This document shows, piece after piece, positions 1 to 64,000 of a stretch of DNA of 64,000 nt. Source of the DNA: a virus. The translations under genes and the position numbers were made by a program. The stretch covers positions 1 to 64,000 of the IMG/VR virus record IMGVR_UViG_3300025127_000020; one strand, given 5' to 3'. The number at the start of each line of letters is the position of its first letter. Positions within the stretch are counted from its first letter, which is position 1. The notes beneath the pieces are model-generated. The model did no database searches, was not told the DNA's origin, and worked only from the letters and a program-made list of their open reading frames with translations.

Positions 1-1905
1 GTGTCTTTTGTCTTCTGCTGATTCAAGCGTTGAAACCTTCACATTAATTGAAGCCTCTGCTGATGCTGCTGAAGATGCCTGTGTTGAAACAGCAGAACCT
101 CTATTTGTCTCTGCCGTTCCAAGTCTCGTTGTAAGTGACGCATCTGCTGAAGCCTGCGATGAAGCCTCTGAAGAAATGTCCGCATCAATTGAAACAACAT
201 AAGAAGCCAAAACATCGTCAGATGCTGTGTCAACTGCTGTGAGGAAAGAAACAACTTCTACGAAGGTGTCCTTATCGGCTGCGGCGGAGTCAAGGATTGC
301 ATCAATTCTTGATCTTTCAGTTGAGAACTCACCTGAAAACTTCACATTGAGTGAAGAATCTGCTGAAGCCTGTGCTGAAGCCTCTGACGAAACTCTAACA
401 TTGTGTGAAGCCTCTGCTGAAGTTTCTACAGACTCTTCTGTTGATAATCTTGTTGTCAACGAAGTATCTGCTGAAGCTCTCGAAGAAGCCTGAGTTGAAA
501 GTTCTGTGGACAATGAAGTGTCTGCTGAAGCTCTTGCCACCTCTTCTGCTGAAATTCTTGTTGTCAAAGACGCATCTGCGACTGCGACTGAAGAAGCCTC
601 AGAAGAAAGCGCCGTTGAAACACTTGCTTCAATAGAAGAAAGACCTGATCCCTTTGCTGAGATTGCAGCAGAAGCTACAACATCAAGTGAATCTACTGCG
701 GAACCTCTTGTTGAAACCTGAGATGAAACTCTAGAGTTCAAAGACGTTACTGCTGAAAGTCTAGCTGACTCTTCTGTTGAAATTCTTGTTGTTAACGAAG
801 TATCGGCTGAACCTCTGTTTGATGCTGCATCTGAAATGTCACTTGCACGAGAAGTGTCTGCTGAAAGTCTAGCAGAAGAAGCGCCTGAAGCTCTAGCATC
901 GAGCGATACCTCTGCTGAAAGCTCATTTGATTCTTCCTGCGAAAGTCTTGTCTGAAGTGAGTTGTCTTTCGCAAGTCTTGTAGACTCTTCTGTAGAAAGT
1001 CTTGTTGTAAGTGACGTGTCCGCTGCACCTCTTGCTGTTGCTGCTGAAGCTACAGATGAAGTAAGCGTTGAGAACTCTGTTGAAAGCTCTCCGTCTGATG
1101 TAACGTCAGTAGCATTAATAAAAGAAACAACTTCGACGAAGGTGTCCTTATCTGCTGCTGCTGCGTTAAGCATGGCGTCAATTCTCGCTTCCTCAGTTGA
1201 GATAAGTGTCTCAAGTGAAGTATCAGCAGAACTTCTATTTGAAGTCGCTGTTCCAAGAACTGTGGCTACTGAGTTAACAGCTACAACTCTTGAAGATGAC
1301 TGAGCCGAAACTCTAGCGTCAAGTGATGCTTCTGCTGAAGCCTCGTTTGACTCTTCCTGAGATGTTCTAAGCTGAACAGAATCTTCTGCTGAAGCTGCTC
1401 TTGAAGCCTCTGAGGAAACGTCAGCTACACGAGCCGATGTTGCTGCTGAAATCTTTGCATTCAAAGATGTCGTAGCAGATGCTTCTGATGAAGCCTCTGA
1501 GGAAACTGCTGTTGAGCGTGCTGTCTCTGCGGTTGCAAGTCTCGTTGTAAGAGATGAATCAGCCGAAGCCATTGAAGATGCTTCTGATGAAACTGCTTGT
1601 GAACGAGCAGTTTCTTCTGCTGCGATTCTTGTCTGAAGAGACAAATCGATGGTCTGCAAAGAACCATCTGCTGCTGCTCTATCACTCTCTTGTGCGGACA
1701 ATCTTGTTTCAAGAGATGTATAATTCGCAAGGTTAGGGAACTTAATCCACTCACCGCTGGAATCATTCCAAATGTAAACATTTGTTCCGAACTTTACAAG
1801 ACGACCATCAACGTGATCACCTGTTGAACCACTTGTTGGCTCCGACGCAAGACTTTCAACTGCAAAGTTTTCTGCCGTTGCATTTTGTATTAATATTCTA
1901 CTCAA
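1..1905 (-). CDS. Long repetitive tail fibre protein, partial (C-terminus beyond window)
   Basis: An open frame of 635 codons runs without a stop from a TTG at 1905 to the window edge, so the C-terminus is missing. The start is chosen from a strong AGGAGG eight bases upstream; there is no ATG at the N-terminus. The first 60 residues look like a phage particle-binding head (FGTNVYIWNDSSGEW). The rest is low-complexity Ser/Ala/Glu/Thr sequence with recurring SLTTRLSTEES, SAEAS and SRGSADTSL units, as in trimeric fibre shafts. A core of about 31 residues containing AAADKDTFVEVVSF occurs twice, 292 residues apart. Likely a host-recognition or baseplate-attached fibre. The plus-strand frames over this region are mirror images of the repeats and not genes. 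Confidence 0.8.
   Translation of the reverse strand, partial: MSRILIQNATAENFAVESLASEPTSGSTGDHVDGRLVKFGTNVYIWNDSSGEWIKFPNLANYTSLETRLSAQESDRAAADGSLQTIDLSLQTRIAAEETARSQAVSSEASSMASADSSLTTRLATAETARSTAVSSEASSEASATTSLNAKISAATSARVADVSSEASRAASAEDSVQLRTSQEESNEASAEASLDARVSAQSSSRVVAVNSVATVLGTATSNRSSADTSLETLISTEEARIDAMLNAAAADKDTFVEVVSFINATDVTSDGELSTEFSTLTSSVASAATARGAADTSLTTRLSTEESTRLAKDNSLQTRLSQEESNELSAEVSLDARASGASSARLSADTSRASDISDAASNRGSADTSLTTRISTEESARLSAVTSLNSRVSSQVSTRGSAVDSLDVVASAAISAKGSGLSSIEASVSTALSSEASSVAVADASLTTRISAEEVARASADTSLSTELSTQASSRASADTSLTTRLSTEESVETSAEASHNVRVSSEASAQASADSSLNVKFSGEFSTERSRIDAILDSAAADKDTFVEVVSFLTAVDTASDDVLASYVVSIDADISSEASSQASADASLTTRLGTAETNRGSAVSTQASSAASAEASINVKVSTLESAEDKRH
217..309 (-). 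repeat. Second copy of the fibre DKDTFVEVVSF module
   Basis: This segment encodes RIDAILDSAAADKDTF and onward. It matches the copy at 1093-1185 in the same frame at an offset of exactly 876 bp (292 codons), with near-identical bases over the AADKDTFVEVVSF core. It is an internal protein repeat, not a mobile element. Confidence 0.75.
1093..1185 (-). repeat. First copy of the fibre DKDTFVEVVSF module
   Basis: Encodes RIDAMLNAAAADKDTF and onward. Paired with the copy at 217-309, 876 bp away in the same reading frame. Confidence 0.75.
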
Positions 1906-2085
1906 AATTTTATCCTCCTATAAAATGTTTGTTTTGTGTGAATATTTGGATTCTACACTATAAAATTTGAGCAAGATGGACAAGAGATAAACCTCTCCCA
2001 CCTGCCTATATTTAGGCTGTAAAAAAAGATAAAGAACAGTTTTTTTTCGGGATTGTTGTTTAAGGTTTTGAAGAGATAAAAATAA

Positions 2086-2421
2086 TTATTGAACTATAAT
2101 CACAGTGTAATCTGTGTCCGAATCAACATTGCCAAAATAGAAAACCACTGTGTTTGTGGTTCTCGTAAATGGTAGCACAATGTTGTCTCCAGATGGGTCA
2201 ACAATTTGAACTAAATAATTAGCTACTCCAAGGTTGTGAGTAAGGGTTGTGCTCACATTCGTTCCTGCTGAAGCGGTTACCGTGTAAGATCTTATCTCTG
2301 GTAAAATAGGCGAGGTGGCTGCGGCTGCTTCAATAAGTTCGTCTGAGATAGATGTCGCTGTGCCTCCCACTGGAGACGACTTTCCTGACGTTCTACCGCC
2401 GACAATCGACTTACCAGACAT
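2086..2421 (-). CDS. Small virion protein, fibre-tip-like beta domain
   Basis: 111 aa, ATG with GGAGG five bases upstream. The first 40 residues are Gly/Ser/Thr/Ala rich and probably flexible. Residues 45-111 form a short beta-rich domain (SYTVTASAGTNVSTTLTHNL, then NYLVQIVDPSGD) of the kind seen at the ends of phage fibre and appendage proteins. It lies between the paralogous virion protein at 2433 and the long fibre gene, so a fibre tip or adaptor role is inferred. I do not recognise a named family. Confidence 0.6.
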   Translation of the reverse strand: MSGKSIVGGRTSGKSSPVGGTATSISDELIEAAAATSPILPEIRSYTVTASAGTNVSTTLTHNLGVANYLVQIVDPSGDNIVLPFTRTTNTVVFYFGNVDSDTDYTVIIVQ

Positions 2422-2432
2422 CTGAACCTCCG

Positions 2433-3149
2433 TTAGCCGATTCCGTCAGCTTTACCCCAAATCTTTCTTAGTTCTCTTGTTGCGCCGCCAGCGTCAATTA
2501 CTCTTGAGTTGGGCTCTAGTGCTGCATTGCCTGCACCTGGAAGCGGCTCATGGTCAAGAACACCTGTAACAAGTAGAGAGATGGCATCGTCTGCAACACC
2601 ATTAGCACCGATGACAAGACCGCCACCGCCTGGGTTGAGAACATTATCACCAGCAAACTTTTGAATTAAAATAAAGATAACTTTTGTTCTAGAGTTTATT
2701 GTTGCGTTTTCTCCTGGCTTCAACTCAATGTAGTTTCCACTGGCGATTGGTGTTGCCAATGACTGGGTTGTCTTATCAAAGGTAGTGTCTTGACCTTCTG
2801 CTGTAAGCATGACCTTACACCTTATTTGAGCCGCAGTGCCTGTCTGACGAACACCAGCGAGCCAAGCCTCTTCCACGAGAACCTGAACGTTTCTCATTGT
2901 TGTTGGGAACTCTACCATTAAAAGCTCACCGCCAGCCCCATCTGCGTTGGCATTCCAGTTACCACTAGTGACACCATTGAAGTTGATTGCCCCCTGGTCA
3001 GCTCCTGGAGCCGTGATAATCTCGCATGTAAGACCATCTGTGCGTTCTGCAACGAATGCGCCACTAATTCTAGTAATCCTCTTAAAATAAGGTTTTCCTG
3101 CTTGGAGTTGGGTTGCTGCCATTCCACCAAGGATGTAATTTCTTGCCAT
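2433..3149 (-). CDS. Virion protein, paralogue of the 4329-4970 product, with C-terminal IWG tag
   Basis: 238 aa, ATG with GAGGAC upstream. Residues 1-200 align along their length with the 213-aa product at 4329-4970: ATQLQAGKPYFKR at the start, NWNANADGAGGELLMVEFPTT in the middle, and KVIFILIQKF then LLVTGVLDHEP later. The last 25 residues carry NSRVIDAGGATRELRKIWG, which the paralogue lacks but which recurs at the N-terminus of the LamG protein at 3466-4329. A head or tail decoration or appendage-base role is inferred from position; the family is unknown. It follows a CTATTTAT motif at 3177-3185. Confidence 0.65.
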   Translation of the reverse strand: MARNYILGGMAATQLQAGKPYFKRITRISGAFVAERTDGLTCEIITAPGADQGAINFNGVTSGNWNANADGAGGELLMVEFPTTMRNVQVLVEEAWLAGVRQTGTAAQIRCKVMLTAEGQDTTFDKTTQSLATPIASGNYIELKPGENATINSRTKVIFILIQKFAGDNVLNPGGGGLVIGANGVADDAISLLVTGVLDHEPLPGAGNAALEPNSRVIDAGGATRELRKIWGKADGIG

Positions 3150-3176
3150 TGTAAAAGTCCTCGTTTATAAACTAAA

Positions 3177-3185
3177 AATAAATAG
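3177..3185 (-). promoter_or_regulatory. Candidate late promoter motif CTATTTATT
   Basis: The coding strand reads TAACTATTTATT directly after the stop codon of the bS21-like gene and 28 bp before the ATG at 3149. The same motif precedes at least six other genes at 14-33 bp. Confidence 0.45.
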
Positions 3186-3449
3186 TTATCTATTTTGGTT
3201 TTGTCGTTGTCGTTTTCTTCTTCTTGCAGCGTCTGCGAAACGACGTCGCTCGGCTTGAATCTCTTTGTGCTCTCTACGAAGTGATTTCTTTGAAATGTTT
3301 CTGCACTCCGTAGTTCCACGAGAAGGATCACGAATGTCGTTCATAATCCCTTCTTTCTTAAGTTTTCTTAAAGCTCGACGAATAAACTGTTCTGTTGATT
3401 CGCCCTTTCTAATTCTTTCTTCAAATAAGCCTTTTCTTCTATCTCTCAC
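3186..3449 (-). CDS. rpsU: bS21-like ribosomal protein
   Basis: 87 aa, very basic, GTG start with AAAGGA upstream. Residues 15-65 (GESTEQFIRRALRKLKKEGI, then RDPSRGTTECRNISKKSLRR) follow the bS21 layout: an acidic turn, an amphipathic RRxLRKLKK helix, a Gly turn and a long Arg/Lys-rich C-terminal helix. bS21 binds the 30S platform near the anti-Shine-Dalgarno end of 16S rRNA, and phage copies are known in several environmental phage groups. It sits among virion genes, which is odd for a translation protein; the C-terminus (RRRKRQRQNQNR) is longer and more basic than in host bS21. A different nucleic-acid-binding protein cannot be excluded. Confidence 0.6.
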   Translation of the reverse strand: MRDRRKGLFEERIRKGESTEQFIRRALRKLKKEGIMNDIRDPSRGTTECRNISKKSLRREHKEIQAERRRFADAARRRKRQRQNQNR

Positions 3450-3465
3450 TTTATTTTCCTTTCAA

Positions 3466-4329
3466 TTAGACTGTAATTAATTTATAATCAGATTTTAGAT
3501 TTTTTATGTTTGCTATCTTTGCATTTCCTTCGAGAGTTCCATGATAAGTTCCCACAGAGTCTCGAATTCCATTTGTGCCAGAGTTGTCACCATCGCCCAT
3601 CTTCCACCACGATATTACACTGCTGAAAGCAGAGAAAGTTGTCATGTCCTTTACCCTTCCTGAATCTGCTGTGTTGTAAAGTTCTTGAATCTCTGATAAA
3701 CTCAATTCTTTATCATAGATGCAGACATCTGAAATAAATTTTTCAAAATCATTGCCAATGCCACCTGCTGCGTTTGCACCAATTCTAACTGGACTTGTCG
3801 TGTTAATTCTGCCATCGTATCCAGTAGAAGGCGATGCAGTAGTTGCCAAAAGTGCGCCATCAAGATAAACCTTCACGCCTGCTGCGGTTTGTGAGCCATC
3901 ATAGGTAAATGTAACAAGATGCCATTCATTTAGCGGCAAGTCTCCAAAAGCAGAGTCTCTTCCTATGTTTTTATTATTACTAGCAGTTCCATCGTAAATT
4001 CTGACCTGAATTCTTCCGTTATTATGTCCAAAAAACCAGTCAGATGCCACACCGTTACCTGAGTTTTTAGCAACAAAAACTCCTTGTGAATCTGGGACAT
4101 TTGTCCTGTTTACCCAAGCTGAAATAGAAAATGGATTGTCAAGTGCGGGGTCTGCACTGACGAAGCTAAAAACATCGTGATCTCCTATCTCTATGTAATC
4201 ATCTACACCGTCGAACTCGATGGCTTTTGTGTTAATTGGTGCAAGAATTGTGCCAGTTTGTTGCCCCCAAATTTTTCTTAACTCTTTGACATTGCCAGAG
4301 GAATCAATAATTCTAGAATTATAAGACAT
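3466..4329 (-). CDS. LamG-type lectin-fold virion protein with N-terminal IWG tag
   Basis: 287 aa. The ATG overlaps the stop of the upstream gene (TAATG), with AGGGAGGG as ribosome binding site. Residues 4-22 are NSRIIDSSGNVKELRKIWG, nearly the same as the C-terminal tag of the 2433-3149 product. Residues 33-215 form a concanavalin/LamG jelly roll: AIEFDGVDDYIEIGD, FSISAWVNR, LNEWHLVTFTYDGS, VKVYLDGALL, then KFISDVCIYDKELSLSEI. Residues 230-265 contain a WWKMGDGD segment typical of the end of such modules. LamG folds bind glycans, so a carbohydrate-binding appendage is likely. Confidence 0.75.
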   Translation of the reverse strand: MSYNSRIIDSSGNVKELRKIWGQQTGTILAPINTKAIEFDGVDDYIEIGDHDVFSFVSADPALDNPFSISAWVNRTNVPDSQGVFVAKNSGNGVASDWFFGHNNGRIQVRIYDGTASNNKNIGRDSAFGDLPLNEWHLVTFTYDGSQTAAGVKVYLDGALLATTASPSTGYDGRINTTSPVRIGANAAGGIGNDFEKFISDVCIYDKELSLSEIQELYNTADSGRVKDMTTFSAFSSVISWWKMGDGDNSGTNGIRDSVGTYHGTLEGNAKIANIKNLKSDYKLITV

Positions 4330-4970
4330 TAAAAATCCCTCCCTGCGCTTGGCTCATGTTCCAAGACAGAGGTAATTAATAAAACAGCGGCATCTGTAGC
4401 TGCCCCTGGTGCCCCCTGAACAAGTGCTGGCGTGCTATTGAAAATGTGTGATTCTGGAGCCGTCCCTGAAACAAACTTTTGAATTAAAATGAAAATAGCC
4501 TTTGTTCTAGAATCAATTGTAGCAGTTTCTCCTGGTTCTATCTCTATGAAATTTGCATTTGCAATTGGACTTGCGTTTGAAACAACAGTGCTTGCAAAGC
4601 TCACATCTTGATCCTCTGCCAAAAATGCAACTTTACATCTTATGGCAGGCTCGTTCCCTGGTTCAACTTCTGCTCCTGCTGCAAAGGCTTCTTCTAACAA
4701 AATCTGTGTTTTTCTTGTTGTTGTTGGAAACTCTACCATTAAAAGTTCCCCACCCTGTCCATCTGCGTTGGCATTCCAATCTGGAGAGAAAACATCTCTA
4801 AAGTTAATTGCTCCTTGGTTGGCTCCAGCGGCAGTAATAACTTCACAAGTGAACCCGTCAGAGCGTAAGTAGCCGCCGTCACCGCCGATGCGGACGACTC
4901 TTTTAAAGAATGGCTTTCCAGCCTGTAACTGGGTTGCTGCTTGTCCACCCGCAATAAAAGTTCTAGCCAT
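4329..4970 (-). CDS. Virion protein, paralogue of the 2433-3149 product
   Basis: 213 aa, ATG immediately after the stop of the upstream gene, with AGAGGG as binding site. It shares ATQLQAGKPFFKR, NWNANADGQGGELLMVEFPTT, TIDSRTKAIFILIQKF and LLITSVLEHEP with the 2433-3149 product, but ends where that protein continues into the IWG tag. It is translationally coupled to the LamG gene whose N-terminus carries the tag, so the two proteins together resemble a split version of the 238-aa form. Not recognisable as a major capsid protein. Confidence 0.65.
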   Translation of the reverse strand: MARTFIAGGQAATQLQAGKPFFKRVVRIGGDGGYLRSDGFTCEVITAAGANQGAINFRDVFSPDWNANADGQGGELLMVEFPTTTRKTQILLEEAFAAGAEVEPGNEPAIRCKVAFLAEDQDVSFASTVVSNASPIANANFIEIEPGETATIDSRTKAIFILIQKFVSGTAPESHIFNSTPALVQGAPGAATDAAVLLITSVLEHEPSAGRDF

Positions 4971-5414
4971 TTACTTATTTCCCTCTGCTAGCCTTTTCCA
5001 GTTTTTACCTGCTCCTCTGGTAAGAGAAGAAATGTCAACTCCTGGATCCGATGGATCTACTCCTTCAAAGGGTGTGTAGCCACCAGATTTAGAAGATGGT
5101 GTTCCCGCCTTTTTGATAGGGGTTGTTCCTTCAAATAGATCAACATTGTTGTAAGCAGAAGAGCCAATAGCGTCTAAAAGTTTCTTTTTATTCTTTAAAT
5201 CTTGCTTATTAGTGGGCTCAGATGACTGACCTTGTTGAAAGCTAGGCTCAACTCTTGTTTGTGAAGAGGCAGTAGATTCAGTAATCATGCCCTTCTGCAC
5301 TCCAGCTATCACCTCTGAAATTACAGATGTCAAAAGTCCACTGGTCAGTAATGCATCCTTAACACACTCTTCTACAATTGGTTTAATTAATTTTTTTAAT
5401 TCAGACTTTTTCAT
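4971..5414 (-). CDS. Unknown protein with N-terminal amphipathic helix, next to protease gene
   Basis: 147 aa, ATG two bases after the protease stop region, AAGGGAC upstream. Residues 1-40 form a Lys/Leu/Glu helix (KKSELKKLIKPIVEECVKDA). Residues 55-147 are Gly/Ser/Pro/Thr rich and look disordered (TPSSKSGGYTPFEGVDPSD). Position just downstream of the prohead protease, where T4 relatives keep scaffold and head genes, makes an internal head protein or scaffold possible. No family is recognised. Confidence 0.5.
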   Translation of the reverse strand: MKKSELKKLIKPIVEECVKDALLTSGLLTSVISEVIAGVQKGMITESTASSQTRVEPSFQQGQSSEPTNKQDLKNKKKLLDAIGSSAYNNVDLFEGTTPIKKAGTPSSKSGGYTPFEGVDPSDPGVDISSLTRGAGKNWKRLAEGNK

Positions 5415-5416
5415 CT

Positions 5417-6028
5417 TTAGTCCCTTGTAATCTCGTTCAATAGTCTATTAATTCTATCAGCTTTGGTAAAAATATTTTTCGCATTTCTTGCCTCTTTCAG
5501 ACTCATGAAAGCTCCAATGGTAGAGGGATCTGAAACAAAATCAAAACAAATAAGATTGAAGTCATCTTCGACAACCGTGTTGCCCATTCTATCTTCATGA
5601 ACTGAGCCCATGCCTCTAGAGGAAATGCCAAGTTTTACACCAGAATGAACAAGTGACTGAAGAATCTGACCTGAAGGTGTGTTGAGAATTTTACACTTTC
5701 CCATCACATTGTCTCCATCCCACCAGACTTGAGTCATGATGTGAGATACGTTTTTCAAGTTTACAACAGAATCTTCTGGGTGGTCCAGTTCACCAAGTGC
5801 TCTCTGGTCCTTTATGATCTTTTGATAATTTTCTATCTCTCTTTCCAAGACTGCTCTTGGATAGACTCGACCATTTTGATTTTTAGCTTTTGCCCTTTGA
5901 ATAACACCTGTAAGAAACATGGCTTTTCCACTTGCGACTTCACTCTTCTCACTCTCTGTAAGAAAGTCTTGGCAAAGACCGCCTTCGCAAAGCTCATAAT
6001 ATTCTCTCAATAAAAATTTGTTACTCAT
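5417..6028 (-). CDS. Prohead core protease, T4 gp21-like
   Basis: 203 aa, ATG with GGAGAAC upstream. It shows the conserved set of the gp21/U9 serine protease family: NGRVYPRAVLEREIENY (52-68), GELDHPE with the likely catalytic His83 (79-85), and GISSRGMGS with the likely catalytic Ser at 136/137 (134-142), followed by DFVSDPS. It cleaves the scaffold and capsid precursors inside the prohead during maturation. It lies downstream of portal and terminase as in T4-type head modules. Length matches T4 gp21 (212 aa). A terminator-like hairpin lies just upstream at 6046-6078. Confidence 0.92.
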   Translation of the reverse strand: MSNKFLLREYYELCEGGLCQDFLTESEKSEVASGKAMFLTGVIQRAKAKNQNGRVYPRAVLEREIENYQKIIKDQRALGELDHPEDSVVNLKNVSHIMTQVWWDGDNVMGKCKILNTPSGQILQSLVHSGVKLGISSRGMGSVHEDRMGNTVVEDDFNLICFDFVSDPSTIGAFMSLKEARNAKNIFTKADRINRLLNEITRD

Positions 6029-6045
6029 CTTAGTTCTCCAGATAA

Positions 6046-6078
6046 AATTTAAAAATTAAAAGCGGGCGCTACCCGCTT
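6046..6078 (-). terminator. Hairpin plus T-rich tail between the small ORF and the protease gene
   Basis: On the minus strand AAGCGGG and CCCGCTT form a 7-bp GC-rich stem with a 5-base loop, followed by TTTAATTTTT. It looks like a Rho-independent terminator. It lies 18 bp before the binding site of the protease gene, so it may attenuate rather than end transcription. Confidence 0.55.
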
Positions 6079-6138
6079 GATTATGCAACCACTTTTACAA
6101 AGACGAACTGGTTGAATCATCCACTTCTTTGTAAACAT
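6049..6138 (-). CDS. Possible 29-aa ORF overlapping the hairpin
   Basis: ATG at 6138 with GAGGTGA upstream opens a 29-residue frame (MFTKKWMIQPVRLCKSG, then IIKRVAPAFNF) that ends inside the T-rich tail of the hairpin. The ribosome binding site is good and the peptide is basic. The frame is short and the region also holds two inverted repeats, so it may instead be an untranslated regulatory leader. Confidence 0.3.
   Translation of the reverse strand: MFTKKWMIQPVRLCKSGCIIKRVAPAFNF
6094..6135. repeat. 10-bp perfect inverted repeat
   Basis: TTTACAAAGA (6094-6103) and TCTTTGTAAA (6126-6135) are perfect reverse complements separated by 22 bp. They lie between the DUF1360 gene and the hairpin at 6046. 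They could form an RNA stem or be an operator-like site. Confidence 0.5.
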
Positions 6139-6153
6139 AAAATCACCTCTCTT

Positions 6154-6450
6154 TCAAAATCCAATTCTCATCCCGTCATCGTCAAAGACAGCATCAAGAA
6201 CATAAGAGGTCGCAGAAGCAACCGATCCGAGCAGCAGTGCCGTGACAGGACTAATATCAAAACTAAATAGTTGGGTGTAAGGGTTTATGCTCCATAAAAA
6301 TATGCCTACCCAAAAGCCAAGACACATAGGACATTTAAACAGCTTGCCCAACATGCCCTTAGTCGGGCGAATAAAGTCAAAAATGGAGCCATAGATTAAA
6401 ATTTGAGTAATCCCAAATGCGGAAAGAATAAAATAACTTAGTTCAAGCAA
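6154..6450 (-). CDS. DUF1360-type small membrane protein
   Basis: 98 aa, TTG start with AGAGG five bases upstream. It has hydrophobic segments at about 5-25, 45-58 and 65-85 and the CPMCLGFWVG signature (Cys40, Cys43) of the DUF1360 family of small phage and bacterial membrane proteins. The biochemical role is unknown. It stands between portal-region genes and the protease, and probably inserts in the host inner membrane. Confidence 0.75.
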   Translation of the reverse strand: MLELSYFILSAFGITQILIYGSIFDFIRPTKGMLGKLFKCPMCLGFWVGIFLWSINPYTQLFSFDISPVTALLLGSVASATSYVLDAVFDDDGMRIGF

Positions 6451-6462
6451 TGTAACCTCTTT

Positions 6463-7005
6463 TCAGTAAATTCTATAATAAGATCTGTTTGGTGGATATC
6501 GGTCAAGTGTTCCCTTCTCTTTTTCTTGCGGAACTTCACCTAACTCTGTAGAATCTTCAGAAGATGGTTCAATTTCTGCCTGCAAGATGGAATCTTCAAG
6601 TGCATCTGAATGAGAATAATAAGGCTTTTCTTCTTCGATAAACTTGCCTATCGTGTATAAAATAACTTCTGTAGCATCAGCACCGATTTTAGACTCAGGA
6701 TAGCTGCCCTGCATGGAGCCATAAACAAATCCAGACTGCACAGAATCCATAAGAATTGTCCCTTTCTTATTGAGAAATGAAAACAGTCTATCTTGAGCAG
6801 CATAAACATCATCAGACATTTCATTTTTCGCAAGAGCAAGAATAGTTTTTTTCTCGGGCTGAACAACTATATCTAAATCATAGTGATCATAAATTGCCAA
6901 ATCGCCGCCGAGAGTTTTTCTCAGGATCATCTTCATTTTAGGATTAAAAACTAAATTTTTTGATGATTCCGAATCTCCGACTTGAACCTTTATTTCTTCA
7001 TTCAT
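6463..7005 (-). CDS. Unknown protein in head module
   Basis: 180 aa from the ATG at 7005, preferred over an upstream in-frame start because GAGGTGG sits seven bases before it. The start overlaps the end of the 6998-7828 gene, so the two are translationally coupled. The N-terminal 110 residues look globular (MKMILRKTLGGDLAIYDHYD, then VVQPEKKTILALAKNE). The C-terminal 60 are acidic and probably disordered until NRSYYRIY. No family is recognised; the place between portal and protease suggests a head or assembly role. Confidence 0.6.
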   Translation of the reverse strand: MNEEIKVQVGDSESSKNLVFNPKMKMILRKTLGGDLAIYDHYDLDIVVQPEKKTILALAKNEMSDDVYAAQDRLFSFLNKKGTILMDSVQSGFVYGSMQGSYPESKIGADATEVILYTIGKFIEEEKPYYSHSDALEDSILQAEIEPSSEDSTELGEVPQEKEKGTLDRYPPNRSYYRIY

Positions 7006-7828
7006 TTGATTCCACCTCTCTAACAAGCTCTTGAATTTGCATAATCTTCTTAATAGCTCTTTCATCTAACTTAGTCTTTTTGAGGCTGTCGAGAAAATTT
7101 AAAACTTCTTTCGTTTTTTCTACCATCTGTTGATCAGAATTAACTTCTTCAAGTTGTAAAGAGTTTTCAACTCTATTACGAAGTCTCTCAATCTCTTCAT
7201 TTAGATATGTCTTTAAAGAGACACCATTGTCAGAAACTGAAAAAATGTAACGAGAAACAACCTTTTGCTGCTCTTCGTGTAGTTTTCCAGCGTAAGTCTT
7301 ATTGAACTTGTTTGTGAAAGTCTTGTAAGCAATCGAATCAATGTGTTCCATGATTTCTTTTTCAGACTTTAACTCTGCACGAGTCATTTCCTCAATAATC
7401 TTATCTTCTAAAAGAATTTTTTCTGTAGCTGGAACATTGTCTGAAAACAACTGCGCAATGGTAGCCATGGTTTTGTAGTTTGGAACAAAATTGTTGTAAA
7501 CACCCTGACCTAATTCTATATTTATTTTTTTAATTAATCTAGATTGTTCAGAGAAAACCTTTTGTTTGCTAATCTTATCTCTGTCCCTTCTAATTTCTGA
7601 TAAAATTCTTCTTGCAAATTTTTCTTCTGCTTCCTTGAGATTTACAATCGTCTTGTAAGTTTGAAGATCTTTGTAAAGAATTCCTCTTTTTTGAAAGTGG
7701 CGCTTAATGATGCTAGCAATTTTTACTTGCCTGTCTTGATCTCCCGCCACAACAGACTTTGCCATCTCTTTAATAAGTGCCTCGAACAAGAAGGCAGTGT
7801 TTCTTTTTTTATTGTGCTTAAACTTCAT
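6998..7828 (-). CDS. Helical protein between portal and protease, candidate scaffold/core protein
   Basis: 276 aa, ATG overlapping the end of the portal gene by 11 bp, AAAGGA upstream. It starts with a very basic stretch (MKFKHNKKRNTAFLFEALIK) and is predicted almost wholly helical, rich in Lys, Glu, Arg and Ile, with a coiled-coil-like C-terminus (LREVESNE end). In T4 this slot holds the small core proteins and the scaffold near gp20 and gp21. No sequence match is claimed; the scaffold or core role is inferred from position and composition. Confidence 0.6.
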   Translation of the reverse strand: MKFKHNKKRNTAFLFEALIKEMAKSVVAGDQDRQVKIASIIKRHFQKRGILYKDLQTYKTIVNLKEAEEKFARRILSEIRRDRDKISKQKVFSEQSRLIKKINIELGQGVYNNFVPNYKTMATIAQLFSDNVPATEKILLEDKIIEEMTRAELKSEKEIMEHIDSIAYKTFTNKFNKTYAGKLHEEQQKVVSRYIFSVSDNGVSLKTYLNEEIERLRNRVENSLQLEEVNSDQQMVEKTKEVLNFLDSLKKTKLDERAIKKIMQIQELVREVESNE

Positions 7829-9758
7829 TGGTTTTCTGTTCCTTTAATTGCTTATTATTCTTCTTTTCGAGGTTCTTAACAAGCGCTTTGACTTCCCAGT
7901 CAGTTAGCTCTTGATTTACCTCAAGAAGCAATTTTTCCTCTTTGTCTGTGTAAGTAGTTTCATTACCTTCGTAAATGCCACGAGAAAGTGTCTTCAGGTC
8001 AGACAATCCAGGCATTGTGTTTCTTGGAGTAAAAGATGCTGTTTCATCTGACCACTTAGACTTAATAGAACGCTTGCGAGCACCCTGCGATCTAGAATCT
8101 ACTTTTTCTGGGTGATAAACCTTGCCTTTGGAACCTGGAGTTAAATAAGCGTCTCTCTTACCTGGGGCTGCAAGCAGTGCTGAATCTGGGTCATCGCCGC
8201 CTTCGTCTCCGCCAAGATCATCACCACCGAGGTCATCACCACCGAGATCATCGCCGCCGAGGTCGTCTCCGCCAAGATCTCCTCCTCCGCCACCGCCTTC
8301 AGGTGGCGCTTCGCCTGCTGCCTCAATAGCTGCGGTAAGTTTAGAGTCGTGAAATAATTCTCTTTCAATTCTAATAACCTCTTCTTCTGTCATCTTGAAA
8401 ATGTTTCTATAAACCCAAGCCTTAGAAAAATAACCTTCAGTTGCAGCATCGGCAATTTCAAATTTTGCCCTTAGATGCTCAAGTTCTTGCATAGCTGCAA
8501 TCTGCGAAGGATTACTTAAAGTTAATTTAAACTTTGTCAGATCTTCTCCCCTGTATCCAAGAGTGTAAAGGTGAATAATTCCTACTTTTTCTAACTCTGC
8601 CACAACTGCTCTCTGAAGTCTCTGGATTGTTCTTGCAAACCTGATGTCTTTTTGAGCCAACGTTGCTTTGTCTTCATCAGCACCTTCCGCTCTAGAGAGA
8701 TAAGACTGAGGAATCTTTAATGCTGCAAACAATTTATCTCTTAAATATTTTACATCGTCGATGTCACCAGTGTAGGTTCCACCTGGGAGTGTGTCGATTC
8801 TTGTGTTTTCGCCACCTCGGATAGGAATAAAATAATCTTCGTCCACAGACAAGGGGTTGTATCTTAAATCAACTCTGCCAGTAGTTTGGTCAATAACTTG
8901 ATTTTTCTTCATCGTTGTTACAACCTTTTGCATGTATTGCTCTACATCCTGTGGAGCTATATTGCCCACATCAACATAGAACGCTCTTCTTTCTGGAGAT
9001 CTTGTTATTCTGTAGCTCATCATAGCGTCTTCTATGAGATGAAGTTGACGCCAAATTCTTCTTGCTGGTTCTAAAATAGATGTCCCGTAAGGTGCATGTT
9101 TATCATTTCCCAAAATTCTAAAGTGTGCAACTTGCCAATTCTCGAAAGTTAAACCAGCAGAGTTCCACTGATATTGAACATAGTTTGGATTTGTCGGATC
9201 TTCACCTTCTAACCTTTCTACTTCTTGCGGAGGCAAAGGAATAAAAGATTTTACGCCAATCTTGTCGTCTAAATCTACATAAAGAAAGTAATCACCATAT
9301 TTGCACATGGTTCTACACCATCCATAGAGATTGAAATCGATGTTTAAAACATTATAGTAAAGTGACTCTAAAGTTGATTTTATTTCTTGGTTTGGGCACT
9401 CAATAGAAAGAATACTAGCCATTTCACTGTGATAGGTCATTTCATCTGCATAAATATCTAGTGAAGATGCAATTATTGGCTCGAACTCCATTTGATCAAA
9501 ATCTATATACCTTTCTCCTCGTAGTCGATTTGCAATAGAATTACTGTTAATTTGTTCAAATGGGTTATATTGGCTTTTTTGAAATTGCTTTCCCGATGCA
9601 GAAGTGAATCTAGTGGCGTAATTATCTAACGCTTGTTTTTTAAATTTTCTTCTGTTTTGCTGCCGTCGATTAACTATCGGTCCAGAGAAAAGCCTTGTTA
9701 ACCTCTTGAAGAGAATTGATTCTTCGTTCTTTATGTTCTGCTTGTTATCTTCTGCCAT
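7818..9758 (-). CDS. Portal vertex protein, T4 gp20-like
   Basis: 646 aa, ATG with AAGGGG upstream. Residues 75-460 contain the gp20 core: MEFEPIIASSLDIYADE, YGDYFLYVDLDDKIGV, APYGTSILEPARRIWRQL, EDAMMSYRITRSPERRAFYV, GGTYTGDIDDVKYLRDKLF and IPQSYLSRAEGADEDKATL. It forms the dodecameric ring through which the terminase packs DNA and onto which the neck docks. An unusual insertion of repeated LGGDD units follows at about residues 490-520. The C-terminal 100 residues are charged and differ from T4. Gene order terminase, portal, protease supports the call. Confidence 0.95.
   Translation of the reverse strand: MAEDNKQNIKNEESILFKRLTRLFSGPIVNRRQQNRRKFKKQALDNYATRFTSASGKQFQKSQYNPFEQINSNSIANRLRGERYIDFDQMEFEPIIASSLDIYADEMTYHSEMASILSIECPNQEIKSTLESLYYNVLNIDFNLYGWCRTMCKYGDYFLYVDLDDKIGVKSFIPLPPQEVERLEGEDPTNPNYVQYQWNSAGLTFENWQVAHFRILGNDKHAPYGTSILEPARRIWRQLHLIEDAMMSYRITRSPERRAFYVDVGNIAPQDVEQYMQKVVTTMKKNQVIDQTTGRVDLRYNPLSVDEDYFIPIRGGENTRIDTLPGGTYTGDIDDVKYLRDKLFAALKIPQSYLSRAEGADEDKATLAQKDIRFARTIQRLQRAVVAELEKVGIIHLYTLGYRGEDLTKFKLTLSNPSQIAAMQELEHLRAKFEIADAATEGYFSKAWVYRNIFKMTEEEVIRIERELFHDSKLTAAIEAAGEAPPEGGGGGGDLGGDDLGGDDLGGDDLGGDDLGGDEGGDDPDSALLAAPGKRDAYLTPGSKGKVYHPEKVDSRSQGARKRSIKSKWSDETASFTPRNTMPGLSDLKTLSRGIYEGNETTYTDKEEKLLLEVNQELTDWEVKALVKNLEKKNNKQLKEQKTNEV
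8191..8297 (-). repeat. 15-bp tandem coding repeat (LGGDD) in portal gene
   Basis: Degenerate 15-bp units encode five successive LGGDD/E pentapeptides after a run of six glycines. Codons differ between units, so the peptide repeat looks maintained at protein level. Confidence 0.8.
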
Positions 9759-9763
9759 CTATT

Positions 9764-11341
9764 TTACCCCTTAAAAAGACCAGGGAAGTTGGTCATTATT
9801 TCTTTCATCTGTTGAACACCGTTTGGTTTTCCATAGTTTACCATACCTGGAATGCTCGTGTTAAGAGTGGTTCTTGAAGTAGTCATCGCTCCAAGTAAAG
9901 CCTTTTTATAGTCAGCGTCTCTTTGATTTGAGACCAACGCTGTATCTCTTACCCAACAAGCAATAGCCATCGACATTACAAGGTCATCGTTGTAACCTCG
10001 CATTGCTTCAGGCTTTCCATTGTTCCACACAAAAGTCTTTAGTTCGTTATAAAGACGATTTGATGTGATAGTAATTAGATCATTTCTTATAAATTCTTCC
10101 AACTTGGCAATAATAAGAGGTCTTGTTTTCATCGAAGTAGTAAAGCCAAGGACAGCCCTACTGTTGGAACGTGCTGCTGAAGAGTCTACATATTCGTGAG
10201 TAGCCTTAACAGAATAATAAATGTTTGGGTAACCCGCTTCTTCCAATTTAGTCAAAACTGCGTAACCAACGTTGTTATTTTCCACTACAAGCAAACAACC
10301 ACCGTAAGTCTTTCCTACATCGGCTAAAAACATAGCGTAGGTGTCTAAATCCACTTTGCCTTGATATTCTGCTGCCTGCGTCATCTGAGTTACATTTATA
10401 ACTTGAAATGCCGAATAGTCTTTACCATCTCCTCGTGCAACGTCTGCTACGAGCAAATAAGATTGTGTTGGGTCGAAGTCTTCCCAGATGTAATAGTTTC
10501 TATCAAACCCCGCTTTGTGTTCTGGATTGCAAACTGTCTTGGACATCTTCTCGATGTCTGCCGTGTTGATGACGGTTTCGCCCGACATATTAAAATTACA
10601 TTCAAGCTCTTGTGCGATTTGTCTTCGGGACATGTTTCTTGTCTCTTTGTCAAACCAAGCGTCGTCCCTGTCTGGGTGGACTTGCCACGGAAGACAAGTG
10701 TGCTTGAAGTCGTTGTTACCTTCTTCGGCATCAACATAAGTTTGGTGAAACCAGTTTCCGACGCCATTGGGTGTTGAGAGAGCGATGCAGCGACCACCAG
10801 TTGATAGTGTAGGATAAAGACCAGTCCACAACTCGTCAAGACCTTCAACGTGCGCTGCCTCGTCAATAACCAAAAGGGATAATGCTTCTGAACGACCAGC
10901 GTCTGATGAAGTAGAAGTTGCTTTGATTTGTGAACCGTTAGACAACTCAAATGAAGTTCTATTGTCAACCGAAATGTTTGCGATTCGCATCCAGTCTGGA
11001 ACATTTCTCATTATGTTCTTTACCTTCTTTACCAAGTTTGCCGCTGTGCCGAACTTCGTAGCCATAACAAGAACATTTTTATCTTTGTGAAAAAGCATCA
11101 TCCAAACAACATAGCCTGCTGTTACAGTTGAGATGCCTAACTGACGTGCTTTTAGAATGATGTTAAAGCGATGGTCGTTGAAGTCTCGGAGTAAGTCGTC
11201 CTGAAAGTCGTAAGTCCTAAATGGGATAGACCCGTGCATTGGGTGAGAAATCTTTGCATAGTTATTTAGGAAATAAACTGGGTCTTTGCCGCATTGAACG
11301 ATTTCTGATAAAATCTTTTTCTTGGTGAGTTGGTAGGTCAT
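9764..11341 (-). CDS. Terminase large subunit, T4 gp17-like
   Basis: 525 aa, ATG at 11341. The N-terminal ATPase has a Walker A-like KARQLGIST (64-72), Walker B LLVIDEAA (156-163, Asp160/Glu161) and the coupling motif ALSTPNG. The C-terminal RNase-H-fold nuclease has LLVADVARGDGKDYSAF (about 293-309), LVVENNNVG and DDLVMSMA, which supply the metal-binding acidic residues. It cuts concatemers and drives DNA into the prohead through the portal encoded just downstream. It is shorter than T4 gp17 (610 aa), mainly at the N-terminus. Confidence 0.95.
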   Translation of the reverse strand: MTYQLTKKKILSEIVQCGKDPVYFLNNYAKISHPMHGSIPFRTYDFQDDLLRDFNDHRFNIILKARQLGISTVTAGYVVWMMLFHKDKNVLVMATKFGTAANLVKKVKNIMRNVPDWMRIANISVDNRTSFELSNGSQIKATSTSSDAGRSEALSLLVIDEAAHVEGLDELWTGLYPTLSTGGRCIALSTPNGVGNWFHQTYVDAEEGNNDFKHTCLPWQVHPDRDDAWFDKETRNMSRRQIAQELECNFNMSGETVINTADIEKMSKTVCNPEHKAGFDRNYYIWEDFDPTQSYLLVADVARGDGKDYSAFQVINVTQMTQAAEYQGKVDLDTYAMFLADVGKTYGGCLLVVENNNVGYAVLTKLEEAGYPNIYYSVKATHEYVDSSAARSNSRAVLGFTTSMKTRPLIIAKLEEFIRNDLITITSNRLYNELKTFVWNNGKPEAMRGYNDDLVMSMAIACWVRDTALVSNQRDADYKKALLGAMTTSRTTLNTSIPGMVNYGKPNGVQQMKEIMTNFPGLFKG

Positions 11342-11349
11342 TTATAAAC

Positions 11350-11559
11350 CTATTCTTGGCTTTCTAGTTCTCTTAGTGCCTTGGTGAGTGCCTCTGCGAT
11401 TTGCTCCTTTGAGAGTTCGTAATCACGAGTAGCTGTCTGGACAAGGTTCTTGAGGTCATTATCAAGATACTTTTCAAAAAGTGCTTCAACATTCTCGTTC
11501 TTGAAAAGCTGAACTTCTTCTTGAATGATTTCTTTCAGTCTTGCTTTTGAAATCTTCAT
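11350..11559 (-). CDS. Small helical protein upstream of terminase
   Basis: 69 aa, ATG with AAGGAAGGA upstream. It is all-helical, with an N-terminal amphipathic start (MKISKARLKEIIQEEVQLF) like those of the 4971-5414 and 63126-63938 products. Position just before the large terminase would fit a small terminase subunit, but it is far shorter than gp16-like proteins and no DNA-binding motif is seen. Left as unknown. Confidence 0.5.
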   Translation of the reverse strand: MKISKARLKEIIQEEVQLFKNENVEALFEKYLDNDLKNLVQTATRDYELSKEQIAEALTKALRELESQE

Positions 11560-12092
11560 TATCCGTCCTTCCTTTTGTCGTTAGGTGCCTTGCCCTTTCT
11601 GCCGAGTTCCAACCATTTCTTGATTGCGTCGTCAACATTGTCAACGGAAGGTTCGCCAACTGCAACAACTGCCTCACCGAGTCCACCAATCTTATAAGGC
11701 TTAGAAGCCTGCACCCAGCACCTGTGAGCACCAACTGTCTGAACAATAGCATCTACGTCAGCATCGGAAGAAAGTGTAAGTGCTGAGCCTGTGACCTTCT
11801 TATATTCTTTTTTAAGGAATGAAGAGATGTCAGACATCATCTGTTCTAAATCACTTTCAAAGCCTTTATCTTTTGCTTCTTTCATTGTGACTTCACCGTG
11901 ATACTTGATCACGAGAGAGTCGCCAGACATTTGAACCTTGAAACCATCCATCACACGCTTGTCTGTGATTGCTACGTCTTCTTCTCTTTTCAAACCAATT
12001 TTGATTGGTTCGCCATTTTCGTCTACTGCGCCGTCGTAAGTGTTTGCCATTACTTGTGAAATGCCTCTTACGATTTCTAAAACATCAGCCAT
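11559..12092 (-). CDS. Unknown protein upstream of terminase
   Basis: 177 aa from the ATG at 12092, chosen because GAGGAG lies seven bases before it; an in-frame start 20 codons upstream lacks a binding site. It is a mixed alpha/beta protein with KVQMSGDSLVIKYHGEVT (72-90), a helical DLEQMMSDISSFLKKEYKKV segment and a basic C-terminal tail (GRKGKAPNDKRKDG). It is coupled with the zinc protein gene upstream and the small helical gene downstream. No family is recognised. Confidence 0.55.
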   Translation of the reverse strand: MADVLEIVRGISQVMANTYDGAVDENGEPIKIGLKREEDVAITDKRVMDGFKVQMSGDSLVIKYHGEVTMKEAKDKGFESDLEQMMSDISSFLKKEYKKVTGSALTLSSDADVDAIVQTVGAHRCWVQASKPYKIGGLGEAVVAVGEPSVDNVDDAIKKWLELGRKGKAPNDKRKDG

Positions 12093-12486
12093 TTTTATTC
12101 TCCTCGTTTGGACGCCATCCAGACTTCCATCGGTCTTCTCGACCTTCAACAAATTCTATGTAACAAGACCAGCAACACTGAAACTTATTCATGTATAAGT
12201 CGTCTCGCTTGTCGAATGAGTAAGTAGAACAAACAGGACAAGTCCTACTACTCTCTTTTTTAAGTAGTTTCTTTGAGACAAAAACACCTTCCGCAACTTC
12301 TACTTTCTCCTGCTTAGCTTCATTCTCTTTTTTCTTCAAAGCTGCTTTCTTTAATTTTTCAAGATGCATCTCTTCTTGTTCATCAGACCAACCTTCGGCA
12401 GGTGATTTAATCGCCTCTTCCCCATATTTTTCTTTTATCTTTTGCTCAATCTTTGCTATAAGATTCCAATCTTTCTTTTCACTCAT
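12085..12486 (-). CDS. Zinc-ribbon protein
   Basis: 133 aa from the ATG at 12486, which overlaps the stop of the preceding lysis-cassette gene (ATGA). The upstream in-frame start lies inside that gene and is not used. Residues 1-75 are a charged helix. Residues 83-108 form a treble-clef or ribbon with CPVC (83-86) and CCWSC (104-108), likely binding one zinc. It could bind nucleic acid or be structural; the role is unknown. Confidence 0.6.
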   Translation of the reverse strand: MSEKKDWNLIAKIEQKIKEKYGEEAIKSPAEGWSDEQEEMHLEKLKKAALKKKENEAKQEKVEVAEGVFVSKKLLKKESSRTCPVCSTYSFDKRDDLYMNKFQCCWSCYIEFVEGREDRWKSGWRPNEENKNG

Positions 12487-12914
12487 CTGTTCACCGCATA
12501 AGTGATTCCAACTGTAGTAATCACTCCCAAAATGAAAGAAGAAATAGCGACGACTGGGGTAAACCAAGATGCATCTCTTTCATGGATAACTTCTTCTAAG
12601 GCTTTGATTCTTTTATTCTTTACATCAACAAATTGAGTTAGCCCATCAATCTCTGCTCTTAAAATAGAAACATCTTTGCTATGAGAAAGTGCCATTGCTT
12701 CTAGGTCTAGCTTACACTTGTTTTCACAAAGATCAATCTTCAAATTTAAATCTGACTCAATCTTTGAAAGAGAATCTTTTGTCAACAATATTCCAGTGAA
12801 TGGTGCTTTCTGACCCTTCTTGACTCCAGTTATTCTAAAATCGCCCTCTTGAGCAATAGACGTGATTGGGGCTACAAACATAGCTATAGACATCAAAATA
12901 GATAGTAGTTTCAA
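12483..12914 (-). CDS. Membrane protein with signal peptide and C-terminal anchor, lysis cassette
   Basis: 143 aa, TTG start with AAGGTG upstream. Residues 1-22 are a signal peptide (MKLLSILMSIAMFVAPITSI). Residues 30-48 hold GQKAPFTGILLTKDSLSKI. Residues 50-112 are coiled coil with a Cys pair (CENKC), and residues 116-138 are a transmembrane segment. Proteins with this APFxGxLL motif sit next to holin/spanin genes in many phages. The order after a holin-like and a spanin-like gene supports a lysis or envelope role, probably spanning the periplasm. The exact function is not known. Confidence 0.65.
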   Translation of the reverse strand: MKLLSILMSIAMFVAPITSIAQEGDFRITGVKKGQKAPFTGILLTKDSLSKIESDLNLKIDLCENKCKLDLEAMALSHSKDVSILRAEIDGLTQFVDVKNKRIKALEEVIHERDASWFTPVVAISSFILGVITTVGITYAVNR

Positions 12915-12915
12915 A

Positions 12916-13281
12916 TTACACCTTCTTTAATCCAAATCTTTTAGCAAAATCATCTGCTACTTCTTCGACGGGTTTATCTTTATTTTCTTCAATAGCTTTT
13001 TTAAGCTCTACCCTATTCTTCTTCTCGATTTGTTTTTCTTTTAGTTTATATTTTTCTTGAAGAACTTGCAAGCCTTTTTTATAATCTTCTAAGATTTTTT
13101 TCTCTTTAGCTCTCGTCTCTTCAAGAATTCTAAGCTGCGTTTCATAGTCTTCCCTCTGAGCCTTCATCATTTCCCTCAAAGATGCTTTGCCGTTATTTCC
13201 TGCAAAGTAACTAAGAACTACTAGAATAGCTCCGAATGGTAACCACCAGTTTGCTTTGAGCCATAGCCAAGCCTTGTGCAT
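12916..13281 (-). CDS. i-spanin-like protein
   Basis: 121 aa, ATG with AGAGGATA upstream, overlapping the end of the holin-like gene. One N-terminal transmembrane segment (NWWLPFGAILVVLSYFAG, 11-28) is followed by an uninterrupted coiled coil rich in Lys/Glu (35-110), the layout of inner-membrane spanin subunits (Rz-type). Spanins disrupt the outer membrane after the wall is cut. No lipoprotein partner embedded in another frame was recognised here. Confidence 0.65.
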   Translation of the reverse strand: MHKAWLWLKANWWLPFGAILVVLSYFAGNNGKASLREMMKAQREDYETQLRILEETRAKEKKILEDYKKGLQVLQEKYKLKEKQIEKKNRVELKKAIEENKDKPVEEVADDFAKRFGLKKV

Positions 13282-13472
13282 TATCCTCTAAGACCTTTCA
13301 CTAAGTCAACAGCAGCCTGTGAGCCGATGTAAACCATTGTCAAAGATGTCCAGTCCGATGAAGAAAGAACTCCGTAAAGTGCAAGACCCGAAGCTGCGAT
13401 CCATGCAAGGAACTTGCGAGAAATAAATCTCTCAACGTGCTTATCAGCGAATGCTTTAATCTGTGTCATCAT
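13281..13472 (-). CDS. Holin-like small membrane protein
   Basis: 63 aa; two adjacent ATGs follow GGAGGA and either may be used. After an amphipathic N-terminus there are two short hydrophobic segments (FLAWIAASGLALYGVL and LTMVYIGSQAAVDLV). The gene is first in the cassette with the spanin-like genes, and a CTATTTA motif lies 29 bp upstream. The size and two-segment layout fit a class II or class III-type holin. Confidence 0.6.
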   Translation of the reverse strand: MMTQIKAFADKHVERFISRKFLAWIAASGLALYGVLSSSDWTSLTMVYIGSQAAVDLVKGLRG

Positions 13473-13500
13473 TTTATCCTCCAGTGGCTTTTGCCATTAG

Positions 13501-13509
13501 AGTAAATAG
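13501..13509 (-). promoter_or_regulatory. Candidate late promoter motif CTATTTACT
   Basis: The coding strand reads TAACTATTTACT immediately after the stop codon of the Mre11-Rad50 gene and 29 bp before the ATG of the lysis cassette. It matches the motif at 3177 in eight of nine bases. Confidence 0.4.
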
Positions 13510-16500
13510 TTACTGATTAACAAAAGCGAACTTATCCTTCTTTTCAATAGAGATTTGTAAATCTACTGAATCTTTCAAGCTGTCCAAGTGTGAGATAAGA
13601 ATCACGTTCTTGAAGTGAGACTTTACCAAGTCTAAGATGCGAATGAAACCTTCCATGTTCTCTTCGTCCAAAGCTGTCCCTGGTTCATCCAAGATAAAAA
13701 TATCTCCGATAGGAAGCGATGACACATTAATAAATGCAAGTCTTATAGCCATTGCAGCAATAGCCTTCTCAGCCCCAGAACCCATCTCTAAGGGGCGTGC
13801 ATCAAACTTTGGATGTTTGATAAGGACGTTAAGTCGTCTTTCATCGTTTTCTAAGAAAACTTCAAAGTTTACGACATTGGCAAGAATCTTGGCTATCTCA
13901 TCATTGATGACTGGAAGCTCTTTCTTGATAATGTCAAGAGACACTCCATTAGACCCCATAGCCTTTTTATAGAGATCATAGGCAGAATAATCTTTCTGTG
14001 CCTTCTGAAGTTCAAACTCATCTTGCTCTATTTCACGAAGAGTAGATTCCCAGTTACCTTGAGTTTTACTCAACTCTATCATCTCCTTTTCACAAGTGGA
14101 GAGCTTGTCTTTTAATTTCTTTTTTTCTAAAACGCTTTCGTTTCTTATTCTTGTCAGTTTTGCAAATTCAGTTATTACTTTTTCGTTCTCCTCAAACAAT
14201 CGAATCTTTTGCTCAGACTCATTTTTTGAATCACGAAGACGAACAATAGTTGTTTTATTCTTAGCTACTTCAAGTTCATGCTTATTAACTTCCTCTTGTT
14301 TTGCTTTTCTTTTGCTAAGCACCTGATCATACTGATCCAAATAGTCTTGAACTTTTTGTGGCTCTAAAGAATTTAAGTTATCAGATGCCGATGTGATATC
14401 ATTCTGTTTTTTCTTTCTTTCCTTCTCAAGCTGCTCTACTTTAGCAACACTTTGATGTGCAGAACTTATAAATTTACAAGAAGGAAATTTGTCACCACAA
14501 GGAACTTGTTCTAATAAAAAAAGTTTTTTATTCGCTCTTTCAATTTCGTCTCTGATTTGACAAGTCTCTTGATTTATGATATCAATCTGTGTCTCTAACT
14601 CTGCGATCTGAATGCTTTTATCATTCCAAGTTTCATAATTAAAAGACTTCATAAATTCATCAATTTTTACTATTACATCTTCGTTGGCGAGAATTATTTT
14701 CTCTAGCGTTGCATTTCTTGTTCTGATAGTTTCTAATTGTGTCTCTTTGTCTTTAATGTTAAATTGTTCAAACTCAATGTCTACAACAGTTTGCACTGGT
14801 GTTGATTCTAACTTTGCCTCTATCTTTGCCATTTCAAGAGAAATCTTTTCAATCTCTTTGCCTATGTTCTTACAATTTATTTCTTGCTCTCGAAGATTTG
14901 CAGTAGCTAATTCAATCTCAGAGAGGGCTTCAGCTTTTCTGAAATCGTTATCTATTGGTCCGCATTTTTCGACAAGATACTTAATCTTGCCATCTAGATC
15001 ACTAGACTCCTCTTTTGCGATCTTAAATTTAGCATCAAATATTTCAAGATCAAGAAACTTAGCAAGAATTTCTTTTCTCTTAGTAGAGCCCTCTGCAATA
15101 AAAGCAAGAGACTCCAGTTGAGATGACAGAGATGTCATCAAGAAATCATCAATAGAACCGAAGAACTTTCTAATGTTTTCATCTGTTTGTGAGCGAGTCT
15201 CTCCATTGAGAGGTGAAGTCTCTTGTGTTGCCAAATCATAAACTGAAAATTCTACGTTAGTTTTTACTTCTTCGGTTTCCTCACCTTTAAGCCTTTTAAT
15301 ATATTTTTCTGCTCTGCGCTCGATAGTGTAATGTCGGTCATCTAGCTCAATGACAACTTTACCCCAGGCTTCCTGCTTGTTCTGATTTACGATGTCAAAA
15401 CTTTTTCTGTTTCGCTTTGATGTAGTGTTGAACATTACCCAAAGTAAACTATCGATAACTGAAGACTTTCCTGTAAAGTTCTTTCCGAAGATTCCGACAA
15501 TGCCTGCAAGTCCGTCAAAGTCAATCTTGTTGCCCTCTCCATAGTTGAAAAGATTGTCCCACTCCAAAGTCTTGATTGACCAACTGATGTTTCTATAGGT
15601 AGATCGTTCTTCGCTTTCAGCTTGAGCATTCACCCTTCTGTTTATCTCAAGAACCTCTTTGAGAACCGCTGCGTCGTCTTCCGTGTCTGACAAATAATCA
15701 TTTAGATACTCTTTTATCAAACGCTCTTGAACTGCCACATCTCGTAGGTTGAATTTTTCAAAGTCCTCTGCTAAGTTGACCTTGGCACGAGAACCTGTAG
15801 CTCTGTTCAAGAAAGTAACAGATTCAGGTCTGAACTTTGTCTTGGCAACGTCAATAGCTTTGCGAACCTTTTCCACTGGAATGGCATGGTTCGTTACGAT
15901 TCTGAGCCTGGCACCCTGTGGCGGGTTAGCGTTTCTTGGCAAGCGACCAGTCTTTGTAAGTTCCACTGTTACAAATGGTCTTGGATTCTTCAAGACGTGA
16001 TGACGAACATCGAAAGTGTCTTTGTCGTCAATGTCCCAAATCAAAAAACCTTTATCGTTAGTTTCGCCGTGATTCTGTTGAACAGTTGAACCACAATAAC
16101 GAACTCGACCTTCAGTGTCTAAAATCTGGTTTGTTTTATGAATGTCTCCAAGAAAAGCAAAGTCGTGACCCTCAAAGATTCCGACATCATCTTCACCATG
16201 GTCCATTACCCAGCCGATGTCTGTCTGAACTCCAGAGATCGCTCCATGATAAAGTGCTATGTTTATTGATGTCTCATTAGATGGAGAAACCCAATTATCT
16301 CTGTCAAAAACAGAGAGAACATTAAAAGTCAGACCCTTCTCTGGAGAAAACTCACCTGAGTTCTTCAAATAGTGAATAGTCTTTTTATCCAACGCATTGA
16401 TGATTGGTGTAAGAGCATCCTGCCTGCTACTATTCTTTAGATTGCCATCGTGATTGCCTGCGATAAGAACCAGGGGTGCAATGTCAGATAAATTATCAAA

Positions 16501-16695
16501 AAAGTTTGCAGCCATCTCAAAAAACTCTGGTGATAGCTGAGTCTTCGTGTGTGCAACATCTCCGCAGTGAACAATGTAGTCTGGTTTCTCCTCACGAAGA
16601 ATAGTATACATCTGTTCAAACACTGCACGATAGTCGTCGTGATACTTTAAGTTTCTAATGTGTGTGTCGCTTATGTGAGCAAGTCTAAAACCCAT
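13510..16695 (-). CDS. Single-chain Mre11-Rad50 (gp47-gp46) recombination nuclease
   Basis: 1061 aa, ATG with AGGAGAG upstream. Residues 1-235 are an Mre11/SbcD/gp47 metallophosphatase: DTH (10-12), GD (45-46), GNHDG (80-84), YHG (148-150) and GDIH (182-185). Residues 240-365 resemble a capping domain and linker. Residues 370-1061 are a Rad50/SbcC/gp46 ATPase: Walker A GKNFTGKSS (403-411), coiled coil, a hook region with CGDKFPSC near 735, a signature-like MGSGAEK near 970 and Walker B FILDEP near 1000. In T4 these are two proteins (genes 47 and 46) that resect DNA ends for recombination-dependent replication. Here one uninterrupted frame encodes both in nuclease-ATPase order. Confidence 0.93.
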   Translation of the reverse strand: MGFRLAHISDTHIRNLKYHDDYRAVFEQMYTILREEKPDYIVHCGDVAHTKTQLSPEFFEMAANFFDNLSDIAPLVLIAGNHDGNLKNSSRQDALTPIINALDKKTIHYLKNSGEFSPEKGLTFNVLSVFDRDNWVSPSNETSINIALYHGAISGVQTDIGWVMDHGEDDVGIFEGHDFAFLGDIHKTNQILDTEGRVRYCGSTVQQNHGETNDKGFLIWDIDDKDTFDVRHHVLKNPRPFVTVELTKTGRLPRNANPPQGARLRIVTNHAIPVEKVRKAIDVAKTKFRPESVTFLNRATGSRAKVNLAEDFEKFNLRDVAVQERLIKEYLNDYLSDTEDDAAVLKEVLEINRRVNAQAESEERSTYRNISWSIKTLEWDNLFNYGEGNKIDFDGLAGIVGIFGKNFTGKSSVIDSLLWVMFNTTSKRNRKSFDIVNQNKQEAWGKVVIELDDRHYTIERRAEKYIKRLKGEETEEVKTNVEFSVYDLATQETSPLNGETRSQTDENIRKFFGSIDDFLMTSLSSQLESLAFIAEGSTKRKEILAKFLDLEIFDAKFKIAKEESSDLDGKIKYLVEKCGPIDNDFRKAEALSEIELATANLREQEINCKNIGKEIEKISLEMAKIEAKLESTPVQTVVDIEFEQFNIKDKETQLETIRTRNATLEKIILANEDVIVKIDEFMKSFNYETWNDKSIQIAELETQIDIINQETCQIRDEIERANKKLFLLEQVPCGDKFPSCKFISSAHQSVAKVEQLEKERKKKQNDITSASDNLNSLEPQKVQDYLDQYDQVLSKRKAKQEEVNKHELEVAKNKTTIVRLRDSKNESEQKIRLFEENEKVITEFAKLTRIRNESVLEKKKLKDKLSTCEKEMIELSKTQGNWESTLREIEQDEFELQKAQKDYSAYDLYKKAMGSNGVSLDIIKKELPVINDEIAKILANVVNFEVFLENDERRLNVLIKHPKFDARPLEMGSGAEKAIAAMAIRLAFINVSSLPIGDIFILDEPGTALDEENMEGFIRILDLVKSHFKNVILISHLDSLKDSVDLQISIEKKDKFAFVNQ

Positions 16696-16704
16696 TCATC
16701 TCTC

Positions 16705-17640
16705 CTAGATACTAAAAATTGCTTGTTCCAAAAATGACTCTGGTGTCATAAGTTTGGCGTTGGCTTTTCTTTTCTCAAATTCTCTTCTTGTCATCTCACC
16801 TACATCATCGTAAGGTGCTATGTCTATCTTATAGACTTCTATATCAAATGTCAACATTTTTTTTATTAAACGCATAGCCTTTGTTTCAACGTCTGGATCT
16901 AAGGCTATGTAAACTGGTGTGTCGTGTTCGACCACCTTCTTTATTAGTTTTGAATCTTCCTTTAGGGACGAGCCAAGAATAGGAACTGCATTGCCTGCAA
17001 CGATGGCGTCAAATGCTCCTTCAACTATCGTCAAGTCAGAATCAAAGTCTACATAGAGTTCGTTGAAAACAATGTCTCTGCTTGCAGGAGGATTCTTGTA
17101 TTTCATCCAGTCATTGCCGTAAGTTCTGGCAACAAAGTAGTTTACATCCCCGTCTTCGTTGAACGATGGAATAATTATTCTCTCCTTATAATCCCCTGAT
17201 GGACAATAGCCAATCTTCCACTTCAAGATGTCATCGTTGGAAACACCTCTACTGTAAAGAAATTTAAGAATAGGCTTTGTAGCCAAAGAAAGGTTCTTGG
17301 AGCACAAAGTCTTGAACTCCTCTGGCAAATCTACTCTCTGCTCTATCTTTTCTTCTATGGGTTGTTCCGTTGAGAAAATTTCCTCAAATGAAGAAATCTC
17401 CACTGAATCATCAAACTTCTTCCACTCTTGCTGATCTCTAAATGAGCCGTGCCTCTTTATAAGACGACGAACACTGTTTCCCCTATAAAAACAGACCCAA
17501 CACTGAAACTTGTTTTTGTCAAGATTTACAGATAGTTTCTTCTTGTGGTGATTACACTTTGGACAAAAGAATAAAATCTCGTCGCCTGTGTGATAGTGTG
17601 CTCCAAGAACTTTCTTAAGGATTGCTACTTTGCTTGACAA
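16705..17640 (-). CDS. DNA primase, DnaG-type zinc finger plus TOPRIM
   Basis: 311 aa, TTG start with TAAGG eight bases upstream and no nearby ATG. An N-terminal zinc finger has CPKC (26-29) and CWVC (47-50), as in CHC2 primases. The central region (GYCPSGDYKERIIIPSFNED, 144-163) matches the RNA polymerase core of DnaG. The TOPRIM fold has VEGAFDAIVAG (206-216, Glu207) and ALDPDVE (246-252, Asp248/250). It is about half the length of DnaG because a C-terminal helicase-binding domain is missing. It makes RNA primers for lagging-strand synthesis. It has its own sigma70-like promoter. Confidence 0.9.
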   Translation of the reverse strand: MSSKVAILKKVLGAHYHTGDEILFFCPKCNHHKKKLSVNLDKNKFQCWVCFYRGNSVRRLIKRHGSFRDQQEWKKFDDSVEISSFEEIFSTEQPIEEKIEQRVDLPEEFKTLCSKNLSLATKPILKFLYSRGVSNDDILKWKIGYCPSGDYKERIIIPSFNEDGDVNYFVARTYGNDWMKYKNPPASRDIVFNELYVDFDSDLTIVEGAFDAIVAGNAVPILGSSLKEDSKLIKKVVEHDTPVYIALDPDVETKAMRLIKKMLTFDIEVYKIDIAPYDDVGEMTRREFEKRKANAKLMTPESFLEQAIFSI

Positions 17641-17668
17641 TTATAAAACCTTATTATTATTTTTTTAC

Positions 17669-17697
17669 ACTATAACAAAGAAGAAATAGAAAGTCAA
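17669..17697 (-). promoter_or_regulatory. Sigma70-like promoter of the primase gene
   Basis: On the minus strand TTGACT (17697-17692), a 17-bp spacer and TATAGT (17674-17669). The -10 ends 28 bp before the TTG start, leaving room for a leader with TAAGG. The -35 box overlaps the stop of the RuvC-like gene. Confidence 0.6.
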
Positions 17698-18209
17698 GAG
17701 TTTTTTTGATAAAAACCTGCCTTTGCAATTACCCAACTATCTGCCTTGTCAAAAGAGTTGGGTTTTGGATTTCCATGCTTAGTGTATTCTACCATAAACT
17801 TTGGCTCGTTGTCAAGCACAAATTGTAAAACAACTGGTTTGGCTTTCTCTCCTTTTGGAACTTTGATTCCGCAGAGTTTTCTTGCAGATGTTGCTGCAAT
17901 GTAGGTAGGTTCTTTGTGCCACAAAGAATAGCACATCCAACTTACAACTCCGTTGAACCTTGATAGAGTCGATAAAGTCTTTGCAGATGAGAATCCTGAA
18001 CGGAAAGACTGAAGTGATTGTTCTATTACAATCTGGTCTACTGAGTGTTTCCTAGAAAGATCTTTTAGAAAAGATTTAATAGCTTCAGCTTTTTGAAAGA
18101 AATTCTTATTCTTCCTTGTGTCAACTGAAGAAATAAAAATAACTTCTCCTTCTTTATCTAGTAATGTTATGCCTGTGATGCTAGTTGAGATGTCTAATCC
18201 TAAAATCAT
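17694..18209 (-). CDS. RuvC-like Holliday junction resolvase/RNase H-fold nuclease
   Basis: 171 aa, ATG overlapping the upstream stop. RNase H-fold motifs are LGLDISTSITGI with Asp6, VIEQSL with Glu63, TSARKLCGI (108-115) and FDKADSWVIAKAG with Asp154/157, matching the four acidic positions of RuvC-type enzymes. Length matches RuvC (about 170 aa). It likely resolves branched DNA before packaging, the job of endonuclease VII (gp49) in T4. It is followed by the primase and the Mre11-Rad50 gene, a DNA-processing block. Confidence 0.85.
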   Translation of the reverse strand: MILGLDISTSITGITLLDKEGEVIFISSVDTRKNKNFFQKAEAIKSFLKDLSRKHSVDQIVIEQSLQSFRSGFSSAKTLSTLSRFNGVVSWMCYSLWHKEPTYIAATSARKLCGIKVPKGEKAKPVVLQFVLDNEPKFMVEYTKHGNPKPNSFDKADSWVIAKAGFYQKNS

Positions 18210-19441
18210 TAAAAGTCCAATTTCATTTTAAATGTGTAAGCTCTTGATTCTGTCTTCTTTACAGGAGTGGCGAGTTTTGCAACTGCAATTAAATTTTTGT
18301 GTTCATCGTAAATGCCGATCTTTGAAATGTAAGTAACCTTTTCAAAAGAACCTGAAGTATTTGGGTAGAAAGATTTAACGACATTCGCAATCTCTTTCTC
18401 TTTATTTTGATCAAACTTTTTATTTTCTTGCTCGAAAGCGCAATTTCCAAGCTCTGTAGATGCGTCCTGTTGTCCAAACTTTATAAAAGTAGGATTGTTT
18501 GAATGATTTAGCTCGCCCTCTGGAGCATGAGCTAACATTGTCATAACTGGAACATAATTAGTTCCTTTACACTCTAACGACCAGGATGAGGATGGACAAA
18601 ATGATGCTGGAGTGGATGGTGAGGCAAAATCCTTGTTTCCCCAGAACAACCATTTGGGAGCGACATTAACTGTGTCTTCTATGAATTCGTCAGTGTAAGT
18701 GTCTATGATATCCCATGAGCCTGTTATGGACACAAAACCTTCATTATAGAGAACAACGCCTGCCACCTTGCCAGCGTTTGCATCATTTGGTAAAGTTTGA
18801 ATTAACTCTCCGTTCCTTTTCTTGTCTTCCAGAGTGCCAATTAAAGATCCAGTCACATAAAAATTCATCTTGACAGTGCCCTTCTTAATTGAAGATCCAT
18901 AGAAAATAGCAGGAACGGAAACAAGTTTAACAGCCTGTGTAGACTTATCCCATGTTCCCGTAGCGTTCTCAGAACTATAAGCGTAGTGCGGGCTGTGACC
19001 TTTATAAAAATTAAAAACATTTTTTAATGCTTTTACTTTTCTACGAACAGAATCTGAAGCTGGAAAATATTCCGTTACGATAGAAGATGAAAGTGGATAA
19101 GACCCACTCATCTTGTCTCCAAAACCGAAAGTGTGAAAAGTCTCTGTTGAAACAGTCTTGAAAGATGTGAGGCTTCCCTGCTTTGTGATGAACGGATAGA
19201 TTAAGCTAGGATTATCGTTTTCTGGGTCATGTGTTGACTCGTCTCTATTGACATTCATCTCATAAAGACTTATGTTGCCTTGAGGAACGTGAGTGACAGT
19301 CTTCGTTGCGCCGTGGGTGTTTTGGGCAAGAATCTCTTTATTATAAAAAGTTTTTGTGTCAGCTATTAAAAAATGAATTCTAGGGTGCGTCTTCAACCTG
19401 TTGTTGAAAATGTCATTCTGCTCAAACTTATAAAAAGACAT
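18209..19441 (-). CDS. Virion protein, paralogue of the 19461-20684 product
   Basis: 410 aa, ATG with GAGGATG upstream. The C-terminal 40 residues (KVTYISKIGIYDEHKNLIAV, then KLATPVK and KMKLDF) parallel those of the next gene (YITTVGLYSSENELLAVAKL, then PLRK and VRLDY). Both also share a region with GxVLYNEGFVSITG or GLIYYQAGIVALS. This points to a duplicated structural protein of the tail or its adornment. No catalytic motif is seen. It is the last structural gene before the DNA-processing block. Confidence 0.65.
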   Translation of the reverse strand: MSFYKFEQNDIFNNRLKTHPRIHFLIADTKTFYNKEILAQNTHGATKTVTHVPQGNISLYEMNVNRDESTHDPENDNPSLIYPFITKQGSLTSFKTVSTETFHTFGFGDKMSGSYPLSSSIVTEYFPASDSVRRKVKALKNVFNFYKGHSPHYAYSSENATGTWDKSTQAVKLVSVPAIFYGSSIKKGTVKMNFYVTGSLIGTLEDKKRNGELIQTLPNDANAGKVAGVVLYNEGFVSITGSWDIIDTYTDEFIEDTVNVAPKWLFWGNKDFASPSTPASFCPSSSWSLECKGTNYVPVMTMLAHAPEGELNHSNNPTFIKFGQQDASTELGNCAFEQENKKFDQNKEKEIANVVKSFYPNTSGSFEKVTYISKIGIYDEHKNLIAVAKLATPVKKTESRAYTFKMKLDF

Positions 19442-19460
19442 CTAGGCATCCTCGCACAAA

Positions 19461-20684
19461 TTAATAATCAAGGCGAACACGAAGCGTAATGTCGTTTGTT
19501 GGATCCTTACGAAGTGGTTCTGATAATTTAGCTACTGCTAAAAGTTCATTTTCTGAAGAGTAGAGACCAACAGTCGTGATGTATGAAACAGGTGCGTCTG
19601 TAGATTTATTCTTCACAACAACCTTGCTGTTAGAAAGGTAAGTTGGGTTTGAACTATAGTTGAAGTCGTTATGATTGACTCTACAAAAGTAAATCGTTGA
19701 ATTTAGTTCAGTTGTGTTGTTAAAGCAGACTTTCAACATTCTTTGTCGAAGTGCATTTGAAAGTTTATCCATGTTCTTTGAAGCATGGTTCATTAGCTGC
19801 AAAACGTTGTGGTTATCAGTGTCCATGTTACAATTGGCAGAAGCAAGAATTCCCTTCGAATTTGTGGTAGCGTCATAAGCCATGAAAACTTCTGGAGACA
19901 AGGCAACAATGCCTGCCTGATAATAAATCAAACCAACATAAGGAATTTTTGCGGGGGTACTATCCCAGTAGGTGTTCAATCCGTTGGTGCCGACAGACCC
20001 GCCTGATGCTGTAACCCTTAAAAGACCGAACTCACCTGCTGGAGAGTTTACTTTATAATTCGTTGCTGCACCTTCGTCTTTTATTGTAATTGTAGAAGTG
20101 TGCTGGTCGGTGCCACTTGATGGATTTGCTTCATTGAAGCCGCTACCCGTTCCCAAATGTAACTCAAATGACCCTTTCTTAATCTCGTCTTTTCCTAACA
20201 ATCTAGCAAAATTGATAAACATAAGAGCATTATAGTTCAGTTCGTCACCTGAATCTGACAGATCGCCATCGATGTCAAATTTTCGAATCGAACCATCGAC
20301 ATTGTGACCAACTAAAACTTGTGCCATTTGGTTATAAATGTTTTTTCTTTTATTAACAAAAGGATGAGAATTGATTGTTCCTAAAGATGTTACCTGATCG
20401 TAAGCTGCGCCATCAGATTTTGTTCCAGTCACACCCTTTGTAGCGAAGTCTGCATGGTGACCATGCGTAAGGTCAAAAATGTGATTTGCAGATGAACTCT
20501 GATAAGGGTAGTCATAAACTGACTGAAACATCCCGTGCGAATAAGTCTTCACATGTGATGTTGCTGCCGTTGGCTCATCATAGGAGCCTGAGATAATTGA
20601 TCCTGTGATTGGAATCGATTCGTGAAGTAACGTTCTTGTGCTTGTTACATCATCGTTAATAAATGTCTTAAATGTACTTGCCAT
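19461..20684 (-). CDS. Virion protein, paralogue of the 18209-19441 product
   Basis: 407 aa, ATG with AGAGGAT upstream. It is rich in Ser, Thr, Asn and His (DLTHGHHADFATKGVTGTKS), predicted mainly beta. The C-terminus YITTVGLYSSENELLAVAKL and onward to LRVRLDY is the conserved end shared with the neighbour. A structural role is inferred from this, from its place in a run of virion genes and from the lack of enzyme motifs. Confidence 0.65.
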   Translation of the reverse strand: MASTFKTFINDDVTSTRTLLHESIPITGSIISGSYDEPTAATSHVKTYSHGMFQSVYDYPYQSSSANHIFDLTHGHHADFATKGVTGTKSDGAAYDQVTSLGTINSHPFVNKRKNIYNQMAQVLVGHNVDGSIRKFDIDGDLSDSGDELNYNALMFINFARLLGKDEIKKGSFELHLGTGSGFNEANPSSGTDQHTSTITIKDEGAATNYKVNSPAGEFGLLRVTASGGSVGTNGLNTYWDSTPAKIPYVGLIYYQAGIVALSPEVFMAYDATTNSKGILASANCNMDTDNHNVLQLMNHASKNMDKLSNALRQRMLKVCFNNTTELNSTIYFCRVNHNDFNYSSNPTYLSNSKVVVKNKSTDAPVSYITTVGLYSSENELLAVAKLSEPLRKDPTNDITLRVRLDY

Positions 20685-20698
20685 TATTTTTTATCCTC

Positions 20699-21637
20699 TT
20701 AAACTGTCTTCATGAACCTAACTGGAATGTCAATGCTTCTACCAGTTGTTGCCCCTGTTACCTTGACAATCGAATCTATGAACTTGTAAGTTTCAGCAAC
20801 ACCATCGCCTTTAGCATCGAAGGTTTTTGAACTTCCAAGTTCATCAAACAAAAATTCAGAAGAGTTAAGATCTAGGGATGCAATAATCTTAAATTGTAGC
20901 ATTGTTCCTACTGGACCTCGAATTGCATTGGTTTCGTTGAGCGAATCTGGTATGTCCATTTGTTGAATAAATTGAGAATCCGTGTTACTTGAAAGGTAAT
21001 AGCTTGCAATGTTGTCGTCATCTTTAAATGAAATTGTCGCTTGTTGTGGCTTGGGTGAAGCTGAAACAATTCTACCAAAGCGATCATCAATTTGAATTAT
21101 ATATTGTGTTTCTATAAGATCTGTTTGCAAAGGTCTTTTAAATGAAATCTCTGTTGTGTCTAGCCCTTGGTCAACTCTAATGCTGCCACCTCTCGTGCCC
21201 TCGTGACCATCCATGTGTCCCTGTTGCTGACAAAGATTATCGAGCGTGTCTTTATCTACAGAAACGATAAATGATCCGCTTGCCAAGGCAGAATTGTTAT
21301 TTCTTGCGTTGCCTGCTCTTCCAGTGCTCGCACCTTCGTTTAGTTTTAGAACTGGGAGAAATAAAAGATTGGTCTGAGGAATAGACACTAGTCTATGCTT
21401 CATTAAAGAAGTATTATTAGTAAAAGCCTCTAACACTGGTGTCTGCATGATTTCTAAATCATAGTATGCTGAGCCACTGGGGTGAGATTTATTATAAAGA
21501 TTATAATCAATCTCATCATCGGCAAGTGCAAACTTAACAACTTTGAAAGTTCCATCACCCTTTGCCAATCTCATTCTTCCAGTGTCAGTTAAAACTGCGT
21601 CAAGAATGATATCACCTGAATTATCTAAAAATGCCAT
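20699..21637 (-). CDS. Virion protein with LT-x-GR-L-AKG N-terminal domain
   Basis: 312 aa, ATG with GGAGGATAG upstream. The N-terminus VLTDTGRMRLAKGDGTFKVV followed by KFALADDEIDY parallels LTQFGKHLLSKGKFKPSYYA followed by FFDDDIIYD in the 27858-28895 product, suggesting a shared structural module. The rest is beta-rich, ending GRSIDIPVRFMKTV. It is one of a run of tail-region structural genes; I do not know a T4 counterpart. Confidence 0.65.
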   Translation of the reverse strand: MAFLDNSGDIILDAVLTDTGRMRLAKGDGTFKVVKFALADDEIDYNLYNKSHPSGSAYYDLEIMQTPVLEAFTNNTSLMKHRLVSIPQTNLLFLPVLKLNEGASTGRAGNARNNNSALASGSFIVSVDKDTLDNLCQQQGHMDGHEGTRGGSIRVDQGLDTTEISFKRPLQTDLIETQYIIQIDDRFGRIVSASPKPQQATISFKDDDNIASYYLSSNTDSQFIQQMDIPDSLNETNAIRGPVGTMLQFKIIASLDLNSSEFLFDELGSSKTFDAKGDGVAETYKFIDSIVKVTGATTGRSIDIPVRFMKTV

Positions 21638-21708
21638 TTTATTCTATCCTCCGCATTATAATTAGTTTTTATTATAGAAATAACGCCTCAATCATAAAAA
21701 AATTATCT

Positions 21709-24168
21709 TTACTGCCGTGTTGGTAATTTCTCGTGATCGAAAGTAAAATTAAAATCAACTTTTTTTCCTGATGATTTGGAAGTTAACCTAACTTTAAAAT
21801 TTTGACCCCAAATTTTTGCTTGACCTTGCTGACCCAAATAAATGTTTTGGAGTTCGCTGCCTATTATGGTAGATTTCCGTAAATCACCTAAGCCACTTCG
21901 CTCCTCATCGATCTCAGTTTGTAAAACAGCGGGTTTTATGTGAATTAGTCTTTTAACAGGTTTTGTAGGATGCTTTGGTTCAGGATCATTAAACTCAACT
22001 GTTCTTATCAAAGGGTAGACGGCACCTGAATCAGAAACTAATTCTACCTCGTAGACAAAAGATGGATAAGAATAGTGATCGTGAATGTCTATTGATTTGA
22101 AGCAGTAATAATATTTTTTATTCGGTTTAATTTTATCGTCTAGTGCAACAGATGGATATCGACCTGTGGAAATTTCTCTTATTAAAGATGATTGAAAATC
22201 TTGATAATTTTTTGGTTTAGATTCCATTCTATAAACTATGAAACTGCGAGCGGCGTCATCTGATTCAAATCTTACCTTTTCATCTTCTTCGATGTCTTGT
22301 GCGATTCTAAGTTTTTCTATCTCTTCTCCCTCTTCTTGTTCTATAGAAATTGGATGAAAATCATAACTACCAACACCAGATGTTAAGAATATTCTAATTT
22401 TATCTTGAACACCTCTGAAAGGGATGATTTCTACTTCAGGAGCAACAGGTGGGTTATCCATAATAATAACATGTTTCTGAAAAATTTCAACTTCCATGAG
22501 CATCATAGTTGGAACAGATTTCACCACTACAGAGCCGACAACACCTGACGATGGAGGTGTTTGGATTACAGGACCAATTTCTTTAATATCAATTTTATAA
22601 CGACTACCAATGATCAAATTATAAGAATAAATTTTGTAAGTGTAAGATTTTCCGTATTTAACTTGAGAATCAATAAACATTACTCGTTTTGCCTCTTCAA
22701 TGTTAGAAAAGTAGAAAGATTGAACTGGTTGTAGGTTTAGATTATCTTGTTGTTCAGAACCAACATGTTTATCTACTTTGTAGAAAACAATTTCATTATA
22801 ACACTTTGTTCCAGCTAGAATGTCTGAATAATTTCTTACTTTCTCCTGCTTAAGTTTATCAAACCTTCCTTTGGAAATTAATTCCATTAAGTTGTAAAAG
22901 AATTCGGACTGTTCGTCTCTAACCGCTGCTTCACCTTGGTTCATAACAATCATGTTTGCAATCTGACTTCTTCTTGTTTCTTTAAAATTTTGGATCCAGT
23001 TATCAAAATCGAAAAGTCTTTTTGTTCCAAAAGCAACCTCAGTGTTATAGCCAGAACTGATTTTTGCGAATTTATCTTTATAACGAGGTAAAGTTTGACC
23101 TTCAAAGGTTTCCATCGTCGCCAAAGAATTATCGTTCGTTGCTTTAATAACATCTTGCTGAAGTTCTGAGATTAATTCTACTTCCGAAAGAAATGAGGCA
23201 ACTACACTATTTGATGTGGTCTTAAATTCTAAATCAACAAACATGGGAAAAATCTGTTTATTTTTATTTTTAGACTCAAAAAGAGAAACGTCTTTGTGAG
23301 AAAAGATAACATTTTTAAATTTACTTATCTGTGATTGATAAGAGTCGCTTTCAGACCACTCGAAAGCCTCTAGAACCCATTTATTAAAATATTGACCTAC
23401 TGGTCTTATTCTCTGCTCCTTTTTTGAATCCAAACCTCTACTGTAGAAAATTCCATTTACTGAACGTTGGTTAATTCTTCCATCTAAAGTCAAGATCCTT
23501 CTAAGGTCAGTTCTCTCAAATGTGTTCTGTGATTCATAAAAGGCATAAAAATTTGGCAATGCCTCTTCACTAAACCTTCCATGATGAGTTTCATAGTTTT
23601 CTTGATAATAATTGTAATCTGACTTTATTTTCGCATAAAGATGAGGACTAAGCGAACTTTCTGTTATCTCCTTTTCTTCCACTAAAGTGTCGAACACACA
23701 ACAATGATCAGAAAATACTTGTTTCGAAAAATCACCCTCCATCAATCTTAAGATTTTTTCTACATTAGAAGGGTCTTCTTCCATAAAGTAAAAGTGCTCT
23801 TCTATCGAAAGATTACCGTTTGTGTCTATGGTTTCTTTAGATAATTCTCTGTCTTTTAAAAATTCAACAAATGTTCCAGAACCTTCAGTGTTTATTGGAT
23901 AATAAATGTGACCAGCGAGGTCGAGCTTAGTTGTCCAAAATGCTCCAGATAGTTCACGAATCGGGTCTTTAACAACCTCAGTTTGATTAATGTTTTGTGC
24001 GTTATCTTTTTCAACAACAAAAAGAGGAAAGCCAAAGTTTGTTTCTTCGAGCGTGTTTGTTGATGCTCGAAGTTCATCTCTTTCTATTTTTCTAGAGTTT
24101 GAGGGATCTCTCCTTTCCCTAATTCTTCTAACTCTTTCAATTTTTTCTATAACTTCAACTGGTCGCAT
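21709..24168 (-). CDS. Large virion protein with FN3-like C-terminal region
   Basis: 819 aa, ATG with GAGAGG upstream and a CTATTTAT motif 20 bp away. Residues 480-540 hold SYTYKIYSYNLIIGSRYKID and residues 650-740 hold ARSFIVYRM, KPNKKYYYCFKSIDIHDHYS and PSFVYEVELVS, both with the strand pattern of fibronectin type III domains. The N-terminal 450 residues are charged and helical, with no family recognised. FN3 modules are common on phage virion surfaces. A tail or baseplate periphery role is inferred. Confidence 0.65.
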   Translation of the reverse strand: MRPVEVIEKIERVRRIRERRDPSNSRKIERDELRASTNTLEETNFGFPLFVVEKDNAQNINQTEVVKDPIRELSGAFWTTKLDLAGHIYYPINTEGSGTFVEFLKDRELSKETIDTNGNLSIEEHFYFMEEDPSNVEKILRLMEGDFSKQVFSDHCCVFDTLVEEKEITESSLSPHLYAKIKSDYNYYQENYETHHGRFSEEALPNFYAFYESQNTFERTDLRRILTLDGRINQRSVNGIFYSRGLDSKKEQRIRPVGQYFNKWVLEAFEWSESDSYQSQISKFKNVIFSHKDVSLFESKNKNKQIFPMFVDLEFKTTSNSVVASFLSEVELISELQQDVIKATNDNSLATMETFEGQTLPRYKDKFAKISSGYNTEVAFGTKRLFDFDNWIQNFKETRRSQIANMIVMNQGEAAVRDEQSEFFYNLMELISKGRFDKLKQEKVRNYSDILAGTKCYNEIVFYKVDKHVGSEQQDNLNLQPVQSFYFSNIEEAKRVMFIDSQVKYGKSYTYKIYSYNLIIGSRYKIDIKEIGPVIQTPPSSGVVGSVVVKSVPTMMLMEVEIFQKHVIIMDNPPVAPEVEIIPFRGVQDKIRIFLTSGVGSYDFHPISIEQEEGEEIEKLRIAQDIEEDEKVRFESDDAARSFIVYRMESKPKNYQDFQSSLIREISTGRYPSVALDDKIKPNKKYYYCFKSIDIHDHYSYPSFVYEVELVSDSGAVYPLIRTVEFNDPEPKHPTKPVKRLIHIKPAVLQTEIDEERSGLGDLRKSTIIGSELQNIYLGQQGQAKIWGQNFKVRLTSKSSGKKVDFNFTFDHEKLPTRQ

Positions 24169-24187
24169 GTAATAACCTCTCTTACAA

Positions 24188-24196
24188 CATAAATAG
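24188..24196 (-). promoter_or_regulatory. Candidate late promoter motif CTATTTATG
   Basis: The coding strand reads TTCTATTTATG 20 bp before the ATG at 24168, in the short gap after the 1211-aa gene. Confidence 0.4.
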
Positions 24197-24222
24197 AATT
24201 AACTTAATAATTGCTATCAGAA

Positions 24223-27200
24223 TTAGTAATCACTAAACATGCCACGAACGGCACCAAAGATGCTCGTGGCGGCTTCTCCTGCGTCGTTGAGTGGCTCTTG
24301 TCGTCTTTCCCTTTCTGCTCTTCGTTCTTCTCTTCGTCTTTCCGCTTCTGCTTCATCTAGCCTTCTCAAATGTTCTAACTCCGCCATTTCCCTCAACCAC
24401 TCACGATAAGAAGCCATTATACCTTCTGAACTGGGTCTGGTAATTCCATATTGTTGAGTAATGTTGCCCATTTCTATGAGCACACTCATGAGTCTTCCTC
24501 TCCTGCCTCGGTTTTCATTAAATAAAGCGTTCCTTTCTTCGGTAGCCATGTCAGCCTCAAGCATGCCAGACCAGCCTCTGGCATTTTGAATAATGTCTGT
24601 AAGTTCATCAATCCGAGATTGGACCAGATCAACCTCTCTTCGTAGCTGTCTTTCTAGTTTATAAAGCTCGTCAAACCTTTTCTGTGCATCTGCTTTAGAC
24701 ATGAGCATTTGAGCCGTGTCGATAGCTGCTTGCTCTCTTGCTTGCTCTTGTCTGGCAAAATCGACTCCTTGTGTCAGAACCAATTCTTGCTCTTCTGCCC
24801 TTCTTAGCTCGTCTTCAAGCCTATCTATTACAACTTCTCCCTCGTTCTTTGCTGGAGGTCTAATAATAAAATAAGAATCGTAAATTGGTAATTCTAAGTT
24901 TTCATGAACCTTTACGCCTAACTCTTTTATTGTAGATTTCTTTAATCTACACAACATTTCCTCTCCCCTAGAAGATAAGAATTTAGATGCCGTTAGAGGC
25001 TTCCAAATAGGTTCTTTGATCATTTTAAAGTTTTTTCTCATTCTGCTGTTCTCGAAATAAAGATTATCATCTCCGAATCCGCTTAAATATTCTACAGACA
25101 TAAGAAAGTTAAAGTTTATTCTGAACTTCGAAGGAGAAGGCGGCACATCTGCATCTACAAACCTAACCTTAGATGCATCAGACTCAAATAAAAAGAGAGA
25201 CTGAATCTGTAATGGTAAGTTTTTAAAGTTTTTCTTTAATTCCTTTGGTAGAACTGAAAACTGCTTGAACCTTTGAATGGGATGCACGGGTTGTTCGTAG
25301 TCATTAAAATTTAGTTTTTGATCAATTCCTTTTACAATCGATTCTTTGAATATTCTTGTGAATTTACTTTGACCGTATTCATGTGGTTTTGAAACTGGTG
25401 GATCTTTTCTAATGTCTGTTATTTTTGTGGTTGTAAATGTTGATCGCTGTGAACTGGACAACTCTTCTTCTGGTGTTAAGTCTTCCTTTTCTAGCATCTT
25501 TACAATTCCATTTTCAATATACCAGCCGTTTAGCGCATCGATTGGCGACTGTCGAATGTTTCTATTTGTGATAACACAAGTTGGAACCTTTTCAACCTTT
25601 CTTTCCCCTATTTCACTATTTATCAATAACGCCTCTTCGGACTCTTCGTAAAATGAAACACCCATTTGAGAAAAATAATCCCTCTCTCCTTCGTTGGATG
25701 ATAAAATAGCCTCTTCACTCTGAAGGGTTCTTTCTTCTGAAGAATTTACTTCAAGTTCAATTGGTTCTGAAGTCTCATTGCCCAATAAAATAAATGATGG
25801 TGTCAGGTAAGAAGAATTTATTCCTCGAATATCTATAGCCTCTTCCTGTGCGATAGAACCATCTGAAGGAGGATTAAATGATGGGTTTGGAGATGAGTAA
25901 AATCTATCTATTTCAGACTGGACCCTCTGCTGCCAAACTGACGAATCTACAACTCTTAAACCGATCTTAGATTCTTGTCCTGAAAAGCCTAAACTTCTTG
26001 AAACTTCTCTAACTCTTTCTTGCAAATCATTTTCAACGCTTGTGGGATCCCTGAGTTCTTGCAAGATATCTGCTGCTCTTTCGTCCGTGGGGTTCACCAA
26101 GAACTCTAGACCCTTGCCTTTATCTACATTAGAGTCAAAAGTGTGATTAGTAAAAAACTTCGAATCTTTTATAGAAAACCTCTCTGATGACGAGATCTTC
26201 CCAGATTTGCGAGACGGTTCAAAATAAGTTGACTCATCGTTAGTTACCCTCTCTAGCTTAGAAATTATAGAATCCATAGATTTAACTAATTGATCTGCAT
26301 AAGCAGGAGATCTATAAATTGCCGACATTGACATAAAAATCTCTGAATCTGGTGGAATGGCAAGCATTGACAATATAGTAACATAAGACCTAAAAACTTT
26401 TAATATTTTTTGTCTTTCTTCTTCCGAAAAAGCGAAGTTTCTAACGTAAGTGTTTGTAACAACATCATAAGCATAATCTTTAACTGGGACCGCTTGATTC
26501 ATTTTTTCTAAAATTTCAATTAATCCAGAACGTGCTTCAAAAATAGTATTCTTTATTTCAATTAAAAACTTTCTTGTTCCATCGATAACATTAACTTCAA
26601 CACCGTATTGATATAATCCGTCTGTTATTGTTTTCATAGATTTATCATTTGCTGTAAAATATCTAATAGAAGAATAATAATTTTCATCTGTAGAAATTAA
26701 AGATTCACGAATAGATGCGTGCTCTCCGTCAATCCTCTTAAATCCTCCAGATGTTTCTCCAGACATGACTAGCGCCTCACGTTTTTTATTATTGTCAAAA
26801 TTTGTGTAACCTTTCACTTGACTTCCAAGTTTATTTTGAACGTTTGTCGGTCTAACCCTTTTTCTTAAAAGTTTTATTGATTGAACTTTACAGTGTGACA
26901 AAAGTTCTCTTTGCATTATTTCTGGCATTCTATCCAACAATTTACCGAATGCTCCCTTTGCTCTTATCATCTCCTTCAAATCAATTGCAAACATTAATTT
27001 TGCTTCGCCATCTAAACTTCTAGAAAGCCAAATTTCAGAATAAAAATCTTTTTTTAGATTTTCAATAGAAGAGCGATTACCTGGACTTATTTCTTCCTGT
27101 AAGTTGTGAAAGATAGAATCATCTATTTCGAACTTTTCAAATGAGGTAAATGTTCGAAAATCTTGAATTTTATTATTGCTGACAACTCTGGAAATTAAAG

Positions 27201-27858
27201 GTTCTGAAGACTCATCATCATGCGTAGCGCCTGTCATAAAAGTCCCTTCTTCTGGCATTCTATGCCGTGGACCATTCCAAACTTGCCCAGTTCTCTCTAA
27301 AAGGTAGATTGTTGATAGACCAAGTTTCCCATCTTCTAAAACAGTTTCTGTAGATTTTTTTAAATTGCCTTCTAGGTTGATAGAATTATTTAATTCTGTT
27401 CCAAATTTACGATTGATACTATCAATGTCTAATTGAGATGAGATCTTATAAGAAAGATGCATTGGACAATAGTTATAATTAAAACTTCTTGAAAATCTGT
27501 AATAATTAAGCATTCTACCATTTTCGTTAACTTCTCTAACTCGTGAAAATCTACTAGAATAAGAAGTAAGATCTCTAGAATTAGAAATTTCATGATCTAG
27601 GTCCGATAAAGAAAATTGCTTTTCAAGCATTTGACCATCTCTATTTTCAACCAACGTCAACCTTATTGATGAAAGAAAGTCTATCTGATCAAACCATTTT
27701 GAAATCTGATCACTTTCTACGACGTCATAGACTGAAAAATTTAATGTAACCTTTAAGCCATCTTTATTATCTGCGCTCTTCCTGGTTTCCAGTGTTATTT
27801 CATCTATAGAAACATCTGGAAGTAGCATTCCTATTAATTCTTTTTCTTTTATAGCCAT
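24223..27858 (-). CDS. Large virion protein (1211 aa) with C-terminal coiled coil
   Basis: 1211 aa. The ATG at 27858 shares bases with the stop of the upstream gene (TGATG); GGAG lies ten bases before it, and the in-frame TTG two codons earlier is less likely. The first 1000 residues are mixed and charged, with no recognised domain. Residues 1060-1190 are a long coiled coil ending in an Arg/Glu run (EAERRREERRAERERRQEP). The last 20 residues (GEAATSIFGAVRGMFSDY) are a small hydrophobic tail that could dock in a partner. Size and position suggest a major tail or baseplate component. Confidence 0.65.
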   Translation of the reverse strand: MAIKEKELIGMLLPDVSIDEITLETRKSADNKDGLKVTLNFSVYDVVESDQISKWFDQIDFLSSIRLTLVENRDGQMLEKQFSLSDLDHEISNSRDLTSYSSRFSRVREVNENGRMLNYYRFSRSFNYNYCPMHLSYKISSQLDIDSINRKFGTELNNSINLEGNLKKSTETVLEDGKLGLSTIYLLERTGQVWNGPRHRMPEEGTFMTGATHDDESSEPLISRVVSNNKIQDFRTFTSFEKFEIDDSIFHNLQEEISPGNRSSIENLKKDFYSEIWLSRSLDGEAKLMFAIDLKEMIRAKGAFGKLLDRMPEIMQRELLSHCKVQSIKLLRKRVRPTNVQNKLGSQVKGYTNFDNNKKREALVMSGETSGGFKRIDGEHASIRESLISTDENYYSSIRYFTANDKSMKTITDGLYQYGVEVNVIDGTRKFLIEIKNTIFEARSGLIEILEKMNQAVPVKDYAYDVVTNTYVRNFAFSEEERQKILKVFRSYVTILSMLAIPPDSEIFMSMSAIYRSPAYADQLVKSMDSIISKLERVTNDESTYFEPSRKSGKISSSERFSIKDSKFFTNHTFDSNVDKGKGLEFLVNPTDERAADILQELRDPTSVENDLQERVREVSRSLGFSGQESKIGLRVVDSSVWQQRVQSEIDRFYSSPNPSFNPPSDGSIAQEEAIDIRGINSSYLTPSFILLGNETSEPIELEVNSSEERTLQSEEAILSSNEGERDYFSQMGVSFYEESEEALLINSEIGERKVEKVPTCVITNRNIRQSPIDALNGWYIENGIVKMLEKEDLTPEEELSSSQRSTFTTTKITDIRKDPPVSKPHEYGQSKFTRIFKESIVKGIDQKLNFNDYEQPVHPIQRFKQFSVLPKELKKNFKNLPLQIQSLFLFESDASKVRFVDADVPPSPSKFRINFNFLMSVEYLSGFGDDNLYFENSRMRKNFKMIKEPIWKPLTASKFLSSRGEEMLCRLKKSTIKELGVKVHENLELPIYDSYFIIRPPAKNEGEVVIDRLEDELRRAEEQELVLTQGVDFARQEQAREQAAIDTAQMLMSKADAQKRFDELYKLERQLRREVDLVQSRIDELTDIIQNARGWSGMLEADMATEERNALFNENRGRRGRLMSVLIEMGNITQQYGITRPSSEGIMASYREWLREMAELEHLRRLDEAEAERRREERRAERERRQEPLNDAGEAATSIFGAVRGMFSDY

Positions 27859-28895
27859 CAGCAATCATCTCCAAAAGGTGGTTCTGCGGTAGAATCATAA
27901 ATATCTTCTCTTCTACCAATTTCACCTGATTCGTCGCACTCGACTACAACATAAGATCTCCTGCTATAGTCTGTTCTGTAGCCAAGTTTGCACAGTAAAT
28001 TTTTATCTATTTCTTCGTCCACATCTATGTCAAAATAGTGCTCGACATATGTCGAGTCTATGCTATCTTCAGAGTAAATTTCCACTTCATTATCATCAAG
28101 TAAAATTCCATCTCTGATGTTACTAGACTTTTTTAGAAATGAAAGAGGATTTAATTTTTCAATGCTTTTGCCGTTTATTACTTCAGTTTCAACTTTAAAA
28201 ATTTCAATTTCATAATTTTCTTTTAAAACATCTGTGTTAAATTCGTCTACATCTAAGATAAGATGCTCTGGAGAAATTTCTACAATAGAGCCGTCTTGTG
28301 TAACCCTTGACATAAGTGCTGATGATCCTGGGTGACCACCTTCTCCGAGATCTCCAACACTTCTAAAAGTTCCATAATCAATGCTCTCACCTGCTTTTCC
28401 TAAATAAAGTTTATACATTATGTTTTCTACATTTAACTGAGGAATTGCAAGTGTCGGTTGTTCACCCTGAGTTATCAAATTTTGACTTTCAAATTCTTTT
28501 CCGTAAATGCTTATCTGCCAAGATGGTGAATAATTCGAAGATAGTGAAGATTTTCCAAGAGGTGCTGACATAGCGTAGTGTTTTTCTGGATCTTGTTGTA
28601 GTGCCTCTCTTAAGCCTAATTTTCCTTCTCTTACTAACTCTACTTGTTCATGAACGTTATCTTCTGCACTAGAAAAATTTACTTGAGTTTTTGTTACTGG
28701 TGTTTCTTCTAGAATTCTTGTTTCTGCATAATTTTGATTTTCTACGGTGTCCGAAGTGTATTGCCAATCATAAATTATGTCATCATCAAAAAAAGCATAA
28801 TAAGAAGGTTTAAATTTTCCTTTTGATAAAAGATGTTTTCCAAATTGAGTTAGCTTAATTTCAATTACTTCTTCTTTTTTATCCTTAAATGACAT
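27858..28895 (-). CDS. Virion protein with LT-x-GK-LL-SKG N-terminal domain
   Basis: 345 aa, ATG with GGAGG upstream. The N-terminus EVIEIKLTQFGKHLLSKGKF leads into YYAFFDDDIIYD, a module also present at the start of the 20699-21637 product. Later parts include SSNYSPSWQISIYGKEF and LILDVDEFN. It stands between the 3774-aa and 1211-aa genes with overlapping starts and stops, so the three are likely made together and work in the same virion substructure. No enzyme motif. Confidence 0.7.
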   Translation of the reverse strand: MSFKDKKEEVIEIKLTQFGKHLLSKGKFKPSYYAFFDDDIIYDWQYTSDTVENQNYAETRILEETPVTKTQVNFSSAEDNVHEQVELVREGKLGLREALQQDPEKHYAMSAPLGKSSLSSNYSPSWQISIYGKEFESQNLITQGEQPTLAIPQLNVENIMYKLYLGKAGESIDYGTFRSVGDLGEGGHPGSSALMSRVTQDGSIVEISPEHLILDVDEFNTDVLKENYEIEIFKVETEVINGKSIEKLNPLSFLKKSSNIRDGILLDDNEVEIYSEDSIDSTYVEHYFDIDVDEEIDKNLLCKLGYRTDYSRRSYVVVECDESGEIGRREDIYDSTAEPPFGDDC

Positions 28896-31800
28896 TTACT
28901 CAGCCTCCTCTGGTAATTTCTTCTTGTAAAGTTCCATAGGATTGATTTCAAATTCTGCACCTGCTTCAATTTTTACCATTTCTACTAAACTAAAATAGTC
29001 GTAAGGATAATTATAACTATATTGAGGTTCTTCTACACCAGCAGTAGTTTCAAAATCAAATCTTTGATCCTGAATTGAGTCATTCAATAGAGTTTCATAA
29101 TCCATGCATGCAGTCTTTTTAACCTTAAACACCATCCATCTAACATCTTGTGTTATTTTTCTGCCTTCAAAAAATTCCCAGGGAGCAAGATCATGAATAA
29201 CTTCATTACTATCTTTCCTTGAAGTCAAAGCTATTTTAGGCTGAAGACCTTGCCAAATGTTTGATAAATCTTCTTGATCTAAAGTTTCTTCAAATTCGAA
29301 AAAGTAAATAACAAAAGGTTTTGAATCTGAACGGAACTTCATAAAATCGTAACGAGGAGGAAGATTATATTTTTTCATCATCTTGCTCATTCTAGTTATA
29401 GTTGTTTCTTCAATGTCTGATTCTAAACCATAATCTTGAGCCGAGACTGCTGGCAGACCATTCTCAACATTAGAGACTTGCTTAATAAATTTTTCTGGTG
29501 TTATTGAAAAGAAGTTCCTATCGTCTACTCTTATTGTTTCTTCTAGTGGTGAATCTACAAAAGGAATCATAACAACGGCTTCAGAAATTGTTCTTTCTTG
29601 TGCTATTCTCCCCACTTGTTCCTTGAAAGATTTAAACCCACACACGTCTATAAGAGAGCCAATTCTCTCACCCTCAGAAACAGATGTGAAACTTTCTTCC
29701 AAAGAGATAAAAATTCCTTCGCCATCTCTAGGAATCTCTCCATAAGAACTCCAAATTCCCTGACCAGACTTATGTGCTGTTACGCCCTGCTCTCTATAGA
29801 AAGAAGAGTAGGTAAATTCTTCTATCTTTCGCTCTTGCACGGCAACGTCGGTGCCCTTAAGATCTCTTACGTGTGCGAAATTTAAGACTGGACATTCGAA
29901 TTTAGTAGAAATGCACCAAGAATTATAACTGGTGTCTGCTGCGTCTTGCGCAGACATCGGTTTCTTTTTTTCTACTCCGTCTTCTTCTAATTTAGTTGAA
30001 CTAAGATCAAAACTCACTTGCCTTGTTCTTCTTTTACCAAGTAATTCAAGGCAAGATTCAACCTTCATTCTTGATTTCCAAGCTGGTTGGTTTCTATAAT
30101 CTGATACTCTGACTCCTTCTCTCACCATGACGGGAAGTTCAAAGCCAGGAAAATCTCGAAAACCATCCTCGGGCTCATCGTCAGGGGTCAATGGGGTAAT
30201 AATAGTCTCAACAATTTGTGATCTGCTTCTAAAATAATCATTATGCTCCCTTGAAACGTCTTCTGTAGTAATTTTAGACAAAATCTCATTCAAAGTGTAA
30301 ACCCTACTTTCCTCTGCTCTGAAAGCAAGTCTTGTAACTCCCTTTCCATATAAGTAAGGAGGGGCATAAGCAGCCTGCGAAGGAGGTGCAGTTAAATCCT
30401 CGATTCCTTCAATGGTGGTCACATCATAATCTCTAAGTTCTTTCCATTTCATAGCTGGACCAAAATATTTTGTTGGAATTTCACCACCTGAAGTAGTTGC
30501 AATTTCAAAACCTTTAGATTTAGAGATTGCAACGTCCATGTAATATGTTACTCCCGCTGTCATTTGCTTAAATTCAATTTCTGGTCTAGATGTCAACGTT
30601 GTAAGTTTACTATTCTGTAAAAAGAATTTAGGAACCTCTGCTACAAAATTGTTTATTGCATTATCATATCTAATGTCAGACCTTGAATCTGATAACCACT
30701 CAAAATTTGGATAAACATAATCTCTTAGGTTTCTCAGCCTGGAGGAGGGATCTTGGTCTCCTTTCTGATGACGGATTTCATAATATTCTGGAGTCATTAA
30801 GAAGAACTTATTACAATAAGATTCATCTGCTTCTGTTTCATACCTGTGAGGATCTGAGAAAATAAGTTGACCAGAAATTGGATCAGAAGCTGCTGTTGAG
30901 ACAAATAGGGATTGCTGTGTTGAGCCAGTCCCTTGATCGTCTCGATCCGAAATTACAAAGCGGGTGTTGACGTCTGTAACGTTATCAGGATTAGGGTAAC
31001 CATCAGAAGTAAAAAATGGCTTTACCCCCAAACTATTTGGAGAAGAATAATTTTGTGATCCTAGTATTGTAACCCTATCACCGCTTACTTGAAACTCTCC
31101 TCCTGCAATTCCCGAAATAACCCTTCTCGAAGCAAGCAAAGTGGCGACACTTCCAGTCGAACCTTCGAAGCGTCCGAAGCCCGAATGACGACCTGAAAAA
31201 TGATCTAATCTTTCTTGAATATTCGTGTTATGTGGAAGAATTTCTCCTGCTTCGGTTTCTCGAACACAATGAAACTGTTTCCACGTTAGTGAAGCATTGC
31301 TTGCGATGTGGTTCACTTTCAAAAACTGCTTTGGCATGCCGTCATCACCAAAAGTTTCAATAGTTTCTTCAATTGGACCAGTTGCTATAAGTCTAATAAC
31401 CCAAGTTCCATTATTTTGTTTTCCTATTATCTGATCGGTGCAACCCCATTCCAATTCAGACAAAGTAGAGAGCAAGCCACCTTCTGGGGTAGAAATTCTA
31501 GTCGGACTGTAACGGACGCCGAAAAGTTCTGGGTTAAGTGTTGGAAACCAATAGCTTATTGGTTCAAGCGGTTCAAAACGAACGGGGTTTTCATATTGAT
31601 GAGTGGGTGTCCAACCAGGAATCGCAATTACGGAAAAATCTTCTCTTTCGTTTATTGCCTTACATAATCTTATAGCAATTAATTCGTTGAGATAATCTAT
31701 GGTGATTTCACCATCTGAAATCTGGTTTGCCAATATTGTGTTTCCTTGAGAACCATCTAAAGGAACCGAATCTATGGTGAAATTTTTTGGTGCCAACATA

Positions 31801-34800
31801 AATTCTCGAACGTCAACATCCCAGTCAGTGTCTTCAAACCCAGGTCTTTGTGTTGTGCCTATTGAAATTTTATTTTTCTTGAGATAGTATCCGTCTCCGC
31901 TAGGATCAGACTCTACTGTCTCAAAAGTTAAAATAGTGCCTTCACAATCCCATCCATTTAATTCCAAACTCAAATTTTTAAACTTAGTTTTTGATTCAGC
32001 GGGCTCAGCCATCGAAAGAAATTTTGTTGGATTTATAAGCGCCTCAAAAGGCAATCTTGTTGTGGGCTCGGTAACTGTCACAAAACCATACATTGAATGG
32101 CTCGGCATGTTCAGGTTGCCAAGGACCCCAGGCTGATGGGCATTTAGTAGCGAATAGAGTGGTCCGCTGTCCATGGATTCAGTAAGTTCAAAAAGTGCCT
32201 CATCCAAATTTTCTCTGCTCTGCCTGGGACAATACCAATGTGGAGCAGGTGTTTTAAAAGTTCTTTCAACATTTTCAGATGTAGTATAAGAGGACGACAC
32301 AGCCGATTGCTCTAAACCATAAGTGTCTGTAAACGATGCCCAGTCACATGCAATTCCAGCCTTTATTGAATTATATAAAATTCCTGGTGCGAAAAAATGC
32401 TGTAGTGCAGCTTGAATAGCTTGCTCATTGTGAAAAACGGCTTCTTCTGGTTGTGGCTTAATAGACTTTTTAGCTTTTTCTGTAAATAATTTAGCTATTT
32501 GAACTGTTCTATCTTGTGGATAAAAACCATCATAAGGTAATAATTTCTTAATAGCATTTACCTTTAGCCTTACACGTTCTTCGACTTTAACACCTAAAGA
32601 TTCTTGATCTCTAGTCACTTTTTCGATGAATTTTATGTTATCTGAGTGAACATAAGAATTGAAAAATTCATCATCCCAAGATTCACACTCTGTTATTTCC
32701 TCATGATAAGCAACGCCGAGACGATGCCACATTTGAAGATGTTCGTTGACCAATGAGCCCGATCCTGTTCCTCTGGACATTTCAGCCACTGACCATCCAA
32801 AGGTAGCGTTGGGATCTGTTATGGCAATGCCAGTGTCATCGATATCTAATTTTCTAAATCTTTCTGGTATTGTAGATGACAATTTCCAATCATCAAGGTT
32901 ACTGGGTGGGAGAAATTTATCAGTCTCGATGTCATTTAACAAATTGCTAGGCTTGCCATTATTATAAAGCACTCCAATGCTATCCTTTGTCATAAAACCA
33001 CTCCAAACCGACAATTCATCTAAAAGACCAGAAAATCTAAATCTCTTTGTCTCTTCAGATTGATTTGTTTCTAATGCAACAACAGGATTTGAATTGCCAA
33101 GCACAAGTGATTTGTTGAAGGAAGACGCTGCAAAGCCTACATATTCAATGCCCAAATTGTCAGTCCCATGTGGTTGAACAGTTGAATGCGGTTTACCAAC
33201 AGAAGCTGGGGAATAGGCATTTGCTACATGTGTAGCACCGACTGCTAAAGCATAAGGGTGAGCACCGTAAAGCTCTTCGCCATTCAACCACAATTTAATC
33301 AGAGTTGTCTGATTTGGGGTGTTATTAAAGACATCCTTGTTAGACACGAGTTGAAAAACAATATGATTAAATTGACCTTCCTTAAGAAAAGCGGGTTTTC
33401 CATCTCCACGAAAAAATGTAATTACATCTGTACCCCGAAAATCGTGAGAGCCGTAGGAATCTACTATTTCTGGTAGTCTAGGAGTGTCACTAAAAACCAC
33501 AGTTAATCCTGAATTTCCAAGACTGTCTGTAAACTTATTTTTGACTCCTTCAAATTTTACCTTTTCAAGAACAGACATAGAAGCGGTGGCACTGCTGCTG
33601 AGTTGTAACCCTAAGCAACTAAATAACCCACTTGTTTCTCTCTCTGGATTTGGTTGAGCCCACACTGAAAGATTGAAGGGCACTCCAAAGCCCGCAGGAA
33701 AAATTCGATTACTTTGGCTAGCTCCAGTAGATGGATCACGGAAAGCAACTTTATTGAAGGAAGCCACTAAATAATCATTTTCATTTTCTATGTTAAATTG
33801 TGCTGCTGCATTGATTCCTTTCTGGTGTGGAACTCTGGCTGGCGAGACGAATGGAAAAGGTTCATCAATTATGACATCAGTGTTAACACTGTTATCTATT
33901 GTGAATGTGCCACCAGCATAAAGTGGATTTATTGATTGGTCTTGTCCTCTGACAACACCATCTGGTCGATTATTATTTCTAATAAAATAACTCTCTAAGG
34001 CTTCTTGGGCTGAAGTTGGATAAACAATTTTACGAGTACTTTCAATGTCATCTGCGGTTTGCCCTGGAAACAAATTAATCGCATAAGTTCTAACTTTAGT
34101 TATATCTTTCTTTGAACTAAACTGAGTGTGTGTTTTCCCTTCATGACGATTTGAGTCGTAGCTTGCACCATCGAGAGACAAAAAGCTATAGTTTTTTTGC
34201 CTATAATTGACAGTTCCATCTAACAAATATTTATCCATGTGTTGTGAAACTCTAAATTCTGATAAAATTCCATAATTTTGCCCAATGCTTCTAAGTTCTT
34301 CTCCATAATGGTCGTAATCGTCATAAGCTGGAACCAATTGAGATTGATCAATAATTTTTCTTGGAAACCATTGTTTTTCCTGACCATCGGTGTGCTCACG
34401 GGGTAAATAAAAAAGTTGAGCCCTTGGTTGAGTCCGCAATCTTTCATTTCTTATTACCGAAGAGTTATAAAATGGAGCTATTGAAGAGCTAGAGTCAAAC
34501 AATTTTTCCTGACCCCAATCACGAACATCTACACTGGCTTCGGCAGATACGGCATTGCGAATTTTGTTCAGAATCTTGGATTGGTAAAAATTTATTCCTC
34601 CATAGTTTAATTCACCAATAACCTCATAACCTCTTGTGGTAAGTCCATCATTTTGTTGATATTGGTAGTAATCCATAACAAATGAAGATTCGTGTAATCT
34701 GCCATTGGCTTTTGAAGCCAAAACAAGTTTTTCAAACCCAAGTTTACTTTTTTGCCAAGCTGGTGTCATTCTATCCAACAGCAAAGAATCCCAAAATTCT

Positions 34801-37800
34801 TCATAACCATCAAATTTAGATCTTTCTCTTACCTTATTCAAGCCCACGTTTCTGTGCTTTGGATAGATAATTTCTTTATAGAAAAAACTAGTGTAGTAAG
34901 GTGTTTGCTCTAAGGGAAAATTACCTGATAGAAGATTGTTAATCTCATCGTAGAACTGATTAGAGTTTTTAACAACTTCAACTCTTGCTGCCAAATTTGG
35001 ATTTGCAAAGAATTCTAAACCGTTAGAATAAGCATGCCTAGCCAAGATTGTTGGTGGTGTTGATTCTTCCATGTCAAAATCAATAGCAATTTGTAAGTCT
35101 CTAGAGTTTCTCAAAATTCTATGAGTCATCGGCTTATTCCAAGCCGCTATTGGTTCCCTATAGTTTGACGAAGATTGCTCATCGCCATCAATAACAGAGA
35201 TAACATTTTCTTTTCTACCCTCAACTGGTTCATTGCGTTCTGAACCTCTTATGAATCTCCAACCAGAACCTTGATAGTCTGCATAAGATTCTTGATCAGA
35301 AGTTGCATCATAGCCTTCTGAGATCACAAAATCATTATAATAGTCGCTAAATCTCAGAGGAACCTTTGAACCACAAACATCATTTATAGATGTTTCATAT
35401 TGAGATGGATCTACAGAAGATGTTACAAAATGATATTGTAAATCAGACCTTGGAATTTGATGACCGACATAAGCATTATCGAAAGTAGACTTGCAAACAT
35501 AGGATTCCCCTGATGGTCCTGAGTTGACTAATCGAACATCATAAAGTCTATTTCTATTATTCTTCTGATATGCTGCAATACCTGGCAGTGCAAGGTCTTG
35601 CCTATAGCCCTGCGAACCTTCGTAGAGACCACTGTGTTGGGCGAGCCAATAATGAAGATGAGACCTAACATTAAAGTTTCTAAAATTCATAGAATTGTAA
35701 GGACTAAATTCAGCAGCCTCATGATCCATAAATCCAAGACCCATTGTCAATGGATCGCCTGGGGCAGAGAATCTTTCTACGAAAATGTTTTCAGTTCTGC
35801 CGAAGTCATAATTATTTGCCCTTGTTCTGTCTGGAAGCGTGTAGTCTGAAAGACCAGTAATAACAGTTGATGCTCTTTTATTAGCTACCTGATTTCCTTC
35901 ATCTTTTACAAACCATCGATTATTTTTTGATCTACCAGATGTTTGAATTACATCATAGTCATGAGTGTAATTGCCGAGAGGTTTTTCGTTTGCGTTTACC
36001 CTATCGTGAATTATAACTGTTTTAATGTTTTTTATATTTAATGGTCTTTTTGCAACCTCTTCTCTTAGAAATCTTGCAGATGCATTATTCACATCTATAT
36101 CTTTAGGATGTTTTAATTCATTACCTGATTTTAAAAACAATTCTGGTCTATTTGGATCCGCACCATAATAAGTTGATAAAACAACATGCCTGTGTTGATT
36201 ACCCCCTACCCATTGTGATGTAAATGGACCCTGCATTGGAATTTCAGCATCATCACCATAAGAATCATTATGTAAATTTTTCAAGTCGGCAGTGGCAGTG
36301 TCTATTGATTCTCCAAATCTAGGATAAATGAATGATCCATCTAGAGACTCTGTTTTAGAGCCATCTTTCAAAGTAATTGTGCTAGACCTCTTGAATTTCT
36401 TAAAAAATTCTGTGTTTATTTGAGATTCTCTTGAGCACTCTCTTGGGTTGATGTCAAGTGATGTTATTTCAACTGATTTGCCCATTGGCGTTGAAGACCT
36501 AACAAAATCATTAGGATCTTTCGTTGTTTCGCTGTAATTTACACCACCATGAATAGTTGGAGACTTTGTAACATTCAACCTGTAAGGCTTTGAAAGCCTC
36601 CTCGTTGCATAGACTCGACCCTCATAAAAAGTTGTAGAACTAGAATCATAGAGTGTTGGATCAGATTCCTCGACAAGACCAAGCCCACGGTCTACTAATT
36701 TTGTTTGCCCCTTTATCTCTCTGGTTTCTACACTTCTTATTTTCTCTCTGTCTGCATCAACATTTGCATCGCCAGAAGTAACAGTTGTTCCAGTTCTCTC
36801 TGCCCTATCTTTTTCCCACAGGCACTTATCTTCTCCCGCAAGGGGTGCTCGACCTAAGTCGTAATTATAGAGCATTTCGTTTATGCCACGAACGTTTGCT
36901 TCGATAGGTTGATCTTCCATTTCAAGCGTTGGAAACTTTGTCCAGTATTTGTTTCTCTCAAGAACATGAGACTCAATCATTGTTCTAAGTTCAGAAGAGA
37001 AGTTGCTTGAAACTGGAATTAATTGTTCCAACATCATGCCTATAGAGTTGTCAATCCACTTGTAATAGTCTACGTATTTTTCTAGACTAGGAACATTTTT
37101 TACACGTTCAAAAAACATCTGTCTAAACTTTTCTAAAGACTTGTAGTCCATTCTATAGCGGTTGATTGGCTGACCTATCAAATCATTAAATTCTACAATA
37201 GTTGCAAAAAGGTTTACAATCTGATCGTTGATAATTTGATACATGCTCTTTTCTGCTGCGAAGAAGTGAGTTATCGGTCTAGAGTCTCTTGTAAATTTAT
37301 CATCATCTTGAGTTCTTATTTCCACAAGTTCTTCTGAGTTGATGACTTCTGGTGGTCTATGTTTAGCCGAATAAATAAATTCTCTATTCGTTACTTGATC
37401 GTCATTTGCTTGAAAGTGTCTACCCCTACCTGTTACCTGTTTTCTTACAAGTTCTGTAAACCATCCATATCTTGAATCTGATGCTGCAAAGCCTTCAGAA
37501 AGATCTTCTACTGTAAAATTACCGCTGGCATCGGATGTTGCAACTCCGTTAAAGTCCCAGTGCATGGCTAGTGTGTCTTTTCTTGGAACTCTAATGTCTG
37601 CTGTTCCACCGCTGCTTAGATTTGCTACAAACGAATAGGCATCATCATTTGGGTGTAATCGACCAAAATTACTACCATCAGAGGCGTGTGCTTTAATTTC
37701 TTCATTAGATAAATAATCATACCAAAACAGTGTTGACGAAATTTTTAAATTAGTTTTTCGATTAACATTAGGTTCCGAAGGATCATAATTTTGTTTTGAT

Positions 37801-40220
37801 GCACCTATTGAGATAAACTTCTTTTTTTCTACCTCTGTTCTAGCAGCAGTAGATGTTATGATTTGTGTCTTAGTAAATTCGTGCTCTACAGAATCAGACA
37901 ACGTGCTAACACCATAGAATTCTAATTCATAATCAGTAGTAGCTCCGCCGTGAATTTTATCACCAAATTCTTTTACTGGAGATAATTTAACTGCAAGATT
38001 CCACTTTGAATTATCATAGACAGACTTATAGACATCTGACTTTAGTAGATAATTTACTCCCCCAAAATTAAGAGAGGCTACAAACTTTACATTGTCTGAA
38101 TAATCTTGCTCCTTCTCTATGTAGATGTCAACAATCGGTGGATTAGAATTTTGATAAACAGAATCTCCAGTCTGAGTTGGATCAGCTTCTGCAACAACTA
38201 AAATCTGTTCTTCTGATTGAATAGGAGTAGTAAAAGCTGGATGACCATTGTCTGCTTTCTTTGGAATAATAAATTCAGTTTCTACGGTAAAAGAAATCAA
38301 ATTGCTATTTGCATTTGAAGGTGCGTCAATGTAAGATGATGTTTCTGTTCTTGCTGCATCATTTTGACAATAAACAGTTGCAGAGTCTCTAGTCAGGCTA
38401 TTAAAGTCTACAAAATTCTTCTTTATCGCTGTAGTTCTTCTAGTGTCTTCAAGTGTGTAGTCTGAATTGTCTGCGTAGAGATTTATTTTTACCAACTCAT
38501 CATCAATGCCGAAACATCTGATTAGGTTTCTAAACGACTTTTCCGTTCCTTTTGATTTAAAGATGAACGAGATGTTATTGTAAATATTTTGATAAATAGT
38601 ATTTTTTATATCATGAATCTTTTCGTTAAAAAGATCTTGCTCGCCTCTGGATAAAATCTCCTCAATGGCATTAGCTTCCGAGAATAAGTCTGGAACTATA
38701 ATTCCTCTTGACTGTAATGAATCTCTTATTAAAGCGTAAGGCTTATCATTCTCTTCTTTTAGTGAGTAATATTTAACTTCTCCAATGTCTGTAATCTCTT
38801 TTATCTGTTGATGCGTTTCATCAAAGTAGCTACTTAAAACTTGAGTAAACTTTTGCAAGTTGTTGCCAGTTTTTTCGTCCTCATCGATGATCCAAGCGGG
38901 TAAAGTGTTAAAGATTGAAGAATTATTAATATAGTCATGAGCACGCCCAAGTGTTTCATAAGACGAAAGAGTTGACGCTAAAGAAGGGTGTGTGGAATAA
39001 ATTATCGGATCTTTAGTTTCCAAATCATCGAAGAGACCGTATTCATCAAGAGCAGAAGTTAATTTTCTAACTTCCAAACTGTAGCTTGAGATTGTTCCAT
39101 TTGAAATTCTTCCAGAATAGTCTAAAACAATTGAATCAATCGATTCGTTTCCGACAATACCTTCATTGAATTTAAGATAGACGCCTAAGTCTACCTTATT
39201 GTTTTCTTTGCTATATTTCTCGTTATCAGTGTTGGTCCCTCCATCTACATTTGTAAACCAATAGCGACCGATTTGTTCTTCTGTTCTTCTTTGCTTCCAG
39301 AATCTAAACTCATCAACATAAAGACCGTTAACCGTGTTTGTTCCAGATGCGGTGCCATTTATGTTCAAATAGGTCTCAGCCTGAGAGATAGAATCAACAT
39401 TCGTGCCTGCTTTTATAAGACCAATCCTTGTTCCATTTTTGTAAATTTCTACTTGAACATCATTTCCAAAATTTATAAAGGATAAAGCATAGTGTGCCCA
39501 AGAGGTTCCTAAGAAATTAGAGATTGTAACCTGACCATCGGCTCCAGATAGACCTGTAGATGTGTCATCAGTGTAAGTAAGAGACAGAACAGAGGAAGTA
39601 GTGTTATAAGCAACCTGAATCCTATTACCCGACTCATTACCTGCAACAAACGGATAGACGTCTCCAGAGACCGATCCTTCTAGTTTTGCCCAAAACTCAA
39701 CTGTGTTACCTAAAGTTCCATTGATGTGAACATTTGCTGTTCTGTAAATTTCTGGATCCCAGATGTTTGCATTTCCCTCTTTATGCGGATACTGTTTTGA
39801 TAGTTCTTCTTTATCATTTACAGCTACAGAGGGGTCTCTGTTTGGTCCACCCTTCACATAAATAGATTGACCTGTTCCTAGTTTTACATGACCAACGGTC
39901 TTTGGATAGACATTATCAAAAATCCACTTGTCCAAGCCAGAGGACTCATTATGCCATTTTGTTTTTTCTAGCAAAGAGCCATCATAGGGATAGGTTTGAT
40001 AAATTCTTCTAAATGAATCTTGATAGTAGCGCTCTGCCGAACCATACCTTGCAAAGTTTTCTGGTTTTGAATAATCTATGTGAGAGACAAAAGACTTTCT
40101 CTCTTTTACCTTTTCTGAAATCAGAGCACTAGATTCGACATTCTTTTCTATCTCTTCTTGCTTAGACTTAGTGATTACCTTATTGTTTTTTCTTTTATTA
40201 AATAAGTCTTTTACGCTCAT
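28896..40220 (-). CDS. Giant virion protein (3774 aa) with two LamG-like domains
   Basis: 11.3 kb in one frame. The ATG at 40220 overlaps the upstream stop (TGATG); an in-frame TTG one codon earlier is ignored. Residues 165-320 form a LamG/concanavalin-like domain (NTVEFWAKLEG, SWAHYALSFINFGNDVQVEI, LYVDEFRFWKQRRTEEQI). A second lies near 2130-2430 (FNLSVWAQPNP, GQFNHIVFQLVSN, IKLWLNGEELYG, LLDELSVWSGF). The rest is mixed, with no catalytic motif spotted and no signal peptide. It is part of a coupled block with gp6-like and DNRLRE-like genes, so it is probably attached to the baseplate and may bind surface glycans. At this size it could form a long extended appendage. Confidence 0.8.
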   Translation of the reverse strand: MSVKDLFNKRKNNKVITKSKQEEIEKNVESSALISEKVKERKSFVSHIDYSKPENFARYGSAERYYQDSFRRIYQTYPYDGSLLEKTKWHNESSGLDKWIFDNVYPKTVGHVKLGTGQSIYVKGGPNRDPSVAVNDKEELSKQYPHKEGNANIWDPEIYRTANVHINGTLGNTVEFWAKLEGSVSGDVYPFVAGNESGNRIQVAYNTTSSVLSLTYTDDTSTGLSGADGQVTISNFLGTSWAHYALSFINFGNDVQVEIYKNGTRIGLIKAGTNVDSISQAETYLNINGTASGTNTVNGLYVDEFRFWKQRRTEEQIGRYWFTNVDGGTNTDNEKYSKENNKVDLGVYLKFNEGIVGNESIDSIVLDYSGRISNGTISSYSLEVRKLTSALDEYGLFDDLETKDPIIYSTHPSLASTLSSYETLGRAHDYINNSSIFNTLPAWIIDEDEKTGNNLQKFTQVLSSYFDETHQQIKEITDIGEVKYYSLKEENDKPYALIRDSLQSRGIIVPDLFSEANAIEEILSRGEQDLFNEKIHDIKNTIYQNIYNNISFIFKSKGTEKSFRNLIRCFGIDDELVKINLYADNSDYTLEDTRRTTAIKKNFVDFNSLTRDSATVYCQNDAARTETSSYIDAPSNANSNLISFTVETEFIIPKKADNGHPAFTTPIQSEEQILVVAEADPTQTGDSVYQNSNPPIVDIYIEKEQDYSDNVKFVASLNFGGVNYLLKSDVYKSVYDNSKWNLAVKLSPVKEFGDKIHGGATTDYELEFYGVSTLSDSVEHEFTKTQIITSTAARTEVEKKKFISIGASKQNYDPSEPNVNRKTNLKISSTLFWYDYLSNEEIKAHASDGSNFGRLHPNDDAYSFVANLSSGGTADIRVPRKDTLAMHWDFNGVATSDASGNFTVEDLSEGFAASDSRYGWFTELVRKQVTGRGRHFQANDDQVTNREFIYSAKHRPPEVINSEELVEIRTQDDDKFTRDSRPITHFFAAEKSMYQIINDQIVNLFATIVEFNDLIGQPINRYRMDYKSLEKFRQMFFERVKNVPSLEKYVDYYKWIDNSIGMMLEQLIPVSSNFSSELRTMIESHVLERNKYWTKFPTLEMEDQPIEANVRGINEMLYNYDLGRAPLAGEDKCLWEKDRAERTGTTVTSGDANVDADREKIRSVETREIKGQTKLVDRGLGLVEESDPTLYDSSSTTFYEGRVYATRRLSKPYRLNVTKSPTIHGGVNYSETTKDPNDFVRSSTPMGKSVEITSLDINPRECSRESQINTEFFKKFKRSSTITLKDGSKTESLDGSFIYPRFGESIDTATADLKNLHNDSYGDDAEIPMQGPFTSQWVGGNQHRHVVLSTYYGADPNRPELFLKSGNELKHPKDIDVNNASARFLREEVAKRPLNIKNIKTVIIHDRVNANEKPLGNYTHDYDVIQTSGRSKNNRWFVKDEGNQVANKRASTVITGLSDYTLPDRTRANNYDFGRTENIFVERFSAPGDPLTMGLGFMDHEAAEFSPYNSMNFRNFNVRSHLHYWLAQHSGLYEGSQGYRQDLALPGIAAYQKNNRNRLYDVRLVNSGPSGESYVCKSTFDNAYVGHQIPRSDLQYHFVTSSVDPSQYETSINDVCGSKVPLRFSDYYNDFVISEGYDATSDQESYADYQGSGWRFIRGSERNEPVEGRKENVISVIDGDEQSSSNYREPIAAWNKPMTHRILRNSRDLQIAIDFDMEESTPPTILARHAYSNGLEFFANPNLAARVEVVKNSNQFYDEINNLLSGNFPLEQTPYYTSFFYKEIIYPKHRNVGLNKVRERSKFDGYEEFWDSLLLDRMTPAWQKSKLGFEKLVLASKANGRLHESSFVMDYYQYQQNDGLTTRGYEVIGELNYGGINFYQSKILNKIRNAVSAEASVDVRDWGQEKLFDSSSSIAPFYNSSVIRNERLRTQPRAQLFYLPREHTDGQEKQWFPRKIIDQSQLVPAYDDYDHYGEELRSIGQNYGILSEFRVSQHMDKYLLDGTVNYRQKNYSFLSLDGASYDSNRHEGKTHTQFSSKKDITKVRTYAINLFPGQTADDIESTRKIVYPTSAQEALESYFIRNNNRPDGVVRGQDQSINPLYAGGTFTIDNSVNTDVIIDEPFPFVSPARVPHQKGINAAAQFNIENENDYLVASFNKVAFRDPSTGASQSNRIFPAGFGVPFNLSVWAQPNPERETSGLFSCLGLQLSSSATASMSVLEKVKFEGVKNKFTDSLGNSGLTVVFSDTPRLPEIVDSYGSHDFRGTDVITFFRGDGKPAFLKEGQFNHIVFQLVSNKDVFNNTPNQTTLIKLWLNGEELYGAHPYALAVGATHVANAYSPASVGKPHSTVQPHGTDNLGIEYVGFAASSFNKSLVLGNSNPVVALETNQSEETKRFRFSGLLDELSVWSGFMTKDSIGVLYNNGKPSNLLNDIETDKFLPPSNLDDWKLSSTIPERFRKLDIDDTGIAITDPNATFGWSVAEMSRGTGSGSLVNEHLQMWHRLGVAYHEEITECESWDDEFFNSYVHSDNIKFIEKVTRDQESLGVKVEERVRLKVNAIKKLLPYDGFYPQDRTVQIAKLFTEKAKKSIKPQPEEAVFHNEQAIQAALQHFFAPGILYNSIKAGIACDWASFTDTYGLEQSAVSSSYTTSENVERTFKTPAPHWYCPRQSRENLDEALFELTESMDSGPLYSLLNAHQPGVLGNLNMPSHSMYGFVTVTEPTTRLPFEALINPTKFLSMAEPAESKTKFKNLSLELNGWDCEGTILTFETVESDPSGDGYYLKKNKISIGTTQRPGFEDTDWDVDVREFMLAPKNFTIDSVPLDGSQGNTILANQISDGEITIDYLNELIAIRLCKAINEREDFSVIAIPGWTPTHQYENPVRFEPLEPISYWFPTLNPELFGVRYSPTRISTPEGGLLSTLSELEWGCTDQIIGKQNNGTWVIRLIATGPIEETIETFGDDGMPKQFLKVNHIASNASLTWKQFHCVRETEAGEILPHNTNIQERLDHFSGRHSGFGRFEGSTGSVATLLASRRVISGIAGGEFQVSGDRVTILGSQNYSSPNSLGVKPFFTSDGYPNPDNVTDVNTRFVISDRDDQGTGSTQQSLFVSTAASDPISGQLIFSDPHRYETEADESYCNKFFLMTPEYYEIRHQKGDQDPSSRLRNLRDYVYPNFEWLSDSRSDIRYDNAINNFVAEVPKFFLQNSKLTTLTSRPEIEFKQMTAGVTYYMDVAISKSKGFEIATTSGGEIPTKYFGPAMKWKELRDYDVTTIEGIEDLTAPPSQAAYAPPYLYGKGVTRLAFRAEESRVYTLNEILSKITTEDVSREHNDYFRSRSQIVETIITPLTPDDEPEDGFRDFPGFELPVMVREGVRVSDYRNQPAWKSRMKVESCLELLGKRRTRQVSFDLSSTKLEEDGVEKKKPMSAQDAADTSYNSWCISTKFECPVLNFAHVRDLKGTDVAVQERKIEEFTYSSFYREQGVTAHKSGQGIWSSYGEIPRDGEGIFISLEESFTSVSEGERIGSLIDVCGFKSFKEQVGRIAQERTISEAVVMIPFVDSPLEETIRVDDRNFFSITPEKFIKQVSNVENGLPAVSAQDYGLESDIEETTITRMSKMMKKYNLPPRYDFMKFRSDSKPFVIYFFEFEETLDQEDLSNIWQGLQPKIALTSRKDSNEVIHDLAPWEFFEGRKITQDVRWMVFKVKKTACMDYETLLNDSIQDQRFDFETTAGVEEPQYSYNYPYDYFSLVEMVKIEAGAEFEINPMELYKKKLPEEAE

Positions 40221-41686
40221 CAATCCACCCTAAACTTAAAAACTTCATCCTGCTCTTTTAACTCCCCGTTAATAGAGAGCATAAATTTAATTCCATACAT
40301 GTAGCCAGACTCAAGATTGGACATGTCAAAATCAAAGTAGCTGCCAGATGCGTCATAAGATAATAGAGTGTGCTCTTTGTTCAAAGAAGAAGCAGAGGTT
40401 CCATTTCCATAGTCAACAACAACAGCATCATCTACAAGGCGAACAATCTTATAATAAATCTTGTCGATAATTAGATTCTCAATCTCCTTGCTTGCTACCG
40501 TATAAATAGTTGGAGACCAATCTTTTGCTCTTGTGTAAACTCTGAATTTTGGCTTCTCAGTTCTTAGATAAGAAGGTTTCATGTTTGTTACATCTAAAAC
40601 GTATTCTGTGTTTCCAGAATCAGTTGAAAAATCTCTTGTTAAAACTTTTATGCTGCCTTCTTTCAAAATGCTCGTTTCTGTAGTGCCTGCATCTGCGGAG
40701 ATATACCACCTGTCATAAACTTTTGTTAAAGCAGTAGCTTCAGGAACAGTGACTGTTGCAACATAAATTCCAGAACCTGTAGGCGTCTCATCTGCGGTCG
40801 CAAATAAGTCTGGTGAAAATGCTGTTGTATAAGTAGAGTCTTGGTAGAGTCTAACCGCAAGAGTGCTGCCTCCAAGTTCCAGACTCTTTCTTACGCCATT
40901 GACAGAATTATAAAAATATAGCTTTCTTTGATTATCTGTTGCTGATAACCCAGATGAAGCCTTATAGAAATTTCCTCTGTTATCTTCAATAGCGTCTTGC
41001 CTTCTTACTTCAATAACTGGACGTTTAAAAAAGAACTCTGATGATCTTGAAAAGAATTTCTTTGTGTAAAAGTTTGGCGTAGCTGTTCCGCTGTCGTCTG
41101 TGTCTGAGGATGGAAACTTTATAAGAAAAGCGTTGATGGGTTCTCCGTTCCATTGCGATTGCACATGTGAAGTTATATCTATTTCCAAATCCTCTGTTCC
41201 CAAATCAAAGGACGCTGTTCCTATTGGGTTGAGTGAGCCATCAGGTAAAGCCCCTGGAGTGGTCCAGGTAGTATTATTTCCTTTTCTGTTTATCCAGTTG
41301 GCTTCTCCTACATCTTTGTAAGATTCCATGTCCAGACCGTGACCTTCGTGCCAATCCTCATCGATAAGCCAGGCTTCTAGAGAGAAATTCTTTGGCAATG
41401 TAAACGGATGAGGTGCGTTAAACAATCTAAGGATAAATTTAGCATCAGTAGGAAAAGTTCCATAATAATCCCAGATGTCTTGAAATTTTGGATAAACAAG
41501 TATCCTTGCTTCCTCAAGTTTGTCTGCGGAAGTAGGGTTCGCTTTAGCGGTTTGATTGTAGATGAAAAAAACCTCTAGAGAGTCTGAGAGTCCCATGTTT
41601 GCGTCTGTTGCTCTACTTTTAAGATTTTCTTTGTAAGCATTTGTAATCGTTGTGTCTTTTGTTATAAACCATTTTTTAATAGACAT
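40220..41686 (-). CDS. Baseplate-associated virion protein with DNRLRE/CBM96-like N-terminus
   Basis: 488 aa, ATG overlapping the stop of the gp6-like gene. Residues 1-235 show the DNRLRE-type layout: KDTTITNAYKENLKSRATDA and NMGLSDSLEVF, then ARILVYPKF, SLEAWLIDEDWHEG, EIDITSHVQSQW and FFKRPVIEVR. Residues 250-488 are beta-rich with repeated strand patterns. Such domains bind carbohydrate or act as structural beta sandwiches in phage tails. It lies directly between gp6 and the giant LamG protein and likely joins baseplate and appendage. Confidence 0.65.
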   Translation of the reverse strand: MSIKKWFITKDTTITNAYKENLKSRATDANMGLSDSLEVFFIYNQTAKANPTSADKLEEARILVYPKFQDIWDYYGTFPTDAKFILRLFNAPHPFTLPKNFSLEAWLIDEDWHEGHGLDMESYKDVGEANWINRKGNNTTWTTPGALPDGSLNPIGTASFDLGTEDLEIDITSHVQSQWNGEPINAFLIKFPSSDTDDSGTATPNFYTKKFFSRSSEFFFKRPVIEVRRQDAIEDNRGNFYKASSGLSATDNQRKLYFYNSVNGVRKSLELGGSTLAVRLYQDSTYTTAFSPDLFATADETPTGSGIYVATVTVPEATALTKVYDRWYISADAGTTETSILKEGSIKVLTRDFSTDSGNTEYVLDVTNMKPSYLRTEKPKFRVYTRAKDWSPTIYTVASKEIENLIIDKIYYKIVRLVDDAVVVDYGNGTSASSLNKEHTLLSYDASGSYFDFDMSNLESGYMYGIKFMLSINGELKEQDEVFKFRVD

Positions 41687-43524
41687 TAGACAATGACCCC
41701 CTTAATATCAAAGTTCGGAAATTTAATTTCATAAATAACATTCTTTGGCATTTCGATATATCTTCCATCAGGTGACTTTGCCTTTTCAATGTCAAATCTT
41801 ATTGTAGAATAGTCACGAGAACCATCTGTTCCAACTTTCTGATTTACCTCTACTTCAGTCACATCTATAATCCCATCGACTTCACGAAGTTCTCGATAAA
41901 TATCTGTGATAAAAAGTGGCTCGCCAATGTCTGGTAGTCTTAGAAAGTGATCTACTAGTCTCTGCTTTGCATCTTCAAGTGTTTCAAATTTTGGTTTTCC
42001 CAACTCCCCTATTGCTGTAAAATTTATCTCTACATTTAAAATCTTTGCATCAAAAATGTCTATAGTGTCGTTTATCATTTTATTTTTTTGAATCCAAGTC
42101 TTTACATTTTTTTTCAAGACATCATTAGGATTTGCAAGTTCACCAAATGCTCCTTCTGCAATAAGATAAAGATTTAGATTTCTCTTTAAAGAATCATTAT
42201 CTCTATAAATCCTACATCTCTTAACTGCTCCAAACTTTTGAGGCATTTGATAAATTAAAGATTCATAGTCTTGCTGTGTCACTGCTCTGTTCTGTGCTGC
42301 GAATGATCCTTTGATTCTGTGCTTTATTTCATAAGAGTCTGGATAAGCAACATTTCCCACAATAGGTTCTTCATTATCTACTTCTAAAGAATTATTTACG
42401 AATGAAAATTTTACAGGATCTAGAGAAATCACATCTTCAAATTCGAAAACGTAATTTACTGCATCCGTTAACTGACCTACTCTACAGTTGACATTATCTT
42501 CACTATTTGTTCGATAATCTATTGTTAAAACAGTGTTTGATGGACCTACGCCGAATTTGTCACTTTCAATTAATTTTGTAGGGTCAAATGCTCTATCTTG
42601 AATATAATTTCTGCCATGAGTTTCTAAAACTGTAGATTGAGGTTCTGAAATCATATCCTTTGGTAGACTTACATCAGAACTTGCTCCAAAAGTAATTTTT
42701 GTTATTCGACCATCTAATTCTGAAATAAACCTTCTTGGCACTACAAAAGGTTTTAAAATCTCCGCTGCTTGATCTCCAGTGTTATAAGAAAGAGTTTGAT
42801 TTCCCAATGTTTTACTGCGGTTTGTTACGCCTTTATAAATAACATTTTGAGAAAGGTTATCTACTTCATAAAATTCATTACCTTCAGAATCGATTATAGA
42901 AATAACTTCAGAGATATCTGGTGCTTCAAGTTCAACTCTTCTAAACTTCACAAAATCGTCAATCTCAACAAATTCTCTTTGTAAATTACCAGAGATAACC
43001 TGCCCATAGGCTTTTACTGCATAATAAGTTGGCTTGCCTGTAGACTCATTTACCCTAGCCACTCTGATTTCATTATTTTCTCTTCCAAAATGAACATCTT
43101 CATTCAGAATAAAATTAGAACCAGATCTAGATGAAAAAGTCGAACTTCTTTTCAAAATAGGAAGATAATTTAAATCTGGTCCCAACCCTGAAGACAACGC
43201 AGGGATCATTATGTAAAACGCTGCTGTTCCAACAGAAGGAGGGCTAGATCTAAATCTATAGCCTAATTGTTTTCCTATTTTTAAAATGTTTTCATATTCG
43301 GCTGCGGTTTCAAGAAAAGTTTCATTGGCTTGATAATCAATATAAAATGACAAGATGTCGCCAATGTAGGCAACTGTGTCTATCATTAAAGAACCAAACG
43401 AAGCCTCATTAAAATCCCTATAAGTGTTTGGATAATATCTTTTTACATAATTCAGCAAGTCTGCCTTGATGGTGTCAAACTCACGGCTAGTGTAATTTAT
43501 GGAAACTGTTCTTTTTTTACTCAT
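41686..43524 (-). CDS. Baseplate wedge protein, T4 gp6-like
   Basis: 612 aa, ATG with GCGAGGAA upstream and a CTATTTAT motif 22 bp away. The N-terminus INYTSREFDTIKADLLNYVK leads into YYPNTYRDFNEASFGSLMID and VAYIGDILSFYIDYQANETF, the characteristic gp6 start. The C-terminal half has the baseplate J pattern (AAQNRAVTQQDYESLIYQMP, KFGAVKRCRIYRD, LFITDIYRELREVDGIIDV). gp6 dimers form the inner ring of the baseplate that drives sheath contraction. It follows gp25, its partner in the wedge core. Confidence 0.92.
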   Translation of the reverse strand: MSKKRTVSINYTSREFDTIKADLLNYVKRYYPNTYRDFNEASFGSLMIDTVAYIGDILSFYIDYQANETFLETAAEYENILKIGKQLGYRFRSSPPSVGTAAFYIMIPALSSGLGPDLNYLPILKRSSTFSSRSGSNFILNEDVHFGRENNEIRVARVNESTGKPTYYAVKAYGQVISGNLQREFVEIDDFVKFRRVELEAPDISEVISIIDSEGNEFYEVDNLSQNVIYKGVTNRSKTLGNQTLSYNTGDQAAEILKPFVVPRRFISELDGRITKITFGASSDVSLPKDMISEPQSTVLETHGRNYIQDRAFDPTKLIESDKFGVGPSNTVLTIDYRTNSEDNVNCRVGQLTDAVNYVFEFEDVISLDPVKFSFVNNSLEVDNEEPIVGNVAYPDSYEIKHRIKGSFAAQNRAVTQQDYESLIYQMPQKFGAVKRCRIYRDNDSLKRNLNLYLIAEGAFGELANPNDVLKKNVKTWIQKNKMINDTIDIFDAKILNVEINFTAIGELGKPKFETLEDAKQRLVDHFLRLPDIGEPLFITDIYRELREVDGIIDVTEVEVNQKVGTDGSRDYSTIRFDIEKAKSPDGRYIEMPKNVIYEIKFPNFDIKGVIV

Positions 43525-43545
43525 TTAAATAAATTCCTCGCTCAG

Positions 43546-43554
43546 GATAAATAG
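43546..43554 (-). promoter_or_regulatory. Candidate late promoter motif CTATTTATC
   Basis: The coding strand reads AAACTATTTATC 22 bp before the gp6 ATG, in a 36-bp gap after gp25. Confidence 0.45.
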
Positions 43555-43560
43555 TTTCTG

Positions 43561-43953
43561 TTATGAATTATCATCCCCAATAGCAAACTCAAGAGAATCC
43601 ACAACTTCTACAGGAGGAACTTCATAATTTAAAGTGACTTTTATTCCATCGTTAGGAAAGTCTGGATTGAAATCTACTATTTCTATTTGATTTATTATAA
43701 CAAATGGCAAATAGATCTCTATCTGTTCTCTTATTTTAGATCTAATTTTTTCAAAAGTCATCTCTGTTTTATTTTCAAATAAATAATTTCTCAAACCGAC
43801 GCCAAAAAATGGATCCATTATTCTTTCCCCAGGTGAAGTAAGAATTAACATTTTTACGTTTTGTGCTATGAGTTCTTGATAATTTTTATTTAAAGCATAC
43901 CCATCTGCTGGATCTAAAGTGAGTGGTAGCTTTGGTGAAAATCCGTAAGACAT
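43561..43953 (-). CDS. Baseplate wedge protein, T4 gp25-like
   Basis: 130 aa, ATG with TTGAGGA upstream. The gp25/GPW family pattern is clear: NYQELIAQNVKMLILTSPGE, RIMDPFFGVGLRNYLFE and IREQIEIYLPFV, then IEIVDFNPD. gp25 is a small wedge protein that nucleates sheath assembly on the baseplate and contacts gp6. Length matches T4 gp25 (132 aa). Confidence 0.93.
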   Translation of the reverse strand: MSYGFSPKLPLTLDPADGYALNKNYQELIAQNVKMLILTSPGERIMDPFFGVGLRNYLFENKTEMTFEKIRSKIREQIEIYLPFVIINQIEIVDFNPDFPNDGIKVTLNYEVPPVEVVDSLEFAIGDDNS

Positions 43954-43966
43954 TTGTTTTCCTCAA

Positions 43967-43975
43967 ATTAAATAG
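43967..43975 (-). promoter_or_regulatory. Candidate late promoter motif CTATTTAAT
   Basis: The coding strand reads GACTATTTAATT 14 bp before the gp25 ATG, in a 31-bp gap after the 2058-aa gene. One base differs from CTATTTATT. Confidence 0.35.
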
Positions 43976-43984
43976 TCAATAAAA

Positions 43985-46900
43985 TTATTCATCATTGTCA
44001 GAATTTGATTCTTGTGAATCTCTTTCCGCTAGCTCTTCACAAATATCTCTTCTTTCTAGACCTTCTACATTAGGCTGTTCCTTGCTTCCTTTTTTATTTA
44101 AATTTCCCAAGCCAAGCGCATTGTAAGCAGCGTTAAGTGGGTTTGGACCATAAAGAAGTGGATTTGCTATAGAAAGTCCAAGAGAATTTTCAGTTGGAGA
44201 AACGTCAATGCAAGCAAGTCTTTGCAGTTTTGATAAATAAACAGCTAGTTTTATGTTTGGATCATTTTTTTCTACATAATCTTTAAAGACTTGCAATGCT
44301 GCATCAGAAGCTGCCTTTGCTGCTGCACCTAGAGAGAGACCTTTAAATGCATTTCCCCAATCAACATCTAATCCAAAGTTCCAAGCCAAATCTGATTTGC
44401 AGCTTCCCAATTGTAAGCCAAAATTAAATTGATAAGCTGCTAGAATATCTTCTGATGAGTTCTCTTGCATTGGCTTTGCAATTTTTTTCCAATCGTCCGC
44501 CTCTGGTGTTATTGTATAAAATAAAATGTTAAGCTCATCTCTTGAGACAAGTAGGGCATTTCTTACTTCACTAATTAATGATAGAGTTGACATTTCATAA
44601 ATTATAAATGATGACTTATAAATCTCTAATGGAAAAATATAATCAAGAAGAACTGAAACTTCTGCTGATAATTTCAATTCTTGTAGCGCATATTCGTTTG
44701 TGTTATTTTTGAATGAAAGAGATACTCCTTCAAAATCTGTTATTTCTTGCATGGGAATTTCTTCTTGACTAAAACCTCCTATTAGGTTTCTAATTTCGTT
44801 CAATCTTACGAGAAGCGTGTCTATTTCTGTGACAATAGCATCATAAGCTGCTTGACGATTTGGCAGAAGAGGTTCTGTCATGTCATGGTGATAGTGATTC
44901 CTCGGATTGTCCCAAATTCTGTCTCTCGCACGATAAAGTTCTTGGTATCTAGCTTCTAAATGTCGCTCTTCCTGTCTTAAGTCATCGGCTGTCGAACGAT
45001 GTGTTGGAGATTCTGAAAAAACCATAGTATAAGGCTTTCTCTTTGTCTCAAAAAGTGGAATTACTATTCTGCGCTTATCTGGAGTCAAAAATGCTTTTTC
45101 AGCGCTGGGTCGTGCAGGGCGGGGGTTGTTAACGAAACCAAAGTCAGGATTAAAACTTTCCAACCCATCTCTGTAATAAGGATAAGCCATGTCTACTAAA
45201 CAAACTACATAATAACTTTGTATTGAGTCTCTAATTTCCTGCTTACTTACGCCTAAGCCAATTAATTCTTGAGCATAATCCCTAACTCTCTCCTCCAGTG
45301 ACTCTGAATCTTCGTGTTCATAGAAAACATTATTTCTAGGTGACAGATTCTCGTCAAACGAAGTCATGTCGCCAAAGTGAAACCTCACTGCTCTTTGTAC
45401 TACAAGATCTTTATGATAATGATTCTCAAAAGTGTCATTACCAATGTTCTGACGGTTGATAACTTCTTCCGTGTCTAATAGGATCTTATTTATAAAAAAA
45501 TCTTTAACAGTTTGAGTTAATCCTTTTGGCTTCATAATGGCAATTTCAAAAGCTAATTTTATTTCCTTAAATTCTGACTCAAACAATTCTATCATAACTC
45601 CCTCTGGTGAAGGTGGTTCCAGAAGATCTGGGTCTAGTAAATATTCGCCCACTTCATTTAAAAAGTCATCGTAATAGGAGCCGTATCTTTGCATTTCAGA
45701 TTTCATAAGATCAAATGTAAAATCAAAAATTACTGCCTCTTCCAGTTCCGAAGTTGCAAAAACAGAATTTGAAATAATACTCCTAAGCAATCCTTCTAAA
45801 ATATAATGTCGAATAGTTAACCTAATGCAAGCTCGCATTAATTCCGTTTCAAATGGAGTCTTTGAAGGTTTGCCCTCTAACGAATCAGCGTCAACACAAA
45901 ACTCTTCACTAAAATTCTTTTTTATTTCATCAATTAAAGTTTTCAATCTTAAAACATGATTATCACATTCTGGTGATGTTGCTTTTGTAACAAGCTCAAT
46001 TAACTCAATTGCTTTCTTATTGGCTTTAACATTTTTAAAGTAAGGACTGGTGTTTAATTTTTTTGTAATTTCTTCAATAAATTTAACTTTTAAAGATTTA
46101 TAAATAAGCTCATAATCTATGACCTCGTAATCTTCTTGTGTCAGTTGAAACGGTCCTAATCCACGCCTAATTATACTTTCAAAAAGAGTAAAAGGTCTTC
46201 GATCTCCTGGTGGAACTCGGGATGAGACAAAACTCAACTCCTCTGGTGATAATCTTTTTTCTCTTCTATAAACCTGTGGTGGGAATGTGCCTGTTGTAGG
46301 ATCCAAAAACACACCACTATCCACTGAGATTTCATAATCATAAGAAAAGCCTGCTGAAAAAGTTCTTAGTTTCAATTCCCTTGATGGCGAATAATTTAAA
46401 ATTTCAGCAGAAGAGCCCTGAACTGCGTCAATTTGAAACTGTCTTTGTCGATATTCTTTTAATCGTTTCTGATATTCAACCAAATCTTCGACTCGGAAGA
46501 GCCATCGTTCTGCCAGAATAATGTCTACTGCTTCTATCTCCTTTTCGATCCTTTCGACATCTTCAGTGTTTTCGGTTTCAATCATGGTGCGTTTTTGTCT
46601 AATAAGAACATTTCTACGCTCGTTAAGATCTTCTACATTCTGTTCCATGTTTTGCTGCCATCTTCGGAGAGCGGCAGAGAGACCGATGAAGTCCGTTTCT
46701 TCATTAATTTGAAAATAGTTAAAAAGAATTTCAATAGCGACTATCCATTTATCTGTTTCACGTTCAACCGCATTGCTTCTTTCAACAAACCTCTCAAGCT
46801 CACCTTGTAGTTCATAATTTTCTTCAATAGGAATTTTAAACGACTCTATTTCGTGCTCTATATCAAATGAAGGATTACTATAAAACTCAGACAAAGAAGG

Positions 46901-49900
46901 TAATAATTCTCTAGTTGGAATTAATGTAGATGTCCCAGTTTCAGGATCTATTACAATTTCGCCTGTGTTTGGATCTCTCATCGGTTTGGACGTTATTGTA
47001 AAAAAAGAGTTAAAATAGTCGTTTGCCTCTTGATTGAATTTGTCCCTAAATGATGAGAATGTAGAATCAACCGTTGTTCCCACCATCTCTGCAAAAGTTG
47101 GATCTGCGAATGAAACTAGTCCAGGAGTGGATTCGTTGATTGGACGACCCATAACTCTTTGGCAAAAAAGTTCTGGTGTCTCAAATGCTCCCGACAATGG
47201 AGGCGTGTTTAATGCCGCTTTAATCCTATCCGCTAACTGCTTTCGCCTGTTATTATTTCTTGCAATCTGATCTTCAACTTCAGATTCAGTTATGCCATTC
47301 TTTTCTGATAAAATTCTTCTCCTAAGTTCGTCATCTTCTAAGCATAAATTATTTGGATCTATAAATTGGTTTTGTGGTGCTAGTGCCTCAAAACAAATTG
47401 AAAAATCGATTGAGCCGCCGAGAGTAATAAAAAAGTTTTCTATTTCAGACTTTGTTCTTATTTTTAAGTTAGGATAAAATCTTTCTATGTAGTTCTGAAC
47501 TAACTGTAAAGTTTGATCCGTTGCTTCGCCATTTAAAAGTGTGCATAATTCATCAGAAGATAAAAATGTGGCTAGACCATCTACAAATGATTCTACTTCT
47601 TCAGGGTCAAAAGAACCGTCTCCACCTAGATTACTTATTGCTGATGATAATTCAAAAGGATCAATCTTTAGTGGACTGTCCAGATCATCATCTTTACAGC
47701 TAAGAATAGAGTCTATTGCACCTTTTAATAAGCCAGTTATCGTGTTCTTGATCATGAAAGCTAGGGTTTCACTAAGTGTCTTCATAAATTCAGCACCAAT
47801 GTCGTCGGTTGGAAAGTCATCAGGAACAAACATGGTTGGAACTTTTGGAAGTTCCTTTAAAAATTCAGACAAAACTTCAATGTCATTTGAAATCTGAGGG
47901 ACTTGTAAACAAGCCAGCGCATTTTGAAAAAGATGTGGAATAGAAATAGAATTTAAAGCATCGCTAAATACTTTTTCACTATTATCAATTGCCTTCTTTG
48001 TTTTAGGTAAAGAATTTTTTGTAGCCATTGAAGATTGAGTACAATTTTTTTCTTTTTTTCTTTTTTCATAAACATCTTTTTTTCTTGCAATGTTATCGAC
48101 ATAATTTTGCTCTTTTTTAAAATCCTCTATAGTTTTTACTGGTGGTCCGAGAGCCTCTGAATCACCTCCTGCATCAGACTCTGAAGAATTTGGAATAAAC
48201 TCAGGTGGGTCTTGTGTTACGAAAGATTGTATAAACTGAGATAAAGAATAAGAAGAATGTGAGTATTGATCTATTTTATGAATTATTTCTTGGACTCTAA
48301 CAGATTCTACTTCTTTTAATTTTTTAAATTTAACAAGACCTGTCTTAATCTCACGAAGCTCATTTTCATAAAAAATTGAAATATAGGATGCTTTGTAACC
48401 CTCTTTCCATCCTATAACAATTTGACCTTCTTCTCCTCCTCTTGCTGGCAAAGCTGCTAGCTTATCCAAATCCTCCTGCATAAATCCATTTTCGAGAAGA
48501 AGAATATCAAAAGAATTTTTATAATCAAGGAGAAGTTGAGATTCTTTTTTAACATCATAGACACGAACTTCGCCTTCATAGCTGTCTACCTGTGGCTTCA
48601 ATTTTAAAATTAGATTTGAAAATTCTTTAATATTATCTGAAAGAACTCTATAATCTACCTGTTCTTCCTCTGTCCTAAAATCATAATCTGATTCTGAATC
48701 TGGTAACGGCTCTACATATTTATGTTCTATTGTTACGAGAAACCTAGCTGTTGCTGATGTTTTAGGATCTACATAATGTTCTAAAACTTTTCCAAAAATT
48801 AATTTTTCAGTTAAGATTAAACTGTAAACAAAATCACTATCATGTTGTTTACCTTCTTCTTCAAAGATTTTACTTAAACCTTTATGCAAGACATCTTGAA
48901 GTGCCTCATTTCTAGAAGCGGATCCTTCTGCGCCCATTGCCCCCAGAGATTCAAAGTCGCTTGTCACAGACACTCTGTGTTCAGCCAATGATTTATCAAA
49001 CCAAGGCACATCAATCTCATATTCTGTCCAAGGTTTTTGTGGCAAACTCGCTTCATCATCTGCAATGTATCGGTCTATGACCACCTTATCATCGGTGAAA
49101 CTCATTTCGGCTGATTCGGGGATTCCCTCAAGAGCTTTTAAATCTGCACTTTTTATGTAAAAGAATTTTGATTTTTTATATAATTCACTATCTGGTAATG
49201 GTTCAATCTTAGACCACTCAAAAAAACCACCAGTTTTTTCTGTTCTAACAGCGACAACTGTGTTTTCAGGGACTTCAGTGAACTCTATGTAGTGACCTGC
49301 CGAAGGATAAATAACCTGCATTAGTGTGTCACTTGTCACCATGTGTGTTGATTCTAACAATGGAGGGTAAAGTTGTTTATCGCTTGGTGGAGGTGTTGCT
49401 TCTTCGAACTCTGTATCCCAAATAACAGTATATCTGAGCCACATGACACGCTTACCGCCAAGCCATCTAGGTTGCTTAAACGCTTCAGAACTAGGAGCAT
49501 CCTTTGCATAAATCTTGTTCATTTTGTCACACAACGGATAGAGAATGGTTGGAATTTCACTCCCATATTTAGTTATTGTGCAGCCTGCTGAACCTGAAGC
49601 CCAACCTTTTTTGTCCTTCCATTCAACGGTTGAATCTGCTACACTGTGACCATGAACATTAATTCCAAATCTCCCAGTGTCTTCACCAGAGCGTCCATCA
49701 ATGCCTTTACTATTTTCATAGTCTAATGTAGCGTTTGAGTTACCATCTCTCCAGACTGTTACTATTCCCTGTTGTGTTATTGCTGGCTTGCCTCTATGTA
49801 ATCCTGTTGCATAGGCTTTCCACTGACCGTTTTGTAAAATCGCTGTGCCTGCTCGACCCTCTTTCTTCCACACGGCACCACGAGTAACTACGCCACCTTG

Positions 49901-50161
49901 AGGCTCTGTTGTTACTGAAAATTCTTCTACGACCCATTCTCCATCTACTCTATAAATAGCATAAAGAACGTCGTCCCAATTTCTCCAGTTTCTCAGTGAG
50001 TTTCGAAGTGATAAAAGATTGATATCATAATCACCACGATCCATCCATTCAAAACCTTTTTTGTCGTAGGTGTTCATTGCACGAGAAGCTAATTCATAAG
50101 CCTCTGGTCCAGTGTGGTGAATGTGTCTTACGCCTAGTCTACGTCCTAATGCTTCGCCCAT
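43985..50161 (-). CDS. Giant baseplate-region protein (2058 aa) with N-terminal YkuD-like cell-wall domain
   Basis: 2058 aa, ATG with AAGG upstream. Residues 60-210 look like a cell-wall enzyme of the L,D-transpeptidase/YkuD type found in phage lysins: GINVHGHS with His170 and His172, then WASGSAGCTI with Ser191 and Cys194, in the HxH...SxGC order. The remaining 1800 residues are a large mixed structural region with helical stretches (1150-1260, 1760-1830) and an Asp/Glu-rich end (SQESNSDNDE). Lying between the spike-like gene and gp25, it is probably a baseplate component carrying a peptidoglycan-acting domain. The enzyme call is from motifs alone. Confidence 0.6.
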   Translation of the reverse strand: MGEALGRRLGVRHIHHTGPEAYELASRAMNTYDKKGFEWMDRGDYDINLLSLRNSLRNWRNWDDVLYAIYRVDGEWVVEEFSVTTEPQGGVVTRGAVWKKEGRAGTAILQNGQWKAYATGLHRGKPAITQQGIVTVWRDGNSNATLDYENSKGIDGRSGEDTGRFGINVHGHSVADSTVEWKDKKGWASGSAGCTITKYGSEIPTILYPLCDKMNKIYAKDAPSSEAFKQPRWLGGKRVMWLRYTVIWDTEFEEATPPPSDKQLYPPLLESTHMVTSDTLMQVIYPSAGHYIEFTEVPENTVVAVRTEKTGGFFEWSKIEPLPDSELYKKSKFFYIKSADLKALEGIPESAEMSFTDDKVVIDRYIADDEASLPQKPWTEYEIDVPWFDKSLAEHRVSVTSDFESLGAMGAEGSASRNEALQDVLHKGLSKIFEEEGKQHDSDFVYSLILTEKLIFGKVLEHYVDPKTSATARFLVTIEHKYVEPLPDSESDYDFRTEEEQVDYRVLSDNIKEFSNLILKLKPQVDSYEGEVRVYDVKKESQLLLDYKNSFDILLLENGFMQEDLDKLAALPARGGEEGQIVIGWKEGYKASYISIFYENELREIKTGLVKFKKLKEVESVRVQEIIHKIDQYSHSSYSLSQFIQSFVTQDPPEFIPNSSESDAGGDSEALGPPVKTIEDFKKEQNYVDNIARKKDVYEKRKKEKNCTQSSMATKNSLPKTKKAIDNSEKVFSDALNSISIPHLFQNALACLQVPQISNDIEVLSEFLKELPKVPTMFVPDDFPTDDIGAEFMKTLSETLAFMIKNTITGLLKGAIDSILSCKDDDLDSPLKIDPFELSSAISNLGGDGSFDPEEVESFVDGLATFLSSDELCTLLNGEATDQTLQLVQNYIERFYPNLKIRTKSEIENFFITLGGSIDFSICFEALAPQNQFIDPNNLCLEDDELRRRILSEKNGITESEVEDQIARNNNRRKQLADRIKAALNTPPLSGAFETPELFCQRVMGRPINESTPGLVSFADPTFAEMVGTTVDSTFSSFRDKFNQEANDYFNSFFTITSKPMRDPNTGEIVIDPETGTSTLIPTRELLPSLSEFYSNPSFDIEHEIESFKIPIEENYELQGELERFVERSNAVERETDKWIVAIEILFNYFQINEETDFIGLSAALRRWQQNMEQNVEDLNERRNVLIRQKRTMIETENTEDVERIEKEIEAVDIILAERWLFRVEDLVEYQKRLKEYRQRQFQIDAVQGSSAEILNYSPSRELKLRTFSAGFSYDYEISVDSGVFLDPTTGTFPPQVYRREKRLSPEELSFVSSRVPPGDRRPFTLFESIIRRGLGPFQLTQEDYEVIDYELIYKSLKVKFIEEITKKLNTSPYFKNVKANKKAIELIELVTKATSPECDNHVLRLKTLIDEIKKNFSEEFCVDADSLEGKPSKTPFETELMRACIRLTIRHYILEGLLRSIISNSVFATSELEEAVIFDFTFDLMKSEMQRYGSYYDDFLNEVGEYLLDPDLLEPPSPEGVMIELFESEFKEIKLAFEIAIMKPKGLTQTVKDFFINKILLDTEEVINRQNIGNDTFENHYHKDLVVQRAVRFHFGDMTSFDENLSPRNNVFYEHEDSESLEERVRDYAQELIGLGVSKQEIRDSIQSYYVVCLVDMAYPYYRDGLESFNPDFGFVNNPRPARPSAEKAFLTPDKRRIVIPLFETKRKPYTMVFSESPTHRSTADDLRQEERHLEARYQELYRARDRIWDNPRNHYHHDMTEPLLPNRQAAYDAIVTEIDTLLVRLNEIRNLIGGFSQEEIPMQEITDFEGVSLSFKNNTNEYALQELKLSAEVSVLLDYIFPLEIYKSSFIIYEMSTLSLISEVRNALLVSRDELNILFYTITPEADDWKKIAKPMQENSSEDILAAYQFNFGLQLGSCKSDLAWNFGLDVDWGNAFKGLSLGAAAKAASDAALQVFKDYVEKNDPNIKLAVYLSKLQRLACIDVSPTENSLGLSIANPLLYGPNPLNAAYNALGLGNLNKKGSKEQPNVEGLERRDICEELAERDSQESNSDNDE

Positions 50162-50164
50162 TTA

Positions 50165-51079
50165 TTAATTTACCTTATTATAGCGACTTAGAATATAGAA
50201 ATCGCCAGTCACTTTTAAATAGTTATTACCCCAAGAATCAATGTTACTTCGATTTAGACGTAAAGATGGTTTAGATTTTTGCATTAATCTAAGATTGTAA
50301 AAAGGAACTGTCAACTGTAGGGTTGGAGATTTTTCTGTAGGATATCCAGGCTTTGTGCTAATATGCCAATGGTCTTTAAGTTCTGCATTAATTTTGTGCT
50401 GAGATTGTAAAATTCCCTCCACAACACCATTTAATTTTTGAACAAGGTGTGCAAGTTTGTTGAATGCTTCTACAACATTATCACCTCGAACCATTGGCTG
50501 TAAATCACTTGTGTCATTTCCAGCAATAAGATGAATTCCGTCAACAGTCGCCTCAAGGTCACCACCTTGAGAGTTCTTCTTATCAGTTCTTGTGATTAAT
50601 CTTATTTCTTCTCTGCCTATTATCCTGACACTATCTGCTTTAATGCCTACTGCGGATTTTGCTATAGACTCAGAAATTCCCTCTGTGTTAAGTCCAAAAT
50701 TTTTATCTACGTCAGTCTTTTGACTTATGTAGATTCTTGCTGCGTCTGTTGCAAAGTTTGGATCAACATAAGTGTCTTTCTTTACGAAATAACTCGATCG
50801 ACCCACGACCAAATCCATCATTGATGCCTGATGATCTCCTGAGCCTCCATAGCCTGTAGTTCTATCTCCTGGTCTGTCTCTACCCATTACAATGTAGTTA
50901 TTGTTTTTACCAGCATAAATTTTTTCACACCCAGCTTTTACAAATTCTGGAATAGCTTCCATAAGTTCATCGCAAAAAATACCCCTTCTCTCAATTCCAT
51001 CATGAGATTCGGAAATGTGCTCTTGTTGTGATTTAGATAAGTTTTCTTCTTGAATTGCGTTCTTGGTTGTAGCTTTCAT
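50165..51079 (-). CDS. Baseplate spike-like structural protein
   Basis: 304 aa, ATG with GGGAGGTGG upstream, overlapping the stop of the M15 gene. Residues 150-200 (VGIKADSVRIIGREEIRLIT, then DGIHLIAGND) resemble the beta-helix strands of gp5/VgrG-type spikes. The C-terminal region is NYLKVTGDFYILSRYNKVN. Adjacent to the M15 hub-like gene, it could supply the central spike part that T4 has in the gp5 C-terminus. This is an inference. Confidence 0.5.
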   Translation of the reverse strand: MKATTKNAIQEENLSKSQQEHISESHDGIERRGIFCDELMEAIPEFVKAGCEKIYAGKNNNYIVMGRDRPGDRTTGYGGSGDHQASMMDLVVGRSSYFVKKDTYVDPNFATDAARIYISQKTDVDKNFGLNTEGISESIAKSAVGIKADSVRIIGREEIRLITRTDKKNSQGGDLEATVDGIHLIAGNDTSDLQPMVRGDNVVEAFNKLAHLVQKLNGVVEGILQSQHKINAELKDHWHISTKPGYPTEKSPTLQLTVPFYNLRLMQKSKPSLRLNRSNIDSWGNNYLKVTGDFYILSRYNKVN

Positions 51080-52638
51080 TAATAAAATCCACCTCCCTTA
51101 AATTTAGCATTCTTGCCTGTTTCATAAGTCGGCTTTCCTTTCAGTTTAGATAATTCAAAAACCTCCTTCAAAAAATCTTCCCATCGTGTGCCTATTTCAA
51201 TTCCAAGTGTTTTGCGACCATCAAAATGCCAATATTCGCCACCCATTCCTGGCTTTCCTGTTGTCCACCAAGTTGATCTCGATCTTATTGGATCATATTT
51301 CATTACATCTTTCATTATCTCAGTCAAATTGACAAATGTTCCTTTGTAATTTTTTTTTATTTTTTGAGGCTTATTCCAAGCTGGAATTATTAATTTCTTT
51401 ATTGTTATTTCTTGAGGCTTATAAACTTTTCCTTCATATTCAAAGGTTGCTTGAGGGGTGTCAGTTCTTGCCCAAACAAGATATGGTCCTCTGTTTCCTG
51501 TGTTGGATAATAACTCTACATAATTTTCTCTTTTCTTGAGATTCCAGTGGCTCATTCCATTATTATTTAAATCAATTGCAGTGCCTGTGTAGTGAAAAGA
51601 TGTTAAAATTTGTGCTGAACTTTTAGGCTTTGATCCTAAACCACGACCTGAACCAGATGAGTGAAAAGTACAACCAAGTGCATTTAAAATTTCTTTCACT
51701 TTTGCATGCCTGTCTGCCAAATCACTCCTAACAGAATCTTTACCTCCTGGAGGGAATTTCGATGACGCACCTGGAGTTCTTGGAAAGTCAACTGGTGCCT
51801 TTACAATTTTGTGCTTTGGGTTTGACTTTACTTCCTTTTTATCTTCTTCTTTATTTTCTTTAATTCTCTGTTTTGACGCTGGTTGTGCTGTTTCTTTTTT
51901 AGGAGGCTTTTTAAAAGCACTTTTAGCTTCGCCTTTTGTTGAAGACTTAAGTGCAGATTGTTTTGTTCTATTTTCAACTGGTCCAAGGTAGATGTAAGAG
52001 TCTCCCTGAGCAACTCTAACTCTAACCTTTTCACCAACTGTTGGCTCTGGTGTGTCTTCTTTTTCTGAAACAAACGTTCTATGTAAATAAATTAATCCCC
52101 TTTGGTAAATCGCTTCTTCTTCATTAAAAGGAGCAAATTGTGGTTCTTCAAGCATTGCATCAAGTTCTGGAATTCTTATTTTATAAGTTTTAAGTCTATT
52201 GACCTGTGGGTTGTCAGATTTTTTATCAACATAAGAGTTTGTGTGATCTGAATATTCCTTACTTAGGGAAGAAATCTTAGCTAAAACAATTCCAATGTAG
52301 TCACCCTCTTTTACAGCGGCTGAACCAAATGTTTGAACTACTGTTTTTCGAAGTGCTTCAACTGAAGTTTCATTTTTAGTGTCTAAAGATTCTTGAACTG
52401 GAACAGGAGATGAAGGTGGTCTATTTAATATTCCTACTGGATTTTTTGGCTTTTCTTTAGATGCTTTATTTACATTAACTCTATTATTAACTTCTTTTGT
52501 AGATTTTCTGTTTTTTCTACTCGCAATCTTACCATCTTTTGTTGCAACAACTTGAGATTGAGTTGGTCTTTTAGCTGCTGATTCTTTATCTACATTATCT
52601 TCTTTTCTCGTAGTTACTTTTCCGCATGATTCACTCAT
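51079..52638 (-). CDS. Hub-like protein with M15-type zinc peptidase domain
   Basis: 519 aa, ATG at 52638 overlapping the upstream gene. Residues 1-100 and 225-280 are Lys/Ser/Pro-rich and look flexible. Residues 195-222 (EPTVGEKVRVRVAQGDSYIY) could be an OB-type strand set. Residues 305-480 are a peptidase of the M15 D-Ala-D-Ala/endopeptidase class: SFHYTGTAIDL with zinc ligands His349 and Asp356, and GGEYWHFDG with catalytic Glu468 and zinc ligand His471. It would cut the peptide stems of peptidoglycan, taking the place of the lysozyme domain in T4 gp5. No separate endolysin is seen in this window, so it could also serve in lysis. Confidence 0.75.
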   Translation of the reverse strand: MSESCGKVTTRKEDNVDKESAAKRPTQSQVVATKDGKIASRKNRKSTKEVNNRVNVNKASKEKPKNPVGILNRPPSSPVPVQESLDTKNETSVEALRKTVVQTFGSAAVKEGDYIGIVLAKISSLSKEYSDHTNSYVDKKSDNPQVNRLKTYKIRIPELDAMLEEPQFAPFNEEEAIYQRGLIYLHRTFVSEKEDTPEPTVGEKVRVRVAQGDSYIYLGPVENRTKQSALKSSTKGEAKSAFKKPPKKETAQPASKQRIKENKEEDKKEVKSNPKHKIVKAPVDFPRTPGASSKFPPGGKDSVRSDLADRHAKVKEILNALGCTFHSSGSGRGLGSKPKSSAQILTSFHYTGTAIDLNNNGMSHWNLKKRENYVELLSNTGNRGPYLVWARTDTPQATFEYEGKVYKPQEITIKKLIIPAWNKPQKIKKNYKGTFVNLTEIMKDVMKYDPIRSRSTWWTTGKPGMGGEYWHFDGRKTLGIEIGTRWEDFLKEVFELSKLKGKPTYETGKNAKFKGGGFY

Positions 52639-52948
52639 CTTCTTCTTTCGCCTCTGCGCTTAAGAGATCATAAATTTCCTCCTTCTCTATTGAAGACAAG
52701 CCATCGGATTTTGATTCTTTCTTTTGAATTAGTGCTGCGAGTTTGACCATTTGTTCATTTGATCTTTGCAGTGTTTCAACATATTTTGAAGCAATCATGC
52801 CGCACTGTTGAATGGTTGAGAGACCGTTTTGCTTATTCATTTCCTGAACAAGTTCAGTCAATAGGTGAGATGTAATTGCTCTGTCTGAGCGAATGTTATC
52901 TATTGCTTCTCCAATAAAATCCTCAAGGTTCTGATTCTTTTTTGTCAT
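52631..52948 (-). CDS. Small helical protein downstream of the late sigma factor
   Basis: 105 aa from the ATG at 52948, which has GAGGAA upstream; an in-frame start five codons earlier is less likely. It overlaps the end of the sigma gene. Predicted all-helical, with ASKYVETLQRSNEQMVKLAA in the middle and an acidic C-terminus (SAEAKEEDE). Tight coupling to the sigma factor suggests a transcription or assembly partner, but no family is recognised. Confidence 0.55.
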   Translation of the reverse strand: MTKKNQNLEDFIGEAIDNIRSDRAITSHLLTELVQEMNKQNGLSTIQQCGMIASKYVETLQRSNEQMVKLAALIQKKESKSDGLSSIEKEEIYDLLSAEAKEEDE

Positions 52949-53678
52949 TATGTCTTTCCTCAATGTGGGTTACTTTGCCCTCATTCCAATCAGACTTGAA
53001 AGAACGATACTTTACTCGAAGTTTATTTAAGTTATTTACAACCTGCTTCGTATTGAGTCCTGTAAGTTCTCTCAGGTAAAGGTAAATAGCTTTCTTATTA
53101 AAAATTTCAATGTCGTCAGGCTGCTCCATTAGAATCTTGACTGCTTTATAAACCCTCTCTTCTGTAGGCTTCATGGGCATCTCACCCCACTTTTCAATCT
53201 CAGACCATAGTGCTTGCCAAAACTGTTTTTGTTCTAACTTTTCTTCGTAGGGATTGTAAGTTGATAAATATCTCTCTTCTATGGTTCTTGGGATGTAGTC
53301 ATATTGAATTTCTCTTTGTCTTTGTAAAGAATGTTTTTTAACTTTATGAATAAACCAATTTTTTGTAATGACTGAAAAATAAGAAAAAGCCTTTGATCCC
53401 TTGGATGGGTCGAATTTTTCAAGAATTGTTGTAAGCCAAATTTTACATTCATCTCGCAATTCATCAATGTTTGGAAGTGTTGTAAACTTATAAGTGAAGA
53501 CAATCTTATCAACCATCTCGTTCATTGCTGGCTGAATTAAGCCTCTGTAGAGTTCTTCTCTTTTCTTTCTGTCCCTAGTTGAACAATAATCAATTATTGC
53601 CTGTTCATGGACCTCAGTGAAATAAAGTCTCTTAGTTCTCTTACGTCGCTTTCTCTTAATCTTCTTCTGCTCTGTCAT
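52923..53678 (-). CDS. Late-transcription sigma factor, T4 gp55-like
   Basis: 251 aa. A basic N-terminus (KKIKRKRRKRTKR) is followed by region-2-type helices: LRDECKIWLTTILEKFDPSK then GSKAFSYFSVITKNWFIHKV (94-133), the core-binding and -10-recognition element of gp55 and related small sigma factors. The C-terminal part (150-235) contains a helix-turn-helix-like NKKAIYLYLRELTGLNTKQV. It redirects host RNA polymerase to late virion genes. It is longer than T4 gp55 (185 aa). The recurring CTATTTAT motif upstream of virion genes is the probable target. Confidence 0.85.
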   Translation of the reverse strand: MTEQKKIKRKRRKRTKRLYFTEVHEQAIIDYCSTRDRKKREELYRGLIQPAMNEMVDKIVFTYKFTTLPNIDELRDECKIWLTTILEKFDPSKGSKAFSYFSVITKNWFIHKVKKHSLQRQREIQYDYIPRTIEERYLSTYNPYEEKLEQKQFWQALWSEIEKWGEMPMKPTEERVYKAVKILMEQPDDIEIFNKKAIYLYLRELTGLNTKQVVNNLNKLRVKYRSFKSDWNEGKVTHIEERHNDKKESEP

Positions 53679-53949
53679 CTTTTTCAGCTACCACTCTGTT
53701 TTGAAATTCTTCTGACCATTGATGAAACTCTTTTATAATTGATAATAGTTCTTTTAACCTTGGCTCACCATAGTAAAGATCCATTTTATAAGTCTCTTCC
53801 ATAAATTGATGGAACGAAGAGAATCTTTCATTAATCTCTAATGAATTGTTTTCAATTATTTGAAGAATTTTATTTATATACCAAACTAAAATACCAATAA
53901 CAATTATAGAAATTGGAAAAAGAAGATAAATTATAATAGCCTCAATCAT
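53656..53949 (-). CDS. Small single-pass membrane protein
   Basis: 97 aa, ATG overlapping its neighbour. Residues 1-28 are a transmembrane segment (MIEAIIIYLLFPISIIVIGI and onward). Residues 30-97 are a charged cytoplasmic or periplasmic helix (LKELLSIIKEFHQWSEEFQN). Translationally linked to the sigma gene. Function unknown. Confidence 0.55.
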   Translation of the reverse strand: MIEAIIIYLLFPISIIVIGILVWYINKILQIIENNSLEINERFSSFHQFMEETYKMDLYYGEPRLKELLSIIKEFHQWSEEFQNRVVAEKDDRAEED

Positions 53950-54196
53950 CTAATTCCCTTTTTGATTCTTCTTTGTGTTGGTCTAAAATTTGCTTAGAAT
54001 CTTTTATAAAATCATTCACTCTTTGTGCTGCACCTGTCTTCTCATTTGTTTTAGCGTTAAATGAAATTTTATCATAAACTCTTTTTAAACACTCTACAGA
54101 ACCACAGACTTCACACTTAGATAAAGTCTCTGACATTCCATGAAAAGTTTGAAATGTTTCATTACATTCTGAACATTTATAGGTGTAGCGAGGCAC
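53942..54196 (-). CDS. FmdB-type zinc-ribbon protein
   Basis: 84 aa, GTG start overlapping the stop of the upstream gene. PRYTYKCSECNETFQTFHGM with CSEC (8-11) and CEVC (28-31) is the FmdB/CxxC-CxxC putative regulatory zinc ribbon. The rest is a charged tail. Sits in the sigma-factor operon; may bind nucleic acid or protein. Confidence 0.7.
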   Translation of the reverse strand: MPRYTYKCSECNETFQTFHGMSETLSKCEVCGSVECLKRVYDKISFNAKTNEKTGAAQRVNDFIKDSKQILDQHKEESKRELDD

Positions 54197-54402
54197 TATT
54201 TATTCTCTTCTAAAATCTCTTCAATGGTAAAGGTTGGGGGGTTTGTGACTACCAGTTCTCCGTTTTTTGTTCCCCAGCGCTTAGTCGTCTCATCTTTAGT
54301 AAAATCCATTGACTTTAAAACTGGAACTATGTCTGTTTGTTCCAACAAACTTTTTTGAAGTGCCATCATAATAGCGCTCAATGCTTGATCACTCAGTTTC
54401 AT
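54196..54402 (-). CDS. Small helical protein in sigma-factor operon
   Basis: 68 aa from the ATG at 54402, chosen because AGGAG lies six bases upstream; the in-frame start seven codons earlier overlaps the glycosyltransferase further. The N-terminal helix KLSDQALSAIMMALQKSLLE is followed by DIVPVLKSMDF and an acidic end. No family name is known to me; size and place near the gp55-like gene would allow a gp33-type co-activator, which is only a possibility. Confidence 0.5.
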   Translation of the reverse strand: MKLSDQALSAIMMALQKSLLEQTDIVPVLKSMDFTKDETTKRWGTKNGELVVTNPPTFTIEEILEENK

Positions 54403-55558
54403 TTTCTTCTCCTGTTGTTTCATTTAATTGTAGAACTTTATCTACTACATTATTATAACTCATATTTATTTTTTGTTCAGTAAAATTTTCTTTTATAAAG
54501 TTTTGATGCTTTTTGGCAATCCCTTTAAATTTTGAATAATTGTTGTAAACTTCTCTCATCTTTTCTCTAACAGAAGAAGTTTTTGAAAAGCACCATTTAG
54601 TCTCTTTATTAAGAACTCCTTCCCAAACTTGATAGTCTTTTAATTCTTCTACTTCGTAATTTACATTTAAAATAAAGTTTTCAGCATAGTCTTCTATTCC
54701 TCCCCAAACAGGAGCTATAATCGGAACTGCATGTTGTGCTGCTTCAAAAACTGGTAGACCAAAACCTTCACCATGAGTTGTAGTGATATAACAAGAAACT
54801 TTTTTATTATTATAAAGAGATGACATTTGCTGATCTGTAAGTGAGCCATGGAGCAAGTGAACTTTGCACTTTCTATCCTGCGGAAACTCTCTTAAGATCG
54901 CTTGTAATCTTTTTGTAACATGTTCCTTATCAATTTGACTACTTCCTTTTATGTTTAGTTTTAAAATTAAACCAACTTCTTCACTTTGAAATTCTTCAAT
55001 AAATGATGTTATTGTTTGTTCTACATTCTTTCTTGGATTCCATTGAGCTACCGTTAGAAAATTAAATTCTGTAGAAAAGTCAAAGTTTGTCTTTTTGGGT
55101 GCAATGTTTCTTGACGGAAAACTTATAACCTCGATTAGATCAGAAACTTCCTCTGTGAAAGAATTCTTTGAATGCTCAGAAGGAACTAGAACCTTATCCA
55201 TAGACTTACAAGCTGCAATCCACTCGCTGGGTGCCTTAGTCGTTTCTACGCCAGCACAAACGCCGATGTTTCGCTCACAAAGGTTTTGCCATTCAACGGG
55301 AAGCTGAACCTGAACTGATGCTGCGAAATCACGAACTCCTGCCTGAATTTCACTTGCCGTTTTAATAATAGTTTGATCTATCCAGCTTCTTTCTTCTGTG
55401 TCTTCGGAAATCCATCCAGAACTTCCCCAACCAACATTCAACAAGTAGATTTCATTTCTTTCATCTGAACGTAAAGCCCTTAAAACAGTTCTACAATGCT
55501 CACCGTAGCCAGACCTCGACAATGCTGGACCTCTTACCAAAATCTTTCTTTTGCTCAT
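54389..55558 (-). CDS. Glycosyltransferase, GT4-like
   Basis: 389 aa, ATG overlapping the next gene upstream by 4 bp, weak binding site. The N-terminal Rossmann part has VRGPALSRSGYGEHCRTVLR. The C-terminal part has FLTVAQWNPRKNVEQTI (nucleotide-sugar side), HGSLTDQQMSSLYN and HGEGFGLPVFEAAQHAVPII with the GT4 E-x7-E-type motif. It transfers a sugar from an activated donor. Paired with a second GT4 gene, so it may modify virion proteins, DNA bases or host envelope sugars; the acceptor cannot be read from sequence. Confidence 0.8.
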   Translation of the reverse strand: MSKRKILVRGPALSRSGYGEHCRTVLRALRSDERNEIYLLNVGWGSSGWISEDTEERSWIDQTIIKTASEIQAGVRDFAASVQVQLPVEWQNLCERNIGVCAGVETTKAPSEWIAACKSMDKVLVPSEHSKNSFTEEVSDLIEVISFPSRNIAPKKTNFDFSTEFNFLTVAQWNPRKNVEQTITSFIEEFQSEEVGLILKLNIKGSSQIDKEHVTKRLQAILREFPQDRKCKVHLLHGSLTDQQMSSLYNNKKVSCYITTTHGEGFGLPVFEAAQHAVPIIAPVWGGIEDYAENFILNVNYEVEELKDYQVWEGVLNKETKWCFSKTSSVREKMREVYNNYSKFKGIAKKHQNFIKENFTEQKINMSYNNVVDKVLQLNETTGEENETE

Positions 55559-56808
55559 AGTTCAATAATCTCCCAATTTTGATGTTTTCTACTTTTCCAA
55601 GAACCTGCGGTCTTGTGTAAAGAAGTTATTGCCTTTTGCCAGGACTTTGAATAATCATTTAAATTGTAGTTTTTGATGACGTGATTATGACCTAGCTGAC
55701 CAAGAACTTTTCTCTCCTCATTTGTCATTGAATAAATCTTTTTTAAACCTTGAACAAAATCTTCTTTACTTACTCGATCTTGATAAATATAGGGAACTCT
55801 CTGAGATCCAATTATGGTTCTAGTAGAGGGTTCGATCCCGACACCGAATTCATTTTCACCATCAGTAATCTGCTCTTTTAGTCCTCCAGTTTTATTCACA
55901 AGAATCGGAGTTCCACAAGCTAAAGATTCAAGAGTGGATAGCCCGAAACCTTCAGCGTCAGAGATGTTTATAGTGCAGTCAACACAGTTATAAAGCAAAG
56001 CCATTCTATCTGATGCATATTTTAAAGGAGAAAGCATTACCTGACCATTATTTAATTCAAGTGTTCTTAAATTTTCCTCCAAATCAGTTCCCAAAGGATC
56101 TTCAGGATCAGTGTGCATTAAGAGTGCCGCTTTTTCCTCTCCTACTTCTTGCAAAAATTCCTTGAACCACCATAAGATTGTTGTTGCATTTTTTCTTGGC
56201 GCATTTCTATTATTCCAAAAAAATAAAAATTTATCGTCACCAAAATGTTCTTTTTTAAACTTCTTTACTTCTTCCTCTGGTAAAATTTTAAAAATTGTTT
56301 GATCAACAGTGTGAGGAATTCTTATGTGCTTTGCCGTTGTTCCAACTTCGTTAACGACCTTTTCTGTTAGCTTAGAAATCGAAACTACTAAATCGTTAGA
56401 ATCGTAAAAAACCTTATTGTAATGTGGTGCTGGTTCATTATCCCAAACATGATAATAACAAATAGGAATTTGATTTCTTATTTCATCTTCAATCTGCCAC
56501 AGCCACGTCCAATAACGTGGATCTGTCATTATCCACATTACATCTGGTCTTTCGGTTCTCATTATAGACCTTACAGTTTCAGCATTTCCATAACCTTCAA
56601 TTGGAAAAATTTTCCAATCATCGCCGTATTGCTCTGTTTTTATTGGTGACATGTCTCGATGTTTTTGTGCTCCAGCTAAAGACACAAACTCAAATTTACC
56701 AGTCTCAAGCAATGACTCTACAAACATTTTCGTTTGAATAGCAACACCTGTTGAAAATAAAGGATGGTCAGATAGTGTTAAAATTTTAATTTTTTTATTT
56801 TTTGCCAT
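55555..56808 (-). CDS. Glycosyltransferase, GT4-like
   Basis: 417 aa from the ATG at 56808 (AGGAG five bases upstream); an in-frame ATG/GTG further up overlaps the nuclease gene. GT-B fold: LTLSDHPLFSTGVAIQTKMF near the N-terminus, PHTVDQTIF, FFWNNRNAPRKNATTILWWF mid-protein, and SDAEGFGLSTLESLACGTPI, the donor-binding motif of family GT4. Coupled to the next GT gene by a 4-bp overlap, suggesting two successive sugar additions. Confidence 0.85.
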   Translation of the reverse strand: MAKNKKIKILTLSDHPLFSTGVAIQTKMFVESLLETGKFEFVSLAGAQKHRDMSPIKTEQYGDDWKIFPIEGYGNAETVRSIMRTERPDVMWIMTDPRYWTWLWQIEDEIRNQIPICYYHVWDNEPAPHYNKVFYDSNDLVVSISKLTEKVVNEVGTTAKHIRIPHTVDQTIFKILPEEEVKKFKKEHFGDDKFLFFWNNRNAPRKNATTILWWFKEFLQEVGEEKAALLMHTDPEDPLGTDLEENLRTLELNNGQVMLSPLKYASDRMALLYNCVDCTINISDAEGFGLSTLESLACGTPILVNKTGGLKEQITDGENEFGVGIEPSTRTIIGSQRVPYIYQDRVSKEDFVQGLKKIYSMTNEERKVLGQLGHNHVIKNYNLNDYSKSWQKAITSLHKTAGSWKSRKHQNWEIIEL

Positions 56809-56816
56809 TTTTTCTC

Positions 56817-57590
56817 CTACGGGCATTCTGGTGTGTTTTTGAACTCACACATTCTGCACGATAATTTATTCTTTATAAATTTACCACTTTGAATATTATA
56901 AAGCGCCTTGTTCAATAACTCCAATGCGTTACTGATTTTTCTATTACCACTTGTTACTCTAAAGATTTCTACTAAGTCTTTCTTAGATGTTCTCTTTAAC
57001 AACCCAAAGTGTGTTTCTATGTCCTTCAATGGGACATTATGTTTTTTTGCATAAAAGTGTTTATAATAAGTTAATTGATAGGTCGTCATTGGGTCAGACT
57101 TCTTTTGTGCATTCCATCCCCAAGAACATGTCTTCCAATCGATAACGTGAAATTTATTATCAGGTGTTTTTATAACAAGGTCTATGAACCCCTTGAAATT
57201 ATAGTCTTCAAAACCTTCGATAGATTCATAAATGTCTTCTTCGGTTGAGACAACTTCAAAATCGCCAAAATGAGATTTGAGAGCAGGGATTGCAACAACA
57301 GAAAGTCTTCGACCTTGCTCTCTCATGTCCTGAATGTCTTTTGGCTTTAGTTCATTTCTCGCTTCTTCTGGTAAACTCTGTAGTTCTCTGAGGAAGGCTG
57401 ATTCGAATAAGTCTGGCAGACCAGTTAGACTGTTATCTTCTGCATTTAACTCGCAGACTTCATGAAGTGCTGTTCCAAAAGCTGTGTAATGATTACCAAC
57501 AAATCTCTTTATCTTGTCAACATAAGTTAACTTGTAATAATAGGGACATTGATTCCAGTTTTTGAGAGCAGAAAATGAAATGTGCTGCAT
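56817..57590 (-). CDS. RecB/Cas4-type PD-(D/E)XK nuclease with Fe-S cysteines
   Basis: 257 aa, ATG with AGAGG upstream. It begins ISFSALKNWNQCPYYYKLTY, has TALHEVCE (40-47), GFIDLVI with Asp137, VIDWKT with Asp151 and Lys153, and a YQLTYY motif (171-176), the catalytic set of RecB-family nucleases. Cys15 plus Cys245, Cys248 and Cys256 at the C-terminus fit the four-cysteine Fe-S clasp of AddB/Cas4. Probably a 5-prime or single-strand DNA exonuclease in replication or recombination. Driven by a sigma70-like promoter. Confidence 0.85.
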   Translation of the reverse strand: MQHISFSALKNWNQCPYYYKLTYVDKIKRFVGNHYTAFGTALHEVCELNAEDNSLTGLPDLFESAFLRELQSLPEEARNELKPKDIQDMREQGRRLSVVAIPALKSHFGDFEVVSTEEDIYESIEGFEDYNFKGFIDLVIKTPDNKFHVIDWKTCSWGWNAQKKSDPMTTYQLTYYKHFYAKKHNVPLKDIETHFGLLKRTSKKDLVEIFRVTSGNRKISNALELLNKALYNIQSGKFIKNKLSCRMCEFKNTPECP

Positions 57591-57616
57591 TAAATAAACC
57601 TCTACTTTATAGTCAC

Positions 57617-57645
57617 ATTATGACATAATTTAAGGTCTTAGTCAA
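57617..57645 (-). promoter_or_regulatory. Sigma70-like promoter of the Fe-S nuclease gene
   Basis: On the minus strand TTGACT (57645-57640), a 17-bp spacer and CATAAT (57622-57617), ending 26 bp before the ATG at 57590 with an AGAGG binding site between. It fills the whole 58-bp gap between genes. Confidence 0.65.
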
Positions 57646-57648
57646 GTA

Positions 57649-57975
57649 CTATTTTGTAGTTTTTGTCGTTGTCTTACGAGTTCTTCTACGACGAGTAGTC
57701 TTTGGCTTGGGCTCTGGATCTGTTATTTCAGATGGAGCGACCTCCAAAGAAGATGCACCATAACTTGTTGTAAGATCTGTCATTTTCAAATCTGGTTGCC
57801 TACCATCTTCTATCTGAAAAATCATAAAACCTGGACCAGACGCAATCAACGATTCTACAGTTATCTTACTCTTTTTAAGTTCTTCTCTTACTTGTTTCTC
57901 AGTTGGGTTTTCTCTAAAATAAGCGAAAACTTTATTTTTTTTATCTATAACATCTGTCTTATATAAAATTGACAT
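57649..57975 (-). CDS. Small protein with basic C-terminal tail
   Basis: 108 aa, ATG with AGGAG upstream. Residues 1-60 look like a small alpha/beta domain (KVFAYFRENPTEKQVREELK). Residues 75-108 are Pro/Thr/Lys/Arg rich, ending TRRRRTRKTTTKTTK, which would bind nucleic acid non-specifically. Start lies one base after the stop of the metallopeptidase gene. No family recognised. Confidence 0.5.
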   Translation of the reverse strand: MSILYKTDVIDKKNKVFAYFRENPTEKQVREELKKSKITVESLIASGPGFMIFQIEDGRQPDLKMTDLTTSYGASSLEVAPSEITDPEPKPKTTRRRRTRKTTTKTTK

Positions 57976-57976
57976 T

Positions 57977-58657
57977 TTAAACTCCTGCTTCTGAAATCTT
58001 ATTCAGCTTTTCAAATAATTGTGGTGAAATTTTTCTCACATAACTTGGGTCAGATTGAACAAAATAAAATTCAAATCCTGTTGCAAAATATTCAGAAATT
58101 GAAACTGACGAATAGGGGCTTAAAAATAAACCCTGGGAATAAGGGACAACTACATCATAACCAAGTTGATAAAATAAAAACTCATCAAAAAGTTTAGAAT
58201 ATTCTGTCTCGTATCTTAACCTATTTGGAATTTTCATTCCGCCAGCACTCAATAAATCTAAAAATCTTTTTTTCTTTCCAAGATACTCTTTTTCGATCTT
58301 ATCATCTGAATAAAGTTCAACCTCAAACATCTTCTCAACCGCATGTGCAACTTCGTGAACTATGTCCTCGAACAACTGCTCTTCTGAGGGTTGTTCGTTA
58401 GTAACGTAAATTCCACCATCTAAATAAACTGCACGTAATCCACGTTCTTTAACTTCTTTAAATTGACCCACCAAAACAGTCTCAACTTCATGAAATAAAT
58501 GAGCAGGAATTGAATCCTCCAAATTCATGATAACATTTGTGAGATTTACATCCTCTGGTAAAGGGTCTTTAACAAAGACGTGAATGTTCCCAAAAATTGT
58601 AAATTCTTTTCTTTCTTTCATTATTTTATTGTGAGATTTTTTTATGTAATTGCTCAT
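57977..58657 (-). CDS. HExxH zinc metallopeptidase-like protein
   Basis: 226 aa. DIVHEVAHAVEKM carries the gluzincin-type HEVAH motif (His101, Glu102, His105) and VSISEYFATGFEFYF (185-199) offers Glu189 or Glu196 as third zinc ligand, an arrangement like that of lethal-factor-type and related metallopeptidases. No signal peptide, so it would act in the host cytoplasm. The ATG at 58657 has no Shine-Dalgarno and lies directly at the expected transcription start of the promoter at 58664-58692. An alternative ATG at 58621 would give 214 aa. Confidence 0.6.
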   Translation of the reverse strand: MSNYIKKSHNKIMKERKEFTIFGNIHVFVKDPLPEDVNLTNVIMNLEDSIPAHLFHEVETVLVGQFKEVKERGLRAVYLDGGIYVTNEQPSEEQLFEDIVHEVAHAVEKMFEVELYSDDKIEKEYLGKKKRFLDLLSAGGMKIPNRLRYETEYSKLFDEFLFYQLGYDVVVPYSQGLFLSPYSSVSISEYFATGFEFYFVQSDPSYVRKISPQLFEKLNKISEAGV

Positions 58658-58663
58658 TTGTTA

Positions 58664-58692
58664 ATTGTAGCACAAGGTGTAAAGTTTGTAAA
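58664..58692 (-). promoter_or_regulatory. Sigma70-like promoter of the metallopeptidase gene
   Basis: On the minus strand TTTACA (58692-58687), a 17-bp spacer and TACAAT (58669-58664). Only six bases separate the -10 box from the ATG at 58657, so the predicted transcript would start at or next to that ATG. Confidence 0.6.
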
Positions 58693-60021
58693 CTATAAAA
58701 TTTTAGAACCAAGTGTTGCGATTGCAGAACGTTCACCCTTTTTTAAAGTTACGTGACCTGTAATCTCGTGCTCCTTCATTTTTTCTACTGCATAGGTTAG
58801 TCCGTTAGTTCTCTCATCTATATAGATGTTATCAATTTGTTCAACGTCTCCAGTAAGAATAAGTTTTGTCCCTTCTCCTACTCGGGTAACAATAGTCTTA
58901 AGTTCATGCTTAGTGAGATTTTGTGCTTCATCAATAATAATAAAAGCATTGGCAATGGATCGACCTCTAATGTAGGTAAGTGCCTCGACTTCTATCTTTC
59001 CCATGTCCATGTATTCTTGCAGTGTAACTGAATCATCGACCATTAAAAATTTTAAATTATCTTGAATAGGTTTTAGCCAAGGCTCCATTTTTTCTTCCAT
59101 TGTCCCTGGTAAAAATCCGATATCTTTTCCGAGGGGCTCTACGGGACGAGAGACAATAAGTCTTGTGTAGATGGACCTTTGACTGCTCATTGGATGATCG
59201 TCGAGGGTTTGCTCTAAGCCTGCTGCGATTGCACATAAAGTCTTACCAGAACCAGCTTTGCCAACAAGTGACACGAGGGAGATAGAAGGGTCCATTAGAA
59301 GCTCAATAGCATAGGTCTGTTCCTTGTTTCGAGGAGAGATGCCCCAAACCCTACGCTTGTTTGGAATTTTTATTAATGGAGAATTATAATTTTTAAATCT
59401 TGCAAGAGCAGACTTCTTTTCATTTATCTCAGAAGACATAACAAGAAACTGATTTCCATTTAATCCCTGCTCTTCTTTTGGAATAAAAACATCTTCTCCA
59501 TTATAAAAATCTTCTATGACAGAATCTTTTACAACCATCTCGGTGTAGCCTGAATAAATTTCATCTAAAGATTCTATAACCTGACTTGCTTGATAATCGT
59601 CTGTTGACAATCCTATAGAATCACACTTAACTCTCAGGTTAATATCTCTTGAAACAAGAGTGACCTTGGAATCTGGGTTTTCAACTTTAACTGTCAATGC
59701 AGTGGCTATAATTTGATTATCTGGATCTTCTACGTCCCAGTCTAATGGAATAAGTTGAGGATCGTAGCTTCTAGCCGTAACAGTTCCAAAGCCTTCTCCC
59801 ATAGAAACACCATTATGCAATGAACCTATCTCTCTTAGTTCATCCAAAGCTCTGATAATATTTCTAGCATTAGATCCTACGGCATCTTGTCTTTTCTTAT
59901 GTTTATCAATTTCTTCAAGAACTTTGAATGGAATAACAATATCATTATCTTCAAAAGCTCTAAGTGAGGAGAAATCTGTCAAATAAACACTGGTGTCAAT
60001 AACGTAAATTTTGTTTGTCAT
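58693..60021 (-). CDS. phoH: PIN-PhoH ATPase (PhoH2-type)
   Basis: 442 aa, ATG with GAAAGG upstream. Residues 1-150 are a PIN nuclease-like domain (YVIDTSVYL, DNQIIATAL, VTLVSRDINLR, with several Asp residues). Residues 210-442 are the PhoH P-loop ATPase: SLVGKAGSGKTLCAIAAGLE (Walker A near 250), RPVEPLGKDIGFLPGTMEEK, IIIDEAQNLTKHELKT (Walker B near 365) and LTGDVEQID. PIN-PhoH proteins act on RNA as helicase and nuclease and are common in phages, with unclear benefit. Confidence 0.93.
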   Translation of the reverse strand: MTNKIYVIDTSVYLTDFSSLRAFEDNDIVIPFKVLEEIDKHKKRQDAVGSNARNIIRALDELREIGSLHNGVSMGEGFGTVTARSYDPQLIPLDWDVEDPDNQIIATALTVKVENPDSKVTLVSRDINLRVKCDSIGLSTDDYQASQVIESLDEIYSGYTEMVVKDSVIEDFYNGEDVFIPKEEQGLNGNQFLVMSSEINEKKSALARFKNYNSPLIKIPNKRRVWGISPRNKEQTYAIELLMDPSISLVSLVGKAGSGKTLCAIAAGLEQTLDDHPMSSQRSIYTRLIVSRPVEPLGKDIGFLPGTMEEKMEPWLKPIQDNLKFLMVDDSVTLQEYMDMGKIEVEALTYIRGRSIANAFIIIDEAQNLTKHELKTIVTRVGEGTKLILTGDVEQIDNIYIDERTNGLTYAVEKMKEHEITGHVTLKKGERSAIATLGSKIL

Positions 60022-60038
60022 AGTTTGCCTTTCTCACC

Positions 60039-60047
60039 AATAAATAG
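60039..60047 (-). promoter_or_regulatory. Candidate late promoter motif CTATTTATT upstream of phoH
   Basis: The coding strand reads ACCTATTTATTGG 18 bp before the phoH ATG. On the plus strand the same bases read AATAAATA, 65 bp before the protease gene, so direction is open here. Confidence 0.35.
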
Positions 60048-60110
60048 GTCTTTTACTTTTTTATTCTTTCTACCCTACTTACTTATAGGGAACGCAGGAG
60101 GAGAATTTTT

Positions 60111-61007
60111 ATGATTAAAAAGATTTTTTTTCTTATTATAATTGCACTTATAGCTGGATGTGCTTCTTCAATCAAGCATCCAACAAGCATGAAAAAATCT
60201 TTTGTAAAAATTCACAAGTCAGTTGAAATAAAGATTTGTGGAGAAAACAGTCTGTCAAAGACAAACGAATGCAAGAAATTAATGACGATGAATTCAACTG
60301 GTTCTGGTGGAGTTATTTGGAACGAGAGAGAAATTGGACAAATCCCAAGAACACTTGTCCTAACTGCTGATCACTTATGTGAAGATGAAGAATATTCAAT
60401 AAAAGATTTTGACAAATCTGCTCATAATCACATAAAAAAAATTTTAGGCTTTAATAAAGATTTTAAAATAATTTCTGATTCTTCCATGAGGGTTGTAGAC
60501 AGTAGCGGAACCACCTACTCAGTAAAGAAAATTCCGTGGATAAGAAATGTTGCCGCAGACACATGCGTGATTGAAACTTCAATGAACGTGCCCTCTCTTA
60601 AATTAGGATCTCCTCCAGAATACGGTCAAGAGGTTATTAACATCTCTGCTCCAAAAGGAATCTATCATCCAAGCTCAAGTGGTGGAGGTGTCTTTTTTAC
60701 TAAAGGAAGTTATAACGGTCAATTTTTAATGCCAGGAGGTAAAAAGAAAAAAAGAATTTTTTCAATGTATAACTTAAGCGCTGCTCCTGGCTCTAGTGGC
60801 TCCCCTATCTTAAACACAAATGGCGAAATTATTGGAATGATTCATTCTATTGATTCAAGTTATTGTAATCTTATCACGGGTCAATGTAATAGTCCTATCA
60901 GCTACAGTGCAACAGTTGATCAAATTAAAGAAACATTAACTGAGGCACTTGCTGCAATAAAGAGAGGTAAGTCCATTAAATTTGACTATAACAAAATTAG
61001 TCAATAA
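60111..61007 (+). CDS. Trypsin-like serine protease lipoprotein
   Basis: 298 aa, ATG with a strong AGGAGGAG upstream; the only plus-strand gene. Residues 1-17 are a lipoprotein signal with lipobox LIAGC (Cys17). The chymotrypsin-fold triad is visible: LTADHLC with His88, NVAADTCVIE with Asp150, and SAAPGSSGSPI with Ser229 in a GSSGSP context followed by GEIIGMIH. It would be exported and lipid-anchored in the envelope, acting in the periplasm or on the cell surface. Orientation and own leader suggest an acquired accessory gene. It converges on the HNH gene with a 7-bp overlap. Confidence 0.85.
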   Translation: MIKKIFFLIIIALIAGCASSIKHPTSMKKSFVKIHKSVEIKICGENSLSKTNECKKLMTMNSTGSGGVIWNEREIGQIPRTLVLTADHLCEDEEYSIKDFDKSAHNHIKKILGFNKDFKIISDSSMRVVDSSGTTYSVKKIPWIRNVAADTCVIETSMNVPSLKLGSPPEYGQEVINISAPKGIYHPSSSGGGVFFTKGSYNGQFLMPGGKKKKRIFSMYNLSAAPGSSGSPILNTNGEIIGMIHSIDSSYCNLITGQCNSPISYSATVDQIKETLTEALAAIKRGKSIKFDYNKISQ

Positions 61008-61516
61008 GAAAAAGGCTCCAGATAAGTTTTCCAAGCCTCGTCAATGTTATTATTAAAATTATAAAATAATTTAATAGATGGAACACGAGGCGTGTTTTTA
61101 GGAAACATGTTTGCTTCTCTTGGAAGTTTGTTTGCTTTCTTTTGATTACACTTTCTACAAGCTGCTACTAGATTCTCCCAAGTCTTTGGACCACCAGCAG
61201 ACTTCGGTGTTACATGATCTATTGTAAGCTCTCCTTTAGGAAACCTTGTGTTACAATATTGACAAGTGTATTTATCTCTTATAAATAAATTGTTTCTCGT
61301 TACCCGCAGCGAGACTCTTGCCTTTCTAACATAACGATTGATTGCAATAACGGAAGGGACTTTAAATGATTCAGATGCGGAATTGACAAATGCACCTTCT
61401 CTATATTCTACAACGTTGGCTCTACCAGCAAACACCATAGTGAATGCCTCTGTCCAGTCTATAACCTGAATAGGTCTATAGGAACTATCTAACTTTAAAA
61501 CTTTCCAATTTTTCAA
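61001..61516 (-). CDS. HNH endonuclease
   Basis: 171 aa, TTG start with AGGGAGAG upstream. HNH motif: CQYC (85-88), ELTIDHVTPKSAGG with Asp100-His101, ENLVAACRKCN with Asn115, Cys120 and Cys123, then KKANK. The N-terminal 75 residues (KLDSSYRPIQVIDWTEAFTM) match the extension common in stand-alone phage HNH proteins. It nicks or cuts DNA; could be a homing nuclease or a packaging/recombination helper. Confidence 0.88.
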   Translation of the reverse strand: MKNWKVLKLDSSYRPIQVIDWTEAFTMVFAGRANVVEYREGAFVNSASESFKVPSVIAINRYVRKARVSLRVTRNNLFIRDKYTCQYCNTRFPKGELTIDHVTPKSAGGPKTWENLVAACRKCNQKKANKLPREANMFPKNTPRVPSIKLFYNFNNNIDEAWKTYLEPFSY

Positions 61517-62625
61517 AACTCTCCCTTAGAAAAGTGAGTCTGAATTTCCTTTTCTAAGAGTTCCACATAACCTTCAACGTTCTTTATGTTATTAGGACTG
61601 TATCTCCAAAGTAGTTCATTATTCTTTGGTCTATCTTCAAGATAACGTTTATGGTGATTATTAATCGCCTCTTCAAGAGCGTCAGCACCAGCATGAACAT
61701 CAAACTCTGGATAATAGTAGCCGTGTTCTTTAAACACTGGACTATTATGAATAAAAGGTAAATTAAAGTGCATTGCTTCCAATTGGAGGTAGTTCAATTC
61801 GTTACACCATTGATGTGAGATAATTGAACCAGCATAACCTTTTTCTAATAAAAAGTTCAAAGCCCATCTTCCTTCGAAAGACATCTTCGCATCTTTGACT
61901 AAATCTAATCGATTACAAAATCTGACAAAGTTAACTTTATCTTTTAATAAAGAAGAACCAACATTGAAAACTTGATCAATCATCTCTGGTTTTCTATTGT
62001 AAAGTTCTTCTGCTATTAGCATTGGAATAAAACACATCTTTACCATGTAAAGATTAGATTCCATAATAGCAATGTTTTTTAAGTTAGTGTGTGCTCCAAA
62101 AAAGGGACTATAACCAGCGCCCATGTAAGATAAGGTAATAATCTCTGGAGACCAAATGTAAGGGCAAATACTTACAGGAGCTTTTGCCATTGTCTGTAGT
62201 GCGTTTGCTGTTCTTTCAAAGTGCGGAGACGTCCAGTAGAAGTCAACCTCTGGCATAGTAAAACTAGCATCATCATCTTTATAGATCATAGTGCCCATGT
62301 CAATTAGAATCTTGTTTCCATATTCACAAGAACCAACAATTCCTTTATTTCCTTTGTGAACCATTCTGACTTCTTCCGTCAAAGAATTGGCACACTGAAT
62401 TAATACTTGATAATCAGAAACAGTAATAGTGTCTAATTTTTTAAGTTCAACGCCTAACAACTTCTTACCATAATGTTTATCAGATTCAGAAACCATGTCA
62501 ACATCATAGCCAGTATTTTTTAATAATTTATAAAGAAACCAAACGTTGGACTTAAGTCCATTACCAAAAAGGTTTTCTTCACATTGTGAAGTGATTCCAA
62601 TTTTTATGTGTTTACTTATTTTCAA
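61513..62625 (-). CDS. DUF2827-like glycosyltransferase
   Basis: 370 aa, TTG start with AGGGAGAG upstream. The N-terminus IGITSQCEENLFGNGLKSNV leads into FLYKLLKNTGYDV, and the C-terminal half has HQWCNELNYLQLEAMHFNLP then FIHNSPVFKEHGYYYPEFDV and HAGADALEEAI, the pattern of DUF2827/GT-B proteins. Shares a 4-bp overlap with the HNH gene. Third sugar transferase in the window; acceptor unknown. Confidence 0.7.
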   Translation of the reverse strand: MKISKHIKIGITSQCEENLFGNGLKSNVWFLYKLLKNTGYDVDMVSESDKHYGKKLLGVELKKLDTITVSDYQVLIQCANSLTEEVRMVHKGNKGIVGSCEYGNKILIDMGTMIYKDDDASFTMPEVDFYWTSPHFERTANALQTMAKAPVSICPYIWSPEIITLSYMGAGYSPFFGAHTNLKNIAIMESNLYMVKMCFIPMLIAEELYNRKPEMIDQVFNVGSSLLKDKVNFVRFCNRLDLVKDAKMSFEGRWALNFLLEKGYAGSIISHQWCNELNYLQLEAMHFNLPFIHNSPVFKEHGYYYPEFDVHAGADALEEAINNHHKRYLEDRPKNNELLWRYSPNNIKNVEGYVELLEKEIQTHFSKGEF

Positions 62626-62739
62626 TTTTTCTCTCCCTCTTTTCTATAGTAATTAGAGAGTTTGAAATGAATTTACTTAGTAACTCAGACTCAGACTTGA
62701 GTTTTTTTATTTAATTTAGTTATGAGTGAAGCGAATAAC

Positions 62740-62770
62740 TTAATATATATATACCTTACAAAAACTGTCT
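62740..62770 (-). promoter_or_regulatory. Weak AT-rich promoter-like site in the 147-bp gap
   Basis: On the minus strand TTAACA, a 17-bp spacer and TATATA run from the HTH gene stop into an alternating TA tract. It lies about 120 bp before the glycosyltransferase start. The rest of the gap is AT-rich with short imperfect inverted repeats (near 62677 and 62717) and no credible gene. Confidence 0.25.
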
Positions 62771-62779
62771 TGTTAAGAC
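62767..62779. terminator. Small hairpin at the HTH gene stop
   Basis: GTCTT and AAGAC form a 5-bp stem around a 3-base loop that contains part of the stop codon. A run of seven T follows on the plus strand and five T follow on the minus strand, so it could act in both directions. The stem is weak. Confidence 0.3.
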
Positions 62780-63114
62780 CTTTTTTTAAAATAATGAAAA
62801 AGTCCATAGTTTTTAAGGTTTTGTCTTAGGTTGGCATAAGTGATTCCGAGAAACCTTGCAGCGTCCCGTCGAGTTGCAGATCCAGAAATTGCAGCTTTGA
62901 GACAAGCATCTCTAACAATGGTGGGCATGTTTTTCCAGATGGGCAGACCGTACATCTTACCGTCCATCTCTCTTGTGGCGAGTTCTAGCTTTAAACTAAT
63001 AACCTCTTCAAGACTCAGGTTAGATAATTGAATCTCAAAGAGGTCATTAATTTTATTTTCTTCCCTCAGTTGTTTTGAAACAGAAGGGGTTTTATGAGGA
63101 CGTTCTTTATGCAA
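62773..63114 (-). CDS. Small helix-turn-helix DNA-binding protein (Fis-like)
   Basis: 113 aa, TTG start with AGGG upstream. Residues 77-105 (GSATRRDAARFLGITYANLR then QNLKNYGL) form a Fis/HTH_8-type helix-turn-helix. The N-terminal 70 residues are helical (LSLEEVISLKLELATREMDG) and may dimerise. Likely a phage transcription regulator. Stands between a virion-like gene and a glycosyltransferase. Confidence 0.7.
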   Translation of the reverse strand: MHKERPHKTPSVSKQLREENKINDLFEIQLSNLSLEEVISLKLELATREMDGKMYGLPIWKNMPTIVRDACLKAAISGSATRRDAARFLGITYANLRQNLKNYGLFHYFKKRS

Positions 63115-63125
63115 CTAAATCCCTA

Positions 63126-63938
63126 TTAAGGCTCGATTGTGTCTAAAGCTGCGTCGCAAAGATTCTTGTTGGCGGTTGCAGCAGCTACTGCGGCATCCAC
63201 ATCCACATCATTAGCACCAGTAACGGCAATTACAGAAGCTCCAGATAAGTGATAAGGGTTTGCGCCAGGAACTGTTACACCCGCTGTAGCGGTTGCAGCC
63301 GCAATCTCTGCTTTAAGTTCATTTGCTTGCGATTGTTGATCTTGCAATGTTGTAAGCAATGTTGCCAATGCAGCTTTTGTGCAATCAGCAGCTTGGGCAA
63401 CTTGACCGACTGCGGTACCTGCTCTTAGTTGAGCAAGGCGTGTTGCTTGGTCTGCTGGATCTGCGAGTCCAGCAGCAGCTTCAAGGTCTGTCCTTGCATT
63501 TGCAAATCTAGTTGCAATGTCTGCTATAGAACCGTCGTTTGGAGCTACAGGGTTACCATCTGCACCGATAGACCTAAGAAAAGCATCTAATGCAATTTTA
63601 TTAAAAACAATGTCTCTGTTGTCTCCAATTCCGTCGTTGTCTGTGTCTCGAACTTCAGATGCATCAAGATCATCAAAATCAACCCCGTGGGCTGCTCCGT
63701 CTTCGTCAATGTTTAAAGTTTCGTTTATAAGACCTGGGTTTGCAATTCCAATTACGTCTAATAACAAGCCGTCACCAGAACCTTCACCAGCGCCGTCACC
63801 GCCAGCCTTTGCAATTGAATCGAGTTCCACTAATCTTGATTCTTGAAGAGAAGGTGTCGCAAGTGATGGCACACCCGTAACCAAGACTCTATTTAATTTT
63901 GCCTTGATAATCTTTTTTAGTCTTTTCTGTTTTGACAT
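63126..63938 (-). CDS. Ala/Asp-rich protein, probable virion protein
   Basis: 270 aa, ATG with GGAGGAC upstream and a CTATTTATT motif 33 bp away. A basic N-terminal helix (MSKQKRLKKIIKAKLNRVL) is followed by a Gly/Asp-rich stretch containing DTDNDGIGDNRD, a calcium-loop-like motif (96-107), then an Ala-rich helical region (150-215) and an Ala/Val-rich end. The promoter motif and composition suggest a late structural protein; no family recognised. Confidence 0.55.
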   Translation of the reverse strand: MSKQKRLKKIIKAKLNRVLVTGVPSLATPSLQESRLVELDSIAKAGGDGAGEGSGDGLLLDVIGIANPGLINETLNIDEDGAAHGVDFDDLDASEVRDTDNDGIGDNRDIVFNKIALDAFLRSIGADGNPVAPNDGSIADIATRFANARTDLEAAAGLADPADQATRLAQLRAGTAVGQVAQAADCTKAALATLLTTLQDQQSQANELKAEIAAATATAGVTVPGANPYHLSGASVIAVTGANDVDVDAAVAAATANKNLCDAALDTIEP

Positions 63939-63970
63939 TTAAATGTCCTCCATATTAAAAATAAGCTGTT

Positions 63971-63979
63971 AATAAATAG
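63971..63979 (-). promoter_or_regulatory. Candidate late promoter motif CTATTTATT
   Basis: The coding strand reads CTACTATTTATTAAC 33 bp before the ATG at 63938. Same nine bases as the motifs at 3177 and 60039. Confidence 0.45.
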
Positions 63980-64000
63980 TAGCAATAGTTGAAAAAGTTA

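Follow-up and report, generated by a model that had tools for sequence, protein, structure and literature searches.

A phage gene for a fused Mre11-Rad50 protein, and relatives re-split inside the nuclease domain at a site used by homing endonucleases

The stretch of DNA analyzed here (the window: 64,000 nucleotides, positions 1 to 64,000 of IMG/VR record IMGVR_UViG_3300025127_000020, which is 79,561 bases long and stems from an uncultured virus) contains a single gene for a fused Mre11-Rad50 (SbcD-SbcC) protein, and among the relatives of this gene the fused frame has been cut again at one place inside the nuclease. That homing elements split the fused gene in these relatives is well supported. 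The window gene itself is one more example of a fusion type known since 2011.

The fused gene lies on the minus strand at 13510-16695, as one intact frame of 1061 codons with an ATG start and a stop codon at 13510-13512; the plus strand there is full of stops. The earlier note had described this frame, its Mre11 and Rad50 domains and its coordinates correctly, leaving out the strand, and every motif it listed was found. The nuclease comes first in the single open frame, with motifs DTH (residues 10-12; 16660-16668), GD (45-46; 16558-16563), GNHD (80-83; 16447-16458), H150 (16246-16248), and GDIH (183-186; 16138-16149). Both halves of the ATPase are present as well, marked by Walker A GKNFTGKS (residues 404-411, within 15463-15495), a signature-like SGAEK (973-977), Walker B ILDEP (1001-1005), and H1036 of the H-loop. 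Across 47 aligned rows the metal-ligand residues D10, H12, D46, N81, H82, D83, H150, D184, and H186 are invariant, as are the S, G, E, and K positions of the signature in the family alignment. Asp184 stands where the canonical Mre11 motif GHxH has its second His; the invariant alignment column is the evidence for this, as a pattern count giving Asp in 179 of 179 is circular, GDxH being part of the pattern. We note that two T5-like phage SbcD proteins likewise have GDLH.

Database comparisons agreed on the same two domains. Pfam matches to the window protein (Metallophos at residues 3-165, 8.8e-14; SMC_N, 2.3e-12; AAA_23, 1.7e-9) all pass curated cut-offs and are far beyond chance. PHROGs matches were SbcD-like (a calcineurin-type phosphoesterase) over residues 1-374 and SbcC-like over 302-1057, and the nearest sequences with solved structures were archaeal Rad50 ATPases and Staphylococcus aureus SbcD. 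Elsewhere in the window, also on the minus strand, we observed two very long frames (28896-40223, 3775 aa; 43985-50161, 2058 aa) and, at 54389-56826, two adjoining proteins that both match one phage glycosyltransferase family.

We modeled the window protein as a monomer with AF2, using 45 relatives (mean pLDDT 80, pTM 0.48). Foldseek matched the model to Rad50 (7zr1), SbcD (7dog, 4lty), and Mre11-Rad50 (3av0, 5dny). The nuclease domain spans residues 1-240 (15976-16695), as placed by Pfam, motifs, and the model, and includes a loop and strand directly after GDIH (residues 187-208, KTNQILDTEGRVRYCGSTVQQN; 16072-16137), which is intact in the window and is the homologous place of the split site in relatives. 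A capping-domain-like segment follows (241-301; 15793-15975), assigned from predicted secondary structure and from the fold match to the nuclease and capping domain of SbcD 7dog. Two helices (320-331 and 339-362; 15610-15738) are read as the helix-loop-helix, Rad50-binding domain of Mre11, with the domain order described in PMC3175470. Beyond a linker of about eight residues (363-370, ERSTYRNI; 15586-15609) come the N-terminal ATPase lobe (371-547; 15055-15585), opening with the strand 371-380, a coiled coil of predicted helices (551-913; 13957-15045) with a hook at its tip (CGDKFPSC, residues 733-740; 14476-14499), and the C-terminal ATPase lobe (918-1061; 13513-13944), supported by Pfam, a sequence match in the structure database, the model, and the motifs. 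All of these features are on the minus strand.

The junction between the two enzymes is shorter than first described. The earlier note had placed a short linker at about residues 320-370, most of which the model assigns to the helix pair, leaving eight residues in the AF2 monomer between the pair and the first ATPase strand. This spacing is tight but in range, since 9-12 residues were estimated to bridge 28 Å in the Thermotoga maritima complex (PMC3175470). The linker would run straight into the first ATPase strand, the helix pair (320-362) would dock on the coiled-coil root of its own chain, and the single chain would reproduce a contact that in T4 and Escherichia coli is made between two proteins. 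Two such chains would dimerize via ATPase heads, nuclease domains, and hook. It is very improbable that the fused chain is instead cleaved or separated after translation to give the usual two-subunit M2R2 enzyme: a two-chain form does work in T4 and bacteria, which is nothing specific to this protein, whereas the junction linker is short and fairly constant in length, with R368 and N369 conserved (alignment A1), and none of the natural re-splits seen lies where Mre11 and Rad50 are joined.

Single-chain genes of this kind proved to be widespread. A search found 303 IMG/VR stretches that encode relatives of the window protein. Among the nearest 80 of the 303 (46-74% identity), 80 out of 80 had both domains in one frame, and these frames measured about 1020-1085 aa from stop to stop, a few being cut by a contig end. 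Wider searches brought the total of fused loci to about 157. Mel-JY01, an isolated phage of Microcystis, encodes the same fusion (WWT39521) under the sole annotation "AAA domain containing protein", and a 735-kb phage assembly contains a 1202-aa version. A scan of a genome collection returned only a MAG contig with the coordinates of one of the viral loci (L038, a viral contig) and a WOR-3 MAG with a single partial match.

Although the window derives from an uncultured virus record, it is next to inconceivable that the fusion is a sequencing or assembly artifact in which a stop was lost, or a frameshift introduced, between two genes. The single frame recurs in all of the nearest 80 loci and in about 157 overall, from independent assemblies, and in an isolated and annotated phage. 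We therefore rejected an assembly join, the possibility that the earlier note had wanted excluded.

The fusion is also not new. Yoshida, Claverie and Ogata (2011) described Mimivirus R555 and twelve other Mre11/Rad50 fusions from bacteria, plasmids, eukaryotes, and Bacillus phage 0305phi8-36, reported an abundance of R555 homologues in viral metagenomes from aquatic sources, and argued that aquatic viruses carry most of the fusions (PMC3175470). The novelty claimed in the earlier note does not survive these many published examples. Its statement that T4 and bacteria keep the two enzymes as separate proteins holds as a rule, but not for the published bacterial fusions (PMC3175470). Among unfused phage pairs from Demerecviridae, Herelleviridae, and a Moorella phage, those of the first two are adjoining or overlapping genes in the order nuclease then ATPase, so fusion needs little beyond the loss of a stop.

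The Mre11-Rad50 encoded by the window gene very likely works as a single chain in a tailed phage, a prediction from its sequence and model and from a replication and recombination neighborhood. A gene for a DnaG-type primase (311 aa; 16705-17640, minus strand) adjoins it, and one for a RuvC-like Holliday junction resolvase (171 aa; 17694-18209, minus strand) is also a neighbor. We infer the dimer architecture, activity, and role of the protein; the role would be recombination-dependent replication, with processing of DNA ends and hairpins. A defense or counter-defense function for an SMC-like nuclease, rather than a repair enzyme, is also very improbable. SMC-like defense systems such as Wadjet and Lamassu do match the coiled-coil ATPase by fold, but the best sequence-family matches are SbcC and SbcD, the neighbors are a primase and a RuvC-like resolvase, and the gene is common among tailed phages. 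As one of very many phage examples, the window gene alone changes little, and a stable single chain could be convenient for structural work on Mre11-Rad50.

The hook differs from the usual type. E. coli SbcCD and archaeal hooks are CXXC, whereas the window protein and most of its family have C-x6-C. Classified by pattern, 179 hooks comprised 141 of C-x6-C, 27 of CXXC, 2 of C-x7-C, and 9 unclassified. We observed (window and L001-L080) that the C-x6-C hook of most of the family has the form CGxxFPxC and that other members of the same clade have CXXC, and that an unfused Moorella phage SbcC has a C-x7-C hook. A tblastn search of phages with the C-x6-C hook as sole query gave 0 matches, the query being too short to be telling, and a search of 5.39 million open-access papers for a CX6C Rad50 hook showed no paper with that term among the matches listed.

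Alignment of the window protein to two relatives, L103 and L102, is interrupted within the nuclease; in both, the interruption lies in the loop that follows GDIH, ahead of Y-x-G-S-x-x-QQN. About 30 loci proved to be split at this loop, further ones being found by a search with one N-half. The split IMG/VR loci are L129 (2291-6448), L131, L135, L136, L144, L102, L109, and L114, and in addition L123-L128, L130, L132-L134, L137-L142, L145, L147, L148, and L159-L161. A search with the N-half of L103 found no IMG/VR relatives. Close fused relatives have a loop of 9-18 residues at the site (146 loops). In every split locus seen, the break falls in this loop, and the N-half holds all metal-binding motifs and the C-half the remaining nuclease, the helix pair, and the ATPase. 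The earlier note had suggested that fusion fixes a 1:1 stoichiometry. This is a fair inference, but the chain is re-cut within the nuclease in relatives, which shows that the single chain is not indispensable.

Endonuclease genes occupy the gap in several split loci. We note that the Vsr-, TnsA-, and HNH-like assignments given here come from one Pfam match near the cut-off, relatives found by search, and motif reading. L129 and L131 have a 300-aa frame for a zinc-plus-Vsr-like endonuclease between the halves. A 39% relative of this Vsr-like endonuclease is present in L204 (L204/G001), a locus akin to the window's clade (52% for the N-half, 43% for the C-half). In L103 (LR756508, 2965-7190; a 484-kb phage assembly from another clade), a TnsA-like endonuclease gene separates the halves. 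L285 (3431-7633) has an HNH-type frame in the gap and an N-half 68% identical to the window protein; this locus and L204 both fall within the window's own clade or beside it. Other loci retain less. Of the L129-type endonuclease frame, L135 and L136 keep just the beginning and the end; a shorter scar is present in L144, and many other split loci show a short spacer or overlapping genes.

The endonuclease gene thus lies inside a coding region and is absent from close relatives, as is seen for L129 compared with its fused sister L149 and also for L103, L204, and L285. In our best explanation, a cassette inserted in the loop after GDIH splits the gene inside the nuclease; the N-half gains an acidic tail at its C-terminus, and the C-half gains a basic strand at its N-terminus. 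Two further observations concern single loci. In L073 (6959-7905), a GIY-YIG-like endonuclease frame directly follows the fused gene, and after it the last 61 codons of the gene, from Walker B onward, occur a second time; this looks like homing near the Walker B site in which the 3' end was duplicated. In L103, a structural-type protein (7937-9235) ends in a C-terminal region resembling a Hint/intein domain.

The added ends are alike across split loci. N-half tails are acidic, of the form VEIEIDEDDLxKYPG, with a net charge of -2 to -10 in 28 out of 28. C-half heads are basic, resembling MxKKIKIKVKK, with a net charge of +2 to +10 in all 27 that were parsed; the head of L126 is basic by reading.

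DNA comparisons indicate how these ends spread. Over most of the profile L135 is 82-96% identical to the fused L173, but identity drops to about 70% adjacent to the split. The cassette and flank of L135 are 87-98% identical to those of L129, whereas elsewhere L135 and L129 differ strongly. L144 shows the same mosaic pattern when compared with L187 and L129. The tail/endonuclease/head cassette has moved laterally into fused genes, with conversion of the flank, and because the DNA of L135 and L144 is mosaic in this way, the cassette carries the tail and head codons. On well-supported branches only, the split state changes at least 7 times in a FastTree tree of 85 rows and at least 8 times in 34 rows with cassette flanks removed, counts that alone do not tell gain from loss. 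Both halves are under strong purifying selection, with dN of 0.03-0.20 and dS greater than 1 or saturated in five pairs.

A structure model suggests how the two halves might be held together. We ran AF2 on L123 with its TGA read as a residue, and obtained a strand (200-212), a helix (213-218), and two further strands (223-228 and 233-245), with a pLDDT of about 84 for the module. The break in L123 (229-232) is the turn between the last two strands. Modeling L123 as one chain favors a hairpin, so we take this result as support, not proof. The tail and head probably pair as an intermolecular beta-hairpin that keeps the split enzyme working, and we lean slightly toward the view that they act as a clasp. 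Since the pair probably keeps the enzyme working, the endonuclease could be lost and the split kept.

Alternatively, the split pieces might not belong to a true two-chain enzyme but reflect an intron, a split intein, programmed frameshifting, or read-through of a stop, and we consider this unlikely. In its favor, nothing but a TGA precedes an in-frame GTG in L123 and L126, and several pairs overlap in a +1 relation. However, the frame relation varies by phage (overlapping, in the same frame, or separated by as much as about 960 nt that include an endonuclease gene), which argues against a single recoding event, and conservation of the tail and the head includes their own stop and start codons. 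Intein halves are far longer than about 25-35 residues, which is the length of these tails. We rejected an intein origin of the re-split genes, as no intein-sized sequence is present. 

A farther-reaching reading is that a mobile cassette, in contrast to introns and inteins, lets its host gene go on working with no splicing at all, since it brings matched ends (acidic tail, basic strand) that re-join the chains as a split beta-hairpin, with different endonuclease families using the site in turn; taken as a whole, we hold its chances to be even.

These related loci amount to a natural experiment: after its fusion, a large enzyme was divided again and again by mobile DNA at a single position, and every stage can be seen among them, from an intact endonuclease through a deletion remnant and a scar to overlapping genes. 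If the tail and head are a clasp that travels with the cassette, this would be a third way, beside RNA and protein splicing, for a mobile element to occupy an essential coding region and leave it functional. If the clasp is real, the tail and head would also be a ready-made tag pair for split proteins.

Compared with known systems, the window protein contains the same two enzymes in the same order as T4 gp47/gp46 and E. coli SbcD/SbcC, which are two proteins each. Mimivirus R555 and the other published fusions share its domain order and have a helix-loop-helix and a short linker, as the model predicts for the window protein; at the position of Pyrococcus furiosus Mre11 His206, R555 reportedly has Asp, like D184 of the window protein (PMC3175470). 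R555 is longer (1351 aa versus 1061 aa) and was compared by its published description only. The Mel-JY01 protein is likewise fused, with a primase two genes upstream, and shares 29-30% identity with the window protein over the full length, but differs in having a CXXC hook and a Walker A that begins with A.

The closest parallels to the re-split loci are "genes in pieces", namely NrdA of Aeromonas phage Aeh1, split by mobE, T4 gene 60/39, and gene 43 of Aeromonas phage 25, in which a homing endonuclease likewise lies in a coding region and the two resulting polypeptides work together (PMC2988022), as is probable here. The re-split loci differ from those cases in their target gene, in the use of one site by several endonuclease families, and in a recurrent tail/head pair that moves together with the cassette. 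Dassa et al. in 2009 reportedly described "fractured genes", in which split-intein genes have an endonuclease between the halves. Fractured genes and the re-split loci share halves that flank a free-standing endonuclease, but the latter have no intein-sized sequence. An Mre11/SbcD gene split by a homing endonuclease was not seen in searches of 5.39 million open-access papers. Homing "genes in pieces" are known, and this target and the proposed shared clasp look new.
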